Source: Corbicula japonica
Taxonomy: Eukaryota; Mollusca; Bivalvia; Venerida; Cyrenidae
DNA: 64,000 bases
Assembly: GCA_038501625.1 (NCBI GenBank)
Contig: JAZAYU010000718.1
Coordinates: forward strand, 108,230-172,229
Reading direction: 5' to 3'
The position numbers were made by a program, and so were the translations under genes. The notes beneath the pieces are model-generated. The model was not told the DNA's origin. It saw only the letters and a program-made list of their open reading frames with translations, and ran no database searches. Shown piece by piece: positions 1 to 64,000 of the stretch. Every line of letters begins with the position of its first letter. Within the stretch, counting starts at the first letter, position 1.

Positions 1-213
1 TTACTGATTACATTCGTATTGATTTACAACGTTAAAATCATTTTAAAATTTAAAATGGTTAGGAGTAAATGCAATTAAAGATCTTTTGGTTTAAATCAGT
101 TAGAGCCCAAATCAATCATTTGAAAGCTTGGACACTGTTAAAACAACCAAAGCGAGGAAGATACCGACTCAATAAAATTAAACAAGTAAAGTATAGTGTT
201 AAAAAGATCCTAC

Positions 214-312
214 CTTGAACGCACTGACCACCTATGAGACTTGATCCAGGTTTACACGTGCACTGTTTGTCATTTAGTTTTTTCTGCATGTTCTGAGAAC
301 AAGATAACTCGC
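214..312 (-). CDS. Exon 20: shortened Cys module 13
   Basis: 99 bp, acceptor CTGCAG, donor GTAGGA, phase 1-1. It reads GELSCSQNMQKKLNDKQC then TCKPGSSLIGGQC. The opening ET-x-GG and at least one of the early cysteines are missing, but the C-x-C and final Cys remain. It is the last exon in the window, and its phase-1 donor shows that coding continues to the left. Confidence 0.65.
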
Positions 313-901
313 CTGCAGTTGAAGCAATTCACACTAATGTTGAAACGGCTTTAATAATAACCTTATTGATTAAATGTATGTTTAAGCCATGCTAACTTAA
401 GTACGATAAATAACGATTACGACGGTTGTCCCAATTAATCGTAGAAACTTGACATAAAACAATAACTACTGAACACACGTATATAAAATTATTACAGCTT
501 TGTTTAGACGTTCTTTGATAGCATGTATGCTTAGTAAATGTACAAACGGTTTTAATAATAACATTACTGGTTAAACGTATGTTTAGGTCATGCAAATTTT
601 AAATACGGAACGAAAGATTACATATATACTCAAACGTTCCAATGACTTTTACAGTGATCTGAATGATAGCACGTCTGTTCAAAGCATGTAAATTCAAGAA
701 TGGAAAAGACCGATTACAATAAAATTTTTGTTTCAATGCATAACTAATATTGTCAAAAACATGAGCTGGAATTTATTAAAATAATTTAATTTCTAACAAT
801 GCAAATACCGCACAACAATGCACAAAGCACATTTGTCTTTTGTATGCATCATTTTCATTTTCTCAGAATAGTTTACGGTTGTAATCGAAGTTACGTGTTA
901 C

Positions 902-1024
902 CTTGGGCACATACTATGTTATTTACTTTGCGATACACACATCTCCTTTTCAGGCAAACGATATTAGAACCAAGCAGACAGGGCGTTCCATCTTCGCCTT
1001 TACAATTACCGCCAAATGATTCAT
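902..1024 (-). CDS. Exon 19: variant Cys module 12
   Basis: 123 bp, acceptor TTTCAG, donor GTAACA, phase 1-1. It opens ESFGGNCKGEDGTPC but the C-x-C pair has become C-V-Y (VCLKRRCVYRKV) and the last loop is shorter, so one disulphide partner is missing. It may be degenerate or have altered pairing. Confidence 0.72.
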
Positions 1025-1773
1025 CTGAAATTAACATGGAAGTGGTCATTATAATTTGCTTTTTGCTTGTGTTGATGGAACTAAAAGGATTTTCATTGTC
1101 GAGCTAATTTATGTTAATAGATTTAACAGTTTTAAGATAAAGTTCATAGTTTTAAGATAAAGTATAAACACTTCGGCAAAATTGTATAGCACTAAATTCC
1201 GTAATATTTTTCTTTATATCGATGGCATGCAATAACTTCTTGAGGCGGTCGTCAATTTAAGGCAATTCCTGAGGAACGGTGTCTTCTGGTATCTTTTGAC
1301 ATTTTTGTTGTTACTATAATATTATTTGTCGTTACTATATTTATAAAGAAAAAAAACATTAATCTTTTATTTTCTCTTAAAAATAATAGTATTCTAATGC
1401 GAAATGCATGATATACGATATCGTATAATGCCATCTCATCATCTTTATGACGTCATTCTAAGGATTGACGTCAGCTGTTCGAAGATCATTTTTTCCCGTG
1501 ACGCTCCCCATTTTATATTATATACCCAAAGATAACTGAATAATGTAGATCCGTTGTCTGTCATTTGATAGTACGTTTATATAATCAAGGTATCGTAATT
1601 AAAACTGCATGGCTTGGCACAGCTGCCTTAAGGGTTCGCTGTTTTGTGGGGGAAATATCATTCAAACTCAGTAAAGAAATAATATATTTTAGTTATACGT
1701 ATTTTAGGCAAACGTTTCTTCCGATCGGTACACCATGCATTAGATAAAATAAACGTATACATGATTTTCTTAC
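1025..1773 (-). other. Intron 18
   Basis: AT-rich sequence between module exons 18 and 19. I see no coding signal or structured repeat beyond short A/T runs. The intron between exons 19 and 20 (313-901) is similar. Confidence 0.6.
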
Positions 1774-1905
1774 CTCGAATACATCTTCCATTGACCTCAC
1801 TCGTGCCTTTCTTACACGTACACGTTCCGTTAATGCACATTGCATTTTCATCAAGCAAACAGTTACCCCCACTGATTCCAATGCAAAAACCGCCTTTCGT
1901 TTCAT
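1774..1905 (-). CDS. Exon 18: EB/EGF-like Cys module 11
   Basis: 132 bp, acceptor CTCCAG, donor GTAAGA, phase 1-1. ETKGGFCIGISGGNC then MCINGTCTCKKG...GRC gives all six cysteines in canonical spacing, one of the best examples of the module. Confidence 0.86.
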
Positions 1906-2230
1906 CTGGAGAATGAAAATAATATCATTTTATCAATATTTGATACGGAATCAAGAAATGTTTTATACTGTTCATTGCATGAACACAACGCACTACCTAC
2001 GCAACAATCACACATGTTATTAAAAGTTTCATCAGTAACTAACGATTTTAATTTGTCCTCCATTTATATTTTACTTTAATGTATAACCGATTGGTAAAGA
2101 CAAAATCTCAAAATTAATATTAAAAAGAACATATTTTAATAGCGATTATTAGACCTCTCACCATTACAGTGTGCAACGTTTATATTTATACATTGTTAGA
2201 TTTCAAACTAGAGTAAGCAACTTTATCTGT

Positions 2231-2387
2231 GTAATATAATAAGCAACTACAGCGATATCAAATCGTACCCGATGAACCTGTCAGAGGGTCAGTTTGTCAA
2301 GCTTGAAATGGACACTGCCTGCGGATAGGGTCAGCGAGTACAATCACTGTATCGGCCTGTTATCGCTGTAGTTGCTTATTATATTAC
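2231..2387. mobile_element. Short MITE with perfect 27-bp terminal inverted repeats
   Basis: The block begins GTAATATAATAAGCAACTAC and ends with its exact reverse complement, over 27 bp including AGCGATA. It is about 157 bp long with no ORF. It looks like a non-autonomous DNA transposon. No convincing target duplication is visible at the ends. Confidence 0.75.
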
Positions 2388-3359
2388 AAAAGCGCAGTCT
2401 TAGTAGCTCGTCCGAGCGACCACGACGAGGGTTCCTGGGCCAACACACACTTACATTTTGTTAGTGTCGTTATTCTTATGCGGTAATTCCGCGACAATCT
2501 GTTATACATTATATGCATCAGAGTAAACAACTAAAACAGTTATACATTATCACCATAATAATTATAGAGAATGCAACTTAAATGATATACTTTATTAGGA
2601 TTCAAACAATCAGCGTAAACTATGCAACTTTAACGTTTATACATTGTTAGACTTAAGGGGTCACTAACCTAGATTTTAGTGAATAAATGATTGAATTTAA
2701 TAATATTTAGGGATGTAAACGAATGTTTGAACATTCAAAGATTCTGATAAGATTATGCATTTGAAGCATTCGAATGTTTGTGAAAATTCAATATTGAGTG
2801 TGTGCAAATTCTCATTTCTAATTTAAAGTTAATTATCTATGTGAAGAACAGAAATCAAGACGGTTTGATATTTATTTGACACACATGACGTCAAGATAAT
2901 TGATTTTCCGTAAAAATAGTACTTGACTTATGCGCACGTAAATGCGGACTAAAACTAATTGTGGTACATGTACATGCCCATGATCTAATTGGAAAGTTGA
3001 TACATAATACTGGAATAGAAATGTGATAAATATAAAGTAATCGAACAAATATTGTAAAATGTACTGCATATTGTAATGATGAATCAATTTAGTAAATCAA
3101 AAGAGTCATCCAGTAATGAAAATCAAATCAGTTCACACCTATTGTAATGTATCAATTATCTATGAAAATCTTTGGCACGTGAAACATAACGATTAGGGGA
3201 ACGAGTTAAGTGAAAATGTTCGGACTGACGTATTTATTTAACACATGTCATTCTAGAATGCTTGTAAACCAGGAAACCACCAAGTTGACAACTAGTATAT
3301 ACTTCTAGAGGTAGCAGACATTAGACGGTCTCATGCTCCGGTAAATAAACCCACTATTA

Positions 3360-4263
3360 TGTGGTGTGTGGGGTTTAAAAGGGTGTGATTTTGGGGTAGT
3401 TCTACTTTGTTATGCAATAGTGATTTTACTTTGAAGTCAGGATGACACCACCTTTACTAAAAGTAAAGGAAAATTAAAACAAGATTCTGTTAAATTTTAA
3501 ACAAACAAGGATTTTAATAATCTCTGAACAATTATTTACAGGTTTGATCTTAGTGACACATTATGAGAGATGGAAAAGTCATCACTGATAAGAGCTAACC
3601 AAGTCTGTAAAATATGACTCTGAATGGAAATGGTAGCAAAACAAACCAAAATTGTTGTTAAAATGAACTAATTCATAAGAAGGTTCAGACTGGTGAGATA
3701 AATGTGCCTTATTATGCTTACATGTTTACAACTTAAGCTTCTATACTTATAAATTTGGAAAAGCAGCAGAAAGAATATCCAAAGATTGAAGTAAAAAATA
3801 TGCTAAAATTGCCAAAGTCTTTAAAATACGAAAATCCAAAATGGCTACTGCCAAATATAATGGACATTGCTTACATTCTAAATATAGTGTTAGAGCTAGG
3901 CACCAGTCTGAGAATCAGCAAAGTAAAGTAAAACATATAACATAGTTAAAATTTACAAAAATGTAACAAAGACTAGAAATAGCATATATATTAAACAAGA
4001 AATGCATATGTTACTCAAAATAATAACAAATATGACATGTTTTGGATGATATCAGAGCTTCATAATAACAAGTTCAAAATAGACTGGCTAAAGTGCACTC
4101 AATAGAATGGCTAAATTGTACTACATAATAACTAACTAGGTTTTCTAAATTTTATGATAATGGAACTATAAGTCCCTTAAGTTGCATAATGCTCTGTCAT
4201 CAGCCTTAAAATAAACTTCAATTATGTAACATTTTGTAACAAAAGTCCAACTTTAGAACAACA
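3360..4263 (-). repeat. 3' LTR (left copy, 904 bp)
   Basis: Direct repeat of the right-hand LTR, starting TGTGGTGTGTGGGG and ending ..AGAACAACA. It matches the right LTR with only scattered differences but lacks a block of about 410 bp present there (after about 3873). The adjoining internal sequence shows no clear polypurine tract. Confidence 0.85.
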
Positions 4264-5690
4264 TACTGGGTTTGGGAATGAAAAAAAATTATTGATTTTA
4301 TTAAAATCAATAAATTTTTTCAAGCAAAAAATATTTGACTTCTATGGTTTCAAAATGTTACGAATAAACACATTATCAATTGTCTATACCAACTGATAAT
4401 CACCTTAGCAAATAGCAAATCACCTTAAATGGTAATGAATCACCTTAAATGTTGCTAATGATATAAAATTTTAATGAATCACCTGAAATAGCATAGTTAC
4501 CCTGAGTGTATAGGTATAAAGGTATTTGCAAAAGGAGAACAACATTGTGGTTTCAATGAGCACCATTTGTCAAAAACATGTCAAAAACATTTGCATCGTA
4601 AAAACAAATAACAAAAAATAAACGATCTCTAAAATCTAAGTCAACTATAAAACTGGGATGACTATAAACATATATACATCAAAGAATGTGTTAAGTTTTA
4701 AAGGAACAAGTAATACTAATATTGTTTTGGTAATGAGATAAAGTTACATGAGTGGCATACATATGTAAGTAAAGTAAAACAAAATAAAATATAATAAATA
4801 CAAAAGTCTTCTTGGAATATCTTCTTTCTTCTTCTTTCGCGAAATGTCATTTAGTGTCATAAAGAATAATGATTGATGCCAAATCACCTAAGTGTCAACG
4901 TGGCACATTTACAATATAATATTATGCTCTCGTGTATGGTTGCGCGATATTGTGATAATTAAGAAATATTGTTATAGGTTGGTCGGTTGTTTGAGGCAAG
5001 GCTCTGAGTATTAACGCGATGTACTAGTCACCTTAAATGTTCATTAGTACAATGGATAGTAGTGAAAATTTCTTGTAGTTGAAGCGCGATGCTACTCTGA
5101 ATGAACACTATTAACAGTATAATCATTTTCAAACTTTGTATGTAATAAACTTAGCACTTCTCGCGGATATCATCAGAATAGCATTTGAGAATGACAATAT
5201 CACCTTATAATAAGCAAATAGCTTGTTTTGAGCAAATTTTCAATGATTATACTCCGAGGAGTGTAATGAGAATGAAAATTGTTACGACGCCATGTTAAAT
5301 ATGAGACACAGCAATGATATTATATGAGCAACATGAATGTGAATACAACAAATTAATGCAATGGCATATCAAATGTACTTATAAGAGAGTAGGACAATAA
5401 TGAATAATTCAACTCTTGCTTCATGCTTATACTGGTAGAAGTACTGTAGAGAGGGTCTAATGAAATACACTCAAAACATGAACTTGGTTCATAAAAAACT
5501 ATGCGTTAGACTAATCCGCAGTGGGGATATACGTACCATTAAAACCTACTTAAGAATCTGAACATACAGATCTTAAAACAAAAACACAAAAATGAACCCT
5601 GGTCTTAAATATTAGATATTAAACCGAAGCAGACCCTTTTATAGATATTAAACCTATAAATATTAACACACAAATGAACCTGGTCTTAAA
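4264..5690 (-). other. Non-coding 3' part of the LTR element
   Basis: AT-rich sequence between the left LTR and the zinc-finger ORF. Short scattered CACCTTAAATG motifs recur (about 4400-4460 and 5030), and an imperfect direct repeat of about 80 bp lies at 5590-5735 (AAATATTAGATATTAAACC). A short palindrome lies at 4290-4320. No integrase or envelope similarity was recognised. Confidence 0.5.
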
Positions 5691-5692
5691 TA

Positions 5693-5968
5693 TTAGATAT
5701 TAAACCTAAGCAGACCCTTTATAGATATTAAACCTATAGCTCCTGGTGCAATGATCTTGTCGATGGGGACGTTGTTTGACCCTGTAGGTATCCTCCTGCA
5801 ACCTTCTCTCTTCGAAATGTGCCTAAGGAGACGTTCCTCTGTGAAAGCAGTATATGTACAATGACATAGGTATGGCGGCAGCTGGTGAGTGTGGTTGGCA
5901 AAAATGTGGCAGTACACGTCTTCATAGAATGGTTCTTTACCACACAACAGGCAGGTGTACCACTTCAT
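5693..5968 (-). CDS. Small ORF with C2H2-like zinc-finger motifs inside the LTR element
   Basis: 91 codons from ATG, immediately after a splice-acceptor-like TATAATTTCAG. It begins MKWYTCLLCGKEPFYEDVYC, giving C-x2-C...H-x4/5-H (CLLC, HIF, NHTH), and a second Cys/His-rich stretch (LCHCTY...LLRHISKREGC). It sits where integrase would be expected. It may be an extra ORF of the element, a captured host exon, or chance. I do not recognise a specific family. Confidence 0.35.
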   Translation of the reverse strand: MKWYTCLLCGKEPFYEDVYCHIFANHTHQLPPYLCHCTYTAFTEERLLRHISKREGCRRIPTGSNNVPIDKIIAPGAIGLISIKGLLRFNI

Positions 5969-6003
5969 CTGAAATTATACAATTAAGAGCCATAAATATA
6001 TTT

Positions 6004-6990
6004 TTACTTATGAAGCTTAATCGCATAATAATATGTTTGTTGCTGTAGTGTCTTGGAGGTGGTCTTGACTATTATACTATAATAGTCCCTGATGATCTGT
6101 CTTCCTAGTGCTTTTGGGGCGAGCATCTGGACAAAGTATTCACGTCTGTACTTGCTTGACCATATTTTCTGGTAAAGGATACCTTGCCTTCTGACTATGT
6201 TTTCTGAGTTCAACCAGTACTTTCTCACTGCTGGACTTAACCTTGCAATTTTCTCTCTTTCCGGAAGTTCACCTTGATCCATCCATTTATGAAGGTAGTG
6301 AAGGTCTGGATCCTGCCTTTGCAGTTCTTCTAGCTCTGTTGACATATATGCAGGTAAGAACATCTTTTCTGTCTCTGTTGCTTCATCCCTTAGTGAGGTG
6401 TTTTCTCTTGAGTTTGGTCTTTCTTGATGTGGTTTTAATGGCTTTGTAGCTCTAACCACAGCATCATTTGTCTTCACTCCTAGGTCAACTATGTCATCTA
6501 TTTCTTCCATGAAGTCTCTCCAAGTCATGTCCTGTTGTTTGCAGTCTTCACAGGTTTCTTCTTCTTTGGGTGATTGATGACTACAAGCTGAGGATAGGAA
6601 ATCTCTTCTGGACATGCTGTCTGCATTCTGATGCTTGTGACCTGCATGGTGTTCTATGTCAAAATCGTACTGTGCCAAGACTTCGAGCCATCTTGCTATC
6701 TGACAGGTAGGGTTTTTGAATTCAAATAGCCATCTGAGGGAGCCATGGTCTGTGGGAAGAAGGAATTTTTGTCCTAGCAGGTAGTGTCTGAAGTGGTTGA
6801 CGAAAGTGATAACTGCTAGCAGTTCTTTCCGCGTAACACTGTACTTTTCCTGAGTGCGGTGAAGACGCTTCGAGGCATAACTGATCACCCTTTCTTGTCC
6901 CTCTTGAACTTGCGACAGGACTGCGCCGACTCCAACATCACTTGCATCACAGTCTTGTATGTACTTCAGGTCTGGTTTTGGGTATGCCAA
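6004..6990 (-). pseudogene. RNase H and connection region; ends before the integrase core
   Basis: 328-codon ORF. It starts within RNase H (YIQDCDASDVGVGAVLSQ, then RTQEKYSVTRKELLAVITF and LRWLFEFKNP), followed by a connection region and the lead-in to integrase (VRRQGILYQKIWSSKYRREY, LGRQIIRDYY). The H2C2 zinc motif and the D,D-35-E catalytic core of integrase do not follow. The ORF ends in non-homologous AT-rich sequence. Confidence 0.82.
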
Positions 6991-6999
6991 AATTGGTGC

Positions 7000-8078
7000 A
7001 CTGCATAATTTCTGTTTCAGGGTGTTGAATGCTTCTGTGCATTGGTCGTCCCAGGTGAATTCTGCATTTTTCCCGGTAAGTTTGGTCAGTGTGGGAGGCT
7101 ACATCACTGAATGATTGTATGTATTGTCTGTAATAGGAGGCTAGTCCTATAAATATCTGTATATCTTTGACGTTTTCTGTTTTTTTCCATGACAGTACTG
7201 CTTCAACTGTTGCTGGATTTGGTCTGATGCCATGTTGGTTGACAATGTGTCCAAGGAACAGGACTTCTGTTTTGAAAAGTTCGCACTTGCTCGGTTTAAC
7301 TTTGAGGCCAGCTTGATTGAGTCTTTCTAGAAGCGCATCTAAACGTTGAATGCTCTCGTCGAAACACTGTGCTATTACAATAATGTCGTCCAGGTAAACG
7401 AGTAGTATTTCTCATTGTAGTCCTCTGAGTACAATTTCCATACAGCGCTGAAACGTCCTTGCGCTGTTGCACACACCATAGGGCATTTTTAGATATTCGT
7501 ACAACCCATACTTTGTGATGAACGCCGTCTTGTGACGGTCTTCTTTAGCCAGTTCCAGTTGCACGACGCACTTTGGAGATCAATTGTCGAGAAGTGTTTT
7601 GTGGATGCTAGACAGTCTAGGCACATGTCGATTCGTGGTAGGGGGTACGCATCTTTAATCGTTCTCTCGTTGGGTCGTCTGTAGTCAACGCAGACTCTAA
7701 CTTCTCCGGTTTTCTTCCTAACCATTACTAATGTTGAGCTCCATGGTGAGGCTTGATGGCTCCATCTTCGAGATGTTCCTTGATGTACTTTTCTTCTTCG
7801 CCCTCATATCCTTGTGGCGTGCGGCGTAATAGCTGTCTTACTGGTGCTGCCTCTCCTGATTCTATGTGGTGTTTCAGGACTTTGCACAGACCTAATTCAG
7901 TCTTTGAAGCAGCAAATGTACTGTTATGTTTAATTAGAAGCTGTGCCAACTTTGCTCTCTGTTCTTGGTTTAGCTTGCTAATGCTGGATTTATATAGCTC
8001 TTGTAGGTGAGATGGTACATCTGTGGTTGATCTTTCATTAGTGTCTGAACTTGGAGTGGTAGGAACCTTGGAGGTCAT
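7000..8078 (-). pseudogene. Reverse transcriptase region, interrupted
   Basis: 8078-7728 carries the N-terminal part of RT (HIESGEAAPVRQLLRRTPQG). 7725-7489 has VRVCVDYRRPNERT and FSTIDLQSA (first catalytic Asp), and then the frame shifts. In another frame the YLDDII catalytic motif lies at about 7380-7400, and an in-frame TGA precedes it at about 7412. At least two frameshifts and one stop are visible, so the copy cannot encode active RT. Confidence 0.85.
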
Positions 8079-8377
8079 GGAGACATTGTTGAGCTTTATT
8101 TGGTGTTTGCTTTCTGCCTGGAGTCGACAGATGGAGTGACCTTCCTCATGTCTTGATATGTCTTGTTTGATTCAGGACTGATGGTGCTCCTTGCAGTCAT
8201 TAGACGGTCTTTTATCTCATCGGTAACTTCAAATAGGTAAGTGGTCTTTTCTTCTTCTGTTATGTCGTTGCAGATGCCTTGCATGATAAATTCAGAGTAT
8301 GCTGGTACGGTAACAGCTCTGGAAACGGTGACTGGAGATGGCTTGACTTTGGTGCGGGTGACTTCGCAATCAATCCA

Positions 8378-8821
8378 TTAATCGTTAATTTGGATTCCTT
8401 TTTTAGTATTGATTGTAATGTTCTTGTCGTCGATGATGTCACAGCCCAGTAGGATGTCGTCCTGAATGGGTGCCACATACACAGGCCATTCAAAAGTGGT
8501 TTCTCCAATGTTGAACATTACGTCTGTCATCCCAAGTGTCTTCATTTGCTTGCCAGCTTCTGCTACGACTAAGTTTCTTTTAGCTTTTTGTAGCTTTGGA
8601 CGCTTATCGGCTGGAATTGAGAAGTATACGTTGTTGTTGAGCACTGTAACTTCTGCACCTGTATCGATTACGGCTTTTACGCTTAGTCCTTGGATGGTTA
8701 GTGGTAGCTTTATTGTGACTGCTCTCACCCTGTCGATGACAATATGGAGGTTCTCTTCTTCACCATCCGAAGTCTCTCTAGTTGACTCAATACTACCACT
8801 GGTTGCATAAATGTCGGCCAT
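8378..8821 (-). pseudogene. Retroviral-type aspartic protease region
   Basis: 147-codon ORF with the catalytic motif VKAVIDTGAEVTVLNN and a downstream hydrophobic ILLGCDII flap/active-site partner segment, as in retropepsins of Ty3/gypsy elements. Such proteases dimerise and cut the Gag-Pol precursor. It lies directly after gag in the element and is itself uninterrupted. Confidence 0.82.
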
Positions 8822-8847
8822 TTTCTTTAAGTCTTCTAATAACAGGT

Positions 8848-10537
8848 TTATTGAGTGGACTGACTCTCGACCGGTAGACTCAGTCCCTTGAAGTTTAAAG
8901 GTTTCTTTTCGAAGGCTTCTTCTGGTTTTTCTTCTTTCTTTTGTCTTCTAAATCCACGGTCTTCAGGGCATTGTGGTGCAATGTGACCTTCTTTATGGCA
9001 TTTATAGCAGATCACATTTTCGTGTCTTCTTTGGGATCTGTTGGGGTTTGGTTCATCATCTTGGTTGCTTTTTTCTTGCTTAGCTTTAAGGATCGACTGC
9101 TTAAGGTCTCTCGCAAACTGGAAGAGTCGGTCTTCGGTGACAAATTTCTTGCTATTTATTCTGCGGAGGTCTGGGGTTTCTTCTTCGGAGTCTGACGTTT
9201 CGTAGTCTTCCTTCTGTTGAACCAGGTGGCGAATACCAGATCTCTTCTTGGTGTTATTTTTGCAGGCTTCATGTAGGATTATCATGTCAACTGCTTCTGA
9301 GATGGTCTTGGGAGTCATTGTGGCTACTTCATATGCCATCTGCTGGTCTGGAAGCTCCTTCAGGAGGTGCTGGATGTCTTCGCGTACCTCTGGGCTCAGG
9401 CTTGTGGCAAAAGTAGATGCGTCATCTCTCATATACAAGATGAGGTTTTCTTTCTGCTTCTCTTTGTCCCAATAGTACTTTCTTGAGATTATATCAAACT
9501 TCATCCAGAAGTTTTCCCATTCGTTCGGTCTTCCATAGAAAAAAGGCATGGACTGTCGTGTCTCGTCCAGTGTTCTTGGGCTTGGTCTTGCGGGTTGATA
9601 TCTGTGATGCTGAGGATCAAACCATGATGAATGATAATCAGTCTGGTAGTCTGTTGAGTTTTTGCTTGAATTTAAACTGTTGTGAGGTTGATCAGGTGTG
9701 TCGTAATGTCTACTGGGGTCTACATGTGGTCTACATCTGGGTGGACCAGCATTTTTTTGTGGCTGCTGGCGGATAGCGTGCACTCTTTCGAAAGTGTGTG
9801 CTGATGTTGGATGCTGTGTCCTTTCAGGAAATCTGTCTCTAGATCTAGATAGATCGGCAGGTTCTTCGGGCATGATGTTAGGTTGCCGCAGTAGTTGCCA
9901 TGGTTGACTGCCTGGTAGGTTGTCTTATAGGTTGTATGATGGGTGGCAAACAGGTGAACTGGGTGGAAATATTTGATTAGTTCTTTCCAGTTCTTTGATG
10001 CGGTCATGGAGAGCATCTATTTTGGCTTGAAGCTGGGCAACTGTGTCTGGAAGGGTTCGTCTTGGTGGAGATGGGTCACTTGCAGGTTGAGAGTTGCTCT
10101 GTATGTTGGTACTTGTAGTTCGCTGGAAGGGTTCTCTCGTCGGTTGAAGTTGGGTGTCATACTTCGCGGTGTTGACTTGGGGCATGGAATCTAACGTTCG
10201 TGCGCTTGGAGCATAAATCATAATGTCTGTGCTGAACAAGCTGTCGCTTACGTGGGAGATGGTGTCGTTCTGGTTGCTAGCGTTTGGCAGATCTGTAGTT
10301 GCGAATGGAGGTACCCACGGAGGTTGCGCATCTGGTAGGTGACTTGACATGGAGGAGCTTGTTTCCTGGCTGATGGTATTGTCTGTTTGGTTGTTTGGGC
10401 GCAGTGGCGGTGACGATTTCTGGACCGGAGTTCCATGCCTGTTCGCTCGGTGGACTGGTTGTGCTGAAAATGATTTCGTCTAGACAATTTGAGAGGCGGC
10501 GATTTCTCTTGGAAAGCCTTTCTCTCGGAAGTGACAA
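8848..10537 (-). pseudogene. gag-like region with CCHC zinc knuckle (frameshifted)
   Basis: Gag-like open reading stretches in different frames cover 10537-9925 and 9873-8848. The downstream ORF (341 codons) has a charged, Gln/Pro-rich N-terminus, a capsid-like middle (ENFWMKFDIISRKYYWDKEK), then the nucleocapsid knuckle CYKCHKEGHIAPQC (C-x2-C-x4-H-x4-C). The upstream part ends with a coiled-coil-like stretch (LQAKIDALHDRIKELE). The frame breaks between the parts mean no single full-length Gag is encoded as the sequence stands. Confidence 0.8.
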
Positions 10538-11152
10538 TTTGGTGCAGCGAAGTAAGTTCAGTCTTTCTAAAAGTTTAATTGGAGCCTGGTATCGGACAAA
10601 ATTTGTGTAAGTGAATTTTGAAATAGCCAGGGAGTGCTATGTTTAGTAAACTATTTAACGGGTAGCCAGTTTCGGACAGTAAATGCTTTATCCACTAAAT
10701 ATAATAGCCAAACAGAAATTGTGGATCTCAAAAAATCAATCTATTTTAGAGCACTTTCGGACGCTGAAAATGAAATAAGTATTAGCCCTTTATAAATCAA
10801 TAGTGGTCAGTGACTCGTGCCCGTCATAGATCTGAGTCCGGGATTAGGAGGGAGATCTCCGTGTCTATGTTGCTTTGTTACCTTGTTAGACCAGGGGCTG
10901 AATAAGACACTATGGGTAAATGACCTTTAATAAAAAATTAAAAGAGAAAGAAGGTCTGGCCGGAAGATAGAAAATATCTTAAAATACAAAGCGATAAGCC
11001 CATATGGCAGTCCAACTGAGATTTTGACTTCCGCGCTGTATAGCCAAAAATTAGACTTTCAAATGTTTTTACCGGTTTGCTTATATTCCGTTACTAATTA
11101 AAGAATAAAATAGTAATAGACGGGTAGAGAGGGAGTGAAAGCTGATTTTGGA

Positions 11153-11172
11153 CTATCCCGATTCTGACACCA
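11153..11172 (-). other. Primer-binding site of the LTR element
   Basis: On the minus strand, one base after the LTR, the sequence reads TGGTGTCAGAATCGGG. TGG is the complement of the tRNA CCA end, and TGTCAGAA is typical of sites complementary to the 3' end of tRNA-Leu. The match to Leu is from general knowledge and not checked against a tRNA set. Confidence 0.7.
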
Positions 11173-11173
11173 T

Positions 11174-12487
11174 TGTGGTGTGTGGGGTTTTAAAGGGTGT
11201 GATTTTGGGGTAGTTCTACTTTGTTATGCAATAGTGATTTTACTTTGAAGTCAGGATGACACCACCTTTACTAAAAGTAAAGGAAAATTAAAACAAGATT
11301 CTGTTAAATTTTAAACAAACGAGGATTTTAATAATCTCTGAACAATTATTTACAGGTTTGATCTCAGTGACACATTATGAGAGATGGAAAAGTCATTACT
11401 GATAAGAGCTAACCAAGTCTGTAAAATATGACTCTGAATGGAAATGGTAGCAAACAAACCAAAATTGTTGTTAAAATGAACTAATTCATAAGAAGGTTCA
11501 GACTGGTGAGATAAATGTGCCACATTATGCTTACATGTTTACAACTTAAACTTCTATACTAATAAATTTGGAAAAGCAGCAGCAAGAATATCCAAAGATT
11601 GAAGTAAAAAATATGCAAAAATTGCCAAAGTCTTTAAAATACGAAAATCCAAAATGGCTGCTGCCAAAAATAATGGACAAAAACCAGGTAATTAATTAAA
11701 TTTAATTACTAAAATTTGGAGGCTCTTAAAGTATTTTACAGTCTCTCTAAGGTTAGATAATTGCCAAAAATAAAGAAGAAAATATTAAATTAATTACTAA
11801 ATAATAATACCTTAGAGCTTTTTTAGTTGTTCTCTCTTCAAAGTTCAGAAACAGAATGATCAAGTTAATGCCAATTCTCTCTGAGGAAATCTTCCCAGCA
11901 TACTTTTACCAACAATTCATTGCTGTTCCAGTAAGCCAATCAAAATGCTTTAATGATGTATTGAGGCCTTTTATTGGTCAACTGGGTAAAATGGCATTGT
12001 TTACCTAATAATCTAAATATAGTGAATCTTCCCAGCAACTGATATGCCTAAGTGATGGAAAATTACCAATGTCATCAAGGTCACTAGGCATTGCTTACAT
12101 TCTTAATATAGTGTTAAAGCTAGTCACCAGTCTGAGAATCAGCAAAGTAAAGTAAAACATATAACATAGTTAAAATTTACAAATATGTAACAAAGACTAG
12201 AAACAGCATATATATCAAACAAGAAATGCATATGTTACTCAAAATAATAATAACAAATATGGCATGTTTTGGATGATATCAGAGCTTCAAAATAACAAGT
12301 TCAAAATAGACTGGCTAAAGTGCACTCAATAGAAGGGCTAAAGTGTACTACATAATAACTAACTAGGTTTTCTAAATTTTCAGATAATGGAACTATAAGT
12401 CCCTTAAGTTGTATAATGCTCTGTCATCAACCTTAAAATTAACTTCAATTATGTAACATTTTGTAACAAAAGTCCAACTTTACAACA
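11174..12487 (-). repeat. 5' LTR (right copy, 1314 bp)
   Basis: Starts TGTGGTGTGTGGGG like the left copy and ends ..TACAACAACA. It contains an extra block at about 11680-12087 absent from the left LTR. It is followed on the outside by ATTA (12488-12491). Confidence 0.85.
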
Positions 12488-12689
12488 ATTAGAATTCTGG
12501 AACACCCCGACATTATCGGCAAAATCTACTTGTATGACAATTTTATTGTATCAGGGATACTGTGTGGGTTTTCAAGACGGGTTTCTTGGTTTATATGATT
12601 GTTTGTGAATAAATCGAACGTTCGAACGTTCGAATGCCGACTGATTCGAACATTCGAATGGTAAAATAGGGGGAAAATGCCATCCCTCG

Positions 12690-13488
12690 AAGGATGCACT
12701 AATGTTTACAAGCTCAAATAGTCTAACTCATATTCTAACTACCAAGCACAACTGAAACAAAAAAAACAAAACATTTGCATGAGAACTCTAAAATCAATGG
12801 ACAATATACCAAAACAACTCATACATGAAAAAAGTATATGCTGGTCTACAATCATTAATGCAAATTCGTCAAAATGATGTTAGGGTTTTCAAGAAATTCA
12901 AGAAAAACGTACTTCCGCGTCTACATTTGGTTTAAGAGGCAAATCATTTTGATGTACCTTGTCAAATCTCGACATTTATTCCCAACGGCTGACCATTGAA
13001 AGTAAAAATATATTTGTCATGTGGTTGTGTTTAAATTTGGATACTATAGTTGTGTGAAATAAAATGCTTTATTTACATAGACCAGTCATACACAAAAAGC
13101 AAACACCGTTTGCATATTAAGTTATCTAAAATGGCTGTTTAAAACGTCTAGATAACCTACAAACAATTATTTACAATAGTTTGCGGTCATCCGTGTCTAA
13201 ACGTCAGAAAATTTAAGTAGCACATCAAAATGTTTTGAACCGAAAGTAGACCCGGAAGTACGTTTTTCTTGAATTTCTTGAAACCGTTACATTATTGTGA
13301 TGAATTAGCACTAATGATTATAGACCAGCATATACTTTTTTTATGTATTAGTTGTTTTGTATATTGCAAATTAATTTCAGAATTCCCAGGAAAATGTGTT
13401 TTTTCTTTTGTTTTAGTATGTGCTTTGTAATTAATACACGAATTAAACTTCACTAAGCATGCAAACATTTAGTGCATCCTTAGATAAA
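12690..13488. mobile_element. Palindromic (foldback/MITE-like) element
   Basis: Two diverged inverted arms: GTATATGCTGGTCTA... at about 12834 mirrors TAGACCAGCATATAC at about 13320, and CAAGAAATTCAAGAAAAACG at about 12888 mirrors CGTTTTTCTTGAATTTCTTG at about 13262. The outer ends GGATGCACTAATGTTT and AACATTTAGTGCATCC match too. No coding capacity. It lies between the LTR element and module exon 17. Confidence 0.7.
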
Positions 13489-13778
13489 TACATTTCTTCA
13501 CTAAACTCTAGGTGGCAATGAGTATTTTCCCCAAAATTCATTTTGAAATTTAAGCCAGTTTTCGCCATTTGCAACGTTAATAATAATTAAAACCACTAGA
13601 GTATGCAACTTAAGCAGTTTTACATTATTTGACTGAAAACCATTAGAGTATGAAACTTTAACGGTGATAAATTATTTTACCTAAAACCATTAGAGTATGT
13701 AGCATTAATGGTTAGACACTGCAACAGTCCTTTTTATTGACCTAATGTACAAATTGTTGAAAAAGGTATCAAACCAAC

Positions 13779-13910
13779 CCAGTACGCAAATCCCGTTTAT
13801 GTTACTTGCGCTGGCTTTACACATGCATATTCCGTCTCGGCATACGGCGTTGGTGTCCAGTTTACACAATTTTCCCGTGCTACTAGAGCACGTTCCTCCC
13901 ACTGTCTCGT
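13779..13910 (-). CDS. Exon 17: EB/EGF-like Cys module 10
   Basis: 132 bp, acceptor TTTCAG, phase 1-1. ETVGGTCSSSTGKLC and a complete six-Cys pattern (VCRDGICMCKAS...GIC). The donor GTTGGT is weak compared with the other exons. The following 11.9-kb intron contains the LTR retrotransposon. Confidence 0.8.
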
Positions 13911-14922
13911 CTGAAAGATTGCCATTATAACAAGAGCTGTCTGAGAAGAAAGCACGTCCGACTATTCAAATCATTTGAAATAAATGCAATTTAAAGATTA
14001 AAAGAACAACTATTTAAACAGCATTTTTAACCTTTAGTGGAAGATCTGAAAATCTACTAATGCTTATCATTAAATTATTTCAATACAATCATACGTATTA
14101 AAAATATACTCAACAAAAAAAGAAACCTGACACTGTAACTTTGAATAAGTATGAGGTGCATATTCAAAATCTATATATTTTTGCACCATCCAAAAGAAAA
14201 TAACCACTGAATCACTTGTTTCATGCACCAAAAATATCAAAATGCATAATTAAGTTCAAAACATGCACAATTTTTATTACATACCACAATTCAATTAGCT
14301 TTAAATCTGATTCCAGGAAAATACACCAAATATAGAGTGTCAGGTTTCTATTTTTGTTGAGTATATATTTAAATAAAAAACATATGTCTATAAAGTAACT
14401 CTTACTGAGCAGATGATATTTGCTTAAAAACATACTTTAAATGTTTGGTATAGCTACTGCTTTTATTGTTCGAGTTGAAATAAATAAAGTTGAAATTTAA
14501 CTAGAATTTTATTGTAAGTTTTGTCCAACACTTTTAAAATCTGTTTACACACCAGTTTGAACAAATCACATTTCAAAATCTCAGTTCCACAAGCGCAAAC
14601 GAAATATGATTATTGGAACAGTTACATTCAGAAAAAACAGCCTCTCCTCACAGAAAACTGTCAGAAAAAACTGTCTCTGTTCACCTCTGTTTAGAAACGA
14701 CTAACCGCAAAAAAATCTTCCTATGTCGGTATTGTTTGAAGGTGTAGGCGATGACATCTTAATATTTGGGCGTAAAAGATATTATTTAGGTTATATGATT
14801 GTTTGGAATTATATAATAAAAGAGACCTATCATCATTTATAAACATATGACTGATTGTACTGATATTGAAAAATTAAACAAGTGATACAACTATAAAAAT
14901 GAGTTAAACAACAACAACTTAC

Positions 14923-15054
14923 TTTTCATGCACTTGCCAGCCACGGGAAATGTTCCACGTTTACATTCACATTTGAATTGGATACATTCGGCGTTTTTAT
15001 CCAAAACGCAGGGCTTCGCTTGATATGAAGAGCACGATCCGCCGTAAGTTTCCA
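14923..15054 (-). CDS. Exon 16: EB/EGF-like Cys module 9
   Basis: 132 bp, acceptor ATACAG, donor GTAAGT, phase 1-1. ETYGGSCSSYQAKPC begins a complete six-Cys module (ECIQFKCECKRG...GKC), joined to exon 15 by a Met codon. Confidence 0.84.
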
Positions 15055-15499
15055 CTGTATTAATATAAAATTTATTTTAAACGTCAAAAAAGTTCTTGAT
15101 TTTATCAATAGAAACTAATTAAACTTAATACAATGTCAAATGTATTATATTGCAAGTCATTATGAATTGAATATTCATAAAGAATTTCTTGCATACCAGA
15201 TCAGGTCAACCGGTGTTTTCACCCGTGTAGGAAATTTCGATCCTACACCCCCATGTAGAATGAGTCACGTGAGTTACGTCACGTCTTCAAGTATCTGACG
15301 TAATATATTCAAGTTAGTGACGTCATTAAAATAGGTTTGCATTAATGTTGATATATCAGCGTAAGGAAAAAAAGTAGTTTTATACATGTACACAAATGTT
15401 ATGAATAATAAAAGGTATGCAAGAAAAAGTATCTTGCATGAGACATTCTGTAAAGATAGAAAAATCTGTCAGAGCCTCGGCAGAGCCTCGTTCCCGCAA

Positions 15500-15930
15500 A
15501 ACAGCTAACCCTCAGTGACAGTTATTTCCATCTTCACCTCAAACTCCTGCATGATACTTATATTTTTAACTCTGGTAGTTCCTATCAAGTGGAACATTCA
15601 TATCAAGAAAAGCCACACTCTATAAACACCGTCTCTCTTCGCAGAAAAAAACATACGGAGGATAAGTCATCTTGGGCTGATCCATTCCAAAACAGAATGC
15701 ATCACAGGCAACCAACAGAAATTAGAAACCGAAGTATAACCGCCTTGGAATGATCAGTGACGAAGCACAGTGTAACTGGGTGTTCAAACAAGGTTCAATG
15801 GTGCGTGAACCTCACTCTTACCCCCGACAGGTTATTATAAAAAGAAAACTAGTTTATTTTAAAGTTGCCTTGTTGAAATAACTCAAACCAAACTATCCTC
15901 AAGACAACAACAATCAACAACCGCAAATAT
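15500..15930 (+). repeat. Dispersed SINE-like repeat, copy 1
   Basis: It shares the ordered motifs 'CCGCCTT(G/A)GAA..GATCAGTGAC', 'GGTTCAATGGTGCG..AACCTCAC' and 'TTGCCTTGTTGAAATAA' with 17130-17450 and, inverted, with about 43120-43430. Family identity is inferred from this internal three-copy comparison. Confidence 0.55.
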
Positions 15931-16174
15931 ATGAAGTAAATTTGTAACTTCTAAATCTAGAGCAATAGACGTAATTTTATATGAGCTCACTTTAGCACAC
16001 ACAAAAAACATCGACTTCGGTCTCGTGTGATATTGTTACCACAGGGAACTCGGATTAACAGCATACTATTATAATATTCCATTTTATCTGCATAAACTGG
16101 TCAATCAAAAATTCGGAGTTATGCTAAACATTTAACAAAAATAACAATAACATCCGAAATGAATGTGTGCATAC

Positions 16175-16312
16175 TTATTTTACAAACTCCGCTGACGCCA
16201 CTGGCGTTTATGCTTCCGTCACATTCACATGTTCCGTTGATGCACAAAGATAGGTGATCTAACTCGCAAGCAGTCCCATTGCTACCTGCACATTTACCGC
16301 CTAAGGTCTCAT
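16175..16312 (-). CDS. Exon 15: EB/EGF-like Cys module 8 with longer last loop
   Basis: 138 bp, phase 1-1. It opens ETLGGKCAGSNGTAC with six cysteines; the last loop has twelve residues instead of ten (ECDGSINASGVSGVC). The donor is taken as GTATGC at 16174-16169 because this keeps phase 1 and retains the final Cys; an earlier GTAAAA would also be phase 1 but would lose that Cys. Confidence 0.78.
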
Positions 16313-16454
16313 CTTGAAATAAATAAAGGCATATGTTTACATCTGTTTACACAAAAATATTGAACATGACTCTCAGTGCAAATGAGGTTCGTCACGGGTA
16401 AAGCTATCTCCGGGGAGTTGATGTTTTCCCTTCAAATGACGTCATAAAAATGAT

Positions 16455-16560
16455 AGTGCCTCTAGCTGGGAGCGAACTCGCACCGTCACGGCGACAGCGC
16501 CAAGCCCTGCAATTCCTGCGACGCAACCAATTTAGCTAACCGAGACAACCTCAGAAAAGA
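16455..16560 (-). repeat. tRNA-like SINE head, copy 1
   Basis: On the minus strand, an A-box-like segment, GCGCTGTCGCCGTGACGGTG and a B-box-like GAGTTCGCTCCC resemble the copy at 20350-20446. It looks like the pol III head of a tRNA-derived SINE. It is too diverged and too long in the middle to be a working tRNA. Confidence 0.5.
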
Positions 16561-16879
16561 TTGATCGGATAGCACTGATATATGTAACAAAAATAAGCAA
16601 GCGAACTTAATAAAAATGCACTTATTATTTGTTATTTAAATAGCAATTTATTGTTGAAATGTGAAGATGTAACAAAATTACCTATAAATTATGGGAAGAT
16701 AATAGATACTTGTAAGTTTGTTTAGTAACAAATAACATGTCTTAAAATACCAATAATTGCATGTTTTCCCGAGACGCGCCCCAATTACCATATTCATGAA
16801 TTGGAACCACAGGCCAGACAGGTGAACATTTTCTTGCATAATTATTGTCAAGAGCTTTAAGAAATTGAAACAAGGGTTC

Positions 16880-16985
16880 TAAAGATCCTTGCCTGAAACA
16901 AGAATTGAACCCGGGACCCTTCGCATGCTAGTCAGATGCTCTACCACGTTGTTATAAAAGCTAGCTCTATGGGGAGATGTGCAGG
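16880..16985 (-). repeat. tRNA-derived sequence (Ala-like), SINE head or tRNA pseudogene
   Basis: The minus strand contains GTGGTAGAGCATCTGACTAG, then CATGCGAAGGGTCCCGGGTTCAATTCTTG. GTGGTAGAGC is a D-arm/A-box and GGGTTCAATTC is a T-arm/B-box. The anticodon loop could read AGC (Ala), but the anticodon stem and the 5' acceptor half do not pair well, with an insertion near CTTTTATAACAAC. I judge it a SINE head or pseudogene rather than a functional tRNA. Confidence 0.6.
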
Positions 16986-17129
16986 TGCGGTACAAACTCA
17001 CCCATAGCCGGGTAACAAAATTTTGGTTATGTATGCATTTATATATATTTAACCAATGATTGTCTTCAAATTCATTTTTTCTTTTTATGCTTTTCTCCAA
17101 ATTTTATTATGTACGTCAATTAAAGTAAA

Positions 17130-17450
17130 AAGGTGAAATGTGCATATCAGGAATCACCACATTCAGAAAAACAGCCCCCCCCCCCCACACACACACAGAC
17201 AAGAAGAAGAGAGAGGGAGAGAGCATGGTTAATAAAATAATCAGTTAAAAAACACAAACAAACAACGAAAATGAGAACCCGAGGAGTTTCCGCCTTAGAA
17301 CGGTCAGTGACAAATCGAATTGCCACTGTGGGTTTAAACCAGGTTCTATGGTGCACCAACCTCACACTTGCCCCAACATGTTCTCACATCACAAAACAAG
17401 TACAAGTTGTCTTGGTGAAATAATTTAAATCCACCCATCGGCTCAATAAT
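17130..17450 (+). repeat. Dispersed SINE-like repeat, copy 2
   Basis: Same ordered motifs as copy 1 (CCGCCTTAGAACGGTCAGTG, AGGTTCTATGGTGC, TGTCTTGGTGAAATAA). It contains a (C)n(AC)n tract at about 17177-17199 and a purine run GAAGAAGAGAGAGGGAGAGAG. A partial copy of the same start lies at 29090-29195. Confidence 0.55.
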
Positions 17451-17834
17451 TTTGCATGCAAAAGCACACAAACATAATTTATAAAACACAAGAAGCTAAA
17501 AGCAAGGCCAAAGGGCGGGTACTCAATGACTTACCGAGACCAGAGCTCCCGGAGTAAAATCAGCAAGACCACGATAACAGGGATAAAAGAAACAAATCGA
17601 GTTTCCAGGTTATTTTAAGAAAACCTTCATAAACTATTAAACCCCTGCCACCGTCGTGCAACCTAATAGGTAAGCATAATAATCAACTTTAGATGGGTTA
17701 ATCACCAGGCCTGCAGAGCCCTGTAAAATATCATGTTGGTAACGTTTCTTTTTAAATATACAGATGGTTTTAACGAATAACCGGGAGAAATTAACATTGC
17801 TTTTTATCTTCTTAAGTTTATAAATTAAATCTCT

Positions 17835-18490
17835 ATAAAATACTGGCTGTGAAATACCTTGTTACAATAGTGATTTTTAACTGCACTTGTATTTATGAAT
17901 TAGATCTGGGTATCGGCGATAAAACTTGCAAAAGGTTTTCCTTAATTTGTGATACCGATAACCTTGTTTTAAAAGTTTCTGTACTGCAAAGATTACGTTC
18001 ATTGAAATCATTAACATTGTTGCAAGCTCTTGAAAAGCGAACAAGCTGTGAGATATAAACCCCGTAAGATGTTGCACGAGGAACATCGGCGTCTAAAAAC
18101 GGAAAATTTACTTTATTAAAATTAAAATCATCTCTTTTATCATATATTTTAGTATTGGCGTAACCATTTTCAATGGACAGATTTAAATCAAGAAAGTTTT
18201 GCTTGCTTTTCTGAAGTGTTCGCTTTAATAAGTTGTAGTTTTTTTAGGATAAATCGTATTAATAACCAGTGATGGAAAATGGTTATTATCTATATTTAAA
18301 ACTCATCAAGGTACCTCGAGGTGTTGTTAAAAGCTGTAATAATATCATCTTGATGTTCGGTAGAAAGAGATAACATAAAGTCTCTTTCATAACACTGTCA
18401 GTATAAAAACAGATCAGCAACAAGGCGTGCACAATTAGTACCCCTTGGGAAGCCATGCAGGGGACATAGATTGGAACGCTATTAATCATA
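17835..18490 (-). pseudogene. Retroelement reverse transcriptase remnant
   Basis: Broken frames on the minus strand give recognisable pieces in order: a YLDE version of the catalytic YLDD box, FLDLNLSIENGYANTKIYD, DDFNFNKVNFPFLD, ATSYGVYISQLVRF and LLKQGYRYHKLRKTFCKFYR. This block order occurs in retroelements I have seen widely in molluscs and other marine invertebrates; I cannot name the clade with certainty. Frameshifts and stops are present. A second relic lies at 30690-31290. Confidence 0.65.
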
Positions 18491-18609
18491 GAAAATGATC
18501 AGCTTAAAAATGTTTACTCATGTCCGTGGACTCATTCAATTGAAGGGATCATAACTGACTTTTAAACTGTCTAGGTAAAAAAACAACAAGTTGAACAACA
18601 ATAAAACAG

Positions 18610-20295
18610 AAAACCGAGGATCTTTTTTTTTTTTTTTTTTTTTTGAGGCCCCTTACGGGTAACCCCGTTTATTCACTTTCACTTGCATATACAATATTAC
18701 ATCAATACATATTTTCATAATTTCCAAAACTAATTAACATTCAAATAATATATAATTTGTTTTTTTGATTTAACTGTGTTAACAGCATATACAAAATGTT
18801 AATATTGCAAGCTAAGCGATTTTGTTGTGGAGTCTCCCTATTAGGTAAAGTCTTGTAAAAATATATGTTTAGATAATTACACGTGATTACAAAAGGAAAT
18901 AAAAAAAAATGAAGAAAAAGGGAATAGTTTGGTCATTTCCAGTGTACGAGGAAAAAAAAAAGATTAGATGTAGAAGGACCATTTCATTTGGTGCTTTTCA
19001 AGTTTGTTTTTCAAGAAAGCTACTTCTTTTTCTAATTCTATTCTATAGTTCAAAAATGAAATAAAATGTTCGAAGTTTGGAACACTTTTCTTAATTTTCA
19101 TTTTAAAAATATAATACTTGCATGCAATTATAATATAGTTTATGCTGTTGTCTTTTATTGTTTGGTTCATAATACCTAAACTAATATTTTCCAGATTAAA
19201 AGATACTGGTGTTCCTTTTGTATTTAATAGAGACTGTAATTGTGACCATAAATGTTGGCTATAGGGACAGTTCCAAAACAGGTGCTCATTTGTTTCAATA
19301 TGAGTGTTACAAAAATCACATGATTGCGACATAGTAAGATTACATTTATAAAGGTACTTATTTGTGGGTATTATTCTACGTAAATATTTGTACTGAAAAT
19401 TTCTGAATACCGTATCAATACTTGATATAAATATGTTGGAGTAAACTTTTTCCCAATTAATATTTTTATTGTGTAAAATGGTTTCCCATTTATTTTCAGA
19501 TTTCACTGGTTCAATTTGTTTATTTTTGAGTAGAATATCATAAAACAGTTTATTTGGAGTTTTAGATGTATTTAGTTTTTCGAGTAGGTAATTTTTTCTC
19601 AAGCTCGTTAAAGTGGTCTGGTCTAACGTTTTAACATAATAAAGTGGAATACTTTTTATTATCTTGTGGTATTCTAGAAATTCTTTGTTTTCTAAATTGA
19701 ACAAAAACTTGGCTTCATTAAATGTATAAAACTGCTTTTTACGAAAATCATAAAAGTGTTCTATAAATTTTATACCCTTATTATACATGTTTTTGTTGAA
19801 AATTATACCAAAATCATTTTTTATTTCTGAATTATTCCACAATATATGTTTTTCTATATTCTTATTAGTTTTATTACAGCTGACCGAAATTTCGCGCCAT
19901 GCTGTTATAATGTTAGCCAGAAATATATTTTTTTTGAACATTAGTTTTATGTCTTTTGCATTCAAATTACATTCAAAAATAAGATTTCCTCCATATTTAT
20001 TTAGAACATTTGAGTAGAAATTTTTCCACTGCCCTTTGTTTTCTTCATTAAATAATCGTTTTACCCAGCATGCCTTTATTGAAGTTAATAAACATTTTAT
20101 ATCTGTAACTTTTAAACCACCATTTTCATATTTTTTTACAATTTCTTTTCGTTTAATTTTATCTGGTTTTCCATCCCACAAGAATGTAAATAATGCTTGA
20201 TTTATCTCTGAAATAATCTTTTCTGTCGGATTGTCTAGCACCGTAAAGGGATATATGAGTTTTGGTAATGCGAATGTTTTAAAAACCGAGGATCT
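18610..20295 (-). mobile_element. 5'-truncated LINE insertion with poly-A tail and 14-bp target duplication
   Basis: Identical AAAACCGAGGATCT occurs at 18610-18623 and 20282-20295. Between them, reading the minus strand, an ORF starts at the truncation point (20281), stops at 18964, and is followed by a 3' UTR and a terminal poly-A (poly-T on plus, 18624-18644). Perfect duplications and an intact ORF suggest a recent, target-primed insertion. It lies in the intron between module exons 14 and 15. Confidence 0.92.
18964..20280 (-). CDS. LINE ORF2 C-terminal part (post-RT region with zinc-knuckle)
   Basis: Over 430 uninterrupted codons that begin mid-protein at the truncation point (LPKLIYPFTVLDNPTEKIIS). 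FTFLWDGKPDKIKRKEIVKK and ENGGLKVTDIKCLLTSIKAC are typical of the region after the RT domain in L1/Tx1-type LINEs. Near the end lies a CCHC-type knuckle, CDFCNTHIETNEHLFWNC (zf-RVT-like). The endonuclease and RT core are missing because of 5' truncation, so it is not autonomous. The clade call (L1/Tx1-like) is from memory of the motif order. Confidence 0.82.
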   Translation of the reverse strand, partial: KTFALPKLIYPFTVLDNPTEKIISEINQALFTFLWDGKPDKIKRKEIVKKYENGGLKVTDIKCLLTSIKACWVKRLFNEENKGQWKNFYSNVLNKYGGNLIFECNLNAKDIKLMFKKNIFLANIITAWREISVSCNKTNKNIEKHILWNNSEIKNDFGIIFNKNMYNKGIKFIEHFYDFRKKQFYTFNEAKFLFNLENKEFLEYHKIIKSIPLYYVKTLDQTTLTSLRKNYLLEKLNTSKTPNKLFYDILLKNKQIEPVKSENKWETILHNKNINWEKVYSNIFISSIDTVFRNFQYKYLRRIIPTNKYLYKCNLTMSQSCDFCNTHIETNEHLFWNCPYSQHLWSQLQSLLNTKGTPVSFNLENISLGIMNQTIKDNSINYIIIACKYYIFKMKIKKSVPNFEHFISFLNYRIELEKEVAFLKNKLEKHQMKWSFYI

Positions 20296-20349
20296 AGAAA
20301 ACTTCTACAGACTGCATTATGGCTTTTGTCATTACCCATATACTTATTG

Positions 20350-20446
20350 CCTATACCTGGGAGCGAAACCATACTGTCACGGCGGCAGCGCCTAGCCCTG
20401 CAATTCCGACAACGCAACCAATTGAGTTATGGCATTACTGAGCCAT
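20350..20446 (-). repeat. tRNA-like SINE head, copy 2
   Basis: The minus strand reads TAACTCAATTGGTTGCG (A-box-like), GCAGGGCTAGGCGCTGCCGC, then GGTTTCGCTCCCAGG (B-box-like). It is the counterpart of 16455-16560. The two copies share most of this 90-bp stretch, showing a dispersed tRNA-derived family. Confidence 0.55.
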
Positions 20447-21008
20447 TCACCAAAAATTCCCTTATGATATTGCTAAAGTTGCCAGGCGCTTCGAACTCGA
20501 ATTATTCATTAAAGGTTTATTCATGTTAATTTAATTATGGTCTGTGTGATATAAAACAATTTAGATTTTTCCTAATAAAGAATTTATAAATTCCGTTTTC
20601 AACATCTCAACTCTTAAATATGTGAAATTGACGTTAACATGAAACAGTGTTTTCATTGTGACCGTTAAGGTTAGTCAGAGATTGGCACCGTCATACTGAT
20701 TATTGTTCTCGGTTAAACAGAACGTACTTCACTTCAGTGCAGTTATCAGTTTCAGTTACCTCCCTTGATGGAACAGTGTAATATATAAATTTAAACTATC
20801 CTATTAAACTATCCTTCATTGGGAATACTGATGGTATGTATTATGTCCGTCTTCTGCATTGTTGGCTAGGCGCTGCGGTGGTATTTTAGTACTTCTATGT
20901 ATATATGATATATATATATTGCTAAACTTGCATCAGTGTGTGCTTTTTCATTGGTTTGCAATTTTTCTTCATTATTTCCTTTAATATTTTTATATTTTAT
21001 AAACTTAC

Positions 21009-21140
21009 ATTTGATGCACTTGTCGCCTAAAGGACTTGATCCGTATTTACATTCGCACCTCCCTTTAATGCATTCAGCATTGCTGTCTAATGCACACTCA
21101 TCGCCATCTCGTCCCTTACATCGCCCGCCGTATGATTCAT
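21009..21140 (-). CDS. Exon 14: EB/EGF-like Cys module 7
   Basis: 132 bp, donor GTAAGT, phase 1-1. ESYGGRCKGRDGDEC begins a full six-Cys module (ECIKGRCECKYG...DKC). The next intron (16313-21008) holds a recent LINE insertion, a reverse-transcriptase pseudogene and several SINE-like pieces. Confidence 0.85.
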
Positions 21141-21943
21141 CTGAAATAGTTCAGTGATAATATGAATTTGAAGAAATTCATTAAAATGCCAGCATCGGAA
21201 AAGAAATCACTCTAGAAAAAAACATTCTTATAAATCTTTGATCTGGCACTGAAATAAATCCTATATGTAAACAAAGATGATTTAAATTTTATGACTCTAT
21301 TTGTACGTCCGTGTGTATTTAAACTCGGCCCATATTGAGAGGGGTTCCACTAGCTGCTGGTTTGACTATTCTGCGTTTGTGCTTGGTCACCATTCAAAAT
21401 GGATTGCTCCGTTAGCATAAAATTAGCAACTTTAGGCTTCGGTATAAAAGTCATTTGTGGTCCCATTTTCAAAATTCTTTTACTGATGTGCAGCGGATAT
21501 GCAGAGCAGAAGATTATCTAAATTCCTGGAAATCCCCTTTGATCAAAAGTCCATAAAGACATAGCGGAACAGGATTTTAAATTTGTGTTTGCGTGCGGCA
21601 TGACGATTAAGATTAATATGTAGAGTAAGATGGTTGAGATTAGGGTTAGTTTTTTAAAGATTAGGAGCGGGAACATATTAAAGTGTTATGTTTAAGCCTT
21701 TATAAAATCATCACCCCTTTATTTCAAGTTTTCGGACGCATGTCTTTTATCAAGAAAAAAAAACAGAATTAGGATGAAACTTTTATCATAGTGTTTGTCT
21801 TGATTGAGGACAAGAGTCTGAATATTTGAAAATTAAGAGTGATAATTTTATAAAGTGTTATAACTGGCTTCCATTTTGGAAGAAAAGGAGTATTTAAAAG
21901 TTTTCTAAGCGGACAGGTTCTAAAAGTGTGTCTGAATTCTTAC

Positions 21944-22075
21944 AAGGAATGCATCTTCCGCCCAGTTGGGTGGCGTCCTTCTTACATCGACAGGTGCCAT
22001 GTCTGCAGACAGCATGTTGGTCCATCTGGCACTGAGATCCATCCTTCCCCGCACATTTCCCTCCGGCTGCTTCAT
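21944..22075 (-). CDS. Exon 13: EB/EGF-like Cys module 6
   Basis: 132 bp, donor GTAAGA, phase 1-1. It opens EAAGGKCAGKDGSQC with six cysteines in standard spacing (VCRHGTCRCKKD...GRC). The split codon with exon 12 is Asn and with exon 14 is Tyr. Confidence 0.84.
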
Positions 22076-22463
22076 CTGTAAATATTTAGAAAAAAGGTAG
22101 TTTAACTAAAAAAACGACTACATTGAAGTCACATACTGAGGCGATTTAAATTCTGTACAGTTTTAGCTGGTGCAAAATTTCTGAAACAACTCAAAGTTTT
22201 TAGACCTGTTTTAGAATACATTCCACATAAATATCATTATTTATTTTCTTCAAGTTTTAGGGTGATTTTGTGTTTTTTTCTTTGCCAAAAGTCAGAATGA
22301 AAACAAGTTCCTGAAGTGAACTGTTAATTGTTTCAATTTCTTATTGTTCAATTGATATATTCTACTATAAGAAAAAAAGCTATAAAAAGGGTTTGTTGCT
22401 TAAAAACGAGCATTTAAAGATAGTTAAACTGTAGCAATCGTCTTGTATCTTGATTCAGCTCAC

Positions 22464-22592
22464 TTGCGAAGCATTCTCCGTTCACAGCGGTTGTTCCTGG
22501 CACACACTTACAAAAGCCATATTCGCAAAATGAATACGTTACTTTCTTGCAGGAATAATTATTCAACTTGCAACGCCCACCCAATGTTTCAT
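22464..22592 (-). CDS. Exon 12: EB/EGF-like Cys module 5
   Basis: 129 bp, donor GTGAGC, phase 1-1. It opens ETLGGRCKLNNYSC. The first inter-Cys gap is one residue shorter than in the other modules (x6), and the D-x-NA block before Cys3 is replaced by VTYSF. The last four cysteines (FCEYGFCKC...GEC) keep the pattern. Confidence 0.8.
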
Positions 22593-23070
22593 CTGAAATG
22601 TGAACATTCTACTAGAAAAATATGGCGTTCGGTGAAATAACCACACGAAATAAATAATAAATAATATTACAGGGCGAAGTTTAAATGCGTAAGGATACAT
22701 GTATAGCATACTGGACTAAACCCCATTTTTATGTCATTTGCCCCAAGATATTAATACCCCATGTATCCCTAAGCTTCCTTTCTATTCAAGCACAGAAACC
22801 AGTCAAAATTGTTTACATTTTAAAGCGTGAATATAAAGCCTTGTATTACTTACTTGAGTCAAAGTTTATCACAAGCTTTGAAATGAATATTTACCATCTT
22901 GTGTTAGATAGTCAGAATTTATTTTCATAAAAAAAAACACAACCAGTTACCAAAAAAAAATAAGTAAAATGTCAAAGCTTTGATGTTCACAAACATGAAG
23001 TTCTTAGCTTGTGGAGGCAGGGGGTTTTACGTATAACATGAAAATAAATACAAAATCTAAACCACTTTAC

Positions 23071-23202
23071 CTTGTTTGCATGTGCCGTTCACAGCACTGA
23101 ATCCTTTCTTGCACACGCATACTTTGTTGATACATTCAACATTTGAATCAGTTTTGCAGTCATCGCCATCAGCACCCTTACATTTTCCACCAACGGTTTC
23201 GT
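23071..23202 (-). CDS. Exon 11: EB/EGF-like Cys module 4
   Basis: 132 bp, donor GTAAAG, phase 1-1. It starts ETVGGKCKGADGDDC and shows all six cysteines in canonical spacing (ECINKVCVCKKG...NGTC). Closely similar to exon 9 and exon 14, consistent with tandem exon duplication. Confidence 0.85.
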
Positions 23203-23506
23203 CTGCAAGAAATCACATGTTTTTTTCAAACTGCTTTTGTTGGTGAAAACTCTTTTTCAAACGTGTGAAAACTTGGTGGTGAAAAAGGGTAGCGAAAATT
23301 CAAATTTTCTTTCTCAAACAGTAGTGCCTTATTACAAAACACATACATGTAAAGGCGACTTTTGCTTCACATCTTTGACGGCAGTGTTTTAGTACTTTAA
23401 AATTTTTACTTAATGATAATAAAAAAAATCATTTACACAGACGCACATAATATTCAAGAAACCAAACGCATTATGAACTAGACTTTGAGGTAAAACATTC
23501 AACTAC

Positions 23507-23626
23507 CTTTGGCGTCGGTTATATTTTCCTTCGCTGCAAAGTCTTTGCACACGCACTGTTGGCCTTCGCACACGCCCTGCTCCGTTTCAGACAACTCTGT
23601 TAGTGGTTCTTTGTTATCTAAAGTCT
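23507..23626 (-). CDS. Exon 10: degenerate Cys module 3
   Basis: Acceptor TCAAAG, donor GTAGTT, phase 1-1, 120 bp. The conserved opening Glu-Thr is kept (ETLDNKEPLTELSETEQG), but only three cysteines remain (VCEGQQCVCKDF): the first two and the last Cys of the module are gone. It is in frame with both neighbours, so it could be a decayed module kept as a spacer, or an exon skipped in some transcripts. Confidence 0.65.
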
Positions 23627-24510
23627 CTTTGAGATAATTTAAAGCCAATGATTATGTAAAAAAATTGTGGCAGTTAAAGTCATTGATTCAAATTGGTAAG
23701 CAAAAGTTTCAGTCAGACATAAAAAATATATTGTCATTTTCATTAATAAACATAAAATGAAAAATAGCCAAACAAAACAAGTTTAAAAAAAAATTAAATC
23801 GAAACGATACATTGTACATTAACATGTTACATGCTGTTAAACTATTCGTGCTAAACTATCCGGTGTTGTAAGTGTTCGTTATTTTGTTGTATTTTATTTA
23901 TTTTGCCTTTTTGCTTGGCTTTTTAGCAGTAAAAGTAATACAAGTTAACGAAAAAAGGGATTGCATCTATTTGCCGGTAGGAGACTGCATAGTATGTATA
24001 AGTGCCCACAAAATCGACAGATAACTGCCTGAGAAATACATGTACCACAAATTTCGATTTCAATTAGATTTTTGATTGCATCCTAAACATCAGACGCGTG
24101 ACGCGGCGACTGATATTTCCGTTGCGGGAACACTGTTCATAGTAAATTACGCCTTTAGCTTGCATTACTTAAAGCCACACCTTTTGTTATTGCTTCAGTG
24201 CTATATGTTCCATTTTTATCTTAGAAAACAAAACTTACAGTGCAACATCCGCAAGAAGAATGAATCTACAGCGACCAAAATTTGATTGTCAGTAAAACCT
24301 TAAATTGGAAGTTGAACGCAGTTTCTTCTGATTAAAGAGGCAGTTCTAACAGTAGTCGCATGACATAAAACGTGACCGGCGTCATGAAGTTTTGTAGTAC
24401 AACAGATGTTGACGGAGTTAGCTCTCTGGGTCAATATCTAATTGGAAACAGAAATTTGCAGTATAAAATATAAAATCTGCATAGTATTGCTAAGGTTTCA
24501 CAAGCATTAC

Positions 24511-24642
24511 CTGGAGAACATTTGCCGCGCAGTTCTTTATAACCTCCCTTGCATACACAAATTCCCCTCATACAAACAGCGTTCGAGTCCTTCTTACATG
24601 CCGCCCCATCATAGCCACTACATTTGCCACCAAGAGTTTCGT
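24511..24642 (-). CDS. Exon 9: EB/EGF-like Cys module 2
   Basis: Plus-strand boundaries TTAC|CTGG and TTTCGT|CT, phase 1-1, 132 bp. It opens with ETLGGKCSGYDG and carries the full six-Cys pattern C-x7-C-x7-C-x4-C-x-C-x10-C, ending GKCSP. The DSNAVC and GICVCKGG blocks are the module family's most conserved parts. Confidence 0.85.
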
Positions 24643-25450
24643 CTATATACAACATCAATTTACAATATAATGTAAACGTATTATAAAGACTTGAAAAATA
24701 TGCCCCATATCACCTGTCAAATATTTATGACGGTTAGTTACGCCGATTTGTTACCGCAAGGGTGCAAATTCAGCTTCTGAAATAGGGACGCCAGGGCATT
24801 CAAGTTCCCATGCCAAAACCGTTTGAGATTAGATTAGAATAATAATATAAAGTGCCTATTCCTATTATTTGAGACTGAATTAGTATACCATAATTACCCT
24901 AAATCTGAGGACATCGTTAATATTGGGACATCTTTTTCACGAAATCAATAATTTTTGCCTCACAATATATTGGGACACCATAAGGATTGGTATTTTTAAG
25001 TGGCCTTAAGTTTAGGAACACTTTTAGAAACAGTATTTTGTCGTCCGTAAATTTATAGTCACGAAACATTTTATTTATAATAAATTTAACTGTCCCAAAA
25101 CTTAGGGTTATTACGGTACTCTCGTTAAAAATTATCTGACGGTTGAAGTGGAATTTTATGGATTATGCTAAAGCTTTTGAATAAATCCAAGCTTGTTAAG
25201 TCAATTTTACATTTACATTTGTATTTTATATAACCTATCTCTTTACAAAACGTCATCTAATCTATAGAAAAAGAGGAATAAAAACATGTTTTACATTTTA
25301 GGAAATCCATAAAATTGCCGTGATGAAAATATTATATGAAAATTTTTATAACGTCTAAATTATTTTGTCTCACTTCAGTTTGACTTTTGACATATCTTCA
25401 TGGACATAACAGTTTGCCTATGAACTGCGATATGGACACAGGCTACTTAC

Positions 25451-25582
25451 CGTATACACATTTTCCTGCCCTTATATTTGTCCCTGGTTTACAAATGCAG
25501 AGTTGTATAACACATACGGCGTTTCTATCGTATACGCAATCCTTGCCCGATTCGTGGAAACAATGCGAATTCACGTACCCAA
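25451..25582 (-). CDS. Exon 8: EB/EGF-like Cys module 1
   Basis: Acceptor TTGTAG with a clear pyrimidine tract, donor GTAAGT, phase 1-1, 132 bp. Six cysteines with spacing C-x7-C-x7-C-x4-C-x-C-x10-C (HCFHESGKDC...LCICKPG...GKC). Unlike the later modules it starts GYVNSH rather than ET-x-GG. It joins the SET exon in frame (SA-V-GYV), which is the key link between the SET part and the module tail. Confidence 0.8.
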
Positions 25583-26929
25583 CTACAACAAGAAAGACAT
25601 ATGTTATAACATTATACAAAATTGCGCTTACTCAAATCCTTATCACTTAATCGAACATAATATTAATATTTAATGAGAAAAACTACAATAGTTTCTGTGC
25701 AAATGTCCTCGCAAATGTGTTATGTGTGCCTTTTGAACGAAAATTCTATCCCTGGGTGATTTGAGAATTTAAGTACACTCATCTTAAGTTCTAATTGGCC
25801 ATTTTTGTCAGAATTTTTCATTAGGAAAACATTGACTTTACTCTTTATTTGTGATCAATGGCCATCAACAGTCTTCAATTTAATCATTTAACTTGTAATA
25901 ATTGAATTAAGGACAGTTTGGGTGGGGTTGTCCTAAATATTTGCTCAAAATGGCAGTCAAGCAATTAAAATTGAAGCAACAAGAATTTCTCAAAACTGCT
26001 TGTTTTGTTTTATTAGCATCCCTAGTTAGAAGAACAAACATTTTAACCTTATTAATCAGCAGCTTTTGTTGTTTTAATAAATCCCCTTCACAGTACCCGA
26101 TTTTATAATTTACCTCCCTTTCAATTTAAGACTAGTTTCTATTTGACCCTGTGATGCAAGTAAATGATATTGGATTAATTTACGAAAAAAAATCAATTAA
26201 TATTAAAATACATTAAATTTTATTAAATTGAATCCAAGACAAACAGTTCCTTTCACAACCTCCCTGAGATAGAAGAGAAACGAAACTAGCATACATGATA
26301 ACCTATGCAATTGATGATCAATTAGAACTATGGGTTAGTATATACACCAGTTCTATCAGAAGCCAATAAATGAAGACAGACACCGCTGTTGATTTTTCAT
26401 TTGTATTGACATGCTATTGTGTTCTTGCGTAACAATGCTGACATTTAAATTAACTATTGTCTTGCAATTGTTTATGTATCAAGATTATTACATGAACATT
26501 GATTGGTGGACTGTCGTCGTGTTTTAATAGTTACAATCGTTTGTGGCGTCTTATTTTAATTAATATACTTATAACAACATGCTCTCTTTTCCTCTCTTCT
26601 TTTTTCGCTGCCATCGGAGGCTGTGTTTTGTGAGAGTGGCGATTCTGGATTTGCATATTTCACATTTTTTTCAAGATAACATTTTATTTAATTGTTTGTG
26701 GTATCTATTTTAAATATTATCATTTTATGAACTGTTTGGCTGTTTGGGAAAGCTGTTTCTTCTGGATGTGGCCATTCTAGATGTTCATGTTTACTTTCTA
26801 TTGACCATAATTATAAACCAATGCTATTTTCGTCTAGTATTTATGTGTTTATGCGGTGTGTGAAGATCACGACCATTCCTTATAAACCTAATTCACTTCA
26901 TCTATATTTTTCTGACTTAAGTATTTTAC

Positions 26930-27055
26930 CTGCCGATTTTAACTCGGAGGGGACCTCTCGAGTAATTCCTAAGCGTCTTCCGTATCCGTCTCCATACCAC
27001 ACTGTTAGTTCTTCATCTCGGTGCACGACACGGAAAGTCACATAATACACCTCAC
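26930..27055 (-). CDS. Exon 7: C-terminal PR/SET domain
   Basis: TTTTAG acceptor and GTAAAA donor, phase 1-1. After the split Gly codon it reads EVYYVTFRVVHRDEELTVWY then GDGYGRRLGI. This is the hallmark end of a PRDM PR domain (EELLVWYGDEYGRELGI in relatives), with the catalytic-region tyrosine of VWYG present. The junction with exon 6 restores QYKGEVYY, matching the conserved QYxGxIYY. The domain is therefore complete over exons 5-7. The D-G-Y replacement of D-E-Y is a visible deviation. Confidence 0.88.
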
Positions 27056-27089
27056 CTAAAATTAATATTTATATGTAATATGCGTCTGC

Positions 27090-27290
27090 AATCGATATTA
27101 CCAGAATAAGATATTTATAAATTTGCGGCTACAAAATTGATATATCCTAAAACTTATCTGTATATATATATGCATCTGTTAATTCGATATCACCTGAAGG
27201 AGATATTAAAGGTATGCGTCTGTAAAATCGATATCACCTGAAAGTGATATTTTTAGGTTTGTGTCAGACTGCAAAATCGTTATCAGAATG
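27090..27290. repeat. AT-rich direct repeats beside SET exon 7
   Basis: About four diverged copies of a 45-60 bp unit with the core TGTAAAATCGATATCACCTG and GATATTTATA. The same unit recurs at 31548-31780 beside exon 6. Confidence 0.65.
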
Positions 27291-27339
27291 ACTGCTGTCT
27301 CCATTTTTAACAAAGAACCAGAGTTTCCTTGGTTACATA

Positions 27340-28345
27340 TTTCGCGAAAGGCCAAAAGAATTGCCGGTCATTCGGTCCGATGAACAATGAAATTCTGCCG
27401 GACTAAAAAAGACGGAGATGATATTGTAAAATATTTAGTTTTTGTCTTTTAAATTTTAGGAAGATTTGTTTGAAACACAATGTGAACTTGTATTACATTT
27501 GATTTCAGTATTAACAAACTTGCACCAATAACAACACTTATAGTACCATTTTGTGCAAAGTCTAAGGCCTATTTCATTTTATATAGAATAACAAACAAGA
27601 AAATGTTTGAGATGTACATGTAAACCTTTATTTATTATACTACGATTTTTCAAAGATAACTTACTTCGACTGCCGATCGCCTGTCTTTCAATCGAATTCC
27701 CATCAAACTTTGTTAGACCCCCATTTCATTGTTTCCGTGAGATGAAAATCAGCAAGGGCAACAAAGCCTTTTTAAATTCCGATAAAATCGAAACTGAATG
27801 GCCTAGACGCAGGCATTTGCTCTGTGATTCGTTAATTGTCCCCAGTTTGAGCACAGAATATGCTCTGCCAACGCTAGACCATAGGGACTCGGTTTCAGCA
27901 AAAAGTACCTCTAAATAGTGAAGTTGAAAATTTGACTTGGTACTAATATTACTGAAAAGGTCTGCAGCCGCCATTAAACCAACGGAAGTCCGGTAAATTG
28001 ATTGTAGGGAAATCGCTTATATGTTCTAACCAATAGTTAAGAATACACTGCATCCCTTAAAATCAGTAAAGTAAATGAGGTATTTTTGCTGAAACCGGGT
28101 CCCTATGCGCTTGAGAGCCCAAACACCATTTTTCATCACATGGTCGTTAGATGATGTTATCGAATTTGCGATTGGACAATAGAAATCAGGCAACCAATCA
28201 CAAATCATTTTATTGTGACTAAAGGGAAGTAACCCGAGTTTATGGAAAAGTTTATGGTTACTTGCCTTAAATTTTAATTCGCATTTTTTCCGGACCGAAG
28301 CAAAATCTGTCGGACCTTTCCGATGGTCCGAAGCCTTTCACGAGG
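27340..28345. mobile_element. Imperfect inverted-repeat element
   Basis: Outer motifs CATTCGGTCCGATGAAC (27369) and GGACCTTTCCGATGGTCCG (28314) and inner motifs GACTCGGTTTCAGCAAAAAG (27887) and TTTTTGCTGAAACCGGGTCC (about 28083) are in inverted orientation. It is a diverged palindromic element of about 1 kb with no convincing ORF; ends are uncertain. Confidence 0.4.
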
Positions 28346-29977
28346 TTAGGGATATCGCCAACCGTCTGATAACCACTGACACATCTATAAAAACTTACTG
28401 ACTATTGATTTCGTACTTAAAATGATTGAAAATGCATTCTTCGTCTCCAGGTTTTTCTTACCAAATAAAATTATATCATTTAGATTTCGGCGATAAAAAT
28501 TTTCGGTTCGCGCCGATTTTTTTCGGGTCGGTCGTGGATGGTAGAACAAATAATATTTTATTTTAGGCATTGACTGTCAATGTTTTGATAAACATTATGC
28601 ATGAGTAAAGCAAGACGAATAACTGTAAAACAGCTGTTATTATATTTACTGAAGTGTTAAAATTGAGGCCCAACTTCTAAATCCGTAATATTATAATGAA
28701 CAGGACAATCAAAAACTTATGAAATAACCAGAAATGGTGACCCTTTTAAGCATGTGAAAGGGCAATTAAACAGCAAAAGAAATGCGCGTTATGGTTACTA
28801 ATAGTTGATAATTTGTAAACATTAATGGTGCAAGTATAATTTTAAAACGTTTAATCACGCATGCGATTAAATGATCAGATGGGCCTCATAAAAAAACAGC
28901 CCCTGGTTTGACAGGTAGAAGTACTGTTATAAGTACAGTCGCACATGAAAAACATGTATAATATACAGTATAAATTAAGAACGCTGTACATTTCCCTTTA
29001 AAGCCATTACAGAACATGTAATAAGGTATTGCGACAAGGCTTTCGAAACCTCAGCTAAACATATGTTTTGTCTAAAATTCAAGTGACGTTTTAAAGGAAA
29101 AAGTATCAGGAATCGCCACACTTACAAAACACAGCATCCCCACGCGAAAAAGAATAGAGGAAGAGAGAGCATGTTTGAAGAGAGGACGAGAGAGCATGTT
29201 TGTTATACATGTAAGTATGTCAATTCAAACAAAACGCCACGAACAATTAACGAAAAAGTACTTAAATAAATCTCTGAAAGCTTAAATCATATAACTTTTC
29301 AGACATTATGTTAGTCAACTTATGATGTTTTTCCGATTTGAACACCACCTCACTTCCTCTTACATGTAATTTAATAAGAGACAAGCTCACTAGTCAAATT
29401 GAAACAAAACGTTTTCAAAAGGAAAAACAAACCTTTATCGCTTGTAATGAACCTTAAGCATTATTACAAATGACAATTATATTTAATGGACTTGTCAAGA
29501 ACTTATAGAGTTGCTTACTGATATATATCATATAAAAGCAATTGAACTTAACAATGTGAAAAAAGGAAAATAAAATCATCCGATCGCAACTCCTTTTTAA
29601 ATTTTCTTGGGGTTACTACGCAAAAATCTCTAAAATAATAGTGAGTAAATCTGCCACGATAAATCCGACATTCTTCTAAGCGGGTTCTCATGGAACTCAA
29701 GAGCTCATGAATTTTCAATTGTGGAATTCGCGAACAAGAATTCCAGGTAGATCAACTAGCCGTGTGTGTTTTGTATATTTTTTATTTACAGCAGGCACAC
29801 GAATGTCCAACAAGTGCTCGGTAATGCTTTATCCCGGGACATTGGGGGCCATCAAACCTCTTTTAAAACCTTCCTTGGTGAATATAAGAACAAAATAATT
29901 TGAATTACACCCAATGCAGTTGTGATTTGCTCAAAAAAGATGTTAATTGCATTGATTGGTTGTCTTTATACACTTAA

Positions 29978-30187
29978 TTAAGGTAGTCTAACTGTAATGA
30001 TTTCCCGCGCTTTTTTCTCGAATGTCGGGAATACTCGGTTAACTGTCACTAACAGTCGACAATAATCGATGCCGCTTCGGTTACTATCGGCTCTGACGAG
30101 TAGCGTCGGAAGTCACCGAAAGCGAGCCGATGTTTGACGACGTCGCAAATTTATGCGCGGGAAAGCATTACAGTTAGACTACCTTAA
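29978..30187. mobile_element. MITE with about 30-bp terminal inverted repeats
   Basis: Left end TTAAGGTAGTCTAACTGTAA followed by TG..TTCCCGCGC. The right end is GCGCGGGAAAGCATTACAG and then TTAGACTACCTTAA, the reverse complement apart from a 2-base difference. About 210 bp, relatively CpG-rich inside, no ORF. TA dinucleotides flank both ends. Confidence 0.75.
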
Positions 30188-30689
30188 TACGATGCTTTTG
30201 CTCATGTATACAGAATGGAAACTGTTCAAATCATCACTAAACTGTTTTGACATAGTTCATTGTTTATGAGTGAGACAATGTGATTATTTTATTTATAAAA
30301 TCTTACGTATGTTTGTTATTCTGGAAAATAAATTGCTTCGTATCAAATATATATTACTTTAGGATGCTATCATATTCGCTATGCATGCCTAATTGTTATA
30401 AAGCAAACACCACTTATTGCATAGTAACACACCTCTATCTTGAAACAGCAACTGTTGACTGTAGACCCCTATCATACTTAAACTGAAATTTCATAGTTAT
30501 TTACAACCGATTTTTATTCTGATTTCGTCAGTGTACTCTGCGAACAATCAATCTTGGTGTAAATATAAATATTCATACCGGTTGTCTACAATATTATAAA
30601 ATTAACACACAATAATACTTGTGTGCAGAACTTTTTGTTGGGTATACATATGTTAGATTTGGTACCTTTTTATAAATAGGCATCCTAAC

Positions 30690-31290
30690 GGGTATTTATT
30701 GTGCATCCCTTCTTGCTGATCTGTTTATACTGTTAGGAAAGAGACTTTGTTTTCTCTTTCTACCGAACATCAATATAAGATTATTACAGCCTTTAACAAC
30801 ATCCAGAGGTACCTTAATGATTTATTGAATAGATAATAACCATTTTCCATATCTGGTTAATAAATGTATCACAATGAACTACATTTTAATAACTTTAAGC
30901 AAGAAATCAGAATTCAAAAAAGCAAGCAAACATCCTTAATCTAAACCTTTGCTTGAATATGTTTACGACACTTCTTTAATATATGATAAAGAGATGATAT
31001 TTATTATATTATATCAATTTTTTTCTTTCTTAGAAGAGATGTTTTTGAACATTGCATCATTTTATGGGGCTTATATCTCACAGTCTGAGAACATGCACTT
31101 TTCTAGAACTTGTTACGATGTATTTAATTTCAATGAACGTAATCTTTGCATAAAATGTAACAGACAACTTTTAAAACAAGGTTATCGGTATCACAAAGGA
31201 GGAAACATTTATCACTGATACCCAGGTTTAATTCAAAAACGCAGTTGCAGATTAAAATCACCATCGCAACAAGGTATTTCACAGGCTGAT
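30690..31290 (+). pseudogene. Second reverse transcriptase remnant
   Basis: Plus-strand copy of the sequence type at 17835-18490: TCTTTCTACCGAACATCAA, TTTAACAACATCCAGAGGTACC, TTCAATGAACGTAATCTTTG and AAACAAGGTTATCGGTATCAC are shared in order. It is more decayed, with stops in all frames, including loss of the YLDD region. Confidence 0.6.
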
Positions 31291-31547
31291 TTTATGAAAT
31301 ATTTTTAGATTTGAAAAAAAGTCTCCCCGTTCATTCAATCAGTGATTCAGTGCTATTATCCGTAAGTCTTTTGAAGGTCGTTGAGTACGGTATTTATGAA
31401 CTATGTCAATAGTACTTCTACAATTGCTTTGGTTTAAATATTTCGGCCAGTTTATAGATGGGGGGGGGGGTCAAATTTCAATATCCCATCAAGTATATAT
31501 TCGGCTATATCTATAAAGTTATGCATATTTCACTTTTAATCGCTATG

Positions 31548-31780
31548 CGTCTGTAAAATCGATATCACCTAAATGCGACATTGATTAGTATGCGTCTGTA
31601 AAATCGATATCAACTTAAAAAAGAGTTATAGGTTTGCTGCTGTAAAATCGATATCATATGAAAGAGAGATTTATTGGTTTGCTGCTGTAAAATCGATATC
31701 ATACGAAAGAGAGATTTATAGGTTTGCTGCTGTAAAATTGATTACATATAAAAGAGAGATTTTTAGGTTTGCGGTTGTAA
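31548..31780. repeat. Tandem direct repeats (about 47-bp unit) beside SET exon 6
   Basis: About five copies of GTTTGCTGCTGTAAAATCGA, then TATCATATGAAAGAGAGATTTATAG with small variations, directly next to the donor side of exon 6. The unit is shared with 27090-27290. Confidence 0.75.
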
Positions 31781-31816
31781 TGAACCGTCATTACCTCGAG
31801 GTTGCAATTGACGTAC

Positions 31817-31955
31817 CTTTGTACTGTGTTTTGAAAACGTTTTCTTGTTCCTCTTTATTTGGAGTGTTCGCATATCGTAGGTAATTGGAACGAGCGATGT
31901 CGAGACCATCGACCCAGTCTTTCTTTGTTATGTTAAACTCCTTTTCTTCAGACAT
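31817..31955 (-). CDS. Exon 6: central PR/SET domain
   Basis: TTACAG acceptor in phase 0, GTACGT donor in phase 1, 46 codons plus one base. It reads MSEEKEFNITKKDWVDGLD then ARSNYLRYANTPNKEEQENV and FKTQYK. This aligns by eye with the SNWMRYVNCAR..EEQNL..FQY block of PRDM proteins. The Asn of the RYVN motif is kept, but the following Cys-Ala-Arg is replaced by Thr-Pro-Asn. A block of AT-rich 45-50 bp direct repeats lies just upstream at 31548-31780 on the plus strand, that is, downstream of this exon in transcript order. Confidence 0.85.
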
Positions 31956-32559
31956 CTGTAAAACGTTAAATGAACATGTATATCTAATTCTCAAATATTG
32001 ATAAAGGCGATTTTTGTAGTATGTAATTACTATTGTTTAGGTTTTGAACAGATTATTATACACAACGTTGTGTATGTATTGTTTATTTAAAATCAATAAA
32101 TGAATAAATGAAATGAAATATTAGCGTTGAATTATATAAGCGGTTAAACTTACAGACTACATAAAACTCTTATTTCTTTTAAAAATCATATTATCTTTAA
32201 CAATTTCTATTTCAACTTCCTATCGCGTTATAACACAAAATAAAGCAAAGTAAGTAAATTTCACGGATCATTAACAATACCAACATATTTTAGAACATGT
32301 TGAATTAGTATTTTAAAAAGAAGCTGTGTTCAGGATGCCCCCCCCCCCCCCTACGCCCCGCTGCATAGTTTGTTATGCTAAAAATTACAGCACTGTGACA
32401 GTGTTACATGTAAAACAGCATCTAAAGTCACAAGTTAGTTCAAAATAACCATATATGTAAACTGAATGTTATTGCTATTTATGGACGTTGAGTGATATCC
32501 AACTTGCTGACAGGTAAACCATGTCTCTGAAAACTTAAAAGTAGATAATTTAAAAAAAA

Positions 32560-33360
32560 ACGATTCACAGGTTTGTGATTTTCAGAGTCATGACCTATGA
32601 AATGTTGAGTAAATGTGTAAACTTTCATGCCACTGCTGTTTGTAGAACTTAATAATATTATGCAACCTACCGAAACAGGCTTTTCTCTAAATACAGAGAT
32701 AACCCGAGAAGTAAGGTGTAAGAGTTATGCATCTTGTTAGGAAAAAGTCACATGCATTAGTATTTGACTCTATATATGCATCTAATAATGTCATGAAAGT
32801 ATATTTTAACGTTAATATATTTATTTAGTTTGTAAGTCTTGAAAATATCAATTACCCCTAACCTCATTGTGTCATAATTTCTACCAGGAGCATCGGTATG
32901 GAAGTTTGCACATTTACTGAACAGTGCACATGTCATGGCCCTGAAAATCAAATAACTGTGGATCGTTTTGTCTTGGATTAGTTCCCATTTTGTTCTTTGA
33001 GACATGGTTGACCTGTTTCAGCTTGTTGAAGCAACTTGATATTTGGGAATACATGTACGTGTTTCCCATTTGTAAATCAGATTAGTTTTCACTATTACAT
33101 TTTGATACAATAAACCCACGGAAATCGTTTCTTAAGTGAAAAATGTGAAATATAAATAATAGTAACATCAACCAGACAAGGTCATGACCTATGCACTGTT
33201 AAGTCAGTGTGTAAACTTCAAGCCGCAGCTGTTTGAAGATTTGAGAAAAAGCTAACTTGCAGAAACGGGTTAACCGGACGGATGGGCGGACATTCATGCG
33301 GACAGATGGTTCAATCGCTAGATGCCGAGGCATTATCAGACAAGAATTTTTGTATCAGAG
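32560..33360. repeat. Two copies of a dispersed repeat
   Basis: 32577-32690 (TCATGACCTATGAAATGTTG, GTGTAAACTTTCATGCCACT) and 33180-33290 (TCATGACCTATGCACTGTTA, GTGTAAACTTCAAGCCGCAG) are direct copies. The second continues into GGACGGATGGGCGGACATTC, a tract typical of many invertebrate repeats. A poly-C run lies at 32340-32351. Confidence 0.5.
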
Positions 33361-33415
33361 ATATATGCTCTTGTTTTAATTCGTGAAATGATTGAAAATT
33401 GATTTAACTACATAC

Positions 33416-33616
33416 GCTCCATGCATATAGGTTGTCCTCTTGTTCAGGAATGTTCATGCTCGTCTGTTTAAAGCCTTTATAAGGACCAAACACAGTGCCG
33501 ATCGGTAATGTTTTGGAAGCAAAAATTCCAAGGCCAGCAATAGGAGACTCTTTTAGGTGAATGAATTCGTTGGGGAGGGTCTTCCTAGCCCGATCTGGAT
33601 CATAACATACCGTTGT
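33416..33616 (-). CDS. Exon 5: N-terminal half of the PR/SET domain
   Basis: TTTCAG acceptor, GTATGT donor, phase 0-0, 67 codons. It contains LPNEFIHLKESPIAGLGIFA and, further on, GTVFGPYKG and YAWS. The PIAGLGIFA stretch corresponds to the glycine-rich S-adenosylmethionine-binding motif of SET/PR domains (AGLGVW in PRDM9), and FGPYKG matches the conserved FGPYEG of PRDM proteins. This is the strongest family assignment in the window. Domain function in known members is methyl transfer from AdoMet to lysine, usually on histones; the substrate here is unknown. Confidence 0.85.
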
Positions 33617-34035
33617 CTGAAAACAAGAAAGAATTTAAATAAACCCGATGTCAGTGTGCGACCATAGTCATTATCTGGGGACAAGATGTTTAGACGGCCA
33701 AGGGAGAGCACTTTCCCTGTAAACGAGGGCTCACGCGTTCCAATACTTGTCTGGTGCACATCTTTTCACACCCTGTGACACGTAAATGAGTGCAATCTGA
33801 TTAAAATAATATCCTGAAAACCGCTACGCTATCAGGATCTGACGACGAGCAGCTAAAACGTGCTTTTATCACAAACCTTTTTCAACCAACCAGATTGTCG
33901 CCTACAAAATCGCGAAAGTGAAAGTAAACATTCTATATTAAACCATGAAAAGTGTTGAGAGCCTGCGTAAGATATATTTTGCTGAATTCCTTTGTGTTTA
34001 TGTAGTATTGCAATTATTTCTAATGTAATAACATC

Positions 34036-37000
34036 ATATGTGTGAAGTTGGCAATGCAATCGTAGATCGCCGTTCGACATTCAATGCATAGCTGTGCAAT
34101 CGACATACAGCTCTGCATTGGCAGACTATCCGCCAATGTACAGCTGTGAGATCGACATTCAGCTCTGCATTCAATGTTTAGCTCTGGGTTGGTCATTCAG
34201 CTCGGCATTCAAAAAGGTAAGTCACTCAATGTTTAGCTGTGGGTTCGACATTCAGCTATGCATTCGCCAATGTACAGCTCTGAGTTCGACATTCAGCTCT
34301 GCATTCAAAACGGGAGGTCCCTCAATGTTTAGCTGTGGGTTGGACATTCAGATCTGCATTCGCCAATGTACAGCTGTGGGTTCGACATTCAGCTATGCAT
34401 TCGCCAATGTAGAGCTGTGGGTTCGACATTCAGCTCTGCATTCAAAACAGGAGTTAACTCAATGTTTAGCTGTGGGTTGGACATTCAGATCTGCATTCGC
34501 CAATGTACAGCTGTGGGTTCGACATTCAGCTATGCATTCGCCAATGTAGAGCTGTGGGTTCGACATTCAGCTCTGCATTCAAAACAGGAGTTAACTCAAT
34601 GTTTAGCTGTGGGTTGGACATTCAGATCTGCATTCACTAATGTACAGCTGTGAGTTCGACATTCAGCTCTGCATTCAAAACGGGAGGTCCCTCAATGTTT
34701 AGCTGTGGGTTGGACATTCAGATCTGCATTCGCCAATGTACAGCTGTGGGTTCGACATTCAGCTATGCATTCGCCAATGTAGAGCTGTGGGTTCGACATT
34801 CAGCTCTGCATTCAAAACAGGAGTTAACTCAATGTTTAGCTGTGGGTTGGACATTCAGATCTGCATTCGCCAATGTACAGCTGTTGGTTCGGCATTCAGC
34901 TATGCATTCGCCAATGTAGAGCTGTGGGTTCGACATTTAGCTCTGCATTCAAAACAGGAGTTAACTCAATGTTTAGCTGTGGGTTGGACATTCAGATCTG
35001 CATTCACTAATGTACAGCTGTGAGTTCGACATTCAGCTCTGCATTCAAAACGGGAGGTATCTCAATGTTTAGCTGTGGGTTGGACATTCAGATCTGCATT
35101 CACAAATGTACAGCTGTGAGTTCGACATTCAGCTATGCATTCGCCAATGTAGAGCTGTGAGTTCGACATTCAGCTATGCATTCGCCAATGTACAGCTGTG
35201 AGTTCGACATTGAGCTCGGCATTCAAAAAGGTAAGTGCCTCAATGTTTAGCTGTGGGTTCGACATTCAGCTCTGCATTCGCCAATGTACAGCTCTGAGTT
35301 CGACATTCAGCTCTGCATTCAAAACGGGAGGTCCCCCAATGTTTAGCTTTGGTTTGGACGTTCAGATCTGCATTCGCCAATGTACAGCTGTGGGTTCGAC
35401 ATTCAGCTATGCATTCGCCAATGTAGAGCTGTAAGTTCGACATTCAACTCTGCATTCAAAACAGGATTTCCCTCAATGTTTAGCTGTGGGTTGGACATTC
35501 AGATCTGCATTCACCAATGTACAGCTGTGGGTTCGTCATTCAGCTCTGCATTCAAAACGGGAGGTATCTCAATGTTTAGCTGTGGGTTGGACATTCAGAT
35601 CTGCATTCACCAATGTACAGCTGTGAGTTCGACATTCAGCTATGCATTCGCCAATGTGGAGCTGTGAGTTCGACATTCAGCTATGCATTCGCCAATGTAC
35701 AGCTGTGAGTTCGACATTGAGCTCGGCATTCAAAAAGGTAAGTCCCTCAATGTTTAGCTGTGGGTTCGACATTCAGCTATGCATACGCCAATGTGCAGCT
35801 CTGAGTTCGACATTCAGCTCTGCATTCAAAACGGTAGGTCCCTCAATGTTTAGCTGTGGGTTGGACATTCAGATCTGCATTCGCCAATGTACAGCTGTGG
35901 GTTCGACATTCAGCTATGCATTCGCCAATGTAGAGCTGTGAGTTCGACATTCAGCTCTGCATTCAAAACAGGAGTTCCCTCAATGCTTAGCTGTTCGTTG
36001 GACATTCAGATCTGCATTCACCAATGTACAGCTGTGGGTTTGACATTCAGCTCTGCATTCAAAACGGGAGGTATCTCAATGTTTAGCTGTGGGTTGGACA
36101 TTCAGATCTGCATTCGCCAATGTACAGCTGTGGGTTGGACATTCAGCTATGCATTCGCCAATGTAGAGCTGTGAGTTCGACATTCAGCTCTGCATTCAAA
36201 ACAGGAGTTCCCTCAAAGCTTAGCTGTTCGTTGGACATTCAGATCTGCATTCACCAATGTACAGCTGTGGGTTCGTCATTCAGCTCTGCATTCAAAACGG
36301 GAGGTATCTCAATGTTTAGCTGTGGGTTGGACATTCAGATCTGCATTCACCAATGTACAGCTGTGAGTTCGACATTCAGCTATGCATTCGCCAATGTAGA
36401 GCTGTGAGTTCGACATTCAGCTATGCATTCGCCAATGTACAGCTGTGAGTTCGACATTGAGCTCGGCATTCAAAAAGGTAAGTCCCTCAATGTTTAGCTG
36501 TGGGTTCGACATTCAGCTATGCATTCGCCAATGTGCAGCTCTGAGTTCGACATTCAGCTCTGCATTCAAAACGGGAGGTCCCTCAATGTTTAGCTGTGGG
36601 TTGGACATTCAGATCTGCATTCGCCAATGTACAGCTGTGGGTTCGACATTCAGCTATGCATTCGCCAATGTAGAGCTGTGAGTTAGACATTCAGCTCTGC
36701 ATTCAAAACAGGAGTTCCCTCAATGCTTAGCTGTTCGTTGGACATTCAGATCTGCATTCACCAATGTACAGCTGTGGGTTAGTCATTCAGCTCTGCATTA
36801 ATAACGGGAGGTATCTCAATGTTTAGCTGTGGGTTGGACATTCAGATCTGCATTCACCAATGTACAGCTGTGAGTTCGACATTCAGCTATGCATTCGCCA
36901 ATGTAGAGCTGTGAGTTCGACATTCAGCTATGCATTCGCCAATGTACAGCTGTGAGTTCGACATTGAGCTCGGCATTCAAAAAGGTAAGTGCCTCAATGT

Positions 37001-39163
37001 TTAGCTGTGGGTTCGACATTCAGCTATGCATTCGCCAATGTACAGCTCTGAGTTCGACATCCAGCTATGCATTCGCCAATGTACAGCTGTGAGTTCGACA
37101 TTGAGCTCGGCATTCAAAAAGGTAAGTCCCTCAATGTTTAGCTGTGGGTTCGACATTCAGCTATGCATTCGCCAATGTACAGCTCTGAGTTCGACATTCA
37201 GCTCTGCATTCAAAACGGGAGGTCCCTCAATGTTTAGCTGTGGGTTGGACATTCAGATCTGCTTTCGCCAATGTACAGCTGTGGGTTCGACATTCAGCTA
37301 TGCATTCGCCAATGTAGAGCTGTGGGTTCGACATTCAGCTCTGCATTCAAAACAGGAGTTAACTCAATGTTTACTGTGGGTGGGACATTCAGATCTGCAT
37401 TCACTAATGTACAGCTGTGAGTTCGACATTCAGCTCTGCATTCAAAACGGGAGGTATCTCAATGTTTAGCTGTGGGTTGGACATTCAGATCTGCATTCAC
37501 CAATGTACAGCTGTGAGTTCGACATTCAGCTATGCATTCGCCAATGTAGAGCTGTGAGTTCGGCATTCAGCTATGCATTCGCCAATGTACTGCTGTGAGT
37601 CCGACATTGAGCTCGGCATTCAAAAAGGTAAGTCCCTCAATGTTTAGCTGTGGGTTCGACATTCAGCTATGCATTCGCCAATGTGCAGCTCTGAGTTCGA
37701 CATTCAGCTCTGCATTCAAAACGGGAGGTCCCTCAATGTTTAGCTGTGGGTTGGACATTCAGATCTGCATTCGCCAACGTACAGCTGTGGGTTCGACATT
37801 CAGCTATGCATTCGCCAATGTAGAGCTGTGAGTTCGACATTCAGCTCTGCATTCAAAACAGGAGTTCCCTCAATGCTTAGCTGTTCGTTGGACATTCAGA
37901 TCTGCATTCACCAATGTACAGCTGTGGGTTCGTCATTCAGCTCTGCATTCATAACAGGAGGTATCTCAATGTTTAGCTGTGGGTTGGACATTCAGATCTG
38001 CATTAACCAATGTACAGCTGTGAGTTCGACATTCAGCTATGCATTCGCCAATGTAGAGCTGTGAGTTCGACATTCAGCTATGCATTCGCCAATGTACAGC
38101 TGTGAGTTCGACATTGAGCTCGGCATTCAAAAAGGTAAGTGCCTCAATGTTTAGCTGTGGGTTCGACATTCAGCTATGCATTCGCCAATGTACAGCTCTG
38201 AGTTCGACATTCAGCTATGCATTCGCCAATGTACAGCTGTGAGTTCGACATTAAGCTCGGCATTCAAAAAGGTAAGTCCCTCAATGTTTAGCTGTGGGTC
38301 CGACATTCAGCTATGCATTCGCCAATGTACAGCTCTGAGTTCGACATTCAGCTCTGCATTCAAAACGGGAGGTCCCTCAATGTTTAGCTGTGGGTTGGAC
38401 ATTCAGATCTGCATTCGCCAATGTACAGCTGTGGGTTCGACATTCAGCTATGCATTCGCCAATGTAGAGCTGTGAGTTCGACATTCAACTCTGCATTCGA
38501 AACAGGATTTCCCTCAATGTTTAGCTGTGGGTTGGACATTCAGATCTGCATTCACCAATGTACAGCTGTGGGTTCGTCATTCAGCTCTGCATTCAAAACG
38601 GGAGGTATCTCAATGTTTAGCTGTGGGTTGGACATTCAGATATGCATTCACCAATGTACAGCTGTGAGTTCGACATTCAGCTATGCATTCGCCAATGTAG
38701 AGCTGTGAGTTCGACATTCAGCTATGCATTCGCCAATGTACAGCTGTGAGTTCGACATTGAGCTCGGCATTCAAAAAGGTAAGTCCCTCAATGTTTAGCT
38801 GTGGGTTCGACATTCAGCTATGCATTCGCCAATGTGCAGCTCTGAGTTCGACATTCAGCTCTGCATTCAAAACGGTAGGTCCCTCAATGTTTAGCTGTGG
38901 GTTGGACATTCAGATCTGCATTCGCCAATGTACAGCTGTGGGTTCGACATTCAGCTATGCATTCGCCAATGTAGAGCTGTGAGTTCGACATTCAGCTCTG
39001 CACTCAAAACAGGAGTTCCCTCAATGCTTAGCTGTTCGTTGGACATTCAGATCTGCATTCACCAATGTACAGCTGTGGGTTCGTCATTCAGCTCTGCATT
39101 CAAAACGGGAGGTATCTCAATGTTTAGCTGTGGGTTGGACATTCAGATCTGCATTCACCAAGT
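34036..39163 (+). repeat. Left arm: higher-order tandem repeat, 507-bp period
   Basis: Built from two related monomers, 41 bp (CATTCAGCTATGCATTCGCC + AATGTACAGCTGTGAGTTCGA) and 55 bp (CATTCAGCTCTGCATTCAAA + ..GGGAGGTCCCTCAATG.. + TTAGCTGTGGGTTGGA). One full period, for example from about 38755, has seven 41-mers and four 55-mers = 507 bp. The AAAAAGGTAAGT-bearing 55-mer recurs at about 507-bp steps (35230, 35737, 36983, 37627 and others), with steps of 137, 233 or 740 where the array was rearranged. Repeated ORFs of 78-99 codons are a by-product: 41 + 55 = 96 keeps frame, 41 + 41 does not. Confidence 0.92.
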
Positions 39164-39540
39164 TTTACTGGGGAGAAGAATCTATGAAGAAATAACCTGC
39201 TTTTCGGAGGCCGTTGTCTGTTGAAAATCACGAGTATTTCGAGCTTTTGGTGAACCTTTTTGACATTCACTGTTAGATCAGACCCTAAACAGCTGTCACG
39301 TTGGAACCCGCCGTATTGTAGGAAAAACATTCTCTCGAACGTGGATAGGGTCTGGAGCCGTTCCTGACCATTATTCAATTATATACATAGAAATCTATTT
39401 TTAGAGTACGATTTTGACGGTATATTTTCGAATATTGATAGAATGGACTAATATTAGTTACTTGACACCATTTTTGCAAAAGGGCGTATTAGTAAGGGTT
39501 GGCTGTGTCTGGGGAGGCTGGTCAAACGACAGTGGAAGAT
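39164..39540. other. Loop sequence next to left arm, nothing recognised
   Basis: Begins AGTTTTACTGGGGAGAAGAA right after the last monomer. No ORF, tandem structure or known motif stands out. Confidence 0.5.
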
Positions 39541-40640
39541 GACAGAAATGTTTTTAATAATTTTAATATATGCATTCAACAGCAAAAATATTTTACTAAT
39601 AACAATATGTTTTTGTCAGAAGAAAAAACATTTATTAATTGTGAAATATAATCATTCAATAGTTTTGATATATTATTTTACAGTTAAAAAAATGTTCTTT
39701 AAATTATTTGTGAGGAAGGTTTTTCTTTCGTTGACTTCAAAATAATATCAGCGGCGGCCCCATGCAAGTCATGGCCGATTGAAAGGGATCTGGTTTTAGC
39801 CAAAAACAACCCCCCCCCCCAAAAAAAAAAAAAACAACAACAAAAAAACAACAACACATAGATCGTTATGTCGAAATATTTTATCTACTCGTGACAATAT
39901 TTGAGAAAGTGTGCACAGCAGCCATGAATCCATTGGTATTTATTTACATGGTGGCTATACCACGTGACTTTGTGGATGTCGTGCACACACAAAATCACTC
40001 GCTTCAGGTATGCTTTTTGCTTATTTCTCAGTAGTTTCTGGAGCAAATAAAGAGCATCGTACTCCTGTTAAAAAGCATTTTCATCAACATTTCACCTCCA
40101 TTATTAATCAGCCACCGTTTTCTCAAACATTCAAAGACAAATTTTGATTGAAAGTCTGAATTTCTCATTCAATGTATGAGAAAAAGGCAGCTGATCGATA
40201 AGGGATATTAAATGTCCATGAAAATGCTATTTAATAGAAGTACGGTGCTCTTTATCTGATCGAATTCGCTCCAGAAATTACTGAGAAATATGCCAAAGCC
40301 TACCTGAAGCGAGTGATTTTGTGTGTGCACGATATCCAAAAAGTCACCTGGTATAGCCACCATGGTTAAGGTGACTTGTTTTTAGGATAACCGCATACTG
40401 TACCTCACTGCGCCACACCTACACAAGTAAAAACGCAATTTTTCTATGAGGCAATTCATTTAACAATTTATTTTAAAGGATACAATAAAAAAGTGAATCT
40501 ATTGAATGATTATATTTAACAATGAATAAATAGTTTTGCGGAAAAATAAACAGATATTTGTGTTTAGAATACTTAATTGTGTTATTGAATAAATATATTG
40601 AAATAATTGAGAAAAAAATTGAGTGATGATTTGGTGGTTT
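39540..40640. mobile_element. Palindromic element in the foldback loop
   Basis: A strong inverted pair at 39947-40140 and 40160-40366: CATGGTGGCTATACCACGTG mirrors CACCTGGTATAGCCACCATG, and CACAAAATCACTCGCTTCAG mirrors its complement. A second diverged inverted pair outside it (about 39630-39690 ATATAATCATTCAATAG.. and about 40495-40560 CTATTGAATGATTATAT) suggests nesting or a larger palindrome. No coding capacity. Confidence 0.75.
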
Positions 40641-41041
40641 TAAATAAATAATTTTACACGAAGTTATTGTTTGCTAATAAGTACGCAACTCTTTTTGACA
40701 CAATATATGTTTGGGATAAAATGAATTATGTTAATGAAAAATATTTTGACTCATTGAATATACACTTGTCAAAGTTTCTTAGTGCACACTTTTCAATGTT
40801 GGATATCTCAAAGTAAAAATATAATTGAAAGAAAGTTTCACATTATGTTAAATATGAACAAACAATAATAATTATTTGAAAACCGTGCATTTGTTTTACA
40901 TTTTACGTCATCAACGTTGGCATACGCTATTTATGCATTATGACCCTTTTGCAATCGAAATGAATTTTTTAACAGCCGATTTGGTTATCCACATGTTCAT
41001 CGACACCGATAATCTTAAAAATAACACCAACATTTAATACT

Positions 41042-41193
41042 ATGGAACGTTTCACGACTGAAGACCTAGCAATTCAAAATGCTCTACACTGGAACAACTT
41101 TAAATTTGTTATAAAACATCCTAAGGTTAATTTTCGTAAATGCAAAAGAAATGCTTATTTTTTTTGCATATGTTATCATTATACGAAAAATTA
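41042..41193 (+). CDS. Small ORF in the foldback loop, unknown
   Basis: ATG-initiated ORF of about 49 codons starting MERFTTEDLAIQNALHWNNF and ending in a short Cys/Tyr/His tail. The first 35 residues are less biased than the surrounding AT-rich sequence. It could be a remnant first exon of an element-encoded protein, or chance. No family recognised. Confidence 0.2.
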
Positions 41194-42192
41194 AAATGAT
41201 TTTTTTTCTAAATGAATAACGTTGCTTGCGTTGAACGTGGACGTTACTCTCCTACGTCATTAAATATTTACGTAAACAAACGTGAAAACGAAAATTTTAA
41301 TAATTGCATTTGTATGACGTGGCTCACTTATTAAACCACTCAAACTTAAATTAAAAATTAATTTTTAGAACAACAACAACAACAAAATATATTCGCACTA
41401 AAGCAAAAACATTGATTCTGGTATATATACAACATAATTCGTTCGCATTATCATGTAGTTTTATAATCACACGATATGAGTAATGTAATGATTATTTAAA
41501 CTGGAAAAGGAATTCTTAAAAGATAAACTTTAAAGATAAGCAGATATACTTGTAAACTTATACACGTGAAAACTTGATATAAATGAGTTATTAGTTAAAA
41601 TGCAGGAGGGAGGATCAATTTTTGAAATAAAATTGAAAAAGCAATAAGTAAGTCTCTATCTGACTGCGTAATCTGAAAGCTTTGTATATGTATTTTCCTA
41701 AATTTAAATGAATTTTCGCATTTCTTTTTTTTCATTAATGAGTCGAATTTATTTAAATTTGGCCAACTTGAGTAATATGGTTTTAAAAGCTGCTTTCGTA
41801 AATCTTTATACATAGGGCATATTAACGAAAAGTGGTATTCATTTTCAATAAAATTCATATTGCATAATTGACATTTTCTTTCATGTTGTGTAATATTAAA
41901 GTAACGTCCTCTTTCTATTTATATATAGAGAATGTGATAAAAGTCTAAATCTACTTAATGCTCTTCTGTACTTTTTATGTAATCTGATCGAGGTATGGTT
42001 CTAGTTCAAATGAATGTTTAAAGCGACAGTATGTTATTAATCTTCTTGAATTACTTATTTCACCGTACCGAGATTGATAATAAATATCAAGTATTCTTTG
42101 TTTTATTATGTTGAACGGAATATCGCACGTTTCTTGATTTATCCATACGTTTGAAAGTCCGAGCTGTTGCAACATGGTTTTTATTTGGTGAG

Positions 42193-44197
42193 TACGGAAG
42201 CGTTTTTAGGCCTCGTCTTATTGTATTCAATTTTAACGAAAACGTACAAAATAAGTCGACGTTGTATCCGTAAGCATTAAAAAGAAATCGACTTAGTTTT
42301 CTTCATGGACGAGGAAGTCGACTTTAAAATCGCAAAATAAGTTGTATTAAGCGACTTTGTGCATTACCCCATTTTTCTATCTGTGTTAAGTCGTTGTAAA
42401 TATATTGACTTTGTGTTGCAGCGTTCCAGAAACTCGAATTATTAAGTACGACTAAAATGTTTCATTTAAGAAACGTGATGATAAGTCTTGATTGTATAAA
42501 GTACTTCTATGGAGTGTCAACTGAATATATTCGCCAGTAGGCAAGAACGTAGTACGTAAGAGTGTAGCACTGGATCGACTACAGTAAATAATAAATACAG
42601 GACGTAGGACTAGATCTAGTTTATGAATGTACTAGATAGGTTGAAAGTACGAGAAAAGATAGACAATACGACGAAAAATCTACCCTATGCTCAGTCATAG
42701 ATCATATGCTCAATATTCGCCTTACACAGTACAAAGAATACTATACTGTAGTACAAGTAAATTTTTACAATTCGTGAGTTAATATAAACAATGAAGACTC
42801 TTTCCATAATATTTAATTTTGTTACCTTATTTCTTTGTAAAATAACCAAATTAGTGTTTAAAAAGTCTTTCAATATTCGATTTACTTTCACCTTTCACCT
42901 GTTCTCAACCAGACCAAAGAGCATATTATAAGCTTTAAAGAAAGGTTACCAACACGATATTCTACAGCGATCTTCATACATGATGATATACCCATCTACA
43001 GTTGATTGCTTAAATCTTTCGTTAAACGACGGTTGCAGTAGTTACAGAGTTTATGATGGTTTATGGGAAAATCTTGTAAAAGAACCTGGAAGTTTGATCT
43101 GTTTTTTTTTTAAATTTCTGTCATTGTGTTCTTGCTGGTTTGACTCCAGGGGCTCTGATCTCAATAAGGCCACTGAGTTCCGCTCTTTTGCCTTACAACG
43201 TTATTAGCTTCTAATGTTTTATATGTTTCTGTGCTTTTGCATGCAACATTGTCGAGTGGATGAGTGGGTAGAGGTTTTTCGCCAAGACAACTTGTACTTG
43301 TTTGTTTGTATGAGAACCTTTTTGGACAAGTGTGAGCTTGGTACATTCTAGAACCTGGTTTAAACCCCCCAGAGACAAATTGTTTCGCCACTGACCGATC
43401 CAAGGTGGTAACCCTTTATCGTTACTTGTTCGAGGTGTCTAATTTAAAATTGATTCTGTTATAAGCTGATGCTCTCTTTGTCCCCTTTACTTGTTGGCTT
43501 CTGTCTGTTTTTTTCTGGTTGTGACAAAACTTTTAATAGTTAAGATATCATATAATAGATTAAGATAATAAAAACGTATATGAATATTTTATTGATTCCG
43601 GAAAATGTGTCGATATGTTAAATAATAAAATAGTTAAACTTCCAACTGCTAGGTATAGATTTCAGCAGAAAAGGGCTGGCGTACTAACATGACGACCTTT
43701 ATTAATTAATTCTCATACTTTCAACCTATCTCATTAATTCGTAAAGTCGATACAGTCCTTCATGTCCCTATAATTATTTCCTACATTCGATCCAGTACTA
43801 CGTCCTACGTTCGCTTCTACAGTCGGTCTAATCATAATTTTTACGTTCTACGCTCGTGTCTACTGGCGAATATATTCAATAGAATCATCAAAGAAGTTGT
43901 TTGCACGATCACGATTTATCATTGTGTTTCTGCAATAAAACGTAATTAATAAAACGACTTTCTGGAAAGCTGGATCACAAAGTCAATATATTTACAACGA
44001 CTGAACGAAGATGTCACGATGACAAAATGCAAAGTCGCTTAATACAAGCCAATTTTGTAATTGAAAAGTCGACTTTTTTGTCCATGATGAACAGAAAGTC
44101 GAGATCTTTTTAACGTGTACAAATACAACGTCGACTTATTTTGTACGTTCTCTTAAAAAATGAAGACATCAAGACGAGGCCTTAAAACGCTTCCGTA
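42193..44197. mobile_element. TIR DNA transposon A (non-autonomous, about 2.0 kb)
   Basis: Ends TACGGAAGCGTTTTTAGGCC and (right) GGCCTTAAAACGCTTCCGTA are inverted repeats. Inverted similarity runs inwards for at least 350 bp (GAATATATTCGCCAGTAG at about 42523 versus CTACTGGCGAATATATTC at about 43860). Direct GGTGAG at 42187-42192 and 44198-44203 gives a 6-bp target duplication. No transposase ORF. It contains a SINE-like copy at about 43120-43430. Confidence 0.82.
43120..43430 (-). repeat. Dispersed SINE-like repeat, copy inside transposon A
   Basis: Reverse-complement counterpart of 17130-17450: AGACAACTTGTACTTG, TGTGAGCTTGGTACATTCTA, GAACCTGGTTTAAAC and GTTTCGCCACTGACCG occur in inverted order and orientation. 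Confidence 0.55.
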
Positions 44198-44258
44198 GGT
44201 GAGCCCAGTTTTGATTGTTGTAAGAATAAGTATTGTCGGCATCGTTTTTAAGCATTAT

Positions 44259-45806
44259 TACGAAAGCGTTTTTAGGCCTGGTCTTGTTCATTTCCTTTTA
44301 ATAGAAAACGTACAAAATATGTCAACATTGTATCCGTACACGCTGAAAATAAGTCAACTTTCCTTTTATCTTGTATTACAAAAATGTCTTCTAAAACACA
44401 AAAGTCAGCATTTTTTGAGCGACGTTATGGGTTTCGTAATCGCGACAGATTTTACGTCTGCGTCCAGTTATTGTAAATATGGTGGCTTTGTGTTGAACCT
44501 CTCCAGAATGTCGTTTCATTTAATACGACCAAATCCGCTAGCCGGATTTATATTTAAGCAATATGATTATCATGATTGTGCAACGTATATATGTAGTGCG
44601 GTGGCAGTGGTTTAAAATAAATAAAAAGGAAACTTAGATTGTATGAAGATTTAATGTAAATCTTGTTATAGAACTTAGAGGCTCGATCTTTTTCTTTTGT
44701 ACATGTCATGTTAAGGCTGTGTAGGGAGGCTGTATCTACTGTTGCCGTTCCTGACATGTATCTTTCAATCTTTTTTCCATTATATCCCTTATTTTAAACA
44801 TAAAAAGGTGAGATAAGTTATATATCACTCAGTTTTATCAGGTGCGGAACACTGGCAACAGTTATACTGTCACTGGCGATATGATAGATTGTTTGCCTAT
44901 CTTTTGTCTGGCCTCGGCCAAATCCCGATTTCTGCATCACGTGCCAGTAAAATGCATGTAACCTTTAAAGGCCGTAACGCATGTATTCATACGACAGTTC
45001 GGTGGGCATATTACGGACATAGAATTGCTTACAATGTGTTATGAAAACTTCACATAGGTTAGGCTTAATCACAACCTCTCGGCCGATTTCCGAGGCTCTA
45101 CGATCAAGACCTATATACTCCGGCGAAAGTGTTCCTATAGTTTCTGTGGGACTGAAACTTTTTTATAATTTTGAAACAACAGAAACATTATTACAGCTAT
45201 TTCACAGTTTATATTTCGACAGGTTCATAAATTATGCCGCATACGTTTATCTTTAAGGAGTTAACTAAAGGTTTTGTTGTAGTGCGGTGGGATGAATAAA
45301 ATGTTCGCCGGCTTCCTTGCGAGATCTGATCCAGAGGCTCGAAGATACTAGAATATTAAACTAATAGTTTCGATTGGTGAAGTCTATGTTTTTCCAACAG
45401 ACCTACGTCTAACGGTCATTTCTTCAGTCGGTCCAGTCATATGTTCTACCATACTGCAGTCGACCCAGACCTACGACCTTTCTGTTGTATACTCGGTTCA
45501 GACCTATTGTCATTTAATCTACGTTCAGCGGAAACTCCACATTAAAATGCTTCTGTTAAAATATACGAGTTTAAACTTCATTTCAACATATTTACAATGA
45601 CTAAACGATAGAGGGACTTTTGCGAGTTTCAAAACCAGAAATTCGCCACAAACAAACTGACTTTTGCGTTTAAAATGTCGAAGTTATCGTCATTGAAGAA
45701 AAGAAAGTCGATTTATTTTCAGCGTATACGGATACAAAAGCGACTTATTTGTACGTTTTATACCAAAAGGAAAACAACAAGACGAGGCCAAAACAACGCT
45801 TCCCTA
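44259..45806. mobile_element. TIR DNA transposon B, relative of A (about 1.55 kb)
   Basis: Ends TACGAAAGCGTTTTTAGGCC and (right) GGCCAAAACAACGCTTCCCTA are diverged inverted repeats of the same family as A. Flanks CATTAT (44253-44258) and AATTAT (45807-45812) are a 6-bp duplication with one mismatch. The 138-codon ORF crossing its left end reads TIR sequence and is not a gene. No transposase recognised. Confidence 0.75.
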
Positions 45807-46552
45807 AATTATATAAATACTTTAAACTTTTTATTGTCAAGATTTAGAAATTTTATCCAATATCGAATCATATGTATTTTTCTTATGATGATTAAAGGTA
45901 CCCTTCCTAGTTCTCCGTATAATGCTGAGAGATTTGTAGGCTTATTAACAAATAAAACGTTTCTTAAAAATTTTGTGTGGACTATTTCAGTATCTTTTCC
46001 TTCATTTAAACCCCATACATACGATGAATAATTAAGAACAGATGAGACTAAGATATCAAATAGTTTACATTTCTCTGTGATATTAAATTCGTAATTGTTA
46101 AAAACGGAAAAAATCTATACATAGCTTTTGAAGCGTGTTCAGCTATGCATTTTAAAATGTCTTACAAATATATAAATGCTGGCACTTTAATGCAAAATTG
46201 TTACGATTCAAAACGCAAAAAGATTTGAAAAAATAAAACTGATTGATCTAAAATGTAACGTTTTATTATTTGTTACTTTAAATTTGAAAACATAAGTTCT
46301 TATTAATAGGACCACCGGGTGAAACTGTTTTAAATTAAGTGGTTAGTTTTTTTAGCATCTTCTTTTAAAACTCGACGTATCGGAAGAATAACTTCAGCAT
46401 CAATAAATAGTGCAAAACAAGAACGCGGCGATTTGTGTAAAACGGGAATCTGAGCTGTCTTCTGTGAGTGTAGAAAATCCTCATTTGCATTTTTCATTTT
46501 TCAACATTTTATACAAGAAGAATAACCAGAATATCGTATATTGGAGAATGGC

Positions 46553-49500
46553 ATAGCTGTACATTGCTGAATGCAGGGGTAAGTGTCCAACGCATGGCAA
46601 AACATTGAAGAATTTTAACATGTCTTTAAATACCAAAGTAACATTGAAGAACTAAACTTTTTGAAAGCCGATCTAAATGTCGAACCCACTGATAAAGATT
46701 GAGGGACCTCCCGTTTTCAATGCAGAGCTGCATGTCGAACTCACAGCTGTACATTGGCGAATGCATAGCTGAATGTCGAACCCACAGCTGTACATTGGCG
46801 AATGCAGATCTGAATGTCCAACCCACAGCTAAACATTGAGGGACCTCCCGTTTGGAATGCAGAGCTGAATGTCGAACTCAGAGCTGTACATTGGCGAATG
46901 CATAGCTGAATGTCGAACCCACAGCTGTACATTGGTGAATGCAGATGTGAATGTCCAACCCACAGCTAAACATTGAGATACCTCCCGTTTTGAATGCAGA
47001 GCTGAATGTCGAACCCACAGCTGTTCATTGGCGAATGCAGATCTGAATGTCCAACCTACAGCTTAACATTGAGGGACCTCCCGTTTTGAATGCAGAGCTG
47101 AATGTCGAACTCACAGCTGTACATTGGCGAATGCATAGCTGAATGTCGAACCCACAGCTAAACATTGAGGGACTTACCTTTTTGAATGCCGAGCTCAATG
47201 TCGAACTCACAGCTGTACATTGGCGAATGCATAGCTGAATGTCGAACTCACAGCTGTACATTGGCGAATGCATAGCTGAATGTCGAACCCACAGCTAAAC
47301 ATTGAGGGACTTACCTTTTTGAATGCCGAGCTCAATGTCGAACTCACAGCTGTACATTGGCGAATGCATAGCTGAATGTCGAACTCACAGCTCTACATTG
47401 GCGAATGCATAGCTGAATGTCGAACTCACAGCTGTACATTGGTGAATGCAGATCTGAATGTCCAACCCACAGCTAAACATCACAGCTAAACATTGAGATA
47501 CCTCCCGTTTTGAATGCAGAGCTGAATGTCGAACCCACAGCTGTACATTGGTGAATGCAGATCTGAATGTCCAACGAACAGCTAAGCATTGAGGGAACTC
47601 CTGTTTTGAATGCAGAGCTGAATGTCGAACTCACAGCTCTACATTGGCGAATGCATAGCTGAATGTCGAACCCACAGCTGTACATTGGCGAATGCAGATC
47701 TGAATGTCCAACCCACAGCTAAACATTGAGGGACCTCCCGTTTTGAATGCAGAGCTGAATGTCGAACTCAGAGCTGCACATTGGCGAATGCATAGCTGAA
47801 TGTCGAACCCACAGCTAAACATTGAGGGACTTACCTTTTTGAATGCCGAGCTCAATGTCGAACTCACAGCTGTACATTGGCGAATGCATAGCTGAATGTC
47901 GAACTCACAGCTCTACATTGGCGAATGCATGGCTGAATGTCGAACTCACAGCTGTACATTGGTGAATGCAGATCTGAATGTCCAACCCACAGCTAAACAT
48001 TAGGATACCTCCCGTTTTGAATGCAGAGCTGAATGACGAACCCACAGCTGTACATTGGTGAATGCAGATCTGAATGTCCAACCCACAGCTAAACATTGAG
48101 GGAACTCCTGTATTGAATGCAGAGTTGAATGTCGAACTCACAGCTCTACATTGGCGAATGCATAGCTGAATGTCGAACCCACAGCTGTACATTGGCGAAT
48201 GCAGACCTGAACGTCCAACCCACAGCTAAACATTGAGGGACCTCCCGTTTTGAATGCAGAGCTGAATGTCGAACCCAGAGCTGTACATTGGCGAATGCAG
48301 AGCTGAATGTCGAACCCACAGCTAAACATTGAGGGACTTACCTTTTTGAATGCCGAGCTCAATGTCGAACTCACAGCTGTACATTGGCGAATGCAGAGCT
48401 GAATGTCGAACTCACAGCTCTACATTGGCGAATGCATAGCTGAATGTCGAACCCACAGCTGTACATTGGCGAATGCAGATCTGAATGTCCAACCCACAGC
48501 TAAACATTGAGATACCTCCCGTTTTGAATGCAGAGCTGAATGTCGAACCCACAGCTGTACATTGGTGAATGCAGATCTGAATGTCCAACGAACAGCTAAG
48601 CATTGAGGGAACTCCTGTTTTGAATGCAGAGCTGAATGTCGAACTCACAGCTCTACATTGGCGAATGCATAGCTGAATGTCGAACCCACAGCTGTACATT
48701 GGCGAATGCAGATCTGAATGTCCAACCCACAGCTAAACATTGAGGGACCTACCGTTTTGAATGCAGAGCTGAATGTCGAACTCAGAGCTGCACATTGGCG
48801 AATGCATAGCTGAATGTCGAACCCACAGCTAAACATTGAGGGACTTACCTTTTTGAATGCCGAGCTCAATGTCGAACTCACAGCTGTACATTGGCGAATG
48901 CATAGCTGAATGTCGAACTCACAGCTCTACATTGGCGAATGCATGGCTGAATGTCGAACTCACAGCTGTACATTGGTGAATGCAGATCTGAATGTCCAAC
49001 CCACAGCTAAACATTAGATACCTCCCGTTTTGAATGCAGAGCTGAATGACGAACCCACAGCTGTACATTGGTGAATGCAGATCTGAATGTCCAACCCACA
49101 GCTAAACATTGAGGGAACTCCTGTATTGAATGCAGAGTTGAATGTCGAACTCACAGCTCTACATTGGCGAATGCATAGCTGAATGTCGAACCCACAGCTG
49201 TACATTGGCGAATGCAGACCTGAACGTCCAACCCACAGCTAAACATTGAGGGACCTCCCGTTTTGAATGCAGAGCTGAATGTCGAACTCAGAGCTGTACA
49301 TTGGCGAATGCAGAGCTGAATGTCGAACCCACAGCTAAACATTGAGGGACTTACCTTTTTGAATGCCGAGCTCAATGTCGAACTCACAGCTGTACATTGG
49401 CGAATGCATAGCTGAATGTCGAACTCACAGCTCTACATTGGCGAATGCATAGCTGAATGTCGAACTCACAGCTGTACATTGGTGAATGCAGATCTGAATG

Positions 49501-51796
49501 TCCAACCCACAGCTAAACATTGAGATACCTCCCGTTTTGAATGCAGAGCTGAATGACGAACCCACAGCTGTACATTGGTGAATGCAGATCTGAATGTCCA
49601 ACCCACAGCTAAACATTGAGGGAACTCCTGTTTTGAATGCAGAGCTGAATGTCGAACTCACAGCTCTACATTGGCGAATGCATAGCTGAATGTCGAACCC
49701 ACAGCTGTACATTGGCGAATGCAGATCTGAATGTCCAACCCACAGCTAAACATTGAGGGACCTCCCGTTTTGAATGCAGAGCTGAATGTCGAACTCAGAG
49801 CTGCACATTGGCGAATGCATAGCTGAATGTCGAACCCACAGCTAAACATTGAGGGACTTACCTTTTTGAATGCCGAGCTCAATGTCGAACTCACAGCTGT
49901 ACATTGGCGAATGCATAGCTGAATGTCGAACTCACAGCTCTACATTGGCGAATGCATAGCTGAATATCGAACTCACAGCTGTACATTGGTGAATGCAGAT
50001 CTGAATGTCCAACCCACAGCTAAACATTGAGATACCTCCCGTTTTGAATGCAGAGCTGAATGACGAACCCACAGCTGTACATTGGTGAATGCAGATCTGA
50101 ATGTCCAACGAACAGCTAAGCATTGAGGGAACTCCTGTTTTGAATGCAGAGCTGAATGTCGAACTCACAGCTCTACATTGGCGAATGCATAGCTGAATGT
50201 CCAACCCACAGCTGTACATTGGCGAATGCAGATCTGAATGTCCAACCCACAGCTAAACATTGAGATACCTCCCGTTTTGAATGCAGAGCTGAATGTCGAA
50301 CCCACAGCTGTACATTGGTGAATGCAGATCTGAATGTCCAACGAACAGCTAAGCATTGAGGGAACTCCTGTTTTGAATGCAGAGCTGAATGTCGAACTCA
50401 CAGCTCTACATTGGCGAATGCATAGCTGAATGTCGAACCCACAGCTGTACATTGGCGAATGCAGATCTGAATGTCCAACCCACAGCTAAACATTGAGGGA
50501 CCTACCGTTTTGAATGCAGAGCTGAATGTCGAACTCAGAGCTGCACATTGGCGTATGCATAGCTGAATGTCGAACCCACAGCTAAACATTGAGGGACTTA
50601 CCTTTTTGAATGCCGAGCTCAATGTCGAACTCACAGCTGTACATTGGCGAATGCATAGCTGAATGTCGAACTCACAGCTCCACATTGGCGAATGCATAGC
50701 TGAATGTCGAACTCACAGCTGTACATTGGTGAATGCAGATCTGAATGTCCAACCCACAGCTAAACATTGAGATACCTCCCGTTTTGAATGCAGAGCTGAA
50801 TGACGAACCCACAGCTGTACATTGGTGAATGCAGATCTGAATGTCCAACCCACAGCTAAACATTGAGGGAAATCCTGTTTTGAATGCAGAGTTGAATGTC
50901 GAACTCACAGCTCTACATTGGCGAATGCATAGCTGAATGTCCAACCCACAGCTGTACATTGGCGAATATAGATCTGAACGTCCAACCCACAGCTAAACAT
51001 TGGGGGACCTCCCGTTTTGAATGCAGAGCTGAATGTCGAACTCAGAGCTGCACATTGGCGAATGCAGAGCTGAATGTCGAACCCACAGCTAAACATTGAG
51101 GGACTTACCTTTTTGAATGCCGAGCTCAATGTCGAACTCACAGCTGTACATTGGCGAATGCATAGCTGAATGTCGAACTCACAGCTCTACATTGGCGAAT
51201 GCATAGCTGAATGTCGAACTCACAGCTGTACATTTGTGAATGCAGATCTGAATGTCCAACCCACAGCTAAACATTGAGATACCTCCCGTTTTGAATGCAG
51301 AGCTGAATGTCGAACTCACAGCTGTACATTGGTGAATGCAGATCTGAATGTCCAACCCACAGCTAAACATTGAGTTAACTCCTGTTTTGAATGCAGAGCT
51401 GAATGTCGAACCCACAGCTCTACATTGGCGAATGCATAGCTGAATGTCGAACCCACAGCTGTACATTGGCGAATGCAGATTTGAATGTCCAACCCACAGC
51501 TAAACATTGAGGGACCTCCCGTTTTGAATGCAGAGCTGAATGTCGAACTCAGAGCTGTACATTGGCGAATGCATAGCTGAATGTCGAACCCACAGCTAAA
51601 CATTGAGTGACTTACCTTTTTAAATGCCGAGCTGAATGACCAACCCAGAGCTAAACATTGAATGCAGAGCTGAATGTCGATCTCACAGCTGTACATTGGC
51701 GGATAGTCTGCCAATGCAGAGCTGTATGTCGATTGCACAGCTATGCATTGAATGTCGAACGGCGATCTACGATTGCATTGCCAACTTCACACATAT
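46553..51796 (-). repeat. Right arm: inverted copy of the 507-bp higher-order repeat
   Basis: Same monomers and 507-bp period as the left arm, reverse-complemented; equivalent units recur at 47631, 48138, 48645, 49151, 49658. The inner end (46553-46700) is degenerate (GAATGGCATAGCTGTACATT and other broken monomers). The outer end finishes with the cap CATTGCCAACTTCACACATAT at 51776-51796. Confidence 0.92.
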
Positions 51797-51805
51797 AATA
51801 ACATC

Positions 51806-52939
51806 TTCAGATCATTTTGCGAGCGCTGTATATAATGCTTCCTGTGTTGATAATTTCTAAAAATAGTAATCGGGGAAAACCGCTAAAGCTTATGTACGGT
51901 ATCTACGGGCCGTCATCAGATCTAACATTTTGTTAGATCTGACTTTAGTGAGATTGAAATGAGTGTAACTGCCACAATCTTACTGCAATCACTATAAATT
52001 ACAAGAGATAACTCTAAAACATCTATACGACTGAAATTCCGGATGACCTGATCTGGTATGCAAGAATAAATGCATCTAGTAAATGTGTTGGCATATGACT
52101 GAAACAATGACAAAGTAATTGTTTGTAACAGCAAATTATTAGGTTGCATGAATATTTCTTAAAACACCACTCACATACAAAGTAAATGTATTTGTTTGTA
52201 ATAACTCTATACATATTTATTTATGGCCGCTATAAAACTAAATGTATATATGTTTAATAGTGTAATCCAACTTAATTTACAGTTTAATGACTTGAATAAC
52301 TCTAACGCAAAAAATCTACAATTATAAACATATAAATTGTATGTGACTACAGTTATAATAAATGTTAATGACAGCAACCACAAAATATACATTTTTTACT
52401 ACCCAGGAATGATTTTAGCACAGCACAGTGTATATCCGCAAGAGTTATTCAACCTGTTCGATTGATAAATCCGTATCCCTCAATGTTGTTTTCCTTTTCC
52501 ATATTTTGCAGTTGTGTGTGTGTGCTATGCGAAGTCATAACTGCGGCATACTACGTCTGAGCCTAATTTTCCGTAACGGTTACTCTTCGGCACATACTAA
52601 TCTCTTACCTTTAGGAAATATCTGTTGCTGTTATACAACAGTAGACATTTTACTCCATTCATAAATTTACTATATTATTGTGCGAACTACATTGTTGGCT
52701 GAAATTTGTTGTTCATTAGTATTTTATTTGTTTAGAGCGAAAAGGGTATATACACAGGAACTTAATGACAGTATGCAGTCTGTAAGTTCGAATCATTTCA
52801 CGGTGAGTATTTAAACCTCATCCCGCCCGCGTGTTATTTTTTAAACACGCATCTCGAATGATCCAAGCCCACAGACCGTTATTCTCGGTTACCCCTGAGC
52901 ATTAAAAATCTTCGGACTATATTGTAACAAAGCTTTTAC
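51806..52939 (-). other. Remainder of intron 4, nothing recognised
   Basis: AT-rich sequence between the right end of the foldback element and exon 4. Several short minus-strand ORFs (about 60-75 codons) have no family features. No repeat structure stands out. Confidence 0.5.
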
Positions 52940-53025
52940 CGGCGCATCATAAATAAACTGCACACCAAACGGAGGCTTGGTTAGTGGTCCATACCAATCA
53001 TGTTCGTCATCAAACTTTAGGTAGT
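52940..53025 (-). CDS. Exon 4: linker before the SET domain
   Basis: TTTCAG acceptor in phase 1, donor GTAAAA in phase 0 (..DAP|). It encodes YLKFDDEHDWYGPLTKPPFG and a short tail. The YGPL element resembles the HGP-x stretch that links the knuckle to the SET domain in PRDM9-type proteins. The donor was chosen because exon 5 enters in phase 0 and an alternative GGGTAACC donor further downstream would leave phase 2. The intron that follows is about 19.3 kb and is almost entirely filled by the inverted-repeat element. Confidence 0.65.
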
Positions 53026-53209
53026 CTGAAAAACAAACGTTCAAAACATGAGCTGATAATTAATAAATCTTTTTCATAAAGAGTTGCGAAAACTAATTAT
53101 TGGCATCCCAATTTAATATTTTACACAAAATTTAAAGGTTATCGGCTATTTTAGCCATACTTGGGGGAACGCACAAAGTGATTTTCTACATTAAACGCAA
53201 TTATAAAGG

Positions 53210-53770
53210 TCAGAACACAATGTAATTATTAGCTAAACCAAAAAAAACGACGAAAAATGGCTAAACAACGAATCAAGCACGTCGTGAATGGCTGAACAAT
53301 AATGTTAATAACATATTAATTATGGCTTAACAAGAAAACAAATTATGGCTTAACAACGACAAAGCAGGCTGAAAAGTATGGCTAAACAACAAAATAAAAC
53401 GACGTAAATAATGGCTTAACAACAACCAAAACACGGTGTAAATTATTACTTAATAACAAAAGAAAAATGAAGTAGATTATGGCTAAGCATCGATGAAAAC
53501 ACGACGTAAATTTTGGCTAAACGGAGAAAACACGACGTAAATTTTGGCTAAACGGAGAAAACACGACGTAAATTTTGGCTAAACGGAGAAAACACGACGT
53601 AAATTTTGGCTAAACGGAGAAAACACGACGTAAATTTTGGCTAAACGGAGAAAACACAACGTAAATTTTGGCTAAACGGACAAAACCGCGACGTAAATTT
53701 TGGCTAAACGGACAAAACACGACGTAAATTTTGGCTAAACGGACAAAACCGCGACGTAAATTATGGTTTA
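53210..53770. repeat. Tandem repeat with 31-bp unit, in intron 3
   Basis: 53505-53765 has about eight near-identical 31-bp copies of TTTTGGCTAAACGGAGAAAA + CACGACGTAAA (late copies have GGACAAAAC). Upstream, 53210-53505, more diverged and irregular versions (ATGGCTTAACAAC..ACGACGTAAATT) suggest the older part of the array. Related degenerate units reappear at 54545-54850. Confidence 0.85.
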
Positions 53771-53879
53771 TTCTAACACGACTTCACGTTTTTCCGATAG
53801 AATTTGCTGTGAATTATTACACGATAATTCACCGTGCGTGGGCACGGCTATCACTAAATACCTGTCGGTATAAACTTAT

Positions 53880-53975
53880 CACATGGTAATTGTATTTTTC
53901 GCTGGGATTTAATTTCGCGCATTAAAGAAAGCACATAAATTTTACCCGCGCGTAATATGGTGATACTACGGTAAT
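53880..53975. repeat. Dispersed repeat with GCGAAATTAAA / GATACTAC motifs
   Basis: TTTCGCTGGGATTTAATTTC..GCGC..GGTGATACTACGGTAATA resembles segments at 55080-55200 and 61870-61965 (GCGAAA..AAATGATACCACAGTA). Three diverged copies are seen; family unnamed. Confidence 0.5.
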
Positions 53976-54370
53976 AGAATAATGTTTACTTTTAAATTAT
54001 ATATTTAGATAAAATACTATAATTATTGTCCGCTATTTTGCGGCAACGTTAAGGTGACTTTAACGCGCCAATTAAACGACGTCACGTCATTTCCGTTGTT
54101 TACATGTTATTTCCTGGTGCAGTATTAAACCCCTGGAATGATAAATACGGTTCGAACGACGACTGGAGAGTGCTGGTTGCGCGGTTGGATGGACATGTAT
54201 TAAAGCTTGTTATTCAATCTTTTAATTATTATCAGTTTTTTTAATATGGAGATGTTTAGGGAGTAAACAATAACTGCCGACCTAAAAACCCATTTGCCAT
54301 TATTACAACGCGCTAAAATCGAGTTATGATTATTTCGCTAATTCAGTCAGAAGTGTCGTGTTGGAATTGA

Positions 54371-54537
54371 AATAATCAATAGCTTCCGGTGAATTATCGT
54401 ATGATAATTCACGGGGCGTTATTCAGCTGCGTAGATATATATCACTCGGGGCTAGGCCCCTCGTGATATATCCTTACGCATCTGAACTCCGCCCCGTAAA
54501 TGAACCTGCGATACTTCACCGGAAGCTATTGGTTATT
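54371..54537. mobile_element. Palindromic MITE-like element
   Basis: AATAATCAATAGCTTCCGGT at the left mirrors ACCGGAAGCTATTGGTTATT at the right. Inner arms (CACGGGGCG, ATATATCAC, GGGGCTAGGCCCC) also pair, so the whole about 165 bp can fold into one hairpin. No ORF. Confidence 0.8.
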
Positions 54538-54888
54538 CTTAAATAACGACAAAAACACAGCGTAAATTATGGCTTAAACAATATAAACACGACGCAAATT
54601 AAACAACGAGAAAAACACGAAGTAAATTCTGACTAAACAACGTCAAAACGCTGTAAAGTTTGGCTAAACAACAATATAAACACGTAAATAAAAGTAAAAT
54701 ATACCTAATCAACGAAATAAGCTTGACGTACATATGACTTAGCAACGAATGAATTAGCAACGACGTTCACGCGACATGGATATGTTTGTTTAACATCGAC
54801 AAGAAAAGCTGTAAATTATGACAGAAGAACATCATAAAACAGACATAGAATTTTACTAAACAAGTGAACGAAATAAACATTTAGGTAC

Positions 54889-54993
54889 CTCTTGGAACAC
54901 AGTCTTTGCACGACCCAATTTCACTTTGATTACATTTAGACGTGTCCGGACAGTCAAAGAACTCTTTGTCTTGCTGAAATGTCAGTCCCACAC
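54889..54993 (-). CDS. Exon 3: Cys-containing pre-SET-like segment
   Basis: ATTTAG acceptor, GTACCT donor, phase 1-1, 35 codons. It includes FFDCPDTSKCNQSEIGSC followed by KDC, so four cysteines in about 18 residues. In PRDM9-like proteins a Cys-rich zinc knuckle with an FF-x-C element lies before the PR/SET domain, and this exon sits in the equivalent place. I infer, not prove, that it is that knuckle or a derivative. It joins exon 2 through an Arg codon and exon 4 through an Asp codon. Confidence 0.7.
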
Positions 54994-55568
54994 CTAAATA
55001 GAAGATACAATTTTAATTATCGTAACAACAGCAAAACTGATACTGCTATACGAGGTTCCAAGTTCGTCTTACAACATGGTGTGATTTCGCTGGGGTTTAT
55101 ATTTAGCGCATTAACAGTTACTCGAAATGCGTAAATTTGAACCCTTGAAATGTAATGATATCGCGAAATTAAATCATACCGCGAAATACAATGATACCAC
55201 TGGCGTACTTAGGCGATGCCCGAAGGATAAAGAATTCAATAAATTCATAAATATGTTGCCTTTATGAATATTTCATTTGTCACTGTAATAAAATGGCTCT
55301 AATTTGAAACACACCGAGAGTCAAAACCGCTCGCTTTTCATCTATTATAACAAAGAGGGTTTGTCTGAAAAGAAACTTTTGCCTCATACGCAAAAAAAAT
55401 AATGCATACTCAAATCCGATATATATGTACATGTACCACTTGATAATGAAATAATCGATAGATAAGGTTCACTTCCTGTATACTTAGTAATTGCATTTGT
55501 CGATTTATCTGTACTTTCTTTTTCTCAAGACTGAAGTAGGTGAATTAAATGTTCTTGATGGTACTTAC

Positions 55569-55685
55569 GATCTGCATTGATGGTACACGTGCACACACCG
55601 AACCATTTGTTGCAGGTCGAAAACCTCCCGCCATTGCCAGTTTGACATTCGGAATCCATCTGACATGTATATCCAATATCAATAC
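55569..55685 (-). CDS. Exon 2: N-terminal Cys-rich (EGF/EB-like) module
   Basis: Bounded by a TTTTAG acceptor and a GTAAGT donor, phase 1-1, 39 codons. It reads GIDIGYTCQMDSECQTGNGG..., with five cysteines and a C-T-C pair near the end (VCTCTINAD), the usual spacing of a small disulphide module. It follows directly on the leader, which fits an extracellular N-terminus. The 5' half of this exon together with its acceptor has been tandemly amplified about seven or eight times immediately upstream (55686-56235), so several alternative acceptors exist; this copy is the only one continuing to a donor. Confidence 0.7.
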
Positions 55686-56235
55686 CTAAAATAGAAAACC
55701 TCCCGCCATTGCCAGCTTGACATTCGGAATCCATCTGATATTTATATCCAATATTATTACCTAAAATAGAACACCCCGCCATTGCCAGCTTGACATTCGG
55801 AATCCATCTGACATTTATATCCAATATCAATACCTAAAATAGAAAACCCCCCGCCATTGCCAGCTTGACATTCGGAATCAATCTGACATGTATATCAAAT
55901 ATCAATACCTAAAATAGACCCCCCCCCGCCATTGCAATATCAATACCAAAATAGAAAACCTCCCGCCATTGCCAGCTTGACATTCAGAATCCATCTGACA
56001 TGTCAATCCAATATCAATACCAAAATAGAAAACCTCCCGCCATTGCCAGCTTGACATTCGGAATCCATCTGACATGCATATCCAATATCAATACCTAAAA
56101 TAGAAAACCTCCCGCCATTGCCAGTTTGACATTCGGAATCCATCTCCAATATCAATACCTAAAATAGAAACTCTCCCGCCATTTGCCAGCTTTACATTTA
56201 GAATTCATGTGACATTTATATCCAATATCAATAAT
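55686..56235 (-). repeat. 75-bp tandem repeat derived from the acceptor and 5' half of exon 2
   Basis: About seven or eight copies, some partial, of a unit that on the minus strand contains TATTTTAG|GTATTGATATTGGATAT then CAGATGGATTCCGAATGTCA and GGCAATGGCGGGAGG. It is a copy of the exon 2 splice acceptor plus about 60 coding bases. The regular unit is 75 bp (25 codons), so reading through adjacent copies keeps frame. Confidence 0.85.
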
Positions 56236-56289
56236 TATAGAATATCTTTACTCTAAATATACGGGTTGTATCGCATATTCGAACGCTTA

Positions 56290-56720
56290 AGATCCGAATC
56301 AGCCGGCACATCTATGGTGTCAAATCAGGATCTATACTTCAGAAAGACTACTGAATAAAAAAGTAGATCCTGATCAGACGGCATGGATATGCCAGATGAT
56401 CTATATCTACACCGTCCGTTCTCTTTTTATTCAACATGTTCAATATACTTCAGTTTAATTTCATTCCAAGAATCTAGCTTTAATATTTTACTCCATATTT
56501 TATGGGTTTTATTTTGTGTGCGGCAATTTTAGTTCCAAATTACAGCTGTGCAGTCGGATCATGATTTAAACTTTATTCTTAGTCAGAAATAACCTTATTT
56601 ATTGAAAAGCGAATATTGTAGAACCAAATCTGACGACAAAGACGTAAGCTGAAGAAATGATCAGTGTAGATCCAGATACGACGGCACACATGTCCGGTTG
56701 ATCTGAATCTACTCTGGTCG
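56290..56720. repeat. Palindromic dispersed repeats (GATCTACAC family)
   Basis: 56291-56418 is an imperfect hairpin (CAGCCGGCACATCTATGGTG / ATGGATATGCCAGATGATC). 56637-56718 is a related half copy. The same family gives a better hairpin at 59482-59624. Confidence 0.55.
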
Positions 56721-57142
56721 CTCACGCGATAATACCTGCATAGAAGGAGTGAAACGATGAATGCAATTTCTTTAAAAGAAACATTTAAATTGAATGCTAT
56801 GCAGAGCAATCGAAGTTTATGATCAGTATAGTTTTGTTTAATTTAAGTGTAAAAAAGTTCGTCTATAAGGTAAATTATCAAAATCTGGAACTTATCATGA
56901 TTGGAACACAGTCGCTTTAGTAACTAGTCAGAAGCTAGACTTTCGAAAGGGTTTTATTAAATTGTTTTTACAGAAAATTAACAGTTAGGATATTTTATAA
57001 TTCATAAATAGTATACATGTAATAATAAATTAATAATTATACACGAAAAATAATGCATAATTATAGTATTTAAAAATAAAGTTTAAATTATTTTATAGTG
57101 AAACGATTAATTGAAAAAAAGTATAGAGGATAAGTTCCGTAC

Positions 57143-57209
57143 CTTTGGCAAAAATGTTTTTTGCAAGGAAAAGGTTACCCACGAGCATAGTCCACAACTT
57201 TAAATTCAT
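57143..57209 (-). CDS. Exon 1: start codon and signal-peptide-like leader
   Basis: The ATG lies at 57209-57207. The exon encodes about 22 residues, MNLKLWTMLVGNLFLAKNIF followed by AK, and stops at a GTACGG donor in phase 1 (G of a Gly codon). A short basic N-terminus, hydrophobic core and small residue before Lys look like a secretory signal peptide, although the core is short. An in-frame upstream Met at about 57290 would give a longer N-terminus. I prefer the downstream Met because it starts directly at the hydrophobic stretch and its context, AATCAACATG, is acceptable. The exon is short and could be a chance ORF; its support is the leader-like composition and the perfect phase match to exon 2. 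Confidence 0.5.
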
Positions 57210-60200
57210 GTTGATTACTTTAAAATTTTTATTTAAAATGTCGAGGAAAACTATTGCTAGGTTTACACGTACGAGCGATATTGACGACAACTCATATATT
57301 TTTCATTTTTAACGAAAATGGCATTTAATCGGGAAATCTTTTGGTCCACATCATTCCTTGTAATTGAATAAAACAGTGACACATCGCCTTTAACTGTGAA
57401 AAAGATGCTACTTTAGATCATCATTTGCATAAAAGCGCACCGGGCATGTATTCGACCGTTACAATATGATGTACGATCGATTAGGATAACGCGAATGTGA
57501 CGTAATTATACCGTAGCGTTACTTAAAGTATTGTCTGTATCATTAAACTATTAAAGGCGTACGCTACAGTTTTTCTTAACGAGTAATATGAACTAAGGCA
57601 CTGCCTCTTATCGAGCTCTAGCTTTATTAATCTCAGATAATGATTTATATTAAAAAATAATTTGTTTATAACATTTGTTAGCCTACTCATGCACAATAAA
57701 ATTATATGATTTTTGGAAAGAATTTAAGTCTACATCAACTTAATTCAGCTGGACAACTGGCAATCTGACTTTTACTAAACATTTGGGTTTTAATGTGTAA
57801 ACACAAAGGCTACTTGCTTAAATTAACAACCCAAATGTGTTCCATTACCTCACTTAATGCAATATTGAATATTGATAAATTCTTCATTGATACATGAAAA
57901 TATTACATTGTCACATGTGCATGAAAATTAATATATTATTGTCTGAAAAATAAATTTTATTTTTTAAAATGTTACCTTGATTACACTTGCAATTGTAACT
58001 TGCAATTGCACAAAATTGTTCCATGCTATTCAAAAAATATATATGCATGTAAATGAATAAAGTTATAATATAGACCTAAAAAGTACTGTTTTAATATACA
58101 TGTACATCACATTAACACCACATTGAGACTTCAATATGTAGTGTGATACATCACCTAGATTTTTGGGCATATTTGTGCAGTCATTTGAAAATATCTCCAG
58201 GAATGACAATGCGATAGGAATTTTCAGTTATTAACAAAAGTAATTTGAAGCTATAGATGCTGTGTGAAAAATATTATGACAATATAGTACATATTTGGTG
58301 ACAATATGGTACATATTTGAGCCAAGTTACTTAAATGTGCATGATAGAATTACTTATTTAAGTTGAAAAATAGTTCATCTATTGGGCCAAAATAGATGAA
58401 ATAATCTCAATCAATTAAACATAAACATGTACAATATCATGTAGTCTGATTATCCATATGTAACACTCCTTTACAGGTCTTAGTAACTGATTTGAAACAA
58501 AATGCTTCTTTATATTATATTTTCATTCATAAATGAATTGCGCTTGCCAATCAAATCATGCATTAAAAATGTTGTTGGTCCATTTTTTTAAATGTATAAT
58601 AACAATTTTAAGAGATTGTTTGCAAAAAAATGTAAACCCATGAACACATAAACATGCCATTATTCATAACCACTTTTGGATCTCTGTCTGGTAAGTATTT
58701 TATAAATGTAATATATATACTGGAAAATGTGAATTTCAAAATTCTGAAGCTCATTCCAGTTGGTATTTTCTTGATTTTGTATTTTTCGTTGCAGAAATTT
58801 AGGCACAACTACTTTAAAATATGGTAGGTAAATTTCTCTTTAAAAAGTACCATATATTAAAAAATGTAAACTTCTCTACTGTTACATTGCTAAAACACAA
58901 ACATACAAAAGAAAAAATCATTGTTTTTATTATGAGTGCAATTTCCAGTTTTTTGTGTTAAAGTCCAGCTTAAGCAGATCCAAGTACCGGTATATTCAGA
59001 TTTTTAAATGTATTTAAAGAGGCCAAAAACCCACTGACATGGCAAGAAATGTTTCTCTTCCTCTTCACAGCAATCTACTTTTTTCAACAATTTAAATGAT
59101 TATGAAAGCTCTGATTTTTTTTATTTTCTAAAACACAACTTTTTGATGCTGAGCAAATTTAGTGATACCATGAATATTTAACAAAATTTGCAAAAATAAA
59201 ACAAAACAAAGCAGACACCTTGTAAATAGTGTATTTGATTATACATGTACCTCATATACACATTTTGATAATGAAATCATGTTGAAATGTGCACATGACA
59301 GAAAATATGGTAATAATAGAACACTTTTAATTCCCAAAATGAGCATTAACTTGATATTTGATGCTATTCTTGGTACACATGTATTCTGCTTTCTGGTCAA
59401 ACTTTTTGGTCCCAACTGATGATAATATATTGGAGATTAACCCTTTCCTCCATGTAAACACCTTTATGACATGGAAAAACTGTGTAGATTCAGATCAGCC
59501 AGCACATCCATGATGTCTGATCAGGATCTGCAATGTTCACTTGTTTAAATCATTAGGTTATTTCTGACCAAAAAGTGAACAGTGCAGATCCTGATTAGAT
59601 GTGCCAGTTAATCTGGATCTACACCGGTCTCACACGGGTAAAAAGGCATGTCTGTAGAGTAAAAGGGTAAATTTCCCTTTTATTTAAAATCTCATACTAC
59701 AGTACTGTGTATTAAAATTAAAAAGGTAATACTCAGTAGTTACTTTGAGAAAATTATTGTCTGTACAATTTACATAACCTGAAATTTCATACATTTAGGA
59801 CAATCTGTCATGTATTTGGCCAAAATATAAAAAAAAACATAAATTGTTTCTGGAGGTACCATGTCAAATAGGCCACAAGTCAATTCAGGCAGTACTTGTA
59901 AGTCTATTGTATATGGCAATCACTGTAAAGAGTTAGTTTTGTTTTTAGATTTACACAAGCTTTTAAAAAAAATAGTATCATTGCTTAATTGATATCTAAA
60001 ATTGTGCTTGTCATCCTGAAACCCAAGAACAAATTAAAACATCATCTGATTGTCATTTTTGCTTAAAAAATTGGACTGTCATCATAAAGTAAAGTAATTT
60101 ATGTTACAGTCATAATCTCTTCTCTACACCTATCCAAGCTGTTGATTCAATCAGTTTTGTCTGGGTGTCACACTGTTTAAATACCGGTATATAAGATCAC

Positions 60201-60980
60201 AATTTACATCACTTGCAGTAAAAGTCAGAGGTGCTAATGCAGTCAAAGGTGTCATATTAAATAAATAAATAAATTTATTTCTAAACCAATTTCCATGTTG
60301 GACAATGCAAAATACACAGCTTATGTTGCAACCATCAATATTTGATTCTGTGCTAGTGTAGACAGAGTGACTTTTGTAGACTAAGGTCATTGATCAAAAG
60401 AGCATATTGACATATAAATGATGTCTTTTCTTTTGTTGCAACATTTTGTTAATTGTTTTCCCACCTGTTTAGTCATGATAGTCTTGGACAAAAATCCGGA
60501 AAAGTACATGTTGCTTTGTACAAAATGTCCAATCTATGAAGCAACTTGTTCATGAAAAATATTTTATAAAACATCATAAACTGACATAGAACATATTAAC
60601 ACAATGATGCTAAAAACTTTATAAATAAATTAAAATGTGGCCTATTTTTGAGGCCTATTTGAGCTTTTTCAAAATAAAGTGTGGCTCATTTGACATGTTT
60701 GTGGCCTATTGACTGTAATTCATATACCAATTCCATGGTATTTGATCATAAATATGGTGTGAATAGACTGATAACGATCCCAATATATCAACCAAAACAG
60801 TAATCATTATGTTTATGCAGTGTAGACCAAGTGTAGACCCTCATTTTTAGGGGGGAGGGGCGGCGGCCAGTTTCTTTTTTTTTTAGAAAAAAGGGTCAGT
60901 CTTCAACGCCCCTGTGCCTGTGGTGTAGATTTGCTCTTGTGCCATGTGTTTTATAAGAATAAATAAAAGAAATCTCATAC
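57210..60980. other. Probable 5' flank of the SET gene; AT-rich, no gene recognised
   Basis: Upstream of the start codon there is no clear TATA or CpG-rich promoter. Long A/T-rich stretches with scattered ACATGTAC and ACCGGTAT motifs dominate. The short ORFs here have no family features. Confidence 0.4.
59482..59624. repeat. Palindromic dispersed repeat, best copy
   Basis: GTGTAGATTCAGATCAGCCA..TCAGGATCTGCAATGTTCAC pairs with GTGAACAGTGCAGATCCTGA..GCCAGTTAATCTGGATCTACAC, giving a near-complete hairpin. Related to 56291-56418. Confidence 0.7.
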
Positions 60981-61187
60981 CTCGTGTTCAGTACTCTCAC
61001 AAACAATATCTTCGACTGCCATGAGCTCACATGTCTGAATGACGAACATGACCAGTGACAAAAAACTCTTATACAAAACTGAATTGTGGCGCTGGTCTAC
61101 GCTAAGCTCAGTGTGTCTCACAATGTGACTGAGTGACATTGCGAGGTCCAGTTCACAATTCAACTTCACATAAAAGTTGGTTCTCAC
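60981..61187 (-). CDS. Candidate exon of a neighbouring gene, unknown
   Basis: Open frame ending at a GTATGA donor-like site (GAACACGAG|GTATGA). It reads LNCELDLAMSLSHIVRHTEL and later SFLSLVMFVIQTCELMAVED, with base composition richer and more codon-like than the surroundings. It could be a first coding exon starting at the internal Met (MSLSHIV...) or an internal exon after a TGTAAG acceptor. Product not recognised. Confidence 0.35.
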
Positions 61188-61649
61188 CAGCCTTACATAT
61201 TGTTTTCAAGAAAAACTCCATGCATCTGATTGTTCCGTCGATGGGCCTTATGCTCCTTTGAATTTAAAGGCCTAATACTCCACTGACAAGCTACCATTCA
61301 GTAGTTTTCAACTTGACTTCTTCAGTCTAATTTCTCAAAATGGCCGATTGCTAGTATTGCTATTTTGGTTACAACGAACGACAACCTACTCTCTAAACAG
61401 ACGATTTAGTTTTTTAGCTTTCCAAAATGCTAGTCCGATAACAATGCTACCGAATAATAAGTTTTAATTTTTAAAGATATTTTGCCATTAGCAATTTATA
61501 AAAATAAAGTCAATAACAAAATTTGTAAAAACAATACTTTGCCGTAAGTTTTTACCGGTCAGTTTTTTTCCCGTGTTTACATTGCCTTATGCTGTGCACA
61601 ACCGGAAACCAGCGCAAACGAAGTGGACAACCTTTTTTTCTCCTTAGTG

Positions 61650-61730
61650 AATGGGCATTCCTGCGACCTTAAGACGAGCTTAACGCTCGGGTCGCTTCGC
61701 GACCCGAGCTAGAGCTCGATATTAAACTAC
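61650..61730. other. Perfect short hairpin
   Basis: GCTCGGGTCGC-TTC-GCGACCCGAGC at about 61686-61710 forms an 11-bp GC-rich stem with a 3-base loop, followed by GAGCTCGAT palindromic sequence. A sequence related to TCGAGCTCTAGCT also occurs near 57609. Function unknown; likely a repeat end. Confidence 0.5.
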
Positions 61731-62394
61731 TGTACCACCGTCTAAATGCAATGTATTAAACATAGTTCACGGTCCAATCTGGGTTTTATCAATGTATAAA
61801 ACACAGTTCACGGTCCAAGACTTGACTTATTCGGTAATAGCCCGTTTCGGATACGTATGTGGATTATTGGTTAAATTTTGGCCTAGGTTTAAATTCTCGC
61901 ACTGGTCCGAGCGCGAAATACGCGAAAATTAAGCAATCGCTAAATAAAATGATACCACAGTAATTATTAATGATGTACACTATATACCTTTGAGTCTTTT
62001 TGTTTATACATAATTACCCCCCACCCCCTTTTTGAAATTGTAATTTCGAACAAACTAACACGGTGACCTACATTTATCTTTTTTTTTCATTTTATGTTTG
62101 TTATACATTAGAGAATGTATTGGTAGTATTTGGTGAAATTATATTATGTAAAACTCCGGTAAACTTAAAACATCTCTTAAAATAAATTGATTGCGGAAAA
62201 ATCTTTTGTTGTAAATTAGGTAATACTTAATTTTTTATATGTGTTCCATTAGTTGTATTGCAATATTTAGCAATTTATTTGTAATATAAAATGTCTGGTA
62301 TTAATCTGAAAATACCTCATTGAAGGTTCCATGTTCACCGCCATATGCATACCATCGTTTGGGATGGATCGAAATTGTACTATTTAATGGCGTA

Positions 62395-62793
62395 ATTACT
62401 GAGTTGCGCTCAACCCGGGGCTAGGCGGCGTGGGCAGTAATAAGCATTCCCATTACTGCCCATGAACAGGCTCAATCAAACCGAGCCTGCAGTATTTTCA
62501 TATTTGTCGTGTTCGGTGGCTTTCAAAGTTCCCTTTTCATCTATTTTACTGAAAAATAGATTTATTAATGATATTCTTGTGATGCAGTCTATGATTTCAT
62601 GCCGACAAAGAAGAGTATAAAAATTGTAAAAATTGTTCAAAATGTTACATCTTTGGCATCTAATAAAAAAAGGTAAGCCCGGTAAGATATCATTTTTATT
62701 ATTGTTTTCATTGCATAACATCATGTTCTTTACATACACAAAGTTTGAAAGAATTCTATTATTGGGAAATATTTCATGAAACTGTAGCGACAC
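62395..62793. repeat. Probable dispersed repeat with hairpin and 105-codon ORF
   Basis: GGGCAGTAATAAGCATTCCC ATTACTGCCC at about 62432 forms a hairpin. The adjacent minus-strand ORF 62476-62793 (MSLQFHEIFPNNR...) has low-complexity Asn/Phe-rich sequence. I believe similar sequence is common in bivalve genomes as a repeat; that is memory, not shown here. Confidence 0.35.
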
Positions 62794-62794
62794 C

Positions 62795-63380
62795 CTTTAA
62801 TATTTGATATACAGCATCATCTAGTGGTCCTTTACCAATATTGTTCAACCTATCCCCCTGGGGTCAAAATGGCTCCGCCTCAGGGGTCACTTGTTTTACA
62901 TAGACTTATATAGGGAAAACTTAAATCTTGTATTTGGTATGTGTCATAATGTAGTGGTAAATTATTCTCCGGGGGTCAAAAATGGCTCCGCCCCGGGGGT
63001 CACTAGTTTTATTACATAGTGTTATATAGTAAATCTTTAAAAAAAAATCTTCTCTAAAACCGTAAGGCAAAGAGCTTATATATTTGGTATAAAGCATCAT
63101 CTAGTGGTCCTCTACTAAAATTGTTCAAAATATCCCCCTGGGGTCAAAAGGGTCAAAAATGGACCCGCCCCAGGGGTCACTTGTTTTACAAAGACTAATA
63201 TAGGGAAAACTTAAAAGATTTTGTTCTCTAAAACCACAAGGCCTAGAACCTTGGTATTGGTATGTATCATCATGTAGTGGTCATCTACAAAACTTGTTTT
63301 TAAATTATTCTCTGGGGGTCAAAAATGGCCCTGCCCCGAGGGTCACTAGTTTTATTACATAGTGTTATATAGTAAATTTT
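62795..63380. repeat. Tandem repeat, about 4 copies of a 130-150 bp unit
   Basis: Each copy has ATTTGGTAT..CATCATCTAGTGGTCC, then CCCTGGGGTCAAAAATGG, CCCCGGGGGTCACT and AGTTTTA(C/T)..TATATAG. Copies start near 62795, 62931, 63078 and 63250. The GGGGTCA..CCGGGGGTCA core is GC-rich against an AT-rich background. Confidence 0.8.
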
Positions 63381-64000
63381 AGCAGCATTATTTTTATTTG
63401 ATTTTACCAAACTTGCACACACCTCTTGCAACCATTGAGCAGTTGTTGAAAGAAGGTCTTGTGTGATTTTAATATTTATCAGTTTATAATGCTTAACATC
63501 ATGTTTTGCCATTTGTCATTGCAAGTTCATTGATTAAAAAGAAAATGTATCACAATTTACCTAACGACAAAATGCATTTCAATAAAACTTTGAACGTATC
63601 AATGTTAAGAAAAGTAACAGTAAAAAAAATAGTTACACCTAAAAACTCCATAAATTTCTTTTTGCAAAAACACACAAAAAGCAACACTTAACATCAATTT
63701 AAATGCCTTCATAGTAATGTGTTACTACAATATCTAAGGTCCTTTTGTATTACAATTGTTAAAGCACATGTATGAGACATTTGTAAAAGTATGTCTGGCC
63801 TTCCTTTTTCTTGTCGCGAAAATGGATGACGAAAAAAAAAAGTTCTTTGTCTTTATATATGAACGTTCTTTTACAGGACCTCAAATATTGATGTTAGTAT
63901 TATTTTACTAATGTGGGCATTTTAATTGTGTTGCTTCGTTTTTTTGAGTTTGACTGCAAATACAATTTTACGGATTTTTAAGGTCTTACTATTTTTCTTT
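63381..64000. other. AT-rich right edge, nothing recognised
   Basis: Short ORFs only, long A and T runs, no repeat or gene signal that I can support. Confidence 0.5.

What the first reader, a model, noticed from the sequence alone, without database searches (positions are those of the whole stretch)
34036..51796. 17.8-kb Foldback-like transposon with satellite-built arms and a 9-bp target duplication
Inverted arms of about 5.1-5.2 kb, matching unique caps (ATATGTGTGAAGTTGG...) and AATAACATC directly repeated outside both caps define a transposition unit. Tandem-repeat TIRs with 9-bp duplications are the hallmark of Drosophila FB elements; a mollusc version with a 507-bp higher-order period appears undescribed to me.
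Basis: partly seen in the sequence, partly recalled or inferred. Interest (0 to 1): 0.9.

Follow-up and report, generated by a model that had tools for sequence, protein, structure and literature searches.

The report
Giant foldback transposon with satellite arms
This stretch is a real jumping DNA element, 17.8 thousand letters long, whose two mirror-image ends are built of thousands of letters of repeated satellite DNA; relatives sit at many other places in the same genome, and the enzyme that moves them was not found.

Summary
The unit 34036-51796 has matching caps, inverted satellite arms of about 5.1-5.2 kb, and AATAACATC directly repeated outside both caps. The cap recurs across the host genome (1.07 Gb). 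All 13 convergent cap pairs whose flanks I read carry their own 9-bp duplication (10 perfect, 3 with one mismatch), all distinct. That excludes a misassembled palindrome. Copies differ in arm length and carry internal deletions; two deletion junctions each occur at two loci with different duplications, so broken copies moved after breaking. It is a multicopy, non-autonomous foldback-type transposon, moved in trans. A second, larger family has nearly the same end and 9-bp duplications (4 of 4 checked), but arms of a different, 65-bp satellite that shares a 29-bp core with the 41-bp satellite here. No transposase was recognised in what was read, and none of 56 MULE-domain hits lies inside a listed element, so Mutator membership is likely but unproven. 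The foldback kind is known (FB, Tm1, Tetris). The arm size and the different satellites between related families are the new parts.

The parts
34027..34035 (+). left 9-bp target-site duplication AATAACATC
   Evidence: 13 of 13 checked cap pairs of the family have their own 9-bp duplication
34036..34130 (+). left cap (terminal 95 bases; 40 cap-length matches plus 4 short ones in the genome)
34036..39161 (+). left arm: 41-bp modules and 55-bp modules (41 plus a 14-bp spacer), 507-bp higher-order period; 106 inward and 0 outward copies of the core CAGCTGTGAGTTSGRYATTC with up to 3 mismatches
39162..46551 (.). loop, apparently non-coding; shared at about 90-99% with other copies in part; no transposase recognised
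42193..44197 (.). inverted-repeat element within the loop (ends about 435 bp, 75% alike)
44258..45807 (.). second inverted-repeat element within the loop (ends about 230 bp, 72% alike), related to the first
41595..41918 (-). open frame that looks to me like the cysteine-rich tail of a non-LTR retrotransposon; no Pfam match
   Evidence: label by eye
45809..46114 (-). open frame that looks to me like part of a non-LTR retrotransposon; no Pfam match
   Evidence: label by eye
46552..51796 (-). right arm, inverted partner of the left arm; 107 inward and 0 outward core copies
51702..51796 (-). right cap
51797..51805 (+). right 9-bp target-site duplication AATAACATC

Best explanation
A non-autonomous foldback-type DNA transposon. 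A transposase made elsewhere in the genome recognises the inverted ends, moves the whole unit, and leaves a 9-bp target duplication (shown: ends, duplications, many loci; inferred: the enzyme and the cut-and-paste step). The arms are satellite arrays that lengthen, shorten and rearrange separately on each side, probably by unequal exchange or replication slippage (shown: variable and unequal arms; inferred: the process). The loop is largely dispensable: deletion derivatives with only 1.4-1.6 kb of loop have themselves been copied to new places (shown by shared junctions). The most likely reason for tandem repeats at the ends is that each module carries a transposase-binding site, as demonstrated for Galileo (PMC3688188, abstract seen); this step is inferred. 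The 9-bp duplication and the foldback build make a Mutator-superfamily enzyme the likeliest mover (about 0.65).
For: Genome copies: 40 cap-length matches plus 4 short ones (40 of 55 first-look candidates scored), 28 of the 40 at 13 loci with convergent caps. 13 of 13 pairs checked have their own 9-bp duplication, 10 perfect. The 10 copies examined for arms (9 fetched plus the window's own) all have satellite arms around loops that share sequence. C27 and C73 share one internal deletion junction, and C143 and C2b share another, at different loci with different duplications. Youth: the 95-base cap is identical at 11 places, the window's two included; shared loop parts of C718, C27 and C2b are 98.8-99.6% alike. 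The core motif lies inward in every arm of the 10 copies (54-189 copies an arm), never outward and never in a loop, nor in the rest of the window. A sister family with nearly the same end, the same duplication length and a different satellite keeps a 29-bp core.
Against: No transposase recognised: among open frames of 130 aa or more in the 10 copies and C36 none looks like one to me (frames holding satellite peptide words were filtered out before I looked), and no convincing Pfam domain in the six-frame pieces scanned: 4.95 kb of the C230 loop, 9.85 kb of C8, 1.5 kb of a sister copy. No MULE hit lies in a listed element or within 50 kb of a listed sister end. Empty site not shown. The core is only slightly more conserved than the rest of its unit (0.907 against 0.875; 0.925 against 0.906), so selection on it is not shown. 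12 of the 40 cap places have no partner in the list and were not resolved; one of them (C36) has a 10.9-kb arm with no matching loop within the 8.2 kb read beside it.
Confidence: 0.93

Rival explanations
1. A more specific reading of the same: it belongs to the Mutator (MULE) superfamily; an autonomous relative with a MULE transposase and the same ends exists or existed and drives both families.
For: 9-bp duplication in 17 of 17 pairs checked, 14 perfect. Foldback elements with 9-bp duplications and a MULE transposase are known: Tm1 (PMC3169594, abstract and Discussion part 1 seen). The genome has at least 56 MULE-domain hits, several in frames of 564-1079 aa.
Against: No MULE hit inside 13 A-family pairs or 28 listed sister pairs, or within 50 kb of a listed sister end (27 of 127 exact sister ends were not listed, and 150 of 166 MULE candidates were scored).
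Confidence: 0.65
2. It is moved by a transposase of another superfamily, such as a P-type enzyme as in Galileo, with foldback arms evolved independently.
For: Galileo has internally repetitive long ends and a P-type transposase (PMC3573991, passages seen).
Against: Galileo makes 7-bp duplications (PMC3573991, passages); here 9 bases match and 7, 8 or 10 do not. Other superfamilies were not searched.
Confidence: 0.2
3. It is an inverted duplication of satellite DNA or a misassembled palindrome, not a transposon.
For: Arms are satellite arrays, which are hard to assemble.
Against: 13 loci on 12 contigs, distinct 9-bp duplications, precise common ends, shared loops and shared deletion junctions.
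Confidence: 0.02
4. The satellite arose first and the transposon captured it, rather than the arms growing inside the transposon.
For: C36 holds a 10.9-kb array with one cap and no matching loop in the 8.2 kb read beside it.
Against: In the 10 copies examined the arrays start at the caps; the genome was not searched for arrays without caps.
Confidence: 0.15

Closest known systems
Tm1, Mutator/Foldback family of root-knot nematodes (PMC3169594; abstract and part 1 of the Discussion seen)
   Same: Composite inverted ends with variable numbers of short tandem repeats, mostly 9-bp duplications, many non-autonomous copies.
   Different: Tm1 repeats are about 14 bp and a Tm1-A copy encodes a MULE-like transposase; here the units are 41/55 bp (65 bp in the sister family), arms in verified units reach 9.1 kb, and no transposase was found.
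Tetris of Drosophila virilis (PMC4079207; abstract, sections 10 and 17 seen)
   Same: Foldback build, satellite-like repeats in the ends, 8-10 bp duplications, no transposase found, placed in Mutator by duplication length.
   Different: Ends up to 1,735 bp with 220-bp units and three structurally complete copies; here arms of 2.7-9.1 kb in verified units (10.9 kb at an unpaired end), a higher-order period, and 13 loci with verified duplications.
Foldback (FB/NOF) elements of Drosophila (recalled; foldbacks of D. melanogaster are named in the Tetris paper)
   Same: Long inverted ends of tandem repeats around a loop; 9-bp duplications (recalled).
   Different: No sequence comparison was made; NOF-like coding sequence was not sought.
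Galileo (PMC3573991 passages; PMC3688188 abstract)
   Same: Foldback-like ends that vary in length, partly by tandem repeats; binding sites of the transposase repeated in the ends.
   Different: 7-bp duplications, P-type transposase, ends up to about 1.26 kb.
Rehavkus (PMC6446971, passages seen)
   Same: 9-bp duplications and a minisatellite in the element.
   Different: Minisatellite sits before the 3' end only, inverted ends 26-400 bp, PHD-finger transposase.
Helentron/pearl elements of bivalves (PMC7492417 search listing; PMC5139131 and PMC11136912 passages)
   Same: Mobile elements of molluscs that carry satellite-like arrays.
   Different: Their arrays are central, with subterminal inverted repeats; here the arrays are the inverted arms themselves.

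Membership tests
Foldback transposons (structural class) | long inverted ends made of tandem repeats | tested here: met
   10 of 10 copies examined
Foldback transposons (structural class) | variable loop and variable arm length among copies | tested here: met
Foldback transposons (structural class) | dispersed copies, each with its own target-site duplication | tested here: met
   13 of 13 pairs checked; 12 unpaired caps not tested
Mutator superfamily | duplication of mostly 9 bp (8-11 in the passages of PMC6446971) | tested here: met
Mutator superfamily | MULE transposase in an autonomous member | tested here: inconclusive
   none recognised in what was read or in listed pairs; not every end was listed and not every loop was read or scanned
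Drosophila FB/NOF family proper | sequence relation of ends or NOF gene | not tested
   no FB sequence was at hand
Rehavkus | short inverted ends (26-400 bp) with a minisatellite at one end only | tested here: not met
   inverted arms are kilobases long and repetitive on both sides
Rehavkus | PHD-finger transposase | tested here: inconclusive
   no transposase recognised; only parts of the loops were scanned
Galileo / P superfamily | 7-bp duplication | tested here: not met
   7-base frames mismatch at 2 or more places while 9-base frames match with 0 or 1 mismatch in the 11 combinations (9 loci) tabulated
Helentron / pearl | satellite array in the centre, subterminal inverted repeats (passages of PMC11136912) | tested here: not met
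   arrays form the inverted arms, with a target-site duplication outside them

The most novel reading that the evidence does not exclude
The arms are giant arrays of transposase-binding sites in which only a short core is kept. Two families in one genome have almost the same end and duplication, yet their arms are built of different satellites (41 and 65 bp) that share just a 29-bp core. If one transposase serves both, transposons of this group replace the satellite around a fixed binding motif, and so act as generators of new satellite families.
Probability: 0.4. Interest if true: 0.72.

Novelty: new variant of a known kind. Interest (0 to 1): 0.55.

Why it matters
Foldback ends with tandem repeats have been linked to the birth of satellite DNA (Tetris) and to transposase binding (Galileo), but the longest ends stated in the passages I read are about 1.7 kb. 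Here arms of up to 9.1 kb were read in units with verified duplications (10.9 kb at one unpaired end), with higher-order repeats like those of large satellites. Two families with related ends and different satellites in one genome allow a direct test of whether a binding motif drives satellite growth and turnover.

Tried and rejected
Misassembled palindrome: rejected by 13 loci with distinct duplications. Left and right arms of a copy kept alike by exchange within the copy: not supported on balance. Outer 250 bases are 0.948-0.996 alike within 10 copies and 0.927-0.996, mean 0.968, in 180 pairings between copies; the highest-scoring arm is in another copy for 17 of 20 arms (scores depend on length); but in 3 of 10 copies (C718, C423, C2a) the longest exact match is with the own partner. 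Loop inversion: loops occur in both orientations, but with symmetric ends this only reflects insertion in either direction, so nothing is claimed. The cap as a copy of the core motif: similar by eye, but 13-50% of shuffles score as well. Core under stronger constraint than the rest of its unit: not shown. The 9.6-10 kb sister pairs as autonomous copies: the middle 1.5 kb of one (C47) is mostly satellite with a short spacer, no gene seen (the weak Pfam lines there, such as DUF1685 at E 0.00028, are not believed). C8 (35 kb) as the autonomous copy: 9.85 kb of its interior has no believable domain and holds the end of a nested sister element. No Rfam family in the window. LINE-like frames in the loop: no Pfam match even at E 5, and no good match to the LINE relatives. 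Empty sites: three attempts not answered. Searches for the loop, the C11 sister end, a Merlin-type transposase family (label recalled) and the remaining sister ends did not complete either.
Full report
Observation. The window lies in contig C718 of a 1,069,688,145-base assembly with 1,630 contigs. The arms are arrays of a 41-bp module and a 55-bp module (41 plus a 14-bp spacer); spacings of 96, 137 and 178 bases are 55 + n x 41, and 507 = 96+178+96+137 (the sums are mine). The 507 period comes first in 7 of 20 arms of the 10 copies. The loop 39162-46551 has no frame that I recognise as a transposase. It holds two inverted-repeat elements and two frames that look LINE-like to me but have no Pfam match.

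Multicopy proof. The 95-base cap has 40 cap-length matches and 4 short ones (40 of 55 first-look candidates scored). Thirteen convergent pairs were checked at the flanks: C718, C326, C143, C27, two on C2, C423, C73, C230, C1, C1077, C66 and C8. Each has a 9-base duplication, 10 perfect and 3 with one mismatch (C143, C66, C8). In C230 the duplication fits once the element's end is set four bases further out, where the 22-base end has two mismatches. With four sister pairs, 17 own pairs match in 8-9 of 9 bases, while 272 crossed pairs average 2.73 and reach 7 at most. C66 and C1077 each have one extra cap with the same flank, and their interiors were not read. Twelve further cap places have no partner in that list and were not resolved, apart from a partial look at C36.

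Anatomy across copies. Ten copies (nine fetched plus the window's own), 6,963-22,527 bp long, all have satellite arms. Some arms are interrupted: C143 and C2a carry insertions in one arm, and C73 has a small stretch of array in the other direction near its right end. Arms are unequal within a copy, for example 8.6 and 3.7 kb in C326. The longest uninterrupted arm in a verified unit is 9.1 kb (C423); the unpaired cap at C36 has 10.9 kb. The 35-kb unit at C8 was only partly read. Shared loop parts are about 90-99% alike. C27 and C73 share one deletion junction (loop positions 234/6013 of C718), and C143 and C2b join the arm at the same loop base. Because these pairs sit at different loci with different duplications, deleted copies have themselves been copied.

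Arms within and between copies. The outer 250 bases are 0.948-0.996 alike within copies and 0.927-0.996 between copies, mean 0.968. For 17 of 20 arms the highest-scoring arm is in another copy, while in 3 of 10 copies the longest exact match is with the own partner. Arms therefore do not evolve as closed pairs, though some exchange within a copy is not excluded.

A sister family. Allowing three mismatches in the 22-base end gives 105 forward and 119 reverse matches against 2 and 3 for the reversed control (the first 100 places listed). Many read AGGTGTGTGAAGTTGGCAATGA; exact, there are 57 and 70, control 0. Among the first 100 listed of these 127, 28 convergent neighbours lie 1.0-19.4 kb apart (ends with mismatches were left out). 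Four of four pairs checked have perfect 9-bp duplications. The 2,392-bp copy at C11 has arms of a 65-bp unit, 6 and 14 copies; it is the only sister copy read whole. The 41- and 65-bp units share a 29-base core, with 24 of 28 aligned bases identical; none of 2,000 dinucleotide shuffles scores as high (17 against at most 14). C8 contains an arm and end of a nested sister element; a match of the C47 sister spacer to the C8 interior at 84% may belong to such nested DNA.

Mechanism. The core (up to three mismatches) occurs 106 and 107 times in the two arms here, and 54-189 times in each arm of the 10 copies, inward in every case, with none outward and none in a loop; none lies in the rest of the window. 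Repeated transposase-binding sites in such ends were shown for Galileo (PMC3688188, abstract seen). I infer the same here, but within-family conservation does not single out the core, so the inference rests on what the two families share. The mover is unknown. MULE domains exist in the genome (56 hits, 150 of 166 candidates scored), but none lies inside 13 A-family pairs or 28 sister pairs, or within 50 kb of a listed sister end. Other transposase families were not searched.

Comparison. Foldback elements with 9-bp duplications are known: Tm1 (PMC3169594, abstract and part 1 of the Discussion), Tetris with 8-10 bp (PMC4079207, abstract and sections 10 and 17), and the FB elements of Drosophila (recalled). 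The longest ends stated in what I read are 1,735 bp (Tetris), about 1.26 kb (Galileo, PMC3573991 passages) and 1,193 bp (arthropod MULEs, PMC13359780 passages). For bivalves, a term search within PMC10294476 found MULEs and no 'foldback', and the mollusc satellite papers seen tie arrays to Helentron/pearl elements (PMC5139131, PMC11136912 passages; PMC7492417 listing). The rows listed by seven literature searches (top rows only where more papers matched) showed no mollusc foldback family; subscription papers and Repbase were not searched. The host's phylum rests on one named relative, Dreissena, 37%.

Verdict. The transposon reading holds. It is a new variant of a known kind, apparently non-autonomous in every copy read, with unusually long satellite arms and a sister family that points to satellite turnover around a shared core.

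Noticed in passing
window 6004-9924 (-): Gypsy-type retrotransposon fragments: RT_RNaseH domains and a zinc knuckle (Pfam), in broken frames; the Gypsy label is by eye.
   Followed up: partly
window 18964-20304 (-): 446-aa frame with a reverse-transcriptase zinc-binding domain; closest unnamed relative 79% identical, one relative named from Dreissena polymorpha.
   Followed up: partly
window 55619-56233: Tandem array of a 74/75-bp unit outside the element.
   Followed up: no
window 53340-53770: Tandem array of a 31-bp unit outside the element.
   Followed up: no
window 3360-4261 and 11174-12488: Direct repeats of about 507 and 400 bp, 95-97% identical; perhaps copies of one mobile element.
   Followed up: no
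G000 C1077:30255 and 47254 (L025, L024): Two left caps 17 kb apart with the same flank and the same 9-bp duplication: a local duplication or an assembly repeat.
   Followed up: no
G000 C66:2370559 and 2373013 (L021, L020): Two right caps 2,454 bases apart with the same flank, apparently a tandem duplication through the arm end.
   Followed up: no
G000 C2:5261498-5283943, element positions 20791-21789 (L043): 333-aa reverse-transcriptase-like frame (Penelope-like by eye) inserted in the right arm.
   Followed up: no
G000 C36:6044217-6055074 (L049-L050): 10.9-kb array ending in one cap, with no matching loop or second arm within the 8.2 kb read beside it.
   Followed up: partly
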